From Mesostigma viride (Eukaryota > Streptophyta > Mesostigmatophyceae > Mesostigmatales > Mesostigmataceae): 64,000 bases of DNA. Shown in pieces: positions 1 to 64,000 of the stretch. Where the stretch lies: the NCBI GenBank assembly GCA_009746045.1, contig RPFO01000079.1:5676233-5740232 (forward strand). Reading direction: 5' to 3'. Every line of letters begins with the position of its first letter. The stretch's first letter is position 1. A model generated the notes under the pieces. That model saw only the letters and a list, made by a program, of their open reading frames with translations. It ran no database searches and was not told where the DNA came from. Both the position numbers and the translations under genes were made by a program.

Positions 1-2269
<2,269 letters not shown>

Positions 2270-3229
2270 GTCCCACGCATTCATACTGTACAGTACTGAA
2301 TGCTGCATGGTGTATATCGACGTTTCTCGTTTTACAACAGCTGAAGTACAGCTGCCCTTGTACTCACCGGACGCCCCCTAACTTTTTCTTAAATCCGGTG
2401 TAATGTATCCGGCTACTTTATAATAATTATTATAAGTGCCTTAATGTCTTCGGCTGTGTACGCTCGCCTAGCTATATATAGCAGTTCCACGCGCGCAAAA
2501 TTAGCTTTTACGATAAATTCATGCCTACTTGATATATTTCATTATTCATGAGTTAGCGAATAGTCACATAAGCATCGGTAGTGACGCATGCATCAAATAT
2601 AAAATATATTATGGTTGAATGCTTCATTTAATCACCTCATGCTGAAGTGCCTTGATCACGTTGGGTTGCAGATTCGGTGAGCGGCGCCTTCTCTTCCGTC
2701 TGCAATGATACTGGGCCCATTCCCTTCGTGATTGCGGCTGCATCTAACAGCAAATGGGGGGGTGCATCAGCAAAACTGTAAGTTACTGGGCTTTTCCCTT
2801 GCAGAAAAACAAAAGTTGATATATGATGTTTCCCATTTGCATTGTATTTGTAAAATTTATGGATGAAACGATTGCCGTCTTGGTCATGGCGATGTGCAGA
2901 ATCAAGTACATTTATACTGATGACTTCATATAGCTTATTAAGTAAGAGTACATATATACCTGGATTAGTAAGACAAGACGAAGTGTTGTTTTACGGGAGA
3001 TGCTCATTGTTTCGAAGTCTCAGGTCAATGTAATATATATCCTACTAAGGCGGTTTAATTTAATTATCACGGCCATTCTGGGATAATACATACAATGATG
3101 TAAGCCGAGACTTTTTGCCGAGTTGTCCCGGCTTCACGGGCCGACGGAGGCCTGGGAATCTGAGAATGCAACCCCCTTCCATTTCGGTGCACTTCGAGAG
3201 TTGGAAAGTTCCATGGGAATTTCGATGAA
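2270..3229. other. Intergenic, no gene seen
   Basis: AT-richer unique-looking sequence without a long open frame or recognisable domain. I see no gene, RNA or clear repeat here. Confidence 0.5.
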
Positions 3230-3477
3230 ACTTAACCCATAGTCCGGGAATGGGTTTTTGGCATTTTTTGACCCCTGAAAATGAAAAAAATCATAACTCA
3301 TAGACCACAACTCCAAATACCCCCAACCAAGGTGCTAGGAATATCTACACTTCAAGGGCTTTCAGAATATGCAATAATATCATGAGTTTATAAAGTGGCT
3401 TGCAAGATATTTAATGTCAAAGTTGGCCAAAAGACGATCATTTTCAGGCAAGGGAAATCCCCTTAGTAGTTTACCCC
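3230..3477 (+). repeat. Dispersed repeat X, inverted partner at 12613-12866
   Basis: Read as reverse complement, 12613-12866 matches this stretch closely, including the segments around CATAGTCCG, CCACAACTCCAAATACCCCC and TTCAAGGGCTTTCAGAATAT. The partner lies inside the hAT relic at 11402-13109, so this is probably a fragment of another copy of the same family in opposite orientation. Confidence 0.75.
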
Positions 3478-4324
3478 TGCAGGGAGGGTTCTAAAAAATT
3501 ATTCTGGGGTTGGACAATGTCAATAGATAGTGCCACCATGCTTTCCTTGGGTCAGACCGCACAGATAGCCCAACTGACCTATATAATCCGCTCACTTACG
3601 TGTGTGGGTTACGCGCGCGTATGCAGCTATCCATGAATTGCCACACACTTATGCATTGTATACAGCCACATAGGACTGTCAAAAGTGCTGGAAAACAAAG
3701 AAGTTGCTAAACCAGCACCAACGGAATGGCATCCTCCAAAGAAACACCACAAACTGAGCAGATTTGGGGCTAATAGCACTCATACAGCGGGCATGGAAAC
3801 CTGCTGCAAGAGGCACTGATACACTCGTGAAACAAGGATGCATAAACGACAGATTCCCGTGCAAACGACATGCAAACACGTTGCCGTACCTGGCTCGATC
3901 ACGACCTTTCCGGGTTATGCTGGCCGGGACCCTCATATCTCACACGGGCTAATGCTTTCCAGGCATAGGCCACCATAGACTGATAATGCATGCATCCACC
4001 ATGATTACCAGGTTGATGTTCTGTGCAAAGATGACCTATAAACGCATCCGAATTCACAGGGACGCTGCTGCGGATGTCCAGTACCAAAACTGGGTGCTCG
4101 GGCTGGCGAAGCCTGCCCGGCCATAAGAAGAAAATCGAAATATGACGTGCAATTACTCATCTGGTACTGGCGACCAAGAAATCAGTAATGTCCTACCTGT
4201 ATTTTCCCAATGCTATACATCTGGCCACCCCTGACCTACGAAAATCACGCATCATCATTCTGAGCAACATTCTGAACCGTTACAAGCCGCAAGACGCAAA
4301 TTTCCATGACAACGGCACGCTGGC
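3478..4324. other. Spacer between repeats X and Y, no gene seen
   Basis: The partner copies at 12.4-12.9 kb lie only about 12 bp apart, whereas here X and Y are separated by about 850 bp. This segment is therefore either an insertion in this copy or is deleted from the other. No convincing coding frame. Confidence 0.45.
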
Positions 4325-4515
4325 AGCCATATCTAGTTACGCGCGCGCGCGAGTGAAAATTTCCCGCCAAAGTCACGTGATACTTTCTCAATACACGTTG
4401 TAATTACCAGGCTATGGCGAATATTACCCCCAAACCTATGCATCACCTTCGTCCCTAAGTGTTCCCAGACCCACCGGACAACTTACATCCGTCACGGGTG
4501 GCGCGGCGCTCCTGG
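4325..4515 (+). repeat. Dispersed repeat Y, inverted partner at 12408-12600
   Basis: Close reverse-complement match to 12408-12600. Both carry the CGCGCGCGCG stretch, the segment around TTTCCCGCCAAAGTCACGTG, the segment around ACCCCCAAACCTATGCATCA and a GGTGGCGCGGCGCT end. Identity by eye is high, with a few substitutions and one 4-bp indel. Confidence 0.8.
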
Positions 4516-5194
4516 AATTAAGCGCCGCGCCACCGGGGGTCAAACTGGGCGATATATCGCCCAGTTTCCGGACTATGGATGGGTTAATAGTGTTTTTTTC
4601 CCATGTACCTTGGTCAGTTTCCTACGTCAATCCTCAGTACAGTACTCCATTGGTTGCACGTTGTTCAGGTTATGTTCAGTAAGTCCGTCAAGGTGCAGAT
4701 ACTAGATGACCGGTTGGGTTGCCCGGTGAAAATTGAATTGTTTGTGTGGTCGTCTTCACTTCACGTTACCTTGTGGGCAAAGCAATTTCCATACGCAGCC
4801 TCCTCGTGATTCTGTGTCTCTAAGCAACCGCACGCTGACACGTGGCGGCGTGCAGCAATTATGGTTCCCCCACCGAGAGTTTTATACGCATTAAGGATGG
4901 CCATTGGACTGGGCCTAATAGCGAGATTGAGTTGTTGCAACCCTGGGCAACACTGTCAGCAAAAGACGGTTACCATTGGAAAGTACCAGAGCGAGATCAA
5001 ATGTAATGCAAAGACCACCGGCGGTCGTCACAATCCCGGCCTTTTCAGCTTTAAAATAAGCTTAGAGGAGGTGGACGGCCGCTGAGCCAAACCTGTAAGA
5101 AGCATGGTGCCAACCAAAGATCCCACGAGAACAGCACTACATCATCCAACGCAGAACTCTCAAATTCAGTGCAAGAGGTTCCATATGTAGAGTC

Positions 5195-5500
5195 CCTCTT
5201 GAGGGAGAGGGAGAGGGTCAGAGAGTCAGAGGGAGAGGGTCAGAGAGTCAGAGGGAGAGGGAGAGGGAGAGGATGAGGGGGAGAGGGTCAGAGGGAGAGG
5301 GTCAAAGGGAGAGGTGAGGGTGAGGGTGAGGGAGAGGGTCAAAGGGAGAGGTGAGGGTGAGGGTGAGGGAGAGGGAGAGGGAGAGGGAGAGGGAGAGGGA
5401 GAGGAGAGGGAGAGGGAGAGGGAGAGGGAGAGGGAGAGGGAGAGGGAGAGGGAGAGGGAGAGGGAGAGGGAGAGGGAGAGGGAGAGGGAGAGGGAGAGGC
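5195..5500 (+). repeat. GA-rich (GGGAGA)n microsatellite
   Basis: Purine-only tract, imperfect to about 5400 (interspersed GTCAGA and TGAGGG units) and then nearly perfect GGGAGA. The minus strand is a long polypyrimidine tract. Arg-Gly and Ser-Pro open frames here are artefacts. Confidence 0.95.
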
Positions 5501-5507
5501 CGTGCTG

Positions 5508-5660
5508 TTATGTACGGGTACGGGTATTTTAAAACGGGATTTAAAATACGAGTATATACGTGGGGGGTTTACAATGCGCGGGCTTAAAATACGCGTCGGC
5601 GTTTCTAACTGAAGGGGTTTATAGGGCGCACACCCACGTGGAAAACACTTGCATTGATAG
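5508..5660 (+). repeat. TACGGG-rich transposon end
   Basis: Repeats of TACGGG, AAAATACG and ACGGGG ending in CACGTGGAAAACACTTG. An inverted partner at 12955-13105 begins CCAGTGTTTTCCACGT and forms the right end of the hAT relic 11402-13109. This is probably an orphaned end of a related element. Confidence 0.65.
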
Positions 5661-6061
5661 TAAGTAGTAAGTAGTTTCATGGTATACATGGCTTGCATGC
5701 AGTCAACCATGCCAACCATGGTTGGCTAAGCACATTTCAGTGTTGTTACATCATCATAACACTTGAGGGCATGCTCAAATAAACTAATGGTGGCAGCTCA
5801 TTGTCTAGATGCAGTCACATGAATGCAATATCTTCAATATGATCATCAGCAAAACACTTCTTTCCCTGCACGATAAAAATGTAAAGAAACCATTGGCGGC
5901 CACTCAGCTTCTGAGCGCTGTGATGCCGCTGCGAAGAAAGGGTGCGGCACTCTCACACAACAAGAACGCCCAAAAAGAACGCAAAAGACTTCGAACGACA
6001 AGCTCGTAGAGGAAAGCACTGAAAGCAGATCACGTTCGCCACAAATCTAGACCTTGACATC

Positions 6062-6069
6062 GTAAATCC
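6062..6069 (+). repeat. 8-bp target-site duplication, left
   Basis: GTAAATCC directly before the left terminus of the hAT element. The identical octamer follows the right terminus at 10507-10514. Confidence 0.9.
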
Positions 6070-9000
6070 CAGTGTGTCTAGTAAGGGTTTTTGGCATGCG
6101 TCAGTCGGCTGACGCGCCGTCGTTGGCGGCGCGTCGGACGGCTGACACGCCGCCAACGACGGCGCGTCAGGCCAATGCAATTAGGGACGGGGCCCAGGGC
6201 CCCCCTATGGGGTGGCATTACTGTACCCTCAAAGACGCGGAATTACTGGGGGATGGGGGTCAAATTGGGGGCAGGTGCAAGATGGGACATGGACATCGCG
6301 ATGTTGAGTTTCAAGGGTGAAGTGGCAGGACAAGTATTACAACCATGGATCTCAAACATGCTTGATGCTTAATTGTAAAGAAAACTGGCCTTATCAAGCT
6401 TTACAAAAACACAATAAAAGAAAAGTTTCATTTCACAATGCTTAAAAACGTCACAGATTTTGGACTGTTGAAACTTAATATGTTGTTATAACTTAAAAAG
6501 AATCCAACTTACAAGCGGTTAACAAAAAGCTTGATTACTCAAAACTTGAAAATAGCTAGCAAGTAGCACGTCCAGATGTGCATAAAACATTATCCCTTCC
6601 CTACAATTAAATAACACAACTGTCGAGCCCCCGGCCCCCCATTCAACGTTGTCAAGGTAGGTGCCACTGCTGACTGCATCTCCCGGGGCCTGTGCCTCTA
6701 GCATCACTGGGCACTATCAGTATAGCTCCAACTCATTATCCTCATCATCCTCATCCTCTTCAACATCTTCAAGATTCTACATTGCCTGCCAACTCAGCTG
6801 CCTTTGGCTTTTCCTTTGCCACCGTGTAGCGGTTGCCAGTCTTGCCATGTAGACGGCGTTTCACCCCCCCGTCCATCCAGTGCCGGTACGCGCGCACAAT
6901 CCCCCCTCGCTTGTCAAACTCAGGCAGGGGCAGGGCATTCACACGCGTGCGCATGGCAGCATCCATGTGCGCCTCCTTCAGCAAGGTGCGCCGCTTGGAC
7001 TTGATCTCGCTCATGGCGGAGAAAACGCTCGTTGGGCACCGAGCCCACCGCCAGGGACAGGTATACCCGTGCCACCGTCAGCCATGCCGGTATCAGGTTG
7101 ATCAACGCCGTGCACCGCACCTTCTTGGCCCATTCCTGCCGCCATGGCGCATAGATGGTGCGGCCGTCCTTCTTGTCAGTCCCTTGCTTTGGCCAGTTCC
7201 GCATCATCTGCTTGAAGTCCTTGTACTGCGCCATCAGGTCCTCCCTGCGGACATTGAAGCGGGTCCACCTAGAACGGCTCCACCCCAGGCGGCTTGCACT
7301 GTTGCGGGTTGCAGTATGTACAGCTGCACGAGCGCGTCGAGGGCCTCAGCAACCACGGTGCTGGACTTGGACTCCTCCCAGTATTCCGGGTGGAAGACTT
7401 CGAACGCCTGCATGATGGCAGGCTCCGGGAAGCGCGCCTGAAAGGAGGTGAGCACGGTCTCTGCCACGGCTGTCAGCTTCTTCTTTACCGCCGTGACCTG
7501 GTGCTTGAGCTTGGCAGTGTCTGCCTGCGTGGCCAGGCGCACCTGTTTGCGGGAGCGCGTGACTCTCGCGGCATTCACACGCTCAATGGTTGGCCTGCCC
7601 CGCGTGTTGAAGGACACGTCGTAGCCCACCTGGTTCGCCACGTCCACGAGCTTGACCGTCCCATCCTCCCCCTCTTGCAGCCTCACCCTTGTCGCCACAG
7701 GTCGCTCTGGCTGTGGGGCAGCCCCGTGCAGCACCAGCTGATCCTCCCCCGCCTCCCCCCCATCATCCTCCGCCTCATCCTCGCTGGCCTCGCAGTTGGT
7801 GCCCTCCAGCAGGGCCTGGAAGGCAGCACCGCATGTCGCGCCACCCCCCACGTACAGCTCCTCGATCGTGCTCGTGGTTGTGGTCAGCAGCCGGCCCACG
7901 TCAGCATAGTGGCTGTCCTCCCGCTGAAATGCAAGCGAGAGGACATTCATCTGCTGGAACATGGCCAGCAGGCCGTGCGCGGCGAGCACAAACTGCGCTG
8001 AAGTCAGCCGGTCGTACATGTAGATGTGCTCTGCCTTTTGCTTGTCATCCGGCTTGGTGGCCGTTTGCACCCGGTCCGCGTAGAATGCCAGCAGCGCGTC
8101 ATACTCCTCGATGAAACGCTCGAGCGCCCCGCAAATAGACACCCACCGCACATCGTGCACTGCCTTGATCTGCAGCGACTTGCAGTGCCCGCGCACAGTC
8201 TAGCTGCTGAAGCTAGAATGCGCCGGTGCGCACGGTGCTCTTGCGAATGTCGCCAGCCACGTCAGCCAGCAACATCTGCATGCGCTCCACGATGTCATGC
8301 TACAGCGCGGTCTTGTAGACCAGGGCGTTCCGGTGGGCAGGGCACCATGAGGGCAGGGCAAAGGGGGCAAACCACTCGCAGCAGAGGGCAATTGCGCCCT
8401 TATCTGCCCCTTGCATGACGTTGGCGCCATCGGATGCGATGGCAGTCACCTTCCTCGCGAGGGCCTTCAGTCCCCTGTGCTCATCATCAAAGCCCCCTGT
8501 GGTGGTGAGGCACTCGAGGATGCCCAAGTTGGCGATGTTCTCAGCGGTGGCCACCCCCCCGGGGAGCTCGTGCAGCTCAAGGAAGCGGGTGGTGCGGAAC
8601 CCGTTCTCCAACGGGTACACCATGATGCATTCTTGCTCCTTCTTGCTCAGGTCGCTGCTGTCATCCACCCTGATGGCAAAGAATGGCGTGCCATGCAGCA
8701 CCTCACGTGCAGGTCCTCCTTTTGAACCTCGTTGAGGCACTCAGCGAAGACCCACCCCGCATCGTCATTGCTGTACTTGTCGGGCATTGGAATGCTCCCA
8801 GTGCTGCCATCACGGCGGTTGATGTATACCTGACAACCTCCATGGACTGCTCAAAGGCATGCATCGGACGTGCGTGCAGGAGGCAAGGGTGAATGCGTTC
8901 ACCATGCGTTCCTGATCGCGGTCCGCAGTGCTCTGCATGGCAGCCAAGAAAGCCTTCCCACCTGTCCCATGCAGGCGAGTGGCCAGGGTGTGGTCCTTGA

Positions 9001-10506
9001 TTGGCAGGCCCTGTGCCACCTGCTTGTCGTGCCTCCTTTGGTGCTTCTTGTGCATGCCCGATTCCTCGTGCTTCTTCAGTCGCTGTAGCTTGCACCCCAG
9101 CAGGAGTGGCTTTTTCTCGAAGTTGGAACAGATCTTGCACTCAATCTTCCATCTGCCACTCCTAGGTGGAAGCTCCAACTTCTTGGCCCAGGAAAACTTG
9201 TCTCCCTCAAACCATTCATCCCTGGGTGGACGCCTTCCATGATACGAGCGTCCCCTCGCGTTCTTCCTCTTCTTCTGCTTCTCCACCTTCCGCTTCTTGG
9301 CTGCTTTCTCCTCCTTGTCTGAGCTGGGCTCGCCAGAAACATGCCCGCTGGAATTTGCAGAAGCTACAGCAGCATCGTCTTTCCCGGAATCCGACTCGTC
9401 CGACGAACTTTGGGTCCCGGACGTCGAGCTTGTGTTTTCATCGGAATCACTGGACTGTGCAGACAATGCTGCCGCCTCTGAGTTACCAGCGGCCCGCCTT
9501 TTCCTCTTGTTGCGCATTTCTAGGTCTTGGACAGCCTGCCTTACATCGACGATATCGGGACTACTTGATGCTGCCCTAGTTTGCCTCTGGAAATACGACG
9601 ATATCGCCACAGACCTAAACTTTTTCAAGAATCCGCCTCCTTGTGACGCCATGCCTTGCTTTGGCGTGCCGAATCCTCGCTGATGATTCGTGAGCCAGGT
9701 TGCAGGAACAAGAAGGCAGTGTAATGCAGAAAAAGCGCAATAATGTTTCCTAGACTTACGGATTATCTGGCTTTTGCCGACGCATTCTATTTCATATCGC
9801 CTGAAGCCCTAAGTGATGTCTAAGCCGATGCAATCCCCCCAATTGCAAGGAAACGCCTCTAAAATAATTCCAAAATATAACCTGCTATTGAAATGCATCC
9901 AACATAAAATTTAGGTAAGCTTGGCTTAGAATGTATCCAGTATCTGCAACGGCCATTGCCACCTCGCGAACTCGGTCAGCTGCTGGCTGCACGAAATAGG
10001 ATGTTTCTCGATGGCAACCAGGCAGACGGGCTGGCAGTTGGCATAATTATGTGTAATCATACTGAATGTTCCAGAGGTTCCACGCCGCCCCACCTTTCAC
10101 CAGTCGGATGTCAGTGTGGGTGGTTCCGCTTACAGTACTGTAGATAGCAGCTGATGCGAACATGCAGTCGGATGTCAGTCAGTCAGGCGGTGCACAAAAT
10201 CTCAAGTACGATGCAGTTAGGTGGGCTTACAGGCCAACTGGGTACGAAAAAGTACTTCAAAAGTTAGGGTGCTGGTCCGGCGCGACGAGTAGAGGTTGAC
10301 GCGGAACCTGTGCCCTATGCACATATTGACGTGTCAGGACTTGGTGCGCGTCAGACGACTGACAGGCACCCTAATTTACGCCTCAGTCGCCTGACGCGCG
10401 GCCTAAATTTCCGCGTCAGACGTCTGACGTGCAGGGTAAAATTACAGACGCGTCAGAGCCTGACGCGTCAGCAGCTGACGCCTGCGTCCCGTTACTAGAC
10501 ACACTG
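6070..10506 (-). mobile_element. hAT DNA transposon, 4.4 kb, ends intact, transposase decayed
   Basis: Both termini read CAGTGTGTCTAGTAA (15 bp perfect, inverted; right copy ends at 10506). The element is flanked by the 8-bp duplication GTAAATCC, which is the hAT-diagnostic length. Subterminal regions at 6105-6175 and 10325-10495 hold clusters of GCGTCAG/CTGACGC motifs in both orientations, as expected of transposase binding sites. The minus-strand transposase remnant occupies 6769-9652. Because the termini and target duplication are exact, the element may still be mobilisable in trans if a matching transposase exists elsewhere. Confidence 0.9.
6769..9652 (-). pseudogene. hAT transposase pseudogene
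   Basis: On the minus strand from the ATG at 9652, an intact N-terminal 250-residue frame has a Ser/Asp-rich segment, a basic KKRKVEKQKKRK stretch and a zinc-finger-like C-x2-C...H-x4-H unit starting CKICSNFEKK. The frame is then lost near 8880. Later fragments in shifting frames show the typical order: AIRVDDSSDLSKKEQE (catalytic-domain start, 8.66 kb), SDGANVMQGADKGAIALC (8.43 kb), a middle region at 7234-8196, and a C-terminal dimerisation region with LSLAVGSVPNER and then IKSKRRTLL, split by one extra T near 7025. I count at least four frame breaks and an in-frame stop near 8203, so it is not functional. The family is that of large hAT proteins with BED-type fingers and DUF4371-like cores. 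Confidence 0.85.
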
Positions 10507-10514
10507 GTAAATCC
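10507..10514 (+). repeat. 8-bp target-site duplication, right
   Basis: GTAAATCC, identical to 6062-6069. Confidence 0.9.
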
Positions 10515-10668
10515 CTCGCCCAGGCGAGCAACAACAGCCGGCCGTTCTTCTACGATGAAAATGGCGGGCACAAACTGTGCACGCCTCAATAATTACTTAC
10601 CGAAAGTGGCCGTTAATCTGGAACAAAGTACCCGTTCTGTTTAGAATCCGATGCTATCAATACTGGTC

Positions 10669-11180
10669 CCACGGAGAATGGGGTAGATTTTTGCTACAAA
10701 AAACCCGCTAATTTCAGCCTCTTTAAATTTTCTTTCGGCCGACCGTGAAAAATCGTGCGAAATCGTGCGAAATCGCGCAAAATTTGCTGAAATTTACCAA
10801 AAACGGGCCTTAAAAATGTGTAAAATGATGGGAAATCTTGAAAAATTTGCTGAAATTGACAAAAAACCGGCCAAAAAAGTGCGAATTCATGCAAAAAAGT
10901 TCGATTGTAAAAAAATTACGACGTGTAAAAAATGTGCGAATTCATGCGAAAATTTTCAAGGATCTCTCTGCAGCTAGACCCTTCGTGTAAAATTATGCGA
11001 AATCCTGTGAAATTGTGTGAAATTGTGTGAAGTTGTGCGAAAATCGTGCGAAAATCACGCGAAATTGTGCAAAATTTTGTGGGCGTTCTCAAATCGCCAG
11101 AAAAAAAAATTCGAAACAAAAAGTCGAAAACAGCGTTTTTTTGTAGCAAAATGCGCCAAAAACTACCCCATTCTCCGTGG
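10669..11180. mobile_element. 512-bp non-autonomous element with inverted ends
   Basis: Perfect 18-bp terminal inverted repeats CCACGGAGAATGGGGTAG, each followed within about 15 bp by TTTTGCTAC(A)n. The interior is built from degenerate short units such as GAAATCGTGC and GAAATTGTGT on one strand, so it is repetitive and non-coding. No clear target duplication was found. It resembles a MITE; superfamily unassigned. Confidence 0.7.
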
Positions 11181-11917
11181 TACCACCCTGCAGTCAAGTG
11201 TCAACCACCATTATCAACTGAAGGACCGGGGCTATGTAAACTTGGCAGGACGAAGCCTACGGCTTGCTAAGTAATGGTTGACTAGAATTCTAACACGATT
11301 AACCGTCATATAATCCGTCAAAGCCCCCGTGACAGATCATTATTATCCGTTTTAGGGCATGCAAGATGTTCAAGATTTGCAAGGAAATGTTTACTATCCG
11401 TCCCGGGTTGGCAAATACGCCGTACGAAGCCGCAAAAATACGGGAATACGCGTACCGGGGGCCTCCGCCGTTTATTCGCGTATTTATTTTAGAATACGCG
11501 ATTTGGACTTATGTAAAAAATTTTCGGGGGTACCAGCGGGCAGCGGGCACTGGCGCGGTGCCCAGGTTCTGACTGCATGAGGTTCTGGGCACGGCGCGTT
11601 CACTGCACATCCGAGATTTTTACTACTAGAAGTAGATGCGTGCAGTTCTTTCCATCAAGCGCAAGCCTTGCAAAATGTTTGGCCTGTTGGAGATAGCTGG
11701 GACTAGGTATATCAGGCATATCAGTATGCCAGCTTATGCCAGCTGTGCTACTGACGGTGATATAGGCTGCAAAATATAGCGACGACGAGGTGCGGTCAGG
11801 CCAGTGCGACAGTGTGCAGCCATTTTCAGGTTGCAGCCATGCCTTAATGGGATTTGGTTGTCGAGAAGAAAGAAGCATTCACAGATCCTGCATGTTAGTA
11901 AGAAAACGATGTATGTG

Positions 11918-12350
11918 TCGAAGATGTTCTGCTCATTTTGCAACAAGAAGTTCTCCTCCAAGGCGGGGCCAATCAGCGCATTCCGAGCCCGTGCACACTT
12001 TGCCGGAATCGAAGGGGAAGGGATGTTACCCTGCGAGAACATTCCACAGAATATCCGGAACAGGTTTTCCCGGAATTTGCTAACAACAAATTGAAGAAGT
12101 CAGACACCAAGAAGCATCACCATTTGAACAGGGCAATGGCGTCGAAATGGGAGGGGCTGCGCCCGCTGCCTCGTCGTCGGCTCCCAACAAAGGCCAGCAG
12201 ACCATCACCAAATGGCTGGTTCCCACCGACGAGAAAGGTGCCCAGCTGCTGGTTGCCGAATTTTTTTTATCGAGAATGGCATTGCATTCCACGCGGCTGA
12301 TGTTAATAAATCAGCATATACACCAAATTTCAGTTGCAATATTAACGCAT
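11918..12350 (+). pseudogene. hAT transposase N-terminal fragment
   Basis: One frame shows a BED-like finger, MFCSFCNKKFSSKAG, with downstream His and Cys (RARAHFAGIEGEGMLPC). A second part reads GQQTITKWLVPTDEKGAQLL, and after a frame shift in the run of eight T near 12267 continues ENGIAFHAADV to a stop at about 12350. ENGI(A/P)FH is shared with the fragment at 22295-22850. The protein is truncated well before any catalytic core. Confidence 0.6.
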
Positions 12351-12407
12351 AATCCGTAAACTACCCGACCTGTTGGGTAGTTTGACTAACGGTCGAATTT
12401 CGCGCCG

Positions 12408-12866
12408 TGCCGTGAGCGCCGCGCCACCTGTGACGGATGTCAGTGGTCCGGTGGGTCCGGGAACACTTAGGGACGAAGGTGATGCATAGGTTTGGGGGTA
12501 ATATTCGCCATAGCCTGGTATGTAATTACAACGTGCATTGAGAATGTATCACGTGACTTTGGCGGGAAATTTTCGCTCGCGCGCGCGCGTAGCTGCCCTC
12601 CCTGGGAAGTTAGGGGGGGGTAGACTTTTCCTTGGGGAAAAAAGATCGTCTTTGGGCCAGCTTTGACTGCATGGAGCTATCATCCCAATTTGCTTTGATA
12701 ACTTAGCCAAGGTATTATTGCATATTCTGAAAGCCCTTGAAGTGCAGATATCTACTCCTAGCATCTTGGTTGGGGGTATTTGGAGTTGTGGCCTGTGAGT
12801 TATGATTTTTTTTCATTTTCAGGGGTATGATAGTGCCAAAAATGGGTCAGCGGACTATGGGTTAAC
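12408..12866 (-). repeat. Repeats Y' and X' (inverted copies of 4325-4515 and 3230-3477)
   Basis: Two adjacent segments, 12408-12600 and 12613-12866, match the separated repeats Y and X in reverse complement. Confidence 0.78.
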
Positions 12867-12954
12867 TGCATGGACACCATCAATGCATGAGCGTGCTAAT
12901 TGTGTTTCTGACAATTGGAACACAAATAGGTGAAATGGCAAGCTTTGTTAATTA

Positions 12955-13105
12955 CTATCAAGGCCAGTGTTTTCCACGTAGATGCACGCCCTGTAAAACC
13001 CTAAAAAAACAGTCGCGTATTTTACACCGCGTATTTTACAGCCCCCACGTATTATACCGTATTTTTAGGCCCTGCGCCTTATACCCCGTACCCGTATTTG
13101 CCAAC
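12955..13105 (-). repeat. TACGGG-type terminal region
   Basis: Inverted copy of 5508-5660, starting CCAGTGTTTTCCACGT and ending in CCCGTACCCGTATTTGCC. It forms the right end of the relic at 11402-13109. Confidence 0.65.
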
Positions 13106-13117
13106 CCGGTTTATCCG

Positions 13118-14477
13118 TCTGGGGGAAGATGGGTACCTGTGTAATTTTGGACCTAGCATCCGTCAACATTACGTTCAGGCGTATCTATCATGTACCCATG
13201 TTGACACCCCATGGGCACATGGGCCGGGCAGAACTAGACTTTGTGTAGCCCCTAGGCTACGCGCTGGCAGCTGGTTGGCTGCAGTGCTGTCGGACCCCGT
13301 TGCGATGCCTAGTTGTTAGCTGGGTACTTGCGGCGGCTGGATATATGCAAGAGGCAACCCATGTGGGCGATGCAACAGATGACAAACCAGTTGTCAGTTG
13401 TTTATGCAAGGAATACGAACTGTGTCGGGCCACCCCACGATGGCATCATTATTGGCATTCCATTCATGCATGTAGGCTGTAGCTAATGACGACATCTAGT
13501 TGCCATCAGGATTGTGTAAACGGTAGAAATAGAGAGTAACTTGCTGTGGATGCTGCCATCGAGTATTTTGTTTGACAGGGGACCTACATAAATGGGACAA
13601 GGGGGCTCTGATGAGTACCACTATCAATGATGTTAAGATCTTTACATTTTGCCCAGTGTTGTTAATGCAACGCACCCTGATGTTTTGCCATGCTGCCCGA
13701 ACTCCAATAGTAAAACTGAAAAACAATGCAAGGTATGCCTTCTACTTTTCCCGCAACTAGCAAAACAATCTCTCCAACCCGGGCCTGCATGCTCGAGAGC
13801 GATAAAGTCTCTGACAAACCATAGCAGTAACCCCAGGATAGTTTACTCTGATGCCACAAAGCTTGACCACATATATTCTGCGCAGCCCACGTACACCAAG
13901 AAATCATATCCACCCTTTACTACACCCTTAGGTCAGAAATTAGAGAGATTCAAGCACAACATCCCAATCAAGTAAGCACCGATCCATACAAGAAATGGGT
14001 AGACTGTGGGGGTCCCACTCAGCAACGCTGGCATGTTATATGAAGATACAGTAACCACATGTAGCATATACCCTCCAGCATCATGAGACATTACGTTCGT
14101 GTCAATAAGGTAGATGATACATACAAGTAGTATTATTTAAGCAAAGGGGGGGATCTAGCTGTTGTTGTTGTTGCCATTCATTCATTCTCGTTCCCTCCTC
14201 CGAGGCCTAGTGTTGTTGACGTAAAATTTCTCTGTTTCAAGGCCTTCGTGGCATCAATGATGCTGGTAGCTTCAAGCGTAAAGCAAGGCTTGGCAGGCAT
14301 CACTTGGCGCTCACTGGGCTCACCATGTCACGAGCCCAGCTGCGGTATGGCCATCTGCAACCAGGATGCTCACGGGTGCAGGCTCGCCGGCTGTTGCACA
14401 AGCTTGGCCCTCTTGACTATTGTCGTGTTCGTGTGCTTTGTGGATTTTTGCATTCTGGATTTTGTTGTAACATGTAG
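13118..14477. other. Region upstream of the first ankyrin exon seen
   Basis: The true 5' exon of the ankyrin gene should lie here or further left, but no open frame with a recognisable start joins convincingly. A short (GTT)n tract sits at 14159-14172. Several 60-100 codon frames occur without family resemblance. Confidence 0.4.
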
Positions 14478-14585
14478 AAACGCTTCGTGAAGGACGCCGA
14501 GTTGCTTGACATGGCAGAAAAGGGCCGTTTGGACGATGCGAAGCAGGCTATTGCAAGCGGTGCAAATGTAAACTTCGTTTTGGTG
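14478..14585 (+). CDS. Ankyrin exon 1 (capping repeat)
   Basis: Acceptor ...AACATGTAG, donor GTG|GTATGT. Encodes 36 residues including AELLDMAEKGRLDDAKQAIA and SGANVN, a typical N-terminal cap. An in-frame stop lies in the acceptor itself, so an upstream exon must supply the start. Confidence 0.75.
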
Positions 14586-17500
14586 GTATGTTTTTCCCTC
14601 TCTGCTGGTCAACATGACTGTGTGATGTGTCTTCCCACCTACTCACCCACCCACCCCAAGGTTACCTCCTATCTGTTGCACTAATCAAGGTCCCCGTTTG
14701 GATTATTGGCAGGTCGAGTGCGATTCTGCATGTCTTATCTCCTGTATGCTTTGGTGAGCCTGTGATTTTTTTATTGAATGTCTTTTTTTTGGAATATTCT
14801 GCTGACAGCAGTGCATGTGAGGTCTGCTGCAGTTGATGCAACTTCATTCAAAGGATATAATATTGCAACTATGGATCGTCACACTATACATGGCAGGAGA
14901 GTCTAGCTTCATAATCCATGAGAAGTTTTTAACAAGTGAAGAAATATGTATACAAGGAGTTAATGTCTCAGTGTCCAGAGGCCTCAATTGAGGCTTTTTG
15001 GCTCAATTGAGGCCTTTTTCACCAAGATCACATGGGGTACGGTATTTTGGCGGGAAGGACCGGTCCTATGGGCCGTCCGGCCCCAGTGGCGCGAATCTGG
15101 TACATGTGCTGAGCGTCCTGACCCGTTGGGGTCGACAGGGGTCGACGGTTACTGGAAAATACGTGAGGTGGAAAAGTACCTATTTTGGCCACTTTCGTGC
15201 AACAAGACGATGAATTTTCACGAATGCACGACCAATGGGCGGCCTCGAGTAAAATAGACCGTATGGCCACTTCCGTGCATCATTTCGAGCATCATGGAGC
15301 GCGTTGGGCAGATAAATTATCCATGAAGCTAGCCCGACCGCTAAATGTGTCAAAAGTCGGTTTATAAATTCGTGGGGTCGTTATTTGTGTGCTGAATGCC
15401 AGGTTAGTGAAATTCAGATGGGGCGTAGATGGCGTTGATAGTGCGCCTGCCAGCAGGCCGGTGCTTCAATATGTATGCTGGGAAGGAGACTAGCGGAACG
15501 GCGGGGGGGTGTGTTGGGGCAGCCGTGAAGTCCTAAAGGGGCGCTGGTTATATTCGAGCCTTCTGGCGTGTATCCGTAGGTAGAGAAGGGGTGTTTTTAG
15601 GTAGGAAAAACTGGGTTGCGCACAGCGAGAACGCGCGCGCGCCCGGCTATGGCAGCGCTTGTACGCAAGCAGCGCTGGCCCGGGCGTTGGCAGCCGTTTT
15701 CATGCGTCAATGGGCGATGCATGGAGCTACTGTCCGGCAGGAGCGGCCTGCGCTGGTCCCGGAGAGCTTAAAAAAGTCGAGTTTGACCAGCGTAGTTGCA
15801 ATCTGTTGCTTGACCGAAATGCGTGTATAAACTGGTGCATGCACCAGTTTATACACGCATTTCGGTCAAGCAACAGATTGCAACTAGCGTTCCTGTCGCG
15901 GCCACCTCCACTGCCCGCGTTAGTGCGCGCTTCATGATGCCATGTGTCGATGCGTGTGAAAGTTGAGTGCATCCAGGTGGGAGAAGGTTTATATCATCGT
16001 GTGGTTTGTACATAACGTTGCCAGTTTTTTGTTGTTTACCGGCACCTGGCCGGTGTGACTTCAAGGCAGGTTATTACGTAGTGCTGCGCTCTGCGGATGG
16101 GGCCCGTTGTGGAAGCGTGTGTGCTTTCTATAAGAAGCATGATAGTTCCTGCTGCGCTGTCACAGGCAAGCCTTGCAAGTGCCAAGAAATGGGTTATGTA
16201 GAGGTCCGAGAACTGGGTATCTATGTCCATTCATGCTCTTATATCTTGCCATGCTGTTCATGACAGTGCTATCTTAACAGCAACACCTTGTTAGAAAATA
16301 TCATACATAAGTGCATAGGTATAGGGGCTTGGTGAGCGAAGTTAAGCGCTTTGCAGTTCACAACTGTCATGATAATGCATGATCCTTGTGCGTGGTTGCA
16401 ATAGAGGCTGTGGATTCTTCGTAGTTACGTGCAGTACCCATGGCAGGCTAATAATTACTGCCTGCCGTGCTTCGCGACAGCCCCGGCCGTGCAAGTGTGT
16501 GTGTGTGGTCCCTTGGGGAGCATGCCATGCCTTGCCATGCTTTAATACCGGGTCACGGGAAAGCCTTGCAAGACCCGTAAGACACGTTAGATGCATAGGG
16601 AACTGAGCACTATTGCCTCTTTTATGCATGTATCTATGGTCATGTTGTGTTCATGGTGCCGCCGCAGCAACACCCTGTTTTATAAAATCATAATTAAATA
16701 GGTATTGGGGCTGGGAACCCCAAGACAATCATAATAATGGATGTCCTATGCTCATATTATTTGGAATCAAGTTTGTTTGGCTACATGTATATGCAATACC
16801 CAATATAAAAAAGGCCTCAATTGAGGCCTTTTCCTGGACATTGGGACATTAATGCACCAGCTTCCTCATCACTTCTGTCTGGAGTGCTACGCGTAGGCTC
16901 CACACTGATGTTTTCTCTAAGGAGAAATTTCCAGCGCATTCTTTTAATTCAATTTAATTTCCTCATCATGTGTGCCCACACCTCAGCTGACAGAACAGAG
17001 AAGTAGCAGATATATTGCTTGCTGGAGTTTGGAACGATGATGCAGAAGTTTTTGCTGGCACCCTTGCAGTTGGCTGCTCATTGCATGGTATTTGTTGAGC
17101 TCATCATGCAGCTCAGTTCTACTTTGCCTAGCTACTAGCATTAATTCAGAGTGATTTCTGCCATGCAGTTTGCACAGAATTGCTTCTGGAAAATTTAAGT
17201 GGTAGCTCTTGTCATCGCCTCATCGGTGGTGGCTATGTATGCAATGAATGGAACCCTGTTAAAGCCATGGTTTTTCACGCCTAATCCTGAAAGGAACATT
17301 TCTCATGGGTTTGTCGTGTACATAAAGCAAGGATTCGGTGACCAGCCATCTGAGTGAGCATGCACATGGTCAAAGAAAAAAACAGTTGGTGCTCATTTTC
17401 CGGTGCGTGCATAATTAGAACCCATTTGGTATGCCTGGATTGGTTATGTCTGTTCCCAGCAATGTGGGATTCACTATTAATCACTTGTGCAAATGGTGTC

Positions 17501-20500
17501 AAAGGAAGACCTCCAATTGTGCAGCTCTTACTATTATCTCAGAGCACTTTTATTGTTGGTGGTTGAGCTTAGAATTATGATGGATACCTTTGGTAAATAG
17601 GATTGTACACTGCCCATGCAGGACCCTTGTACAGCCTTGAGCCCTCATAGCAAGTGATCAAATCTCATAGCCTTGGATGTTCTAAATATTCATTTCAGCC
17701 AGGGTTACACCTCTGGAATACTCTTTCCAGGCCACAGCCAGGGAAAAAACATATATCTTATTAATAATCATATCCTATCATATAAAACCCACAAATTCTC
17801 ATTGACTTCGGCACCTGTTCTGGACAGGCAGGCATACCTTTTAGATCATATAGTCATATTGATTGTTTGTGCGCAATTTTTCTGGCACATCACCACTACC
17901 AAACTCAAACAAAGACAGTTTTTGTGAACAACCATGCACTAACTAAACGCGGGTAAATGCAATTTGTCTCGTTGGATTGATCATCACGGACATGGGTTAA
18001 AGAGACCGAGTATTTACATCATCTGGCCAAGCTCAGATCTCATCTTGCTCACCACATGCCAGTGCCGTTGTACATAATACTTCTTGCATCTGATCCCTGG
18101 TATGCAAGACTGATGAAGTATCAAGAGCCGTAACCTGAACACCAAATGAATGCCTGGTGCAAAAACACATCCTTAATAGAACTATACAGTTTGTTCGACC
18201 ATGTACAGGTCTGTATGCCAGCATCAGCCCTAATGTTGTTGCCATGCTTCGGTCAGATCACATGCGCTTTTGTTGGCCAAGCTGCCTTCTGCCTCTGGCC
18301 TTGATGCCCAGTCCTTTGGGTAATGGGCTTTGTGTGGTTTCTCAAGTGAATGATAGATACTCAAATCGTCCGGTTTTGGCGCAATTTCCCCTACAAACCG
18401 GAAGATCTAGGCTGGTTTGGGACATGTGCTTTGCATGATTTACCCGTCTTTGACAGTAGATGCTTTACCCCAGAAAGCAGTGTTCATTTTAAAGTCTAGC
18501 CTTCAGGTGGCTATCTTGGTTTATTGCCTGCCCTTGTACTGCATCCAGTATTTTCATGGGCAAAGGTACCAAAAAGAGCTTTCTGCATTCTTGCCTGTTT
18601 CTTAGTAGCTAGCAGTTGAATGTACTCCTGGATCCAGGGATGCCATGCGCTGCCTCTAATTGTCCATGCATGGCGCATGGGTTAATTGTTCTTAATGCGC
18701 ATGTAAGCCCTCTTGTCCTTGCATTATTCTCATCTCCTCGTAGGGAAATTTGTCTTGCCAGACATGTTGATGCAGCATCCTTGGTGGAAATGGACTCCAC
18801 GTGTGGTCGCACGTATTACTTGAGTGTGTTTTGTTCACTTAGATGCTGCATTTGGCATGATTTATTTGCGTCGCAATGTCCAGCCATATGGCCTGAATCT
18901 TTGGTCATGGTTGTGGGCTCCTCTCTTTTGCTGTGCAGGGCCGCTTGGTTCTGCAGCACACGTTGACCTCTGTGGGCCCTACTTTTGTCGTCCTGGCATG
19001 GCTCCCGTTTGTGTGCAAGTGTGTAAACATGGGTGCATGTTGGTGCATGTTGGTGCATGTTGGTGCATGTTGGTGCATGTTGGTGCATGTTGGTGCATGT
19101 TGGTGCATGTTGGTGCATGTTGGTGCATGTTTGTGCGTGTTGGTGCATGTCTGTGCATGTTTGAGCATGTGTGTGCGCAAATGTGTTTAAATGCATGCTT
19201 GAATTTGTGAATGTGTGGGTGTCGCTTGCAGGGAGATTCCCCGCTGCACGCAGCATCGAGAAGTGGCCATGTGGAGGTAGTCAAGCTACTTATCGCCAGC
19301 GGCGCCAACCTGAATGCCAAGGGCTTGGTCAGTGGAGGCGCAGGCCCTGGTGGCCCTGGTGGCATTTGGGACCACGCTTGTGGATGCACAGAGCTTGTGT
19401 GCAATCAGCCTGTGTGTTCCCGCAGGCTGGATGTTATGCTTGGTCATGCAGTACTTATGTAGCCTGTGCCTGGCCTTGTCATGCCTTTTTTTTCCAGCCA
19501 TGTTGCGACCCAAGCACGCTAGGATGGCTGGCTCGCCTAATGGGTTCAAGCTTGTGGTGGGTGTTGCTAAGCTTGAGTGTGAAATGAGTCCCAGTTACCG
19601 CCCGAGCGCGCCACCTTTCTAGTGCTAGTGCCTATACAGTGCATGCGTTCTTGTTCGGGGTAGCTTTCATCCTGGGACCATGCAAACGCAAGCACACTTT
19701 CATGCGGCAGCCTGCGTTTGCAGGCAAAACCAGTTGGTTTGTGCGTGTGATCATGAGTGTGTCATCATCTGCAGTGTGTTGCCATTAGAGATGTTTTCGC
19801 GAGTGTTGAGCTTAAACGTGCCTAGCCATTCAGGGAGCCATTGCCATGCCATTTGCAAAAAATGTAACGTGTCGGAGGACAGATTGGTGCTGGCGATGTT
19901 CACGGATGGTGGTTATGTAAGGGACAGAATTCTATGTGAACCACTTGCTTTTGCTCGCCTACCAACCTAGCTCGCCTACCAACCTACCCTGGCTCAGGGG
20001 GTACCATGGAACAGGAGGTGTGAGGTGGCCCTGAACTGCCCGAGGGTTATATAGGCCCTACCTTGAGGATTATATGGCGGTTTGTCCTTTCAGTGTACCA
20101 AGGGATGACCAACAGTTAAAGTCAGCGCTTTACGTTTACACATGTGCGTGTGGATGATGGCTGTGTGCAGTTTGGGTGGACCCCGCTACATGAAGCAGCA
20201 ACGCAGGGCCATTTGGGCGTCATCAAGCAACTTGTGGCAGGCGGCGCCGACCTCAATACCAAATTCAAGGTCAGTGCCCGGGGCGCTAGCCCTCGTGGCC
20301 AGAGTTCTCCAGATGGACCACCATTACACAAAATTATGGACCCCTGGAGCTTGCCTGCAGGGAGTCTGGGTGTTGCCGCAGACTAGGTGTCATGCCTGGC
20401 AGCGCAGTCGCGTGTGACTGGATGCGTAATTCGCAGGCACGCTTGGATTTTGGCTTGACTCCTGGGGCTGGGCTCATGGTGGCGCTGCACCTAATTGGGG

Positions 20501-23500
20501 TGTGGCAAAGCTGGAATGTTAATCCTTGTGCCTACGCAACGCGTTGTCCTTTTTTCTCTTGATCCTGTAAGCATGCTGCGAGAGCACAACAGCATGCAAG
20601 AGCCAGTCTGCACGGGCAGGCGCGTACTTAAGCTTATCGCCGCCCCATGAGTGTGTCCTGTTTTCTTCTGTGTGCTGCTTCGTGTTGCAATGTCAAGCGG
20701 TGGCCTGAATCTTTGCTCACGGGCGCGGGATCCTCTCTTTTGCTGTGCAGGACCGCTTAGCTCTGCAGCACACGTTGACACGTGCGCACCTATGTGGGCC
20801 CTACTTGTGTTGTCCTGTCATTATTGTACTTTGTGTGCATGTTGGTGCATGTTGGTGCATACGTGCGTCGCGGCTGCATGCAGGATAGCGACACCCCACT
20901 GCTTTGGGCCTTGTTCAAAGGCCATCTGGAGGTGGTCAAGCTTCTCATTGCCAGCGGCGCCGACTTGAATATGAAGAACAAGGTCAGTGCCCGGGTCGCT
21001 AGCCCTCGCGGCCAGAGTTCTCTGGACCACCATTACACAAAATTGTGGACCCCTGGAGCTTGCTGGGAGTCTAGGTTCTGCCGCAGGCTAGGTGCCATGC
21101 CTGGCAGTGCAGTCGCTTGTGACTGGGTGGTTCATTTGTTGGCAGCCACATGGGAACACAGGCAAGCTTGGATGTTGGCTTCACTCCTGGGGCTGAACTC
21201 CTGGTGGGTGCCGCACCTAATGGTGTGGCGAAGATGGAACGTTGACCTTGAACTTGGTGCCTAAACAACACGTTGTCTTTTGTTCTCTTGATCCTGTAAG
21301 CATGGTGCGCAAGCACAATTGCACGCAAGAGCCAGTCTGTGCGTGGGCACAGATGGTCCATGAGTCACTGCGGTCATCACAGTGTGTCCTCTTCCCTGCT
21401 GTGTGCTGCTTCAGGTTGCAATAGACCCCTTTGGAACCGATCCCACCCGGCGATCGGTGCCGAGGCTCTTTTGGATCGGGACAGCTGCCCAGTCTCAGGT
21501 AGGATGACATGCTCTTCCCCCTTCGGAAAGAACCAATCCAACTGGTCAACGTTACATGCACACGAACAGACGCGATGCTGTGGCTGTGTCTGGTCACGCG
21601 TGACAGGCTGGACGTAAAGGACACGTGTAAACGTTTAGCTCAACATGAAACCACCGTGCACTTGACCAAACGGCGAAGCATGGCAGCCTTAGCAAACCTG
21701 AATCTTTGCTCATGGGTGCGGGCTCCTCTCGATTGCTGTGCAGGGCCGCTTTAATAGCTCTGCAGCACACGTTGACACCCGTGTTGGTCTGTACGGCAGT
21801 ACGGGGTACTCGGTAAAACCCTTGCGTACTGTATAAATACAGGTATTTTTGCGAGGGGTAAAAAATACGCGAAAAAACACGCAGTACGGCATACGGGGTA
21901 TTTTTGAAATTGTGCTAAAAAAGTACGGGGTATTATTGAGGCCAAGGCTTAAAGTACGGGGTATTCTAAGGATGTGTGACCCTGCATCCAACAAATGTTA
22001 CTATGTACTATGCTCTCTGCTATTCATTAATGAGCATAATGGCAGTGACTTGCCACCTGCCACACTTAGATCGACATTGCAATACATCCTTCAAGTACAT
22101 TTGTATATTGTGGACACGCAAACTATTGACCATCTAACACCGGTCTCTTTTATTACAATGCATTATTGACAACATAATACATGATTGAATGGTATAATGC
22201 ACCCAGAGCTCTGGCAGCCTCGATGCAGAGGATGTCATAGCACTATAGATGGCAGCTTCGCTGCACAATGACAACAAGTGCATGCCACGAATCCCTAAGA
22301 AATAAAATCATTGGCAATGAACCCAGAATTGACCTTCACTGCTGCGGCAGGTCCATACTTTGCCACTGCCGCGATCATGTTCTTGTACGAGGCACTGGCG
22401 GCGACGTGAAACGGAATGCCATTCTCGTAAAAGAAAGAGGCCTGGGCAAGGCGGACTTCCTGGAGCTGCGCATTGGAAAAGCACTGTGGAATCGTCTTCT
22501 GCACTGCCTTGCCAGAGCCACAAGGGCCAGCACCCGGGGCAGCGGCAGGCAGAAGGGCCTTGGCAACGCGGGCACCGAGCACTGCCTTTTGCTCCTTCTT
22601 TTCCAACCGGGCTGCCTCAGCCGCCTGAAGCCTCCCGATCAGGCCTTCTACATTCCTAGACTGCTGGCAAAATGTGGCTCCCTTGTTGGGGATGTGGCCG
22701 AGATGGCCGACAGCGCGATCCTTGCTAAAGTTGCCAGGCCTGCCGAACTTGTAATCGCACAGCTTGCACGCCTGGCCACCTCTGGCCGACTACCACGTCT
22801 TCCCCACTCACGGTCTTTTCCACCTCGTCAATCAGGTGGAGGTATTGATACTCCTCTCCCCTTTTGACGACTGGAACTCTAGGCATGGTCGCCTCTTTTA
22901 GGATTGCCTAGCGCACAATACATGAACCGGCGCACCCGGCACCCTCTATTTGCTTTAATTGCGTCTTCACTCTTCTGCGTCTTTCTGGCAGTGCACACGT
23001 CCCTAAACCTTATGATTCTGCCATGCATGCTCTGTCCCCTCGCAGCTTTTCTCCCGCGAATAAAAAATCCTGTCAAAAAATGTAGAAAGGCACACCGTCA
23101 CGCGTGTACTAGCAAGTAGCTATGCACTCGCTGCAATTTCAGCAATTTCAGTACCACTGACAGGTCTGGGCCTCTCCCCACCGCGTGACACGTCCACGAC
23201 CTCCAAAATCGGCTAAGTCCAAAGTGAAAAACAGTGAAAATCGTACGGCGTACGCGGTCGAAAGCGTCAGTACCGTGGAATACGGCGTATTTTCATACCC
23301 GAGGTGCCGTACGAACCAACACGGGTTGACACATGCGCACCTCTGTGGGCCCTACTTGTGTTGTCCTGTCATTGTACTTCTTTGTGTGTATGTTGGTGCA
23401 TGTTGGTGCATGTTGGTGCATACGTGCTTTGCGGCTGCATGCAGCATGGAGAGACCCCACTGCATGGGGCCTTGTACGGAGGCCATTTGGAGGTGGCCAT

Positions 23501-26500
23501 GCAGCTAATTGCCAGCGGTGCCGACTTGAATGCCATGGACAATGTAAGTGGGAGGGCAGGCCCTGGGGGCTCTGGTGGCATTTGGGACCGCGGTTGCGGC
23601 AACTTGGGACGCACAGAGCTTGTGTGCAAGAAGCCTGCGTATTTTCGCAGGCCGGATGTTGTGCTTGGATGTGCAACAGCCTGTGGCTGGGCTGGTCATG
23701 CATTGCATGCAGCCATGTTGTGACCCAAGCACGCTTGAATTGTTGGCTCGCCTCATGGGTATGGGGTGGGTGCGGCTAACTTTTAGTGTTAGAACGAGTG
23801 CATAAGCAGTTCATGCGTTTTTGTTCAGGGTAGCATATATCATGGAATTATGCAAATGCAATACACGATCATACAGCATCCCGTGTTTGATGAGGGCCAA
23901 AACCGACCGGCATTTTCTTGTGACCACATGAGTGTGTCATTGTCTGCAGCGTGTTGCCATCACTGCAGACTTTTTCTCCGGTGTTGCTCATACTGTAATC
24001 AGTTTACCCATGCCTGGCCATCCAGGGTGCAACGGCCGTATGCCGTTTGGAAAAAAATGGGAAGGTATGGAAATAAACATTGGTGCTGGCGATGTTCACG
24101 GGTGGTGGCTACGTAAGGGACTTAGTTCTGTGTGAACCACTTGCTTTTCTACCCCTACCAACCTGCCCTGGCCCAGGGGGTACCAGGGCACAGGAGGATT
24201 GAGGTGGCCCTGAACCGCCCTACATAGGTTTATAGGCCCTTCCTTGAGGATTATATGAGGGATTGTCCTGTTAGTGTATCAATGGACAAGCAACGTCGTT
24301 TAGAGTAAGCGCTTAACGTTTACACATGTGCGTGCGGATGATGGGTGTGTGCAGAATGGGTGGACGGCGTTAATGTATGCAGTGCGCAATGACCATTTGG
24401 ACGTGGTCAAGCAACTTGTGGCAGGCGGCGCCGACCTGAATCCGAAGTACGAGGTCAGTGCCCGGGGCGCTAGCCCTCGTGGCCAGAGTTCTCTGGACCA
24501 CCATTACACAAAATTATGGACCCCTGGAGCTTGCTTGCTGGGAGTCTGGGTTCTGCCGCAGGCTAGGTGCCATGCCTGGCAGTGCAGTCGCTTGTGACTG
24601 GGTGGTTCATTTGTTGGCAGCCACATGGGAACACAGGCAAGCTTGGATGTTGGCTTCACTCCTGGGGTTGAACTCCTGGTGGGTGCCGCACCTAATGGTG
24701 TGGCGAAGATGGAACGTTGACCTTGAACTTGGTGCCTAAACAACGCGTTAAGTAAATGCACCCGCCCCAAACAAAAGTGGCCCATGAGTCACTGCGGTCA
24801 TCACAGTGTGTCGTCTTCTCTGCAGTCCGCTCCTTTGAGTTGCTTTTTCTCACCACCATGCAGACGCTCAAGTCTCAACGCTGAAAATGTGTTAACCGTG
24901 CCTGGATTCTGCAGGCCATGTCTCTCAGCGTGCAGCACGATAGCGCCAGCTGCCCTTCAAGGCCTCATTAAACCTTCTTGCGTGCCAGGCAGGTGCAAAT
25001 GCACACATGTGCCCCAATTCGTGTCGCTACAATCGCAAAGAGTCTGCTCCTTGAGAGCTGCCGTTGTTCGTTGCCCGGATCTTGAAGTCCAATACTGTCC
25101 CGCACACATTCCAGCGTCACTGCAGGGGCTGTAACAGTCCTTACACAGCCGACCCTGGCAGGCATGGCTTGTGGCAGGCGCCAGGATCAAGGGCCGCTCG
25201 TTCCATACATACTGTAACCTGGTCACGTCGGTCTTGTCCCGCCAGTGGCCACGGGCGTGGGCTCCGCCTCCTTTGCTGTGCCAGATGCTGACATGCGCTC
25301 ACCCTCTGCGGGCCATTTGCTTTGGCCCTTGGGTTGCTTGGACTTGCGCGCTTCCGTGCACGTTCCTGCATGCTTGTGTGTGTGTTTTGTGGCCGCATGT
25401 AGAGTGGGAGAACCCTGCTGCATGATGCGGCAATCTCCGACCATCTGGACGTGCTAAAGCTACTGATCGCGGGCGGCGCACACATGAACGCCAAGGATGA
25501 TGTCAGTGGGGGCGCTGGCCCTGGCGGTCAAGGCCTTTGGAAGCAGAGCTCACGGCTATGCAAGTCTAGGACCCCCACAGCTTGTCTTCAGTTCCCCACG
25601 TTTGTGTGTTTCCGCATGCTGGTTGTCATACCTGGCAGCGCGGTCGCCTGCGGCTGGCCTAGTATGATGTTCGCGGCAGTATTATGGTGCATGCTCTCTT
25701 TGGCGTCGGCTCCCTTCCTTGGGTTTGGCTATAGAGCGTGACATACCCACACAGCGGCGATAAGATTGTATGGTACTTCTGGGGCTGAAAGAGCACCATG
25801 CAGGAATAACATCCAAGTTTTGAGCAAAGTTGCGTGAAATTTTTGTTTAGAACATTCATCACCCTGGAGCCATGCAATCCGTGTACACTGGCGTGCATGA
25901 GATAGCTACATAATGCGTGCAGAAGCAGTCTTTGCATCGCCGCTTTTCTTCTCTACGGACTGTTGTTAGCGGAGACTTCCCTTTCAGCCGTATGAATGCT
26001 TCATACTGTTGTACAGTTTCCTGGCCATTGTGATGTCAAGTGGCCTGTCCCAGGCCATGTCAGGTACCTGCGCCCTGCCAATGCCTGTGTCCATGTTGCC
26101 ATAATCCCAAGTGAAATCTGCTTGTTCGCTTTGCTCTCCCTTTTGGCCATTTCCATTCCGCAGTGTCAAAGCTCCTTTTTTAAAAAAACCTGAGAACTGA
26201 AATAATTAACCTGATGCGGTTATATCAGAAATAAAGATTTGCTATTCATGACTTGTTGAATTTTGCATGTTAAACCATTCTTTTTACTTCCTTGTATGCT
26301 GTGATCGTGAGTCTTGTAGTTGATTTCTTCTTGTTATTGACCCTTAAAATTTCTAGACAAGAATGGAAACAACTAAAAAACAGGAAAGCCATGAATTTAT
26401 TGACATGAAACACCATTAGATCTTGAAAAATTATGGTTGATCTCGTAATCACTGCTTACCTTGTTTTGTTGTGAATGTGTATTGGATGATACAAGGTTTG

Positions 26501-29500
26501 AATGTAGCTGGGCAGTTACCAGCTAGAGACGGAAAAAAGGATTAGTTCTGGTGCAGGCCCACATTTTGGGAGGGGCTACAGCAGCACAACACGTCTGCGC
26601 CTGACTATTGCACACAAAATTCCAGCGTTGCTGCAAAGCCTTAATGCTTGTCTAGCAGCCGACAATTGGGACCATTGATCCAGGTGCGCGGCCCAATCCA
26701 GGCCCTCTCATCCCATATAGCCTGTGGTGGCCTGCATCTTTGTTCATGGGCGCAGGCTCCCCTTGGCTGCTATCCAAATTCCAGGGCCACTTTATTTCCC
26801 AGCGCACACTGACGTGTGAAAAGCAAAGAGCACTGACATGTGTGCGCACACTCTGCGGGCTATTTGTGGCCCTTGTGTTGCGTGGATGTGTGCCCTGGCA
26901 TGGCTCTGCATGTGCATGTGTGTGTGCATGTGGTGGCTCCGTGCAGAATGGAGACACCCCATTACAACTTGCGTCGCTCAACGGCCATCTGGAAGTGGCA
27001 AAACAACTTGTCGCTAACGGCGCCGTTGTAAACACCAAGGGCAAGGTCAGTGGGGGTGTTGACCCTGGTGGCCAGAGGGCTCTGGCATGTTCACACGCGT
27101 GACCTGTCACTGGTGATTGGACCCAAGGAGTTTGGTGGGGAGGGGCCTTAGTCCAGGTCTTGCTGCAAACTGGTGCCCTCCCTAGTGGCAATTGGTCGCC
27201 TGCGGTTGGCCTACTAGTGTTTTTGCAGCAGCATTAGGATGCATGCGCAGATTGGTGTTGGCGTGCCTCTTCGTTCGGTTTCTCTCGTGAGGTTGCCATA
27301 CCCACGTGCCACTAGTGTTGCTGAAATTTAAGATTAATCCTGGTATCTAAGCATCGCATGTGGTTTTGTTTGTGGTAACTTGGGTCCTATAAGCACGCAA
27401 TCCGTGCATGCGTGCACGTGAGAGACAGTCGCGGGCACATGCAAAAGCAACCTGTGTGTCGCTGGATCCAAACATGAGTGAGCGTGTCCGTTTCTCCGTC
27501 TCGGGGGATTGATGGAGACTTACCATTTTAGCCGTATAAATGCTTCCCGCTGGCATAGGAGTTCCTGCCACTGTGATGGTGGTGTCCATCGGGCTGTCTC
27601 AGGCCATGTCTCATCCATGCGTTCACTCAGCGTGCATCGCGATAGCGCGAGCTTCTCTCCACGTCAGTAAACCCTCTTCTTGCGTGCCAGGCATGTGCAA
27701 ATGCACACATGTGCCCCGATTCGTGTCGCTACAATCGCAAAGAGTCTGCTCCTTGAGAGCTGCCGTTGTCCGTTGCCCGGATCTTGAAGTTCAATATTGT
27801 CCCGCACACATTCCAGCGTCGCTGCAGGGGCTGTAACAGTCCTTACACAGCCGACCCTGGCAGGCATGGCTTGTGGCAGGCGCCAGGATCAAAAGCTGCT
27901 CGTTCCATGCATAGCCCGGTCCATTGGCCTCATGCCGCCAGTGGCCACGGTCGCGGGCTCCGCCTCCTTTGCTGTGCCTGATGATGTCATGTGCGCGCAC
28001 TCTGCGGTCCATGTGCTTTGGCCCTTGGGTTGCATGGACGTGTGCGCATCCGTGCACGTTCCTGCATGCTTGTGTGCGTGTGCATGTGCATTGCGTGCAG
28101 CATGGGTTGACCCCGCTGCATGCTGCATCACAGAATGGCCACCTGGACGTGGTTAAAGCACTCATTGCCGGCGGTGCCAGTGTGAACGCCAAGGATGATG
28201 TCAGTGGGGGCGCTGGCCCGCGTGGTCCATGCAGTTGGCACCATGGTTTATGGAACAGTTGTACCCACAGAGCTTGTTGGCAGGACCCAAGTCTGGTAGA
28301 TGCCTCATCATTGCTGGTTATCTTGCCTGGTATAGCGCAGTCGCCTGTGGCTGGCCGAACTGTGATGTTGGCTTGCCCCACAGGGTTTGGCTTGTGTTGG
28401 GTGCCATAGCCATGTGGTGACAGAGATAAGCTTACGTGTTATTCTTCGTGCCTAAGCATTGCGTATGTTTTCGCCTGTGGTACCTATGGCATCCTGAAAG
28501 GTGCTCGTGCTGTTATGTGCATGAGAGCCTATTGTTGCATGCAGTGCTAGTCTGTGTCCTACTGGAGCCACATGATTGTGTAAATCTCCTCTGCTGCATG
28601 GTATGCACGGAGACTTCCATTTCAGCGAAAAAGCTGCTTTATCACTGATTAAGGACTGGCTTGCTGCAGGTTATGTCTGTTAGTGCTATCCATCCCTTCA
28701 GCACAACCTCTGCTTTTGACCTCATCTAATTCTCTCTCTGACTGCACGCCTCTGCAAACGCTTGCTCATGCCCCTTTGATACAAAAACAAGCGAAAAAAC
28801 ATCTGCTTCTATCTTCTATCTTCTATCTTCTTCAACAAGCGAGGTTGGTAAAGTCCAATTTTGCGACACATAAATTTGACTGTCGCTGCCAGGGGCTGCA
28901 ATGCTCGGTATGGAGCTAATAATGGTGGCATGGCATGGTCATTATGGCATGGCCGCCAATGTTGAAGGCCCGCTCGACGCATAGCCTGTCCATGACCTAA
29001 ATTCGTGGCCATGGATAGGCGTGGGCTCCTCTTTTGTTGCACCGACCCGGTATGGTTAGGTATCACGCTAATGGTCCACTGAAGTGCCTTCCTACCACGA
29101 AGAGCAACTTCAATACAGAAGGGTGTGCAGGCTTTACTTGCGGTCAGGTCACCGTGACCTGGGCTGCCATTTGGGGGCTGCCAACAAATGTTGCGAAGCT
29201 GAAAAGATAAGCCCCTGTACGGCCATGCACCATACCACTCTTAAGTACATGTGCGCAAGATATCCTACTACACCACGTCATGCTAACATTAATCCATGGG
29301 TTGAGTTTCCTATTGCACCATTTCGGATCTGTACAACATCTGTACAGTGGTGCACACCGTGCAGGGGTATCCCCTTCTTCAGGTCAACATTTTCCATGCC
29401 TGCCACTTTTGTACCTACACCTAAGCCCTCATTCCCGAGCCTAGCCAGTACATCGCACAAGTACATTGTGTCGGTGGCGCATGGTAGAGCTACGCTACCA

Positions 29501-32500
29501 AGGACCGGGTGGCCCCCTTTGAGCACGTCCGCTCAGAAACGAAACTAGGATCAAGGCTCTCCAATTCCTCAGCACATGCTGACCCGTGCGCCCACCCCAC
29601 GGGTCACGTGAGGCCCCACCCTAACGTCACATCGTGCTCATGTTTGTATGTGTGTGAACGATTTCACATGCATGTGCGTGTGCATGTGGTGGCCGCGTGT
29701 AGACGGGGGACACCCCGCTTCATCATGCGGCAATCTGGGGCCATCTGGACGTGGCGAAGGAGCTCATTACCAGCGGCGCCGACCTCGACGCCAAGGACCA
29801 GGTCAGTGGGGGCACAGGCCCTGCATGGTGGTCCTTAGCATAAGTAGGCCGTGGTTATATGAGCTTTGGACCCCCCGAGGTTGCTTGCAAGGAGTCTGGG
29901 TGCTAATATAGGCTGGGTGTAATGCCTGGAAGCTCAGCTGCCTGCGGCTGCATGGGCTGGCTGTGTTCTGGCAGCCGCGTTGAGGTGCGACCTTGCTTTG
30001 TTGTTGGCTTGGTCTTTAGCCCACAAGCCTTGATACTGTGTGCATGTTCGGTGAGGGCCAGACAGCTAGTTTGGTGCGCTGAACATGGGGCGTCCTGTTT
30101 AATACCCACACGGCGTTGCTAGCTAGGAAAACACGGACAGTTGGGGGGGTCAAGGTGAAGTCAGTGCTGTGGCGCATCGGGTGGCATACTATGACTATTC
30201 TCTGCCATTTGCCACCATGCTGCTCGCTCAATGGTACGTTACCTAACGAGTCCATGTGGGCAGTGGTAAACACGAAATTGTGACGTGATGCCTTTTATTT
30301 AGTGTCATTTTTTGTAAAAAGATGTTTTTTGGTGGGTTGTTTGGTTTGTCAATAATTTGCAGCACTGGAGCAGACCCTTGTCTGTTTAACATACCGTTGA
30401 TTTGCCATTGCACGGTAATGAAAGCAACCCGGGCGAGTTTGTGCTTAGAAGGTTGCTTTCCTTTTGTCTAACAAAATCGGTTTTCTCTGAATATAGTTTA
30501 ATTAACGCATGCGGGAAAGATAGGGCCGCTATGCCTTGGCCTGGATGTGGAAGGCTGTCTGCGACATGGGCTGACTATTTCGATCTGTGCAAAGGGTTTC
30601 TTGTTTGCCCGAATTTTCCTTGGATGACCCAATCGTTTATAAGGGTTGGTGGCTATTAATTAGTGGTCCTAGAAAATTATTGTATAGTGGATTCGGACCG
30701 GCCCAAGGGGTCGATGGGCGAGTTTTATGTTTGTCAGACTTGGGAACCTTGTACAACTACCTGTACGGTTAACGCACTAGCCTGGGGGTGCGTGGCCATG
30801 TTGTTTGTAGTGGCGTTTTCAGCACTGTTCAGGCCGGCGTGTGACGCATGCCGGTGTTACTTACATAATTTAGGATGATGTCAGCTTGTGTGTCGGCGGG
30901 CCATGCCTTAAGCAAGCTAGGCAGGCAATGATCCGCAATTGTTTCTTTCCCCTCCCTCCCACCCTGGAGGCTTCTTGCTTCCGCGTGCGGATTGAGAAAC
31001 CTTAAGGCCACTGTTAACTGCTGCAGTTGTGGCAGGGCTCCACTTATTGTATTCAATCAAATGCTGGTCTTCTTGGGAGCTCAGTGATCTTAATAATCAT
31101 GTGTTGATCCAAAGGCTGCCGTGGCATTCCTGATTTTTGCGCTGTTCCTAATGGCTGATGTGTGTCTCTAAGCTGTTGCCCGTGTTGCCCTGCCTGTGTG
31201 CCCTACCACAGAATGGGCAAACATTTGTTGATGCTGCTGGTCCAGGCAACAGAGAGGCACTGGTGCGCTGCACACGTGCCGCGCTTCAAGCTAAACAGCA
31301 AGCAAAGAAGCAGGGAGTAGCTGCACAAGCCAAGAGGACTGTGGTGAGTGTGGCAAGACTTTGTTGATGAGGGCCCCGGTGTTGCCTGTTGCTCAGGCAA
31401 TGGGATGCGTGCACATATGTTTCCTTCCTTCCATTCAAGGGCTGAGATGTTCTTAAAAGCTCGGCAACTATAGTGCCCGGACTGGCGTGGTCTGCACGAT
31501 GCATGGTGAATGACAGGAATTCAGCACCGCGGTGGGTGTGGCTGAGCAGCCAGGTAAGGAGGGAGTATGTAGTATCTGAGGACTAAGAAGACAGGGATTC
31601 TGCGATCAAAGGCAAAGGCTTCTAATTAGGCATATAATTTAAATAGCCTAATTATAGGAAAGCCTAATTAAATTAGGCTTATAATTAGGAATGCTGGGTA
31701 CTTTTCCCTGTTGTTGTCTGCACCCTTTTCTATGTGGGTCTAAAAGGATTCTTCTGGTTGATGTCATGAACTCATAACACATATAGCCGGCGCATAACCT
31801 GCATACAACCAACCTGCATGTGGCTTGAATGGGGTCTACAAAGCATTTTGTCTTGAAAGAAAAATGTCGCGGTTTTGAGTCCGGGTCAAACCTCTGGCAA
31901 AAAGGATCATGGACAAACTTTTCTAGGGAATCAGTACTAATCCCCGAGTCCCCTGGATCCATTTCCCGCATTGTGGCTTACGTGAAGAATAAGACTGGTG
32001 GCGGCACTCAGCAGGCTGTCTCTTTCTCTGCTCACTTCCCACGGTGCAACGGTCTCTTTCTATCGTTGGCGTAAGTTGTGAGCATGCAACGGGAGAGATA
32101 CACATGCGCACTTGTGACACGCTTTGCTAAAAACGGTTTGACTAGTGCCTTTACAGTAGACGATACCCTGGTCAGTAAGGTTAGTATGAGCATGGATATA
32201 CCTCGGACCCCTCCCAGTCCTGTAGTCTGTTAGGCTAATGTTCTCGCTCGTCACACGGGGCCCCAGTTTGATATACCTATTTTCCCCCTAATTTTCCCAT
32301 GCACGCACGGTGTTGCATGTCATGTTGTTGTTGCACCATTTCCAGGGCTGGGGGTGGGGGGGTGGGGGGGTGGGGTGGACTGCAGGGCTTGATCATGCAT
32401 GGAGCCATGATTGGAACGAATGATTGTTAGAATGAGCTTAGAGACTGTAGCGACCTGATCAGTTAATACTGGCAACAACTTGATTGAATCCCACCATGTT

Positions 32501-33050
32501 TTCTGACAGAGATAATTGCTGCACAACCTTGCAATCTAGGTGGATGCTGAGGAGGACCTGATGCTTTCTGGGGGTGTATACGGTACGGGACCTATGTTTC
32601 CCATGCTTTGGCTGCTGCATGTAGGGTGGGAGGACCCCGCTGCACAACGCGTCCACGGCAGTCCAATTACAGCGTCCCATGGTGAGGAAGGGAGGGAGAC
32701 AGGCGGGGGGGGAGAAGAAGGAGAAGATGAAGGTGAAGAAGGAGAAGGAGGAGGAGCCGGAGGAGTTGGAGCAGCAGCAGCACGAGGACCAGATGGAGGA
32801 GGAAGAGCAGGAGTATCAGGACTTAGAGTTGGAAATGGCGATGGTGGAGCAGGGCGAGGAGGAGGGGGGGGAGGAGGAGGGGGGGGAGGAGCAATGGGAG
32901 CTGCAGGAGCAATGGGAGCTGCAGGAGCAATGGGAGCCGCAGGAGCAATGGGAGCTGCAACAGCAGCCGCAGCAGCAGCAGCAGCAGGACGATGGAAGTG
33001 TGATGTCGAAGATTGTTGATGGCGCCCTGGCAATGTTGGGCCAAACATGA
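14478..33050 (+). CDS. Ankyrin-repeat protein gene, one repeat per exon
   Basis: Reconstructed exons: 14478-14585, 19232-19327, 20171-20269, 20884-20982, 23445-23543, 24355-24453, 25403-25501, 26947-27045, 28101-28199, 29703-29801, 31212-31343, possibly 31519-31555, and 32625-33050 with the stop. Eight exons are exactly 99 bp and one is 96 bp. All these join in phase 0, so each contributes one ankyrin repeat with the GxTPLHxA...GHLxVVKxLIxxGADLN pattern. The product starts with a capping repeat, has nine full repeats, then an Ala/Lys/Gln segment, and finally a partial repeat running into an acidic, Gln-rich tail. Ankyrin stacks bind other proteins; no catalytic or membrane segment is visible, so partner and pathway are unknown. 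The true start exon is not identified and the 31.5-32.6 kb junction is unresolved, because the phase does not close by direct joining. Confidence 0.82.
14964..16848. mobile_element. TTAA-flanked element with central palindrome
   Basis: TTAA at 14960-14963 and 16849-16852 flank inverted ends TGTCTCAGTGTCCAG and TGTCCCAATGTCCAG (two mismatches). Just inside each end is the palindrome GGCCTCAATTGAGGCC (14980-15015 in two imperfect copies; 16811-16830 perfect 20-mer). TTAA duplication is the hallmark of piggyBac-type transposons. There is no transposase, so it would be non-autonomous. It lies in the first seen intron of the ankyrin gene. Confidence 0.6.
15793..15886. repeat. 94-bp perfect palindrome
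   Basis: Two 47-bp arms with no spacer, centred on GGTGCA/TGCACC (15839/15840) and ending TAGTTGCAATCTG...CAGATTGCAACTA. It could extrude as a cruciform or fold as an RNA hairpin. The ends are TA, so an alternative reading is a 90-bp foldback with TA target duplication. Confidence 0.95.
16853..19025. other. Intron of the ankyrin gene, no exon seen
   Basis: Moderately AT-rich, no 33-residue ankyrin frame in the plus strand and no recognisable transposon protein. Confidence 0.5.
19026..19150 (+). repeat. (TTGGTGCATG)n decanucleotide array at an acceptor
   Basis: About eleven near-perfect 10-bp units end about 80 bp before the acceptor of the exon at 19232. Shorter arrays of the same unit precede the acceptors at 20884 (20838-20862) and 23445 (23393-23423), so the array was copied with the exon. 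Confidence 0.93.
19232..19327 (+). CDS. Ankyrin exon 2
   Basis: Acceptor CTTGCAG, donor TTG|GTCAGTGG. 32 residues starting GDSPLHAASRSGHVEVVKLL; a consensus repeat. Confidence 0.88.
20171..20269 (+). CDS. Ankyrin exon 3
   Basis: Acceptor GTGTGCAG, donor AAG|GTCAGTGC. 33 residues starting FGWTPLHEAATQGHLGVIKQ. Closest to exon 6 (24355) in sequence and flanking introns. Confidence 0.88.
20884..20982 (+). CDS. Ankyrin exon 4
   Basis: Acceptor GCATGCAG, donor AAG|GTCAGTGC. 33 residues starting DSDTPLLWALFKGHLEVVKL; the TPLH His is replaced by Leu. Confidence 0.88.
20983..21300 (+). repeat. Duplicated intron segment (copies at 20270-20540 and 24454-24745)
   Basis: Begins CCCGGGTCGCTAGCCCTCG and runs through ACCATTACACAAAATT and GAACTTGGTGCCTAAACAAC. 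The copy at 24454 is nearly identical over about 290 bp and the one at 20270 is more diverged. These introns spread together with their exons. Confidence 0.85.
21771..21778 (+). repeat. 8-bp target-site duplication, left, of intronic hAT
   Basis: GTTGACAC, repeated at 23325-23332. Confidence 0.88.
21779..23324 (-). mobile_element. Non-autonomous hAT relic 2 in an ankyrin intron
   Basis: Inverted termini CCGTGTTGGTCTGTACGGCA / CCGTGTTGGTTCGTACGGCA (two mismatches) flanked by GTTGACAC on both sides. Subterminal TACGG(GG) motifs are dense at both ends. It carries a minus-strand transposase fragment. Joining the flanks without element and duplication gives sequence collinear with the intron at about 20761-20830, which acts as an empty-site paralogue. 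Confidence 0.88.
22295..22850 (-). pseudogene. hAT transposase N-terminal fragment
   Basis: Minus-strand reading gives a BED-like finger (CKLCDYKFG, then HLGH about 20 residues on), a region rich in Ala/Glu/Lys, and SFFYENGIPFHVAASASYKN typical of the region before the hAT core, then a stop at 22295. No intact start and no catalytic core remain. Confidence 0.7.
23325..23332 (+). repeat. 8-bp target-site duplication, right
   Basis: GTTGACAC, identical to 21771-21778. Confidence 0.88.
23445..23543 (+). CDS. Ankyrin exon 5
   Basis: Acceptor GCATGCAG, donor AAT|GTAAGTGG. 33 residues starting HGETPLHGALYGGHLEVAMQ. Confidence 0.88.
24355..24453 (+). CDS. Ankyrin exon 6
   Basis: Acceptor GTGTGCAG, donor GAG|GTCAGTGC. 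33 residues starting NGWTALMYAVRNDHLDVVKQ. Confidence 0.88.
25403..25501 (+). CDS. Ankyrin exon 7
   Basis: Acceptor CATGTAG, donor GAT|GTCAGTGG. 33 residues starting SGRTLLHDAAISDHLDVLKL. Upstream intron (about 24960-25300) is duplicated at about 27660-28000, ahead of exon 9. Confidence 0.87.
26947..27045 (+). CDS. Ankyrin exon 8
   Basis: Acceptor CGTGCAG, donor AAG|GTCAGTGG. 33 residues starting NGDTPLQLASLNGHLEVAKQ. Confidence 0.88.
28101..28199 (+). CDS. Ankyrin exon 9
   Basis: Acceptor GCGTGCAG, donor GAT|GTCAGTGG. 33 residues starting HGLTPLHAASQNGHLDVVKA. Lies 2,698 bp after exon 7, with matching flanks. Confidence 0.88.
28200..29702. other. Ankyrin intron, no exon seen
   Basis: No ankyrin frame or transposon protein. 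The final 60 bp before the next exon resemble other acceptor-proximal sequences (GTGCATGTGGTGGCCGCGTGTAG). Confidence 0.45.
29703..29801 (+). CDS. Ankyrin exon 10
   Basis: Acceptor CGTGTAG, donor CAG|GTCAGTGG. 33 residues starting TGDTPLHHAAIWGHLDVAKE. Confidence 0.88.
31212..31343 (+). CDS. Ankyrin gene exon 11 (degenerate repeat, Ala/Lys/Gln-rich)
   Basis: Acceptor ACCACAG, donor GTG|GTGAGTG. 44 residues starting NGQTFVDAAGPGNREALVRC and continuing into a helical QAKQQAKKQGV stretch. Only the start keeps the ankyrin pattern, so it probably caps the stack. Confidence 0.7.
31519..31555 (+). CDS. Possible small exon of the ankyrin gene
   Basis: 37 bp between ATGACAG and G|GTAAGGAG, in phase with the preceding exon (EFSTAVGVAEQP). 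It ends in phase 1 and does not join openly to the next candidates, so it is tentative. Confidence 0.35.
32530..33050 (+). CDS. Ankyrin gene terminal exon(s), acidic/Gln-rich tail
   Basis: After the acceptor CATGTAG the frame from 32625 begins GGRTPLHNAST, a truncated ankyrin repeat, then runs through a basic segment (KKEKMKVKKEK), an acidic Glu-rich segment, four tandem EQWELQ-type hexapeptides and a poly-Gln run, to a TGA at 33048-33050. An alternative frame from 32540 (VDAEEDLMLSGG) is also open, so a small exon may start at 32540. The Glu/Gln segments come from GGAGGA/CAGCAG-type expansion. Confidence 0.6.
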
Positions 33051-33341
33051 CACGAGGCAACCCCAGCGTTTTTGTTTGGGTTACCATGGTCTACGGAAGG
33101 TGCCCAATGACCTGTTTGTAGGTTCATAGGGCAAGTTCTTCAAGTTCCAAAATCTTTATAAGATGTATTCTGTGCGTGCTCAAGAGTATTAAAGCCTATA
33201 GCTTCGATAGTTTGTGTGGTCCGTACCTTTCTGTGGTAAGGCCAGGCCCAATGGTCTTTGGTACCAATGCGTATGTGCTCGAGCCCACTTGAAGTAGGGC
33301 TCACACCTGACTCAAGCGTGATACATTTGGGTTTTAGCCGC

Positions 33342-33665
33342 GGACCGATTTGTTTACATGACACCACGTATTGTATTGAATTTTAATGAATTTGCATCAA
33401 CCGGTTGGTATCATACAACTGGAATTTAGCCAAATTGCTCAAATAACTCAAGTCTTACTTATTTGTTACAAGTACATGAGAGTCCCATTGCCCCTTCTCT
33501 GCCATGGACCGATTTGTTTACATGACACCAGGTACAGTGCAGTGAATTTTAATTCATTTTAATTGAATACGGTTGGTTTCATACAATTGGATGTCAATTG
33601 AACTGCTCAAAAAACTCAACTTTGGTATCGAGTTTCAGATGTACTGAACATGAGAGGCCCCTATC
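33342..33665 (+). repeat. Two-copy tandem repeat of about 165 bp
   Basis: Copies starting at about 33342 and 33507 share GACCGATTTGTTTACATGAC, TGAATTTTAAT, GGTTGGT, CATACAA and GTACATGAGAG-like segments in the same order, with about 20% divergence by eye. Confidence 0.7.
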
Positions 33666-34230
33666 TCCGGCCCTTCCCCCCCCGTCGCCAGCTCGAGGCC
33701 CCTCAGCTTCGCCGCCTCTGCCTGCGCTGCCGGAGGCTTCGCCTTAGGACTCCTGTTGTCAGTGATTGAGCCCGACTTTGCCCAATCGGCCACATTCTCC
33801 CACTTTTTCTTTGGGTTCAGAAGCTCGCATGCATCCTTGACGAAGTCCAGTGGCATCCAGTATCGCTTCTTTTCAAACGTCCCGTGGTCCGACCCAGGCG
33901 GGAAAAACTGCACGCAAACGTCCTTTAAAAAACGGTCATACATCATCACTTTCCCGTATCCCACAAAGTTGTCCACCCGCCACAACGCGGCTCCTGCTTT
34001 TAGATTCAGGCCCTTGATTGAATGCAAAACCCACTTATCCGCCCACCAATGCTCCGGTGCATTGGTCCTTGCGCCCACCATCCATCGTAGCTTGAAGTCC
34101 GGCACAGTTTCGTCATCACCTCCCTTCTCTGGCGCCTTCCCTCTGCTCTTCGCTGGAGCCTTCCCTCGGCCCTTCGCTGGATCCTTCCCTCGGCCCTTCG
34201 CTGGAGCCTTCCCCGTCGGTCCTAGTTCGT
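33635..34230 (-). CDS. Unrecognised open frame with KAPAKGRGK repeats
   Basis: A minus-strand frame open from about 34230 to the stop at 33635. The upstream part encodes tandem (K)APAKGRGK units, like basic histone-H1 tails. A GTG at 34103-34105 begins a 156-residue stretch with many aromatic residues (PEHWWADKWVLHSI; FVGYGKVMMYDRFL; KKRYWMPLDFVKD), unlike random translation. No family recognised. It sits beside LINE debris and may be a transposon-encoded fragment. Confidence 0.4.
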
Positions 34231-34429
34231 GGGGGGTCCTTCGCTGGGGTCGGTCGGCCCTTCGCTGGCGGCTTCGAGCCAGCCCCCCCTCCTTTCACCC
34301 CCCGGCCCCTTCGGATCCTTGTACCACGGGGGCCTTGCACCTCCCTTAGCCACCGGCACCCGGGGGCCGGCCTGCGGGCCCCCTGCGGGCTAGAATCGCT
34401 AATAGCCCTAGCCTGTATCCATTGAGTGG

Positions 34430-35720
34430 TAGCTTGCCACCTTTTTTGGGCCGTCGTCGGATCGGGTGGTGTGCCTTGACTATATCTGCGTACGCCGGGC
34501 TCAGCGCCCCTCAGTTGTCGATGGCTCGCGTGCTGCAAGATTCTGTCAGCACGGTGGAATCTGATCACCGCCTCGTGCTCGCCCGCATCAGATTGCGATT
34601 CCCTGGTGTGAAACCGTCGCGACAACTGGCGCCTCAGCCAGATCTCAAGGTGCTCCGGATTGTACTGAAGGATGCCGACAAGATGTCAGCAGAAGAGCAG
34701 GCCGCTATGTCGCACTGGGACGACTTTCTGGCAGTCTTCGACGCCAGGGGCAGTCGACAGCCGTTACACGCCATTCCGCCGCCAGGGGATATTTCAGTGA
34801 TCCTCCGCGCTGCAAAGTACCGTCTGGCTGCCCGCACGCTCCCCTCCTTGCCTCCGCGCCGACAGCTTGCTGTCCGGCACCGCCACGCACCGACATGCAG
34901 TGGTCTGTCGCGTCTGCGTGCCACAATCTCCGGCACCTGACCATGGCGGCTGGCCATGCTCAGCTTTGGTAAAACCCAAATGAGCTGAGCTGACCTGCCT
35001 GCCTTAACTGCATGCCCGGTGGGGTGGGCGAGGACCTGTCCCATGATTAACGAAAGGAGGGCTCTCAGCCGAGGACAAGGAACTGTCCCTCGTGCCTGAT
35101 GACCACCTTATTGATCCCCTTGAGTACCGTCGCGTGCCGCGTTTGACTATCCTTGCTGGGGCGTTAGCTAGACGCTTCAACTAATCTAAAATTTTGCGAC
35201 AATGATGATGGTGCAAGATGATGCTTTTGCCTCCCCTGCTATAGATCAATGCTTTCACAACACAAACTTTGCACAGTCAGACATCTGATGATGATGAAGC
35301 CGCACATGCGGAATTTATTGAGAAAGTTAATACAATTACAACACGTTGATAGTCTCAATCATTGGAACACCGATTTTTATGGTGTAACCTCCAGGGAGTT
35401 TGGACCTGCATGGCCGGCTGATTGGTTTATGGGCAGCCTGCATGGACATCTGAGCCTAGCTATCATACCGGTGTCTACCCGCTCAATTATCTTTGCATGG
35501 CATCGCGGGCACCACTGGCCTTGAGCTCACCTTTGCACAACAAGCGTGGATATGGCTTCGCACCTGCATGTTGTATACAATCTGGACAGCGCGAAATGAT
35601 GTGGTGTTCAATAGGCGCACAGTGTTCGACAAAGCCGGGGTCAGTTCTCTAGCTCACGCTTCATTTACCTATATGGAACTCTGGCATGCGACGCTATTGG
35701 ATGGTCGCAAATGAACAAAA
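34430..35720 (+). pseudogene. LINE-type retrotransposon fragments
   Basis: 34422-34940 contains VESDHRLVLARIRLRF, the terminal SDH motif of apurinic-type LINE endonucleases followed by a linker. 35490-35714 contains LRTCMLYTIWTARNDVVFNR, which resembles the zinc-binding tail of plant LINE polymerases (IWxxRN). The reverse transcriptase between them is missing or scrambled. Confidence 0.55.
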
Positions 35721-36189
35721 CAAAATCTGGGACCCTGGCGCGGACCAGGATAATAAGCCCAGCCCACTTGAGATCTTTCATGACCTCATGGGCAAAAACA
35801 GGATCTTTACCCACATGCCCAATGACAATCCATTATTAGAAGTCCAGTGGCTTCCGTGGTCTAGCAAGGCTCCCTTTTAGCCACTGACATCTTGATACCC
35901 TAGGCTCAGCAGGGATCAACTATTGGATATATTTGGAATAAACGTACGTACACCTATTTACCTGGAAATATTCCGTGCATGGCTGCCCGAGAGGCAAGGG
36001 CAGAGACCTAAACAGCATATGGAGGGTTGCCAACTTGGGTTGCCAACTTGCCATGCTACAGTGTAGCTTGCTTGTAAGATCCTTGTGTCTCACGGTCGCC
36101 AAATGTCAACCAGTGGATGGTTTCCGTAGTGTTTCTAAGTTCCCTTGCTTTCCCGCCTTGTCTCCCGCACGAAAATTTTCGGTGCCGGA

Positions 36190-36356
36190 CCTCGGATGAG
36201 CGCGAAAACCCCATGATACGCGCGCTTATACGTGCTATTCGCCGTATTATACGTAAAAATACGCAAATCGTATAAAACGGATAAAAATTATACGCTCGAC
36301 CTTGTATAACGCGTATCATACCGTAATATACCGTATAATACGCCGTATAATGGAAC
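36190..36356. repeat. TATACG-rich transposon end
   Basis: Dense TATACG/ATACCG/ATACGCCG motifs in both orientations ending GGAACACTGG, the inverse of a CCAGTGTTCC hAT-like terminus. It resembles the subterminal regions at 5508 and 21779 and sits directly against the LINE fragment that follows. Confidence 0.5.
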
Positions 36357-36358
36357 AC

Positions 36359-37640
36359 TGGTTCCCTCTGCACCTTGTGCTGGTGGACTTCATCAAAGCC
36401 TTTGATTCGGTTTTCTGGCCTGCACTAATAATGGGACATCCTCGCTCTGTTCCGGATCCCCCGCCCCCTTATTGCTGTCATCCGCAACCCGTATGAAGGG
36501 TCCACGTACTTCGGTGCGCACTTCCTACGGGACCACGCCACCATGCCCTTTATACAGAAGGGTGTGTGGCAGGGCTGCGTGCTGTCGCCCTACCTCAGTG
36601 TTCATTATTGTGGTCGAATACGTAATGATTCAGGCACGCTTGCAAGCGATTTGCCCGCATTGCGGGTAGGGAACCAGGGTTGCAGGTTGACAACCGTTTC
36701 TGGCATATGCATGGCGGGGCGGAAACGGAGATTCGGCTGGCGGACATCATCTATAGTTCTATACGCAGACGACACCACCAGCTCTTCGAGGACACAGTGC
36801 GCACGTGCAGACTTGGCTTGACTGCCTAGCTATCGAGGCCTGCGCAGTGGGGCTTGAGGTCAGCAAGAAGACAGAGGCTCTGGCGATTGGGCTCACTCCT
36901 GAGCCCCCGCCCGCCCAGTCTTTCTCCTTGACGGCTCTCGAGTCCTGTATCGGGACCGGGACACCGGGTCAAGCTGCTGGGCAGCCTCCTCCCCAGCTGC
37001 GAGGCTGATGTGGACCACCGCGGCATCTCCCTCGCCTGGCACGCTTTACGCCAATACCGGGCCCTGTGGCGCAAGCCCCTGGGCAAGATCGAGAAACAGG
37101 ACCTGTTTAAGGTCCTCGTCCTTCCTGTTCTTACGTATGTGGACCCTCACCGCCGACCTGGCCCGCAAGCTGGACGGTGCGGTTATACCAACATATGCTG
37201 CGATCCATGTTCAGAGTAGGCTATGCTGCCCATATGTTCGCAACGAGGACCTGTACCTCGGCATGCCACTGATATATCACCAGCACCATTAAGCAGCGGC
37301 ACCTGCAGCTAATAGGGCACTTAGCTCGCACCAACCAGGTAGACACCTCACGTGCCCCCCCCGCGGGCCTACGCCCAGCCCCGCTGCCTGGCCGGCACCT
37401 AGTCCTTACGTGGGCCGGGCCCCGTGATGCTAGACGCCGCATGCAAGGCCCGCACCTTCAAAGAACAGCTAGTAGTAGAGGACATGGCGGGGGGGCTAGG
37501 CCACTCCGTGATTTGGAAAAAAATTATGGACAAGGCCAAGTGGGCCCAGGTCATATGTAGAGGACAACGAGCCCCCCAGGCCCCGTGGGGAAGCGCCCGC
37601 GTGTGCAAACACACGGGAAGTATGCCAGACAGGTCCCCTA
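36359..37640 (+). pseudogene. LINE reverse transcriptase fragment, frameshifted
   Basis: Plus-strand fragments in order: LVDFIKAFDSVFW (RT motif A), GVWQGCVLSPYLS (RT motif B, 36560), IVLYADDT (catalytic YADD box, about 36750), EVSKKTEALAIG (36860), LGKIEKQDLFKVLVLPVLTY (thumb, 37080) and QRHLQLIGHLARTNQ (37300). They are in different frames, so the copy is dead. A (CATC)n tract follows about 90 bp later. Confidence 0.8.
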
Positions 37641-37732
37641 GTAGGGTAGAGTAGATGTTGCATGATAGATTTTGTAAGATAGCCGTTGTAGATAGAGGTT
37701 GTAGATAGCTTAGACCGGTAGGACTGTTTGCA

Positions 37733-38200
37733 CCCATCCATCCATCCATCCATCCATCCATCCATCCATCCATCCATCCATCCATCCATCCATCCATCCA
37801 TCCATCCATCCATCCATCCATCCATCCATCCATCCATCCATCCATCCATCCATCCATCCATCCATCCATCCATCCATCCATCCATCCATCCATCCATCCA
37901 TCCATCCATCCATCCATCCATCCATCCATCCATCCATCCATCCATCCATCCATCCATCCATCCATCCATCCATCCATCCATCCATCCATCCATCCATCCA
38001 TCCATCCATCCATCCATCCATCCATCCATCCATCCATCCATCCATCCATCCATCCATCCATCCATCCATCCATCCATCCATCCATCCATCCATCCATCCA
38101 TCCATCCATCCATCCATCCATCCATCCATCCATCCATCCATCCATCCATCCATCCATCCATCCATCCATCCATATCCATCCATCCATCCATCCATCCATC
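37733..38200 (+). repeat. (CATC)n tetranucleotide array
   Basis: About 117 units with a single 2-bp slip near 38173. Long Trp-Met-Asp-Gly and His-Pro-Ser-Ile open frames in it are artefacts. Confidence 0.97.
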
Positions 38201-38207
38201 GGGGTTA

Positions 38208-38235
38208 ATGCTCCGTGACTCCCCAATGGGAGCAC
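38208..38235 (+). repeat. Hairpin-forming LINE 3'-end motif, copy 1
   Basis: TGCTCC...GGGAGCA stem around TGACTCCCCAAT, followed by TAATTAATTCATT. Same motif at 38618-38645. Confidence 0.6.
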
Positions 38236-38617
38236 AGAGTCTAATTAATTCATTGATTGGTAGTCACTGCCGCCATGGCAGCCATGCATGCTTAGAATGT
38301 TTGCCTAGCTGTGCCACCATACCTAGTCACGTGCACTGCTATAACACACGGTACACAACTAGCCAAAGCCTTAGCTTTGTCCTTCTTGTACAGCCATGCT
38401 AGTAACGTCCTGGCTGGCTATGCTCAGATAACTTGCCCACACTCCTTGTTATGATATGCTCACATGGGTCTTATTGCACCCACAGATCTTGCCGGATCGT
38501 TTACCGAGTCCGATTGCAGCTGTGGCATGCCTTTGTGGCAACTGGCATGAAGGAGAAAGGGGGTCTGTGCCCTTTCTTCCTGTTGTGCACACACAGGGAT
38601 TAAAAGCAAGTGCTTCG

Positions 38618-38645
38618 GTGCTCCGTGACTCCCCAACGGGAGCAC
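38618..38645 (+). repeat. Hairpin-forming LINE 3'-end motif, copy 2
   Basis: GTGCTCC...GGGAGCAC stem with loop TGACTCCCCAAC, followed by an AT-rich palindrome TTAATTAATTAATTTTAATT. Confidence 0.6.
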
Positions 38646-38676
38646 GAGTTTAATTAATTAATTTTAATTAATTAAT

Positions 38677-39440
38677 TTAATGTTGAGAAGCTCATCCGCC
38701 AGTTTTATGAAGGGTCCAAGCCCATGCAGGTCGATCCGTACCACTGACGGCGTCACTCCGGCGCGTCCCCCAGGCTGCACACAGGGATGTGGCCGAGGAG
38801 GGCTGTGTGCTCTCGATCCCCATCTCTATTCTGGTGGCATCATTATGGTGGACTACTACATATGATGAGGCGTGCTCAAGCCGGCGCTTTACCCGGGTGG
38901 AGGGGCGCCTGCCGCGGGCCGGAATCAAGATCACGGAGTATGCACGCCAGCTACGGCGCGGGGTTGACCCAATTTCACGAGTGCTACCATCCATCGGCCC
39001 GGGAACCGGGACAACGGACCGCCTCGACCTCAAGGGTCAGACTGCCCCGTCATCAGTCGGGTAGACCTGCCCGGACATATGCATGGTCGATCCTCGTATT
39101 GGCGGTGCAGCGCCTCAGTGTCCCGGCGCCCGCACTCGCACGGTGGCTGATGTGTTATTCCGGCCACCGCGTCTGGGCCGACTTTGTCGCGGCCCAGGTG
39201 GTGAATGTCATGCACTTCCCCGGCCTGGTGGGCCGGCCGGCCGGCAGAGCCTGGTGTAGCTGCAAGCTAGTAGTTGTAGTTTCATGTGGCGATAGTGTTG
39301 GCTTGTAAATGATCCTCTGTGTCACTGTTGCCTGCCATGCTAATTGTTTTCTTTACGGCCCTTCCTCTTTGACATCAGGGCACTGTTTCCTTTTGTTGCA
39401 TGCCGGCCAGCAGTTCCGTATTTAATCAGTCTCAAAATGA
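38677..39440 (+). pseudogene. Second LINE fragment
   Basis: Frames encode EKLIRQFYEGSKPMQV and then, after a shift, EEGCVLSIPISILVASLW, matching the region around RT motif B. The downstream part (39060-39440) is related to 42100-42450, showing at least two copies of this 3' region. Confidence 0.6.
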
Positions 39441-39448
39441 ATACTACT

Positions 39449-39873
39449 CGGGGTTCTTTGAACGGAGTTTCTTCTATACGTGAATATGCGGGAACAAGAG
39501 GCCGCTGATTGAGCGGCTTATAGGTCGTAGTGTTTTCTCGTAGCTGTTTGGCTAGAGCTTAATTTGTGATTATAGTAGATACAGTATAGTGCATGGTTGA
39601 AAAATGAATTAAATAAAATGTGCGTTCCGGCCGCGCTTGGGTTGATTATACCCGGGCGGAACGGGGCGTGAGGTGCAGTGCCCCTGAAAAGAACAACCTA
39701 CGCATTACTAGCCGTGCAGATTCGGGATATTCTACCCCCGGTCTGTACGTTTAGCGTCTTACTAGCATCACTGAACATAAGGGTTTAATGACGTCAGTTA
39801 GCTACTAAGGGATAAGGGAGGTTTTGCGACTAAAAGCCGCTCTGGCTGGTTTTGTCGGCCTCTTTCTTTGCTC
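39449..39873 (+). repeat. Direct repeat A1
   Basis: Begins CGGGGTTCTTTGAACGGAG, ends CGGCCTCTTTCTTTGCTC. Confidence 0.92.
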
Positions 39874-40734
39874 GTTGTCGTTGCGGCGGCAGCCGCTGCT
39901 ATGGGTGCTGCGGAGCAAAATCCCAAAAGCACTGGTTGCACCGGCCACTTGGCCAGTGGTGAGACTTCCAGCTAGTTGTTAACCGGCCAGGCATAGTTCC
40001 TCGCCCGGTTAACTAAAAGAAAAGAAAATGATTACCTCCGGTCCGCACCTTTAGTTCCCCAGCTTGGGGTCTTTGGTGGGCCGGGTGCCGTGACAGGTGC
40101 TCAACTGTCGCTTGGTCGGCCCAGTGCGCGAGCTGGTGCTCCGTACCTGGGGATGCTTGCACCCGGCTGGGTTGGAGCCGGATGGCTGGCACTGGCGACC
40201 CGTGTCTCGGTCCGCGGCCTGAGGCTTTTTCTTCGGAAATTGCTGCTGGCCAGCAAACTTTGCAATCGGCCTTCCGCCGAGGGGGCCGGGTGGTTGCAGG
40301 GGCTGGGGACGGCGATGGGAAAAGCGCCTAAGCTAGAAATTTTTTCCCCACGCATAGAAAACTCGGGGGGGAATGCGGTCTTGGCTGAACGGACTCTCTT
40401 TCAGCCAGGTGCCTGGGGCTGTGGCCTCGGGCATCCGGGCTGGCGGGGTCTGGGCTAGGTCCACGTTTTTTCTCGAAGCACCCCGGGTCTATGGGGAGAC
40501 GGCCACAGCGCGGTACTGACTCGGGGCCCCGAGAGGGGTCATGATAGGCTGCCCGTGCGCAATCGCAGTGCAAATGCGCTGGGCCTTTTTGGGCCTGGCC
40601 ATGCATCCACCGAGCCGCCGGGCACACGCCTCCCGATGTGGGGGGGCTCCCGTTTTGCGGCAGGGCGGTCACTTGTGATAACGAGCAAGGTGGAGTGCGG
40701 CCGGCTTCAAGGGAAAGCCAGGGCGGGGGTGATT

Positions 40735-40862
40735 GGGCAACATACTTCATGAAGGGCCTTGAACGGCGTGCCTCCGGGCATGTCAATAGTGTCACATTTA
40801 TGCTTCCACTTATTGTTTTAATGAAGATGCTGGTTTTTGTGGGAGCTACGTGGGACATGAAT
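40735..40862 (+). repeat. Direct repeat B1
   Basis: Begins GGGCAACATACTTCATGAAG, ends TACGTGGGACATGAAT, immediately followed by A2. Confidence 0.92.
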
Positions 40863-41286
40863 CGGGGTTCTTTGATCGACGGAGTTTCTTCTATACGTGA
40901 ATGCGGGAACAAGAGGCCGCTGATTGAGCGGCTTATAGGTCGTAGTGTTTTCTCGTAGCTGTTTGGCTAGAGCTTTTGTGATTAGTAGATGCAGTATAGT
41001 GCATGGTTGAAAAATGAATTAAATAAAATGTGCGTTCCGGCCGCGCTTGGGTTGATTATACCCGGGCGGAACGGGGCGTGAGGTGCAGTGCCCCTGAAAA
41101 GAACAACCTACGCATTATTTAATACTAGCGGTGCAGATTCGGGATATTCTACCCCCGGTCTGTACGTTTAGCGTCTTACTAGCATCACTGAACATAAGGG
41201 TTTAATGACGTCAGTTAGCTAGGGATAAGGGAGGTTTTGCGACTAAAAGCCGCTCTGGCTGGTTTTGTCGGCCTCTTTCTTTGCTC
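40863..41286 (+). repeat. Direct repeat A2
   Basis: Copy of A1; small differences include GATCGACGG for GAACGG and loss of CTAA near the end. Confidence 0.92.
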
Positions 41287-41323
41287 CCCACCCACCCACC
41301 CACCCTTGTCTTGGTTGCCTCTA

Positions 41324-41451
41324 GGGCAACGTACTTCATGAAGGGCCTTGAACGGCGTGCCTCCGGGCATGTCAATAGTGTCACATTTATGCTTCCACTT
41401 ATTGTTTTAATGAAGATGCTGGTTTTTGTGGGAGCTACGTGGGACATGAAT
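41324..41451 (+). repeat. Direct repeat B2
   Basis: Copy of B1 with a single A-to-G difference (GGGCAACGTAC). Confidence 0.92.
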
Positions 41452-42460
41452 ATATATTTATGCAGATTTACATTTTCCGCGCCCTCCCCATGAAGCCTCT
41501 CTCTGTTCCCGGCCGCGCGCTGTTTCCGGCCCTTTACGCCATCGCCATCCGCCACACACCAGCTGTTTGCCCCTCGTCATGGCGGGTGCGCCATGCCGCT
41601 GAGCTGCAGGCTTGCTTTCGATACTAATGGGACGCACTACATAATTTAATGCGTGCAGCCGGTGGGTGGCCAGCAGACCCAGAACTGGTTCCTCTAGATC
41701 TCCGTACCGCTCTTCTCTGGGTGGTGTGCACCTTGGTTCGGTCGCGATCTTTCCCCACTCCACCATCAATTAAGTGCCAGGATGCGTATGGGGCCGCCCT
41801 CTACTCATGCACCCAGCCACCGGCCCAACATAACGGCCGGTGCTGCGCCAGGCTACTATCGGCAGGGTTGCCACCTGCTCATTGATGTCTCCGTGGCTCG
41901 GCCGCGCCCTCCGGTTGCCGCATCCTCCGAGCGGCTAGCTGTGGATGCCGGCGCTGCTGCTGCTGTGGCTGAGCGCGACAATTTTGCCTCCTACTACGGC
42001 AATGTGCCCCCCCCCCCCCCCTCCCCCCTGGGTCATTCCCTTTGTCCTTGAGGATTTCGGGGCCATGGGCCCCAAGACAGCGCTATAGCGGCGGACGCGG
42101 GAAGACCGCCTCGACCAAGTGAGGGTCAGACTGCCCCGTGGTCTGCCCGGACGTGGTCCTCGTATAGGCGGCAGCGCCTGTCTCTCGCCCCAATCACTCA
42201 TACGATTGATGTGTTATTCTGCCGCATCCGGGCCGACTAATTTGTGGTGGCCCATGCGGTCTAGATCCTATCTGGTGGGCCGGCAGCGATGTTGCTGCCT
42301 GTAGTTGTAGTTGTATGGTAGTAGCCGTTGGCTTGCTCCTTGCCTGCCATGGTATTCTATTCTTTACGGTCCTTCATCTTTTCCTGGCTTTCCTGCTGTT
42401 GCATGCCAATCTCATCTCCGTAATTCATCATTCTCAATATAAATATATATTTTCCACCAG
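41452..42460 (+). pseudogene. LINE-related remnant
   Basis: The part from about 42100 (CGTGGTCCTCGTATAGGCGG, GATGTGTTATTC, GGGCCGACT, GTTGGCTTG...GCCTGCCATG) is collinear with 39060-39440. The 41.5-42.0 kb part is not recognised. A poly-C run at 42007-42020 interrupts it. Confidence 0.5.
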
Positions 42461-43400
42461 CTCTGCAGCACTAGCTGGATTGTGCGACAAGTTTGTGCAG
42501 GACTCCTACCAAATGAATTTGTGTACATACATTCGCTCGTAGGGTGCCAATTGAGATATGTGCAGTTATCGCTGTATTTAGAGGATGAAAAATTTCAGAG
42601 CGTTTGACATACACTGAATGTCGGAAACTGACAATATCGTTCCGCCCACGCATATAGCGCTCCCCAGTCTTCTATGGCCAACTACAAGCTTCTCAAATCC
42701 AGGATTGAATTATAAGCTCAGACTCTAATCCGTGGTGCAAGACTTAATCAACCCACAAAAATCAGATGGTCGATCTTGCGGTGCATTTATAAAAATAGTT
42801 AACTCCAGATCTTGCGGTGCATTTATAAAATTAGTTAATTAACTCCAGAGTGTCCTGCCCTCAGTTTCAAAGGGGCCAAAGCGGTCATCCATGCCGCATT
42901 AGCTATGCCCATGCGGTCACCCAACAACCATGCAGCCAACAAGGTGTCCTGGCAGACAGGAGAAACTGCCGCAACTCTGGTGCAATCTGTAGTCCATGTG
43001 TCCCACACAGACCTCCTAGGGCACTGTTGTGGGCATGCATGGTTGTTGAAGAACACCTTTCCCAGGACAACCTACTGTCTAAACCCAGCAGCTTATGGCA
43101 ACCAGCTGGCCGACTGAGGCAGCTGCACAACGTGAGGCGTGCTAATGGGGAAAGGAGTCGAACCATGCAACACACCTAAGTGGGCCATGCCCCGTCGCCT
43201 GTTTATCGAAGAAGCCCTAAAGGGAGGCGATCAATTCTCTAATACATAGGCATGCATGAGTGCCCGTCAATCTGCTTGCTCCACCCGACCTGATGCTTGG
43301 CCCTACAACCTCCTCATCTTGTCCTCGTTTTGTCATAATCCTAATTGGCCCAAAACTTTAAGGGTCAGGGTCACTCCGGGCTCCCTCACCTTTGTCCATC
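42461..43400. other. No gene seen
   Basis: A short near-duplicate (CCAGATCTTGCGGTGCATTTATAAAA, about 42770-42850) is the only structure noticed. Confidence 0.45.
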
Positions 43401-43429
43401 ACCACCCGGGGGCTTTCACCCCTAGTTCA

Positions 43430-43434
43430 TTACA
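43430..43434 (-). terminator. Candidate TGTAA poly(A) signal
   Basis: TGTAA on the minus strand, about 95 bases after the stop of the VHS-CHUP1-type gene. TGTAA is the usual green-algal poly(A) signal; a pentamer can arise by chance. Confidence 0.4.
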
Positions 43435-43527
43435 CCCCCGCACCCATCACCCTCGCACCCCCCACACAATCATCCTTGTCAGCCACCCCCCTCACTCATC
43501 CTCATCCAGCACCCTTCCTTCCCCCCC

Positions 43528-43718
43528 TCAATCATCCTCATCCGCCACCGCCTCGAGCAGTTCGCTCACGCGGTCAAACAGCGCCTCGCTGGCGTGGTCC
43601 AGCCCCCCCGCAAATTGGTGCACCTTGAAGCCAAAGCGCACGGCACCCACCAGCAGCTCCTTGACCTGGCTCTTAGGGGGGGCGTTCTTGGCATTGGTGC
43701 TGGCCGCCGTGTGAAGGC
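43528..43718 (-). CDS. CHUP1-domain exon 17 (last)
   Basis: Acceptor CACGACCAG, stop TGA at 43530-43528. Encodes LLVGAVRFGFKVHQFAGGLD, the most conserved CHUP1 signature (VRFAFRVHQFAGG-type), then an acidic end ADEDD. Confidence 0.9.
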
Positions 43719-46700
43719 CTGGTCGTGGGTTGAGGTAAAAAATGATGCCAGCATGCACAGCCACAAAGGGGCCACGATGCATGAGAAGAAGAGGTGGACA
43801 AAGAGGCACTAAAAGAGGGACCACGGGCGAGCATGACAGCCGCTAGTGCATTCATCAAAACTCTTTTAAGTTTACCATCACCAGGCGGCAATTACCTTTC
43901 ATGCGACCGTGAACGCATGTCCACAATGCACGAAACAGTAACAGCAATCTGAGACTCGAGAAATCTTTGAAAGGACCTGTGAGGAGTGGTGAGGAGCCAA
44001 CTGATCACCCCAGACCTTTCTGGCCTCCCCATCTAGTCTCCTGTCCCCATCCCCTTTCTTCCCCATCCCCTTTCTTCCCTACCACTCCAATCCCTATACC
44101 CCCATTTCTCTCTCCCCCCTTCCGCCCCCTCCATATGAACTGTAACGCCCTACTACCTTTCCTCCTGCCCGTCCCCTCCCAAGCTCCCAACTCACTCTCC
44201 GCATCGGCGATGACGCGCGTCATGTACGCCGACGCCATCTGCGGCGACGCCAGCTGGACCATGCGGCACGCGGCCGCCACGTCCAAGGGAACGTTGTTCT
44301 CCGTGAAGCGGCGCTGGAGCGAGTCCTGGTGAGGGCGAGGGGAGAGGAGTGGTGGAGCGGAAGGGGAGGGGGACAACACAGCCAAGCAGTTGGTTAAGGG
44401 AGCAGGACACCCAAGTAGCCCCCGTAAAAGGAACCCCGCATATCCAGCCATAACGGATAGTGTAGAAAACAATTAGTACAATCGGTAGAGCTGACGACTT
44501 GAAACAGCAAACTGGGACATTTGCCCAAAAGCTCCAATGAGGCTGCCTGCTGGTGATGAGCGGATATGCCCACATGACCCCATTCGATGGGTGACTGGTA
44601 TACTAGCGGCCATGCATGCCCCACCTCTTGCCTCACCCGCTATTGGCCATCGCCCACATTGTCTGCTAGCATCCACCACCCATCTTTTCCACTAGCGGCC
44701 ACCGCCAACCCGTTTTCTTCTACCATCCATCACCCACCGTGTCCCACCCGCTATCATCTGTCACACAACTTGCCCACTAGCATCCAACACCCAGGTGACC
44801 CACTATCTAGCATTTGTCACCTACTTGGCCCGCTAGCCCCCGCCACCCACCTCGCCTACCCGCATTCCTTGTTAATATTTTCTACTGCCACCCCTCATCC
44901 ACTGTGCCCACTAGCATCGGTTGTGTATATCACCGGCTCCTCCACGTCACCCACCTGGCTGCGCTCCAAGGCCTCCACCCGCGCCTTGATGTTGTCAAAC
45001 GAGGTGGTCAGCTTCTTGCACACGTCCCGGCAACTGCTCCCCTTGTCGATCGCTTTCTCCATCGACGACGCCATGTCCATGCTCATGCTGGCCAGCTCAC
45101 GATGAAGACTGGCCGCCTCACGCAGCGCGTCCGCCTGGTGGTGGGCACGTGCATGGACACATGGGTCAAGAGTGGGTCAAAGGGTTGTCAGCAACAATTC
45201 TGGCCGCCTCACGCGCAGCACATCAACGTTGGCTGAACCCACCAAGTGCACAAGTGGTTATTGTAACCACTTGAGAGTAACCAAGAGAGCGTTTAATCGG
45301 GTCAGCGCGCATGGGTGGCACAATCATTCGGCAAGGCTTGGCCAAAAGGTTCGGCAGAAAGCGTGGCACTCTGCGTCCACCTGGGCCGCGCCCCACAGCA
45401 CGCGTTTGTGCGACAAAACGGTTTGCACAAGTACATGAAAACAAGGGGCAAACAATGATGGGCATAAAACTGCTTGACGGTTGATGGGGAAAAAACTGCA
45501 TTTTTAACCTGACGGTAGAAATGCTGTCAAAGCCATGGCTGTGTGCGGGGGAATGAAAGAGCCGAAACGCGGCATGCACCTAAACAAGTAAAGAGGAGCA
45601 GAAGGCCCATTTCACCGGACTAGAAATCACTATGTCACCGTGCAAGCAGCAAGCAGCGACCAGCAAGCAGCTACAGCGCTCCATGTCAACCGCCGCCATG
45701 AGGAGAATGGCTTGTATTTTGGCCAGGCACTCTGGCACCATGGACAGGAGCAAGGAGCGCAAATTCTGCCGAGAGATTTCCATAAGCCATAGCTATATGT
45801 AATGCTATACGTAAAGCTATAGCCAAACGATCGCCTGGCCCATACCAAGCTACACGTACCCTCTCCAGGGCAACGCACTTGGGTGTCTAGGGCGCGCCGC
45901 ACGACACCTAAAAGTGGGGGTAGTCTCCTATCCGCGGGCTCGTGCTTGCGTACGACACCTAAAAGTGGGGGTAGTCTCCTATCCGCGGGCTCGTGCTTGC
46001 GTACGACACCTAAAAGTGGGGGTAGTCTCCCATCCGCGGGCTCGTGCTTGCGTACGACAACTAAAAGTGGGGGTAGTCTCCTATCCGCGGGCTCGTGCTT
46101 GCGTACGACACCTAAAAGTGGGGGTAGTCTCCTATCCGCGGGCTCGTGCTTGCGTACGACAACTAAAAGTGGGGGTAGTCTCCTATCCGCGGGCTCGTGC
46201 TTGCGTACGACACCTAAAAGTGGGGGTAGTCTCCTATCCGCGGGCTCGTGCTTGCGTACGACACCTAAAAGTGGGGGTAGTCTCCCATCCGCGGGCTCGT
46301 GCTTGCGTACGACACCTAAAAGTGGGGGTAGTCTCCTATCCGCGGGCTCGTGCTTGCGTACGACACCTAAAAGTGGGGGTAGTCTCCTATCCGCGGGCTC
46401 GTGCTTGCGTACGACACCTAAAAGTGGGGGTAGTCTCCCATCCGCGGGCTCGTGCTTGCGTACGACACCTAAAAGTGGGGGTAGTCTCCCATCCGCGGGC
46501 TCGTGCTTGCGTACGACACCTAAAAGTGGGGGTAGTCTCCTATCCGCGGGCTCGTGCTTGCGTACGACACCTAAAAGTGGGGGTAGTCTCCTATCCGCGG
46601 GCTCGTGCTTGCGTACGACACCTAAAAGTGGGGGTAGTCTCCTATCCGCAGGCTCATGCTTGCGTACGTGAACAAGCAAGCACGTCCACGATGTGCATCA

Positions 46701-49700
46701 ACAGCACACATACCGGTGCTTGCCGATAGCAGCCATTCCGCTCCAGACCACTCCACACCCGCTGCCATACCCCATACCCCCCTCTCACTCTCCTCCACCA
46801 CCCCTTCCCGCCCCCCCCCCCCCCCTTCCCCTCTCGTCGCTACACGCCATCGGCTCCATTCCCCCGCTGCTCTTCCCCCCCCCCCCTTCCCCTCTTGTCG
46901 CTACACGCCATCGGCTCCATTCCCCCGCTGCTCTTTCCCCCCCCCCCTTCCCCTCTTGTCGCTACACGCCATCGGCTCCATTCCCCCGCTGCTCTTTCCC
47001 CCCCCCCCCCCCCCTCACCTTGGCCTCGGGCCACCCCCCCACGGCCTTGAGCACTGCGCGCTCATCGGTGAGCACTGCCAGCTGGGCGTCCATGTCCTTG
47101 ACGAATGCCAACACCGCATCCATCGACTCGGGCTTGAAGCCGGCGACCATCACGCCCAGCGCCAGCAGCGACTCTCGGTACTTCTCCACGTCCTCCTTGA
47201 CTTGCTGCGGGGACACATCCGGGGGGGGGCATGCGGTCCATGCATGACTTCGTGAGCACGCATGTGCTGGCACGGTGGGTTTTGCGTTGCTAATGTTGGG
47301 TCATGGGAGAGAGGGCGGCGGTATTGTGGCAGCGACTCTTGTAGGGGGAGAGCCAGTGGAAGATAGGGGAGGGTAAGTGGAGGAAAGGACGGCAGTCGGG
47401 AGACTGGAAGGCAAAGAGCAGGCAAGGTGAGATAAATATCCGTAGGGGCGATACGCTACTGTACACAGTGGCAAAAGGTTCAGCATCACCACAGACCCCC
47501 AAATCTCCTCCCCCTTCACCAAGCTCCAAGGGAACAGGTTGACACCATCCCGACGGCAAACACCAAGCCATCAGGCGCACTTGGACGCAGCAGCACTTTG
47601 CAGCATGGCTTGCACAAGTCAGAGTGAGGGGTGCCGGCGACTTGCTATGCTTGCGAGGGACTGGGCAGGGTCATACCACACGCCTAGAACGACCACCTCA
47701 CATCGAATGACGGCAGCAGTCGGGGTCGTAATGGAAGGATGTGAAACAGATGATGGAGTGTGGTACAGATGCCAGTATCCTTACCCTTGTGTACGTTGTG
47801 TTCGTATGCCTGGACTCGTGAACAAAAGTGAGCTTGCCTACAGGGGCGTATCGTTGCCGGTGCGTCTACAGTCATTCACGCATTAAGTTGGGTTGGCTAA
47901 AGTTGGGTTCACGCCTTAAGTTGGGTCGCTTAGGATTTAGGCATACAGTTCAAACTAGTTCAGATTAGTATGTTTTAGTATGTTTAGTTCAAATTAGTGC
48001 AATTTAGCTCAATTACTCACGCCCTAAGTTGGGTTGACCCCGCTTTATCCAGCGAGCACAACTTAAGGCGTGAATGACTGTACCTTGGCGTTCACGATCC
48101 ACTGAACAGCTACAATGTCATGGACTAAACTGACATGATCATGTGCCAAAATGCCACAAGCATGCCTACCTTGATGCGTGCAGATGGTTTAGGGTTTAGG
48201 GTTCAGTGGCGTGTGCCTACCTTTGCGTGCAGATGCCGGCGTGTGCCTACCTTTGCGTGCAGACGCCGGCGTGTGCCTACGTTGATGTGTACAGATGCCG
48301 GCGTGTGCCTACCTTTGCGTACGAGCTGCGCGCCTCCAGCTGTCCGACCATGTCGTCCTTGGACGCCTCACCCTGCGATGCATGTGCCAGCAGATACCGT
48401 GGAAAGTCCACATGTGTCATTGCAAGCAGAAACTTGGGCAGCTCGGCCAAAGATTCCACCACTTCACTCACCAAACAAGTCTTCGGACACAAACATGCAC
48501 ACACAGACAGACTGACAGACTGACAGACAGACAGACACACACACACGCACACACACACACACACATGCAGACAGACACACACGCAGACACAGAGAAATGA
48601 CCAAGTAGCCCAGCTTTGCCTCCGCATGAAATCTACAGCAAGTGCAGGGCCCGTTTCTCATAGCCTACAACCAGGGCAGAGAAGCACATGACCTGGATCA
48701 GCACCAAGCGAATACACAATTTTGGAAAGAGTCAACAACGACGGGAAACCTCTAACGGAGCGGCTACCCCAAATAGTAGATAGCAGCTGCCAAAGCGCCA
48801 GCAGTTCACCAGCAATGCATAGTCCCAGACTGCTCTCCTTCACAGGAACAAGCTCTTCCAACGGCCAGTAAAATTAACCGGCAAAACGCCTCACACCGTA
48901 AACCCGTCAGCTAGTGCCGACTAGGAATGTGAGGGGGCTACGGGGGTGCTTGCTGTGGCACATCATCAAGATAGCTTGCGAGAAGAGAAAGAACAGAGGC
49001 AAGAGACAGCACATATAACGCTTCCCTTCCTGAGGTGGTGTGGGTTAGAATAGAATATAATTAGTATAGAAGCATCCCTCCCTGATGTGGTGTGAATTAG
49101 CCCACCTGTACACACAAAAAAGACCAAAGTCCATGCGGCAGATGTCGCTCGTCACGTAGCCAGCGTGTACAGCACTTGAATGCACATTAGCCAACCCCAG
49201 CAACCCACACCATTATAGTTGTCTCCTTGATAGTTTTGTTGTCGGAGTGTGGCGTGCAAACTTCTGTTACCCACCTATCCATGCCCCTTTTTTTTTGCTC
49301 ATTTGCCAAGAGTCAAGTGTGGCATGTACGCATCGTCCTTCCCCACTGCTTACCTTGCCAGTGGTGGCGTTGGCCATCGCAGCGGCAACGCCGTTCTCCC
49401 CCTTCCCCCCCTTGTAACCCTTGGGTTTGTTGATGGCGCGGTAGAGCTCCAGCACCTGTCGGGGAAGTCGTTCCACACCACATAGAGGGCCATTCAACAC
49501 CGCTTAAGAGGGTCTTTCCACACCACAGAGGGCAATTTTGACACCGTTTAGAGGGCCATTCCACACCAGGTAGAGGGCCATTCCACGCCGTTTAGAGGGT
49601 TCCATTCCACGCCACAAGGCAGGTGGATACTATACATCTATTATAAACATTAGTTGAGCGATGAGCGATGGTGCAGAGACCTGGCAGAGGTACACCACAC

Positions 49701-52700
49701 ACAACTGGTCAGCAACAGAGGACACAAGAGATAGAGAGCATGCAAAGGCAGCACCCATCCTCCCAGTTACAAGCACAAGCCCGCACCTTTTTGGAGCGCT
49801 GGACAGTCTCCTTCTTCTTTTTGCCACCCGCGAGGCCAGGCGGAGGGGGCGGGGGAGGGCCAACCCTCAGCCCCTTCCCAGCCCCCCCTGGAGGTGGTGG
49901 GGGTGGCGGGGGAGGGATCCCCCCTTTCGCAGCCCCTGAAGGTGGCGGTGGAGGGGGTGGCCCTGGCTTAGGCGGCCCACCTGCCTCCGTCGCAGCCACC
50001 CCGGGAGGCTTGGGCGGGGGTGGGGGCGGTGGAGGTGGCTTCTTGACCCCCAGCCCCCCTGCTGTGTAGTGGTCCATAGTATGGTCTGCCGCCGGCACAG
50101 ACATCCGGCTCGTTTTGACATCCGGCGTCGACGGCTCTTTCTTGGACGGTACCTTGTCCAAGTTTGGTGTGGGAGGGATGGACACGGCAGGCTTTGGAGG
50201 CGGTGGAGGTGGTGGGGGCAGAGCAACCGGCGGTGCCACCGGAGGCCCCTCGGATGATGGTGGTGTGGGGCCATGAGCGGGTGTGACCGGTGATTTCTCC
50301 GCGACAGGCGACAGAGAAGGTCGGGCGAGCGCGTCATCTTTTGAGGCAAGCCCACTTGCTGGCGACCCGTTGACTTGGCTACCGAAATTACCACTTGCGC
50401 CTGCAGTGACGCCGGTTGTCGCAGCGGACGCGTTCCAGCCAAACAGCAGGGACCCAGAAGCGCCCCCAAGACCGCTCGCGGGCACACCTGGGCCAGGCCC
50501 AGGCCCTAATCCTGGTCCTAATCCTGGTCCTAATCCCGGCCCTAATCCTGGTCCTAATCCCGGCCCTAATCCCGGCCCTAATCCTGGTCCTAGCCAAGGC
50601 CCCGCCATGCCCTGTCCACCCGCCTGGAATTGGCCAACTGGCGGGACACCTGGCGCGCCCATGCCTCCCCCGGGGGCATCCCCCCGCAAGGCCCCGCTGC
50701 CATAACTGTTCATGGGCACCCACCCCGCCATGGGGCCTGCACCACTGCCTGGCTGCGCCGCGGTCTCAGGCGGGAACAGCTGGCGTGCCGTATCGGGGAC
50801 AAAAGCATGCGACGATGAGGGCGGCGCGGCACCTGCTGCCTCGGTCACCCGGCCGTCCACATTGACACCCTGGAGGGGCATGTTGAGCCCGGACGAGCGG
50901 CCCACGGCCCACCCGGCCCCCTCGGCGGGTGACCCCTTGGCCCCCCCCGCCCCCCCGCTGCCTTGCCTCTTGTCACGCTCCTTGTCGGCGCGGGCGGCCG
51001 CGGCGGCGACACCGGCCGAGTTGAGGAACTTTGCCACTTCAGCCACGTCGAGGACGGGGGTGGTTGTGCGCGACCGCTCGGGGGTGCCAGCTGGCAAGGG
51101 GCACGAGGGGCACGTGAGGGTATTGTCACACACCAAGGGCACGCGAGGCGGTTGTGACACACCAAGGACATTCAATCGGGACAAGAGAGATGTCATATGC
51201 GACAGATAGCATTAGCATTCTCACAGGGAGTGGCAAAAACACACCCACAAATCACGGGAACACGCGGGAAGAGGGGCACGGCAAAGGAAACAGGCAGCCA
51301 TTGCAGACGTCTGGAAAAAGGGAGCGGCAGCCTTGTGCTTCAAGCAGCGGCGTCATGGCAACAGCAGTAGACAGGGTCCATGACCTATGGCTTCGCAGGG
51401 CACCCTCCTAAAGGGTTGCGTTGCGATAGCGTTGTCTCATTCGTGCAGATACAGCGGGCTATATGCTATATAGACGATATGCGGCAAGTTTTATACAACA
51501 GAACGGCTCTATTGTGCCACATGCAGACCTTGCTGTTGCATCCCACCGAATACATACTAGAAACAAACTAAGAGCGCTGCATATATACTAGTATCAATCC
51601 CATGGAAATTAACCAGCGATTTACCAGCACATTGCCTACCAACTCCTGACGATAGCAAGCAAATACCAAGCCGCGTGCCTGTACCCTTATATACAATGGG
51701 CGAGAGCAGTGCCGATCATGATTCCCAGCAAGCAAGCACGGCTGCTTGGTGTTTACGGCAAACTGTCTCAACGTCCATCAAGGTCCAAGTTCAAGTCTAA
51801 AGAATGAACAGGGGAATTCCGCTTCCAACCCAAAGACCCATGTTCTCATGACAGCAACAGGTTCTCTCGGAAGCGGATATGGAAACGAGTGCTGCGGAAA
51901 CGAGTGCTGCCATCCGCACCACAGAGAGAGAGTTAACATACGTAGTTCCATTACTCAAGTTAAAATAGATGCTGCCATCCGCACCACAGAAAGAGTTAAC
52001 ATACGTAGTTCCATTACTCAAATAAAAATAGACGCTGCCATCCGCACCACAGATAACGAAACGTACTTGGGGTTGTACCCTGGCCTGGTGCGGGCAGTGG
52101 TGACCGCAGGAATATGAAGTTGGGTGGTTCGGCTGCGGTGGGTGACTGCATCCCCACCCACCCTGCCATCGCCGGCGGCCGGGCCATGCCAGCGCCGAAC
52201 ATGGCAGGGCCAGGCACAAACCGGCCCAGGGGTGCCGTGGGGGGAACGTTTGCACCCTGTGGCCCTGGTGGGGGCAACGGCACCACCGGAGGGGGTAAGA
52301 TGGGCGTGCTCTTTGGCGGGGGCACCGGTGGTCCTGTAGGCGCGACCACCGGCGGTGCGGCAACAGCGGCGGCTCTGTGATCCACTGCTACAAACGGTGG
52401 CATGTCCCCAAACGGGTCTGGTCCCGCAGCAGGAAAGCTGGCAGCATTGGCTCCATGTGTCGCGAACGTGGCGGCCGAGTTGGCTGAGATATTCGCCCCG
52501 TTTGCCGTCACTGTTGTGGATGTTGCTGTCGCTGTTGTCATCGTGGTGGCGGTGGTGGTGGATGTGGCCTGGCTGTCCTCTGATGACGGCCGCGGCGTGC
52601 TGGCGTCTGTGTCCCACATGTCCATCGACTCCAGCCGCTCGAGGGTGGGGCCTTTGATCACGTGGCGGGCGCTTTGCTGCGCACGCGGGTGCATGTGCAG

Positions 52701-55700
52701 CCAAGCAGGTGGAGCGCGGCAAGGGTGCATTATTATTAGAAGAGGGAGAGGGGTTGGGTGGTGATATAGAGAGCTTCCCTATGGCTGAGCAATTAGAAGA
52801 GGGAGAGGGGTTGGGTGGTGATATAGAGAGCTTCCCTATGGCTGAGCATGTAGGGCAGCGTATAGCAAGGGGGGGTGTCGTATTTGATGGTTGCGTAAGA
52901 AATGCAGCTCCATAAATTTTATATTCGACTCAGTTTTGGAGCGAAACCAGCCCTCATGCCACATTTTCCATAACCAACATGGTCTTGTCAAGGCACTCCT
53001 ACTTCAGACACAAAATGCCACCCAACCCATCCTGCCCCTCGCGCCAGTGCCTCCACATGCCCAGCCCCCCACATGTAGGTCACCCACACGTATTGTCTGG
53101 CCTACCCATGGCAGCTAGTTCTTACCTGGTGAGAGAGCCCTGAGACTAATCATCAATAAAACTGATCACGGGGACTTGCACTCTTGCCCACAAAAGAACA
53201 GAGAAAGGCGCCAGGGACAGAGCACTGAGAAACCCTTCATGCAGGCGGCTCGCGACCTTGTAGTGATCATGTTCATTACTTGCGATCCCACGCCCATCCT
53301 CTCCGCCTCACACACGGCCCGGGGGGGAGCGCCCCGCCTTGACCCTACTTTTCCAGCGACATGTCAAGGCGGTGACATCTCAAGCAAGGACGCCCAAGAA
53401 AAAAAACACTCCCACCGTGACCTCTTCAGGCAGTAACACCTCAAGCAAGGATCCTTCAAGCAGCACATTACTGCTGGCGGTGGTCACTCCAATGCTCATC
53501 CCCCACCAGTGCTCCCTACGCCGTTCAATCGCAGCCGTGTTCCCCTGCCCATCGCCACGTCAGAGCCCCCAAACCTCCAGGCGCGGCCTCTCCAGCGGAA
53601 CATCTCCAGCAGCTCTCCCTCAAACACTCAACCTCATGCAGCAGTATCTAAGCTGACCACCTCCAACCTGCCAGCAACAAACCCCAGCAAAGACACCCCG
53701 CCCCGGGCAGCACATCGCCCGCAACGCGCCCACACATGCCCTCCTCAACCTTGGAACCACGAAAGCTCCAGGGACCGTCCCTATCGCGGCACGCCCCCAG
53801 CCATGCCCCTTCCATGCCCACCTCAAACTCCGAGGGCCACGCGCCGGATACGCTGGAAGAGCGCGAAGACGGTGGCTCAGGGCTGTTGGTGCGGGTGCTG
53901 TACGCGCTGGTATTCGTGCGGGGGCTGCCCCCACATATGCTCTGGGGACGGGGGGCCTCGGACCTCCCACGTCCATGGGGCGGGGGCCACGGCTTCTCAA
54001 AGTCTGGCGTGGACTGGCTGCGTGGCATGCTGCCGCCGCCATCACCGCCCACCACCATCGAGCGCGAAAGTGCCAGGGCGAGCTGAGGGGATGCGGACGG
54101 GGGAGGTGACGAAGGCCGGCATGAAAGACAAGGAGGGGTCAGTGCGGGTGACAACAGAGCCCAACTGAAGTGCACGTCGAAGTGCCAAAAAAAATTGGGG
54201 GCGCACATGCACAGTGCGGAGAACTTAATCCTGGTATGAGAGCAGCATGACAAGAGGATGGCACATAGGCTCAATTCCATGCCAACACATCATGCCTGAC
54301 ATTAGGCATACAATGGGTATGCTATCAATGATCTGCGCCACACTTTCTGCTGTCATCCGCACAGGGCATGATATAAATAGAAAAGGAATTTCCATGGCCA
54401 TGCGATACCAGCCCCCCTCAAGCAGCCAGTATAGCACGCCCATTTGCTACAACAAGCACTCGCTTTAAGCAGCCTCCGCAACACAACCATTCGCTACCCA
54501 AACCCTAACATGAAGCGCTTCCTGCTCCTGTCACACAAGCACTCACATCCAGCTCTTCCTGCTCCTCTCGGGTAAGGCTGCCCGTCGCAGGCGCCTGAGT
54601 GGACAACACTGCGCCGTCCAGCAGCGAGCCTGCAGGGTGGCACCCAGGTGCCGCCGGTAGGAGAGGCAGAGACAAAGCAGCGATCAGAAGAACAAACACG
54701 GCAGGCAGGTGGGGAACCTGCACGCAGAAAACGATCACTGAAACGGGCACAAAGCTGGTGAATTGATGGCAGGGCAGCACATTGTCGGCGAGAAGAAGGA
54801 AAATGCATGCAGCCCACGACGGAAGCACGCGCCACACTAACTAGCCATAACACTACCTGCTCACACGCAAGGGGGGATGTCCACACACCTTGCCTCCTCT
54901 TGGCTTCCATCGCAGCCAGGTACTGGGGTTGCGAGCTCTGCACGCAGGGGAGCAGAGTGAGTGCGACCAAAGGCAGACGGCAAAAGAAGCGATCACAAAA
55001 AATCAACATCAAACATGAGTGGCGGATGAGTGATCAAAGCTAGTGGCATGGTAAGCCACACAAGATGATCTCACAATGCACATGCCCATGGAGCTACAGG
55101 GCATGCCATGCGCATATCAACTTGCTGCCTCTTGCTCTACACAACACACATGAAGGACCACCGCGGTGGTGCGCGCTGGTCGAGCGATGGGTGCTAACGA
55201 CAGACCGCCAGACGGAAGGCATACCAAGGCAACAGCAACGAGCTTTCGCATCAATGCAGGATGAGACAGCCCCTCGCAGGGGGGGGGGGGGGGGGGGGGG
55301 GGGGGAAGCAAGCACACCATGGAATGCTCTGACCCTGCGAGTTCTCAACTGGCGATACACAGGGGAGGAAAACCCAGAGATGGGCATCCCCAAATCAGGC
55401 ACCATGCGCTGCTCCATGCTGGAACATGCCCCCCCCCCTTCCCTTTCTTCCCTAAAACGCCTCCAGGTGTCATAACCACCCGGCCATTCCCTGCCACCAC
55501 ATGCACCCACCATAAACACATATGTGCTTCCACACCCCTTTCCCCTGCCTTTTCATCCCACACGCATCCACCACGATGCCACGTGATTCTTGCTCCAGGT
55601 AGGTTCTGCCACACACAACCACCACCAGCAACACATGCAGTTCTCCCCCCCTCCCGACCCCCAACATGCCTTCTTGTCCCCGTTCGCCACCGGGTGCTGC

Positions 55701-58700
55701 ATCTTGCCCGTGTGTGAGGCTGCACGCGGCGGCGCCATGCCTGTGTGTGTATACGCGTTCGACAGCAGACCCGCGCGAGAGGAGAAGCTGGCGCTGCGCT
55801 GCCGGCTGAGAACCGCATGGTCCAGCGGCCGGAAACCTGGGGGGGGGGGGGAACGGGGGGGGGGGGGGGGAGAGAAGGGGGTGAGAGGGGGTGACAGGGG
55901 GGGTCAAAGGGGGGGCAAGGGGGGGGCCAAGAGGCGGAGGGGGGAAAGGAGCGGAAGGTTGGGCAAGCGTTGCAGCAGAAGTGCCAATAAGAATCAAGTC
56001 AGGATGATTTGCAAATTGGAGTCAGGACGGTTTGCGTGTGGGGCAGCTCCGTGACCGGTGGCTTTGAAAGGGTACTAGAGGACCATCACCGGTGCCAGTG
56101 GGAGGCAAGTCGTCCATCCACAATGTGCTTGCCCGGGGCTGGCATGGTAACTACACCTTAACGAGGTTGCGTTACTGTCCTTGAGGTTGCAGCGCACATA
56201 AAGTGGCAGGGCATGCCACTAAAGACCCACAGACCTATAAGGCATGCCACCAAAGACCCATAGACCTACCGTCGGGGTTACACCACCACAGTTGGGGCTC
56301 AAGATGTATTGCAACCTACATATAGCGTAATATACGTTCCCACAGTACAGCCCCTCCGAATACGTGCCAACATCAATAAACCTACAGCCTCGCTATGTAT
56401 ATCCTCCCACCTATGTTATATATACCCCCCACAATAGCCCCTCCGTATACGTGCCAACATCAATAAACATCGTTATCGCTGCTCCCCTTCGTGGCATACC
56501 TGGGCTTGCTGCCAGCTTCTCGTGCATAGCAAGATTTTGCCTACCCCTCGTTGCCCGCCGATGAAAAGAACAAACCAAGGATGACCCCACAACCTTGCTA
56601 TCCTCTGATCAACCCCGCATGTGCACCCAGGGAGGCATTGAGGTACGCTACTAAGTCTGTAGTAGTGTACCATCCCCTCCACTCGCCACTTCCCCGCTTT
56701 GCGCAGGCTGGTGAGCATGTCCATGAATACTGCGGTAAATCTACATAGTGGCATGAGCATATAGGTGTGATTTACTATGACGGCGGCAGTTAGTATTGCC
56801 CCTGCCCTGCCCCTGCCCCCGCCACCCACCTGCTTTGCGCAGGCTGGTGAAGGTGTCCACAAATGCGCGCGCGAGCGACGTGCGCGTCTCGGTGGTCAGC
56901 GCCGCCCAGTCCATCAACGCCATCATCACGCTCTGTGCCAGCTTGGGCTCCTGGCACGAGGGTTGGGTTGGGTTGGGTTGGGTTGGGTTGGGTTGGGTTG
57001 GGTTGGGTTGGGTTGGGTTGGGTTGGGTTGGGTTGGGTTGGGTTGGGTTGGGTTGCGTTGGGTTGGGTTGGGTTGGGTTGGGTTGGGTTGGGTTGGGTTG
57101 GGTTGGGTTGGGTCGGGTCGGGTCGGGTTTGTGTTGTGTTGTGTTGTGTTGTGTTGTGTTGTGTTGTGTTGTGTTGTGTTGTGTTGTGTTGTGTTGTGTT
57201 GTGTTGTGTTGTGTTGTGTTGTGTTGTGTTGTGTTGTGTTGTGTTGTGTTGTGTTGTGTGTTGTGTTGCGTTGCGTTGCGTTGCGTTGAGTTGTGTTGTG
57301 CGGTGTTGTGTTGTGTTGTGTTGTGTTGTGTTGTGTTGTGTTGTGTTGTGTTGTGTTGTGTTGTGTTGTGTTGTGTTGTGTTGTGTTGTGTTGTGTTGTG
57401 TTGTGTTGTGTTGTGTTGTGTTGTGTTGTGTTGCGTTGCGTTGCGTTGCGTTGCGTTGTGTCGTGTTGCACTGCGTCGCATCGGGTTGGGTTGTGTACGA
57501 TTGGGGGTCGAGGGCACGCGTGGATTCCCCCCGTGCACCTCTTTGTATACAGGGGGCATGCATGGACAGAGCACGGGGGAGGTGGGTGGGGAAGGTCAGG
57601 GGGGGTGGGGGAGGGCAAGGGTTTCCTGGAAGTAGCCCATGAGGTGATGGAATACCCATTTGTGTGAAACACAAAATAGGTCTTGCAACCTTGATTCCAC
57701 ATGCTACTACACGGACCTATGAGCATGACATGCATCCTACCTAGAAATCAATCCTACCAGATATCTCCACTGCACGTGCATCCAACCAAACAAATGGCTG
57801 GCTGCTCTAGATCTGTAGATTTACACGTCTGTTGCAACGTACCTTCTTGCCCCATGCCTTCACCGCACGGCTAAGGCGCTGTTGCCACTTGGGGGCGGCC
57901 ACCAGCTCCCAGAACGATGCGTCGCAGACTTGCATGCACTGATCCAAGATCTGGGACCGCAAAGGCGAGCCCCAAGCAAACACCAAAGGACATGCAGGCA
58001 TGTAATCGTCTCCTTCACATCAGGAGGTATGTGGCGGCTAGGATGCTGGCATCGGCCACTTCAACTGGGTGCACCCCTGAGATCTGCCACGCCACCACTT
58101 ACCACACCCCCCTTTCTCTGGAACTCAGTATTTTTGGAAGAAACAAGGATTCTTTCTGTAAGGTTTTTTGGTAAGGGCTTGCAAGCCGAGGCGACGTGCC
58201 AGCACGTCAATTTCTGACTTGCGCCGCCCGAATCTCCGCGTGGATGCGCAACTACAGAGTCTGTTGGAAGGTGAGGCACTTTTGGGGACAGGACGCACGA
58301 CCCACCCTGGAAACCACCATGACATTGACAGAGCGGTGCCCTCACTTCTCAAGGAGACAACCAGCGCAGGCCCTCACTTATGTCCAAGGCATCCACCAAG
58401 AGAGCAGAGCCAAGAAAAAGGGGCATACCTTGACGGCCACAAAGCAGTTTCCCAACGAGCTACCCAGGATGGGGTGCTTGAGCGCTTTGAGTGCGTACCG
58501 CCCGGTGCTGAGGTTGTAGGGGCATCCCCACCATTCATCCCGCCAACCACCACCACCGCCATCACCATGCACATGCACCGAGTGCAGCAGGCAAAGAAGA
58601 CATGTTAACTCGAAAGCCTTTGAGCATACACATCAACATGGAAGCGTGCACAAGCCGGTGGCCAAGTTCATGGCACGCTAGTTGGCACATCTGGAGTCGA

Positions 58701-60201
58701 GACAAAGGTTCCAGAGAACCATGCCATAGGACATGGGCTAAGGCCCAAGGATGGGTTGAGGCCAAGGGCATGTTGAGGCCAAAAGTGTGTTGAGTAAAAG
58801 GGTGTGTTGAGGACAAGTCCCCACGATTCCACGTCCACGCCAACAAGTACTAAGGCCGCCATATGTGGGCACAGCCCAGCTCGAAATTTGGAAGCCAATT
58901 AGGGGTTGCTGTGCAAAGCAGTAGAGCTGACTGAATGGGTAGCCACTATCTTGGGATGCTGCAAAAATGGCAGCTACGGCACAGCCTGCTCATTAGAGCC
59001 CACCGCTTTGGGGGGTCTCCCTATGGCATCCCTGTTCTCATGGGCAGTCTTTGTTTGCTGACAACGGAAGGCATGCAAACCCCGCTGCAAGTTGGCAGCT
59101 ACACGTGCCACACTAGAGACGATGCGCCTGCTAAGACAAGTTCGCAGTCACGTGCTTTGCATACTTGGTCATGGATTACTTTGCCATGAAAACGTATAAA
59201 GTTCGATAAAGTGTTAAGCGGTTAAATACTTGGTCGTGGCCTTATCAAATAAGGCCGTCTACCCGCAAAGCATGTAGGCTCCAATTCATGTCCTAATGTC
59301 CACAATCACTTAATAAAGAGCAATGCTTGACGGTGGGTGAATGAGGGGCGGCAACCAACATCGGTGCAGGGATATATCCACTGGGCACAATGGGTGGGAC
59401 GGTGACGGCACAGGCATAAAGACCAGTGGTACCTTGCGTCACCATCTTTGACCCGTTGGACAAACTCTTGGATCCTGTCCGAGTCCTCGCCCTGCAAGCA
59501 GGCGCACCGGTCGTGGGCCACGAACCAGCAGAGAAAGGGGTAAGCCTTGTCAGACAGCGTTGTGCTGGTGCCCCTGTGTGGCTGAGGATGAAGCTGCCCC
59601 TGTGTGGAACTAGATCCCTGGGCGGCAGGTCAGGTAACCACAGGAAAACAGAATTCGATGGGAAACAAAATATGGTTTCGTGCTGAGCTGTGCATTAGGT
59701 ACATGTCCCAAGCTTCTCGTTCTTATTTCGACTTCCGGCCTAGGAAAACATAATACACGAGGACCAAAGTAGAATCACCCACAAAAACTGGCGAACAGCA
59801 TTGGCGATAGAAAATTGGAACAACTCCAATTATTCTGCGACGACCTCACTCGCAGCGCCTGCCGCCCCCGGCAATTTCTGGCATTTGCGCATCCCTAACA
59901 CGACGGTGTACAAATCACGTCCATTGGTCGCGGTCGACACATTTACATTTCAATTATTTGCATGGCACGGAATGCTGCGAGCTGTGGATTGCGTTACGAA
60001 CATCAACAGTAACTAAGAAACTGTAATATATAGCAGTTTATGCTGCGATTCCTCAATCCCAGTCCAGCCAACGGCCCCCCGGCCCCAGCGTACCTGCAAG
60101 TGGACATCGGCATATAAAATGCGATCCAGCAACGCCTTGAATTCCCTCTTGTCGGCAGCGGCCTCAATAAGACGTTTTCTTTCCAGTAGTGTTGGGGCCA
60201 T
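43528..60201 (-). CDS. VHS-UIM-proline-rich-CHUP1-domain fusion protein
   Basis: Seventeen exons, high to low coordinate: 60201-60094, 59491-59433, 58507-58429, 57950-57843, 56950-56830, 55836-about 55691, 54937-54889, 54629-54547, 54082-53822, 52676-52079, 51090-49787, 49455-49354, 48372-48313, 47204-47019, 45134-44955, 44325-44196, 43718-43528. Reading phase closes at every junction without a stop; only the donor of exon 6 is uncertain. The product is about 1,254 residues: VHS-like helical domain (1-165), UIM (about 247-262), a low-complexity Pro/Gly/Ala/Thr linker with poly-Pro tracts (to about 970), then the complete CHUP1 C-terminal domain (about 970-1254). In plants CHUP1 polymerises actin on the chloroplast envelope; VHS and UIM modules sort ubiquitinated cargo on endosomes. 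The plant CHUP1 N-terminal membrane anchor and coiled coil are absent. I infer an actin-assembly factor recruited through ubiquitin or endomembranes. It could still be two genes if a promoter hides in the linker introns. Confidence 0.8.
44196..44325 (-). CDS. CHUP1-domain exon 16
   Basis: Acceptor CCTCACCAG, donor GAGA|GTGAGT. 43 residues: DSLQRRFTENNVPLDVAAAC, then VQLASPQMASAYMTRV, matching the CHUP1 segment with (I/V)P(V/L)D and LAxxYM. Confidence 0.9.
44955..45134 (-). CDS. CHUP1-domain exon 15
   Basis: Acceptor CACCACCAG, donor CAG|GTGGGT. 60 residues starting ADALREAASLHRELASM. The ADALREAA motif directly after WPEAK is diagnostic for the CHUP1 domain. Confidence 0.92.
45895..46665 (+). 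repeat. 51-bp minisatellite, 15 copies, in an intron
   Basis: Unit GTACGACACC...CTCGTGCTTGC, 51 bp, about 15 copies with only two recurrent variants (CTCC[T/C]ATCC and GACA[C/A]C). The 17-codon period keeps frames open on both strands (up to 349 codons), but splice-site logic puts the array in the intron between exons 14 and 15. Confidence 0.95.
46793..47015 (+). repeat. Three-copy 60-bp repeat with poly-C runs
   Basis: TTCCCCTCTTGTCGCTACACGCCATCGGCTCC...GCTGCTCTT repeated three times, separated by runs of 9-16 C. It abuts the donor of exon 14. Confidence 0.9.
47019..47204 (-). CDS. CHUP1-domain exon 14
   Basis: Acceptor CCCGCAG, donor AAG|GTGAGG. 62 residues: VKEDVEKYRESLLALGVMVA, MDAVLAFVKDMDAQLAVLTD, ERAVLKAVGGWPEAK. 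The LxxFVxxLDxxLxxLxDERAVLKxFxWPE signature of plant CHUP1 is plain. Confidence 0.95.
48206..48312 (-). repeat. Tandem copies of a splice donor
   Basis: On the gene strand, the real donor GCAAAG|GTAGGCAC of exon 13 is followed by copies of GTAGGCACACGCCGGCxTCTG at +32, +62 and +92; the last two restore CACGCAAAG|GTAGGC exactly. Confidence 0.85.
48313..48372 (-). CDS. CHUP1-domain exon 13
   Basis: Acceptor GCATCGCAG, donor AAG|GTAGGC. 20 residues GEASKDDMVGQLEARSSYAK, matching the CHUP1 MIGEIExRS segment. Confidence 0.88.
48500..48600 (+). repeat. (CAGA)n/(CA)n microsatellite
   Basis: Mixed GACAGACAGACA and CACACACA runs in the intron between exons 12 and 13. Confidence 0.93.
49354..49455 (-). 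CDS. CHUP1-domain exon 12 (domain start)
   Basis: Acceptor CCCGACAG, donor AAG|GTAAGC. 34 residues starting VLELYRAINKPKGYKGG, equivalent to the CHUP1 ELVEFYQSL helix that follows the proline-rich region. Confidence 0.88.
49787..51090 (-). CDS. Linker exon 11 with poly-proline tracts
   Basis: 1,304 bp. Begins GTPERSRTTTPVLDVAEVAK, has nine tandem LGPG tetrapeptides (about 50515-50600) and five poly-Pro runs near the end (PPPPPPPPKPAVSIPP; PPPPPPPPPKPPG; GPPPPPPPSG and others), then GGKKKKETVQRSKK|GTGCGG. Poly-Pro next to the C-terminal domain is the expected place for profilin-actin delivery in CHUP1 and formins. Confidence 0.85.
51890..52060 (+). repeat. 64-bp tandem repeat, 2.5 copies, in an intron
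   Basis: Unit GCTGCCATCCGCACCACAGA...GTTAACATACGTAGTTCCATTACTCAA, in the intron between exons 10 and 11 and reaching its donor. Confidence 0.85.
52079..52676 (-). CDS. Linker exon 10
   Basis: Acceptor GTGCGCAG, donor CAGG|GTACAA (phase 1, closing with CT of exon 11). 199 residues: QSARHVIKGPTLERLESMDM, a Thr/Ala-rich stretch, DPFGDMPPF (a DPF endocytic-adaptor-like motif), then Pro-rich to the end. Confidence 0.75.
52738..52852 (+). repeat. Two-copy 57-bp tandem repeat
   Basis: GAAGAGGGAGAGGGGTTGGG...CCTATGGCTGAGCA occurs twice in direct order, in the intron before exon 10. Confidence 0.9.
53822..54082 (-). CDS. UIM second half and linker exon 9
   Basis: Acceptor CCCCTCAG, donor GAG|GTGGGC. 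Starts LALALSRSM, completing the UIM begun in exon 8. Then Ser/Pro/Arg-rich with SRSMVVGGDGGGSMPRSQST and many SP/TP sites. Confidence 0.85.
54547..54629 (-). CDS. UIM first half, exon 8
   Basis: Acceptor CCTGCAG, donor GAT|GTGAGT. 27 complete residues ending LTREEQEELD; joined to exon 9 this gives REEQEELDLALALSRSM, matching the UIM pattern (acidic patch, L, invariant Ala, then Ser). Confidence 0.88.
54889..54937 (-). CDS. Exon 7
   Basis: Acceptor GCGTGCAG, donor CAAG|GTGTGT. SSQPQYLAAMEAKRRQ, joining in phase to GSLLDGAVL of exon 8. Confidence 0.72.
55279..55306 (+). repeat. Poly-G run (27 G) in an intron
   Basis: Uninterrupted G run between exons 6 and 7; assembly length should not be trusted. 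Confidence 0.9.
55691..55836 (-). CDS. VHS end, exon 6 (3' border uncertain)
   Basis: Acceptor poly-C-CAG|GTTTCC completes the codon left by exon 5, giving SLRKAGFRP, the usual LRxxGxxFP end of VHS domains. The donor is unsure: CCG|GTGGCG (used here) or a GC-type AAG|GCATGT slightly further on both keep phase. Confidence 0.6.
56694..56735 (-). pseudogene. Partial duplicate of exon 5 end
   Basis: Encodes MDMLTSLRKA against VDTFTSLRKA of exon 5 (56831-56867), but its donor is lost (GCGGGGAAGTGG instead of GCAG|GTGGGTGG). Confidence 0.6.
56830..56950 (-). CDS. VHS exon 5
   Basis: Acceptor CGTGCCAG, donor GCAG|GTGGGT. 40 residues: EPKLAQSVMMALMDWAALTT then TRTSLARAFVDTFTSLRKA. The WA and LRKAG positions match helices 6-8 of VHS domains. 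Confidence 0.9.
56961..57490 (+). repeat. Pentanucleotide satellite (TTGGG)n-(TTGTG)n-(TTGCG)n
   Basis: About 30 TTGGG units (56961-57108, one TTGCG variant), three TCGGG, then TTGTG units interrupted by TTGCG blocks near 57270 and 57432. It lies entirely in the intron between VHS exons 4 and 5. The gene-strand RNA is C/A-rich; the plus strand carries about 30 regularly spaced GGG runs. Confidence 0.97.
57843..57950 (-). CDS. VHS exon 4
   Basis: Acceptor GGTCCCAG, donor AAG|GTACGT. 36 residues starting ILDQCMQVCDASFWELVAAP; corresponds to the TLLExCVKNCGxxFHxxV helix of VHS domains. Confidence 0.9.
58429..58507 (-). CDS. VHS exon 3
   Basis: Acceptor CAACCTCAG, donor AAG|GTATGC. Residues TGRYALKALKHPILGSSLGN then CFVAVK; matches the AVKALRKRL helix region. 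Confidence 0.85.
59433..59491 (-). CDS. VHS exon 2
   Basis: Acceptor CTTGCAG, donor GCAAG|GTACCA. GEDSDRIQEFVQRVKDGDA plus a split Ser codon. Confidence 0.8.
60094..60201 (-). CDS. Exon 1 with start codon
   Basis: ATG at 60201-60199, donor CAG|GTACGC. 36 residues MAPTLLERKRLIEAAADKRE... No signal peptide or membrane segment, so the product should be cytosolic. First in-frame ATG after an upstream in-frame stop region. Confidence 0.75.
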
Positions 60202-61080
60202 ACTGAGAAATATTTTTTAGTTACCGAGGGCAGAGTAGCCTGAGCTGCTTAAACACAGGCAGCCACTTGCAGGACGACTCGAGTGGCCGCAAGCTAAGGC
60301 ACCCATTCTCTTACACTTACAGAGTGGAAACCTCCATAACAATTACGGCATGTTTCCGGGCCCATGTCAACCCCATGCTGGGCCGTCTCTACCTACATAA
60401 TTATCTCCTTATCGCTGATCAGGCATCTGGTCGCCTATGCCTCTCGCCGAAGCTACGACTCCACTAACTTGCAAAATTTTGCAAGACGTCCACTTGCACG
60501 CGAATCAAGTCGCGTGTTACCTGTTCGCAACGCGTGTCCAACGGCCACCAGGTTTGGGGACGTCAATAATACCCCTTGCCTGCGTTTACGTGACAGAATT
60601 GCACTCATGGCAGGAGTACGCGACAGCCCAGGAAGCCCAGAAAGTGGGCCCAGGTGAATCAGCTGTCTCGTCATGAATTTTCCAGGAATATCTGAAAAAT
60701 TGTGGCATGGTTTAGTACGGTACTCGATATTCGTTCAGTATTAACTCTCCACAGATCTCCGTACTAGATCAAGAATATATAACTCATAGCCCCGGACGCG
60801 CAACAAGGGAATCGTACGGAGATGGTGGTTTGTCAATTTTTGGCAGCTCTGAAATATGGCGGGGAGTTATGGCCAACGCCTGCGGCCTGCAACGCAGCAA
60901 ACAGTTTGCAGGCGATGGGAAACGACGAGACCAGTCACCCAGTTGTGCGGTGTGCACCACCGCTCGCGCCCGCAGGTCTGGGTTGAAGGGCCTGCTGCGA
61001 ATGCCTTCATTAAATAGCCTGTAGGGTTTTTTTTTCCTCCTTAAGGTAAACTTTGCAATTATTTTTATGTAACAATAACC
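60202..61080. promoter_or_regulatory. Divergent intergenic region between the VHS-CHUP1-type gene and the acyltransferase gene
   Basis: The two starts point away from each other, so both promoters must lie in these 879 bp. No TATA box or other element could be assigned with confidence. Confidence 0.5.
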
Positions 61081-61146
61081 ATGGAAGCTCCGCCGGGATA
61101 TGGCAGGCTGCGGTCAGAGTCGTCGATTCTCGCTTTGGACCCGCAG
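61081..61146 (+). CDS. Acyltransferase exon 1
   Basis: ATG in the context AACAATAACCATGG, donor CAG|GTAAGG, ends in phase 0. Confidence 0.65.
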
Positions 61147-64000
61147 GTAAGGCAAACTTTGGGGCGGTTTCCGCGGAGTAAGCGGATCGTTCCTGCGCTT
61201 TTCCAGATTTAATCAGGAAAAACAACGCTCCGAGTCTACTTTTTTCCAAGCTTCTGAAGCTATGAGCGATGTGTCATTCTACCTAGTTGCCAGGCCACAA
61301 ATACAGGAGTAGTGCCTGAATGCGCAAGTGTGTAATGTGGAAGACGTTTATGCTCAGAGCACCCAGGTTGCATCGGAAATCTTCTAATAAACTGGGATTT
61401 TAAAATAAGGCCGTGCTGTGCAAAGGATAGCAATGCATTATCCTAATTTATATGGTGTCCCTGATGGGCGCACGCATTGCAGAGCAAGGGGCGGCTAGTT
61501 CCCTGCGGTATCTGTCTCACGCATCCCTTCTATCTTCAGCTGTTTCGTCGGTTCTTGATCTCATAATGGCGATACAGATGCTGGCAGGGGTTGTGCTTGG
61601 CATTTTGGAACCGTGAGCAAGCACGTGCTAGACCTAATATCATCAATATAATCATAGGGTACATAATATCATCATCTACCTTAGCGTTCTTGGTCATTTC
61701 CCTATCCATTGCTCTACCTCCCTGCAATCATCTCGCCCTGCCGCATTTTTTGTTCAAACGTCATCAAGGAGCTTACTTTGCAAAGCTGCTCATCATCGCC
61801 AGCCAACTGAAGAACCTCTGTTTCGTGTTTTCATGTGCCCTCACTGCCCTTGGATAACTAGTCGATGACTCGATGTAGTGGTCTTTTATGGATAGTCCAT
61901 TCGCTCTCGTAGGATAGGGCACGATCTGTAATGGTCTCTCATCGTACATTATGGAACCTGCACTTTTTGCTGGATGGAACCTGCACTTTTTGCTAGCTGA
62001 ACTCATGTCAAAATGAGGATCCGGCATACCTATAACGCCGGCAGCCTATGCCACTCAACAACCATCTAGAAACCTTTGTTTAATCAGGCACCTCTAAACC
62101 TGAGCATTCTAATGCCATGCCCACATCACGAGTCTGCATTTACTGTGCTTTCCACACTCAGTTTGCTTGCTTCGTACTGCGTACCACGCTTGCCTGCTCT
62201 ACTTGCTGTGGTCCACCCTTGTGTGCTTGCTTTCTGCGTTCATCCTTGCTTGCTCTCTCTGCTTGCTGCTGGCACACACAGAGACAGGCGGAGCGTGACC
62301 CCCGGCACGGCATCCGGCGCCACCTGTCGCGCCTGATGCGCCGCATGCTGCCGGACGTCCACTTTGCGCTCACGTCCTACGGCGGCGTGGTGCGTGCGCA
62401 AGCATCTCTCCCCTTCCCCTGCCACGCCAATGACCTCCTTCCTCTCGTGCTGCGGTCGCCCCCTGTGACGGCCGCCATGCAAGGGGAGGAGGCAGCCCTG
62501 CGGGACAAGGGGGGAGCCAAGGGCGGCGCGCCCGTGCGTGTCGACGGTGTGCAGAAGAGGGCGCGCAAGGCGTTTGGGAGGCTCGCGGCCGACATGCGCC
62601 TGTGGGCCGTGCGGTGGATGGGATGGATCCTTTCGCAGGTAAACCAGGGGGAAGAGGGGGGAGGGACATAACAGAAGGGGGCATGGGAGGGGCAAGGAAG
62701 GGGGAGGGGAGAGGAAGGGGAGGGGAGGGCAGGGGAGGGGAGGGGGGGAGGGGGAGGGGAGGAGGAGGGGAGGGGGGGGGGGAGGGGGGGGGGGAGGGGA
62801 GGGGAGGGAGGGGGGGAGGGGAGGGGAGGGGGAGGGGAGGGGAGGGAGGGGAGGGGAGGGGGAGGGAGGGGGAGGGGAGGGGGAGGGGGAGGGGGAGGGG
62901 AGGGAAGGGAGGGGCAGAGGGTGACAAGAGGCAGGGGGGTGGTCAGGGGGGCGGGGAACGGATGGGCAGGGCACAGAAGACACTGGACCTGGTAGGCAAG
63001 TGTGCCATATGCTTTGGTGTAGGGCATCAGCTCTCACCTCGTTTTTGTGTTTGCCGTGCTCGCATAACTACGATTGCCGCGCATAACTACGGTGAGCAGT
63101 GTGTGGGGAGGAGGGAGGAGGGAGGCGTCCATCAGCAAGGAGGAATCCAGCAGCGATTGTGGCGGCTGTGCTGTGTTTGGGGGATGTGGATTCGTAGGTT
63201 GTGGTGCCACTGGATGCTGGGGGCTGCACTCTGTAAACCCAATGTGCAAGGTAGTTATGGGAAGCCATGAAGTGAAACCAGCACTTGCCACCCGCATGGA
63301 TCGGTCCTTACAGTGGAAATCGTTGTATGCGCCGATACTTGTCGGTTGCGTACTGCTGGTGGTAGCGGGCAGCGGCTGGTACCAAGAAGACAGGAAGCAT
63401 GAAGGGCAGCTGGTATGAGGTTCACCGTCTTCGGGGTTCCTTCACGTAATTGTTGCCAGGAGCGCGGGTTATGCTGGTCCACTGGAACTCTTTCGGGAAT
63501 GTTTCAGAAGAAGAAAAATATCAAGCATTTTGCCAGCGCGTGCATGTGCGCGTGCGTGTGCGCTACTCTTGTGCTAGTGGTTATGAGGAGGGAAACGATG
63601 AGGGCTTGCATGGGCATACACAGGGTGGCTGTGCAACTTGTTTGGAACGGTCAAAACCGGAACATATTGCTGGCATCCGCGCAAGTGCGTGCTCGGATGT
63701 GAGCAAGGGTCCACAAGGCAAACCCTAAAGCAAGCATCACTACCAGCCAACACTGGTCAGTGGGGCCCTACGTGGGTCTCCACCCTTGTGTTGACATGAC
63801 ATCTATCGTGATGGATCTATCTTTCCTCCGTGGGTGTCACTTGATGTGAAAATGGCCCGCATGCCCTGCTCGCCCAGGTCTGGCGCATGCTGTACAACAA
63901 CGAGATTTTCGTTGACTTGGAATCGCTTAAAAGGTACGTAACTTTTGTCGAGTTGGTGGGCATTAGGACGAGGGGCTCAAGAGGTCTGTGATCTGCGACG
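61081..64000 (+). CDS. GNPAT-like acyltransferase, 5' part (runs off the window)
   Basis: Exons seen: 61081-61146 (ATG, 22 codons, MEAPPGYGRLRSESSILALD), 62282-62638 (119 codons) and 63878-63933, all in compatible phases (0, 0, then 2). The joined sequence contains LRSPPVTAAMQ, VQKRARKAFGRLAADMRL, RWMGWILSQ|VWRMLYNNEIFVDLESLK. This is the N-terminal region of dihydroxyacetone-phosphate acyltransferases and mitochondrial-type glycerol-3-phosphate acyltransferases, just before the catalytic HxxxxD box, which lies beyond the window. These enzymes make the first acylated intermediate of glycerolipid or ether-lipid synthesis. A small exon between 61146 and 62282 cannot be excluded. Confidence 0.65.
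62282..62638 (+). CDS. Acyltransferase exon 2
   Basis: Acceptor CACACACAG, donor CAG|GTAAAC. Starts RQAERDPRHGIRRHLSRLMR and contains DVHFALTSYGG. Confidence 0.7.
62680..62930 (+). repeat. (GGGGA)/(GGGGAG)-type G-rich tract in an intron
   Basis: About 250 bp of almost pure G and A with runs of 4-11 G on the coding strand, so both DNA and nascent RNA could form G-quadruplexes. Confidence 0.95.
63878..63933 (+). CDS. Acyltransferase exon 3
   Basis: Acceptor CTCGCCCAG, donor AAAG|GTACGT. VWRMLYNNEIFVDLESLK, continuing GWILSQ of exon 2 in frame. Confidence 0.72.

What the first reader, a model, noticed from the sequence alone, without database searches (positions are those of the whole stretch)
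43528..60201. A VHS domain, a UIM and a CHUP1 actin domain appear to be one protein
Following splice sites and phase on the minus strand links a VHS-like domain (five to six exons), a textbook UIM split over exons 8/9, a poly-Pro linker and the full CHUP1 C-terminal domain (six exons), with no stop and matching phase at every junction. VHS plus UIM is the layout of ESCRT-0 subunits such as Hrs and STAM; the CHUP1 domain is a plant chloroplast-actin module normally attached to an envelope anchor. I know of no described protein joining them. It suggests ubiquitin-dependent or endosomal recruitment of CHUP1-type actin assembly in algae, possibly an ancestral form or a lineage-specific fusion.
Basis: partly seen in the sequence, partly recalled or inferred. 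Interest (0 to 1): 0.93.

Follow-up and report, generated by a model that had tools for sequence, protein, structure and literature searches.

The report
Second CHUP1 family with VHS domain
A single-celled relative of land plants carries a gene that joins a membrane-sorting type (VHS) domain and a ubiquitin-binding-type motif to the actin-assembling domain that plants use to position chloroplasts, and the same genome has a second such gene as well as a plant-type version.

Summary
Observation confirmed. On the minus strand, 17 exons (60201..43528) join without a stop into a 1265-aa protein: VHS domain, UIM-like motif, poly-Pro runs, C-terminal CHUP1 actin domain. The organism is not a chlorophyte but, by inference, Mesostigma viride, a streptophyte: P0001, a Mesvir1 protein, maps to another contig of the same 440-Mb genome, 13 of 17 main exon matches at 94-100%. 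P0001 has the same layout, although only 33-37% identical. All 11 comparable introns agree in phase and nine sit at the same aligned position, one of them inside the UIM. That makes two neighbouring genes unlikely. The genome also holds a plant-type CHUP1 that groups with land plants (100/99), while window protein, P0001 and a haptophyte protein (Pavlova) form the other clade (100/99). So this is a second CHUP1 subfamily beside canonical CHUP1. Weak points: VHS is under Pfam's cut-off; Pfam does not see the window's UIM, and passes that of P0001 only as a short piece; no VHS is detectable in Pavlova; no transcript was seen. Ubiquitin-directed actin assembly is inference. ESCRT-0 membership is not supported.

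The parts
60094..60201 (-). exon 1, start codon at 60201; N-terminal part of the VHS region
   Evidence: no clear counterpart found in the C1552 gene
59433..59491 (-). exon 2, VHS
58429..58507 (-). exon 3, VHS
   Evidence: intron 2|3 phase 2 shared with the P0001 gene
57843..57950 (-). exon 4, VHS
   Evidence: intron 3|4 phase 0 shared
56830..56950 (-). exon 5, end of VHS
   Evidence: introns 4|5 phase 0 (one codon off) and 5|6 phase 1 shared
55670..55836 (-). exon 6, linker; GC donor follows
54889..54937 (-). exon 7, linker
54547..54629 (-). exon 8, first half of the UIM-like motif (EEQEELD)
   Evidence: intron 8|9 at the same place and phase as in the UIM of P0001 (DNA printed, read by eye)
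53822..54082 (-). exon 9, second half of the UIM-like motif (LALALSRSM) and linker
52067..52676 (-). exon 10, Pro/Thr/Ala-rich linker
49787..51090 (-). exon 11, linker with five poly-Pro runs of 7-9 residues; ends KETVQRSKK
49354..49455 (-). exon 12, CHUP1 domain start (VLELYRAINKPKG)
   Evidence: intron 11|12 shared
48313..48372 (-). exon 13, CHUP1 (short form; 48480 is the alternative acceptor)
47019..47204 (-). exon 14, CHUP1 (contains TDERAVLK)
44955..45134 (-). exon 15, CHUP1 (ADALREAA)
44196..44325 (-). exon 16, CHUP1
43528..43718 (-). exon 17, CHUP1 end (VRFGFKVHQFAGG) and stop

Best explanation
This is one protein-coding gene of Mesostigma viride for an adaptor of about 1265 aa without the canonical N-terminal anchor: VHS domain, single UIM-like motif, long poly-Pro linker, C-terminal CHUP1 actin domain. 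It belongs to a CHUP1 subfamily distinct from canonical chloroplast-anchored CHUP1, a gene of which the same genome also has. Likely working (inferred): the VHS domain docks on a membrane or sorting complex; the UIM favours ubiquitinated partners; the poly-Pro runs bring profilin-actin; the CHUP1 domain dimerises and builds actin filaments there. It would thus place CHUP1-type actin assembly on a surface chosen by VHS and ubiquitin rather than by an envelope anchor. Shown: gene layout, a second gene of the same layout, the split from canonical CHUP1. Inferred: each binding step, the location and the cargo. The stated confidence covers the gene and subfamily claims together with the general reading as an adaptor for actin assembly; for ubiquitin control alone I give about 0.4.
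For: Continuous frame over 17 exons and codon usage, 16 of 17 exons against 920 of 3000 controls. CHUP1 structure match E 7.7e-33. A two-sequence VHS profile finds TOM1 VHS 1elk at E 5.1e-6; 7 of the 10 chains listed up to E 10 are VHS proteins, the other six VHS rows at E 0.083-0.92. P0001 has VHS (pairwise E 1e-18), UIM, poly-Pro and CHUP1. 11 of 11 comparable introns share phase. The C1402 gene carries the YLRWVNACL block (53% over 77 aa to the CHUP1 cluster named for Arabidopsis lyrata, E 7e-21), for which the same blastp reports no match in the other three proteins. Tree split 100/99.
Against: VHS lies below Pfam's gathering score in both proteins. Pfam sees no UIM in the window protein, and a UIM-like pattern occurs in 128 of 1000 shuffles of this protein. 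Introns 1|2, 6|7, 7|8, 9|10 and 10|11 cannot be checked by homology. No transcript was seen. P0001 is itself a gene model of unknown support. AlphaFold gave low confidence for the N-terminus of P0001, and none of the 50 Foldseek rows shown (of 424) is a VHS domain.
Confidence: 0.75

Rival explanations
1. Two neighbouring genes on one strand, a VHS-UIM gene and a poly-Pro-CHUP1 gene, which happen to keep frame.
For: Introns 9|10 and 10|11 cannot be anchored by homology; there are no transcript data; a chance junction keeps phase about one time in three.
Against: The paralogous locus C1552 has the same order and strand, and the same intron phases at the 11 comparable places, over 28 kb after deep divergence (33-37% identity); its gene model P0001 runs through. 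A TGTAA signal was seen after the stop (43434) and in neither intron 9 nor 10, but also in intron 11, so this is weak.
Confidence: 0.08
2. The N-terminus is a divergent alpha-helical domain kept for scaffolding only; the protein is a CHUP1 paralogue with ordinary chloroplast or cytosolic actin work and no ubiquitin link.
For: VHS under the Pfam cut-off; the Trp of the VHS ubiquitin site (recalled from STAM and TOM1) is Ser in the window protein and Thr in P0001 while the VHS gene L001 keeps Trp (alignment); window UIM not recognised.
Against: UIM core L..A...S conserved in both genes with a shared intron inside it; Pfam UIM recognises the P0001 peptide at E 1.7e-4, 21.6 bits against 21, though only 16.6 bits in the whole protein.
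Confidence: 0.3
3. The fusion arose only in the Mesostigma lineage, by joining a copy of a VHS gene to a copy of a CHUP1 gene, and has no wider meaning.
For: Only two VHS-UIM-CHUP1 genes were found, both in Mesostigma; the Pavlova N-terminus is not detectably VHS. Caution: I read only four retrieved proteins in full, and the precomputed Pfam column shows only PF26700 even for P0001, so it cannot exclude VHS in other hits.
Against: The CHUP1 domains of both genes group with the Pavlova protein and not with Mesostigma's own plant-type CHUP1 (100/99; AU p 0.012 against grouping the three Mesostigma genes, group named after the tree was seen), so this CHUP1 type is older than the Mesostigma lineage unless Pavlova obtained it later or is contaminated.
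Confidence: 0.35

Closest known systems
Canonical land-plant CHUP1 and IPGA1-like proteins (PF26700)
   Same: C-terminal CHUP1 domain, 32-37% identity in the 119 hits listed after P0001, and poly-Pro runs before it
   Different: No N-terminal hydrophobic stretch (highest 19-residue mean hydropathy in the first 60 residues 0.46, against 1.81 in the A. lyrata cluster and 1.77 in Marchantia; P0001 1.2, Pavlova 1.33), no match to the YLRWVNACL block; VHS and UIM-like motif instead; separate clade
P0001, Mesostigma viride Mesvir1/6614 (1107 aa)
   Same: Same layout, and the same intron phases at all 11 comparable places
   Different: 33-37% identity; a longer helical stretch after the UIM in the model; at least one extra intron in the CHUP1 domain, inferred from split matches
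P0121, Pavlova (Diacronema) lutheri, haptophyte (898 aa)
   Same: CHUP1 domain 37% identical and in the same clade; poly-Pro; UIM-like peptide after a helical N-terminus
   Different: N-terminus not recognisable as VHS
ESCRT-0 subunits Hrs and STAM; TOM1/TOL proteins
   Same: N-terminal VHS; Hrs and STAM also have UIMs (recalled)
   Different: No FYVE, SH3 or GAT found in residues 1-345; actin domain instead. A VHS gene over Pfam's cut-off lies elsewhere in the genome (L001)

Membership tests
CHUP1 domain family | C-terminal CHUP1 domain | tested here: met
   8wag E 7.7e-33, 8waf E 2.3e-30
Canonical CHUP1 | N-terminal hydrophobic envelope anchor | tested here: not met
   highest 19-residue mean hydropathy in the first 60 residues 0.46
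Canonical CHUP1 | conserved block around YLRWVNACL before the poly-Pro | tested here: not met
   blastp to E 0.01 finds it in the C1402 gene only, not in window, P0001 or Pavlova
Canonical CHUP1 | phylogenetic place with land-plant CHUP1 | tested here: not met
   separate clade 100/99, long branches
CHUP1 family | actin binding and nucleation | not testable with these tools
   needs protein
VHS domain (PF00790) | score over Pfam's gathering cut-off | tested here: not met
   25.7 and 28.2 bits against 29.8
VHS domain (PF00790) | significant similarity to solved VHS domains | tested here: met
   profile of window and P0001 against 1elk E 5.1e-6; 7 of 10 listed chains are VHS proteins; the window sequence alone gives only E 0.075
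UIM (PF02809) | recognised by the Pfam model | tested here: not met
   none in the window protein; P0001 peptide 21.6 bits against 21, whole P0001 16.6
UIM (PF02809) | core L..A...S in an acidic context | tested here: met
   EELDLALALS in the window protein, AELQWALEAS in P0001; the pattern also occurs in 128 of 1000 shuffled window proteins and 160 of 1000 shuffled P0001
ESCRT-0 (Hrs/STAM) | FYVE or SH3 plus the core coiled coil with VHS and UIM | tested here: inconclusive
   no such Pfam domain in residues 1-345 or 984-1301 or in the linker piece 347-601; residues about 602-983 of the protein were not scanned
TOM1/TOL | GAT domain after VHS | tested here: inconclusive
   no GAT in residues 1-345

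The most novel reading that the evidence does not exclude
CHUP1-type actin assembly existed in two forms before land plants arose: an envelope-anchored form and a VHS-UIM form that is steered to ubiquitin-marked membranes. The second form is old enough to be shared with haptophytes and was lost on the way to land plants.
Probability: 0.25. Interest if true: 0.85.

Novelty: new variant of a known kind. Interest (0 to 1): 0.68.

Why it matters
CHUP1 is known (recalled) as a plant-specific actin factor tied to the chloroplast envelope. A coexisting subfamily with a trafficking-type N-terminus, present in an alga at the base of the streptophytes and with its CHUP1 type also in a haptophyte protein, would show that the actin module is older and more portable than the chloroplast-movement system, and would give a direct test of how the anchored form arose. 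It would also couple ubiquitin recognition and actin assembly in one plant-lineage protein.

Tried and rejected
Chlorophyte origin: rejected. VHS in the Pavlova protein: my first reading by eye was that it has one; hhalign (Prob 0.1 on a scale to 100), pairwise shuffles (z 0.43 and -0.31; 153 and 292 of 500 shuffles at least as good) and a profile (1064 of 1851 scored shuffles at least as good, 2000 made) do not support it, and Pfam sees none. UIM in Pavlova: by eye convincing, Pfam UIM_2 E 1.1 only. Region 1-290 as a protein query found nothing at E 10, not even P0001, so a sequence search with this N-terminus alone is blind; the genome search with Pfam VHS likewise missed the window's own exons, and the P0001 VHS query found only C1552. 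Structure searches with the P0001 and Pavlova models put Arabidopsis CHUP1 on top and show no VHS in the 50 rows printed of 424 and 320; the N-termini have low confidence, so this is no test. CHUP1 in viral or GTDB contigs: 36 and 89 pattern matches, none confirmed. VHS in the two other CHUP1 loci, C1402 and C2133: none at E below 4 within about 20 kb fetched upstream, by a profile that finds the exons of the two VHS genes at E 1.3e-5 or better. Codon test: with stops counted 17 of 17, with stops neutral 16 of 17; I use the latter. Literature: only two paper searches were answered, 'CHUP1' with 'VHS domain' (0 papers) and 'CHUP1' with 'Chlamydomonas' and 'green algae' (1 paper; two passages of it seen); the others failed or met the cap, so novelty in print is not established. 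Of PMC6947507 I saw the outline, section 2.1 and passages; the find gave no CHUP1, ESCRT or VHS in the text held. PMC10827559 was a wrongly guessed number, unrelated. Statements on how CHUP1, UIM, VHS and profilin work are recalled.
Full report
What is there. The minus strand from 60201 to 43528 holds 17 exons that join in one frame. Introns are 259-1884 bp, 15 of 16 GT-AG and one GC-AG. Exon 13 has two possible acceptors, both in phase; the one at 48372 leaves out 36 residues, most of which fall in a gap against P0001, and gives a protein of 1265 aa. The 1301-aa form was used in the early searches.

More than chance. A codon table from a single-exon gene of the same genome (L001) prefers the phase-linked frame in 16 of 17 exons when stops are scored neutral; open stretches of the same gene's introns, of the lengths of the shorter exons, do so in 920 of 3000. 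Exons are 66% GC and introns 54%.

Domains. CHUP1: the crystal sequences 8wag and 8waf of CHUP1 match at E 7.7e-33 and 2.3e-30. VHS: Pfam E 1.1e-5 to 1.9e-6, below the curated cut-off; a profile of the window and P0001 N-termini finds TOM1 VHS at E 5.1e-6, and 7 of the 10 chains listed to E 10 are VHS proteins, the other six of them at E 0.083 to 0.92. UIM: not recognised by Pfam in the window protein; the pattern is there but appears in 128 of 1000 shuffled proteins. Its support comes from homology: the P0001 peptide is a Pfam UIM (21.6 bits, cut-off 21, as a 51-residue piece; 16.6 in the whole protein), and an intron cuts both motifs at the same place in phase 0 (ELD|LALALS and ELQ|WALEAS; and DNA printed).

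Organism. The genome search places the window in a genome of 439,911,974 bp in 2243 contigs. The CHUP1 part of P0001 (EukProt, Mesvir1) has six matches on contig C1552 of that genome at 86-100%. Of 17 main P0001 matches there over 28 kb, 13 are 94-100% identical and four 71-88%, these running over exon ends or low-complexity stretches. Mesostigma viride NIES-296 is published at 441.8 Mb in 2363 scaffolds with mean intron 1142 bp (PMC6947507 section 2.1).

A second gene with the same layout. P0001 was the best of 335 hits to the CHUP1 part, ahead of the other 119 listed. It has an N-terminal VHS 33% identical to that of the window (E 1e-18), a UIM, poly-Pro and CHUP1. The two genes can be compared at 11 of the window gene's 16 introns: 2|3, 3|4, 4|5, 5|6, 8|9, 11|12, 12|13, 13|14, 14|15, 15|16 and 16|17. 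All 11 agree in phase. Nine coincide in the alignment; 4|5 is one codon off and 12|13 lies in a stretch that does not align. The other five lie at the 5' end or in the linkers. The window splice sites were chosen, before P0001 was seen, except the short exon 13, which was adopted after comparison with the P0001 protein. This is the main evidence for one ancestral VHS-UIM-CHUP1 gene.

Plant-type CHUP1 in the same genome. Four CHUP1-domain loci were found: the window, C1552, C1402 and C2133. C1402 has the block RFTELEEVVYLRWVNACLRYECRN, 53% identical over 77 aa to the A. lyrata cluster (E 7e-21) and 61% over 67 aa to Marchantia; window, P0001 and Pavlova show no match at E 0.01. C2133 is a divergent P0001-like copy; no VHS was seen in about 20 kb upstream. 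A tree of 24 CHUP1 domains puts C1402 with 20 rows of land-plant type (100/99) and window, P0001 and Pavlova together (100/99); window with P0001 alone has 94/85. Holding the three Mesostigma genes together is disfavoured (AU p 0.0119, group named after seeing the tree; long branches).

Haptophyte relative. The search with the joined profile gave a Pavlova lutheri protein first among 26 hits (E 2.7e-44). Its CHUP1 domain is 37% identical to that of the window. Its N-terminus is helical in the model but mostly of low confidence, and no test supports VHS. It has a UIM-like peptide and poly-Pro. Contamination was not tested.

How it may work. Shown: N-terminus without the canonical hydrophobic stretch, five poly-Pro runs, CHUP1 domain over its length. 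Inferred: docking by VHS, choice of ubiquitinated partners by the UIM, profilin-actin delivery by poly-Pro, filament assembly by CHUP1. The Trp that VHS domains use for ubiquitin (recalled) is Ser in the window protein and Thr in P0001, while the VHS gene L001 keeps Trp (alignment), so ubiquitin binding, if any, rests on the UIM.

Limits. No transcripts, no solved or well-predicted N-terminus, one algal genome with the full layout, N-termini of only four retrieved proteins read in full, and a literature check of two answered searches.

Noticed in passing
window 20779-21261 and 27915-28406, + strand: Single ankyrin-repeat exons (Pfam Ank E 2.6e-8 and 9.4e-11), probably parts of one or more ankyrin genes; similar frames by eye, not searched, at 23238-23720 and 26656-27099.
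   Followed up: partly
window 7237-9808, - strand: Three long frames that look by eye like a transposase of the hAT kind; Pfam found nothing convincing (CAP_N E 0.0055 only).
   Followed up: partly
window 2-2377, - strand: An open frame of 792 aa that runs to the window edge, no Pfam match at E 0.01.
   Followed up: partly
window about 45900-46700, inside intron 14: A minisatellite of about 51-bp units whose frame reads as a repeated 17-residue peptide; it lies inside the intron (no repeat finder run).
   Followed up: no
window about 56960-57500, inside intron 4: Long runs of ACAAC- and AACCC-type pentamers (no repeat finder run).
   Followed up: no
L001 1441-2928: An open frame of 495 aa with a strong Pfam VHS match (E 1.2e-28), TOL-like by eye (GAT not tested); the only match of the exon-by-exon genome search, which missed the window's own VHS exons.
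   Followed up: partly
L022 (C2133:5700700-5706300): A fourth CHUP1-domain locus, P0001-like, with the DERAVLK motif changed to DQRATLK; may be decaying.
   Followed up: no
L015 (C1552 near 44600-44653): The 5' end of the P0001 gene model may read through an acceptor just before VEDTEAM, so its annotated N-terminus is doubtful.
   Followed up: partly
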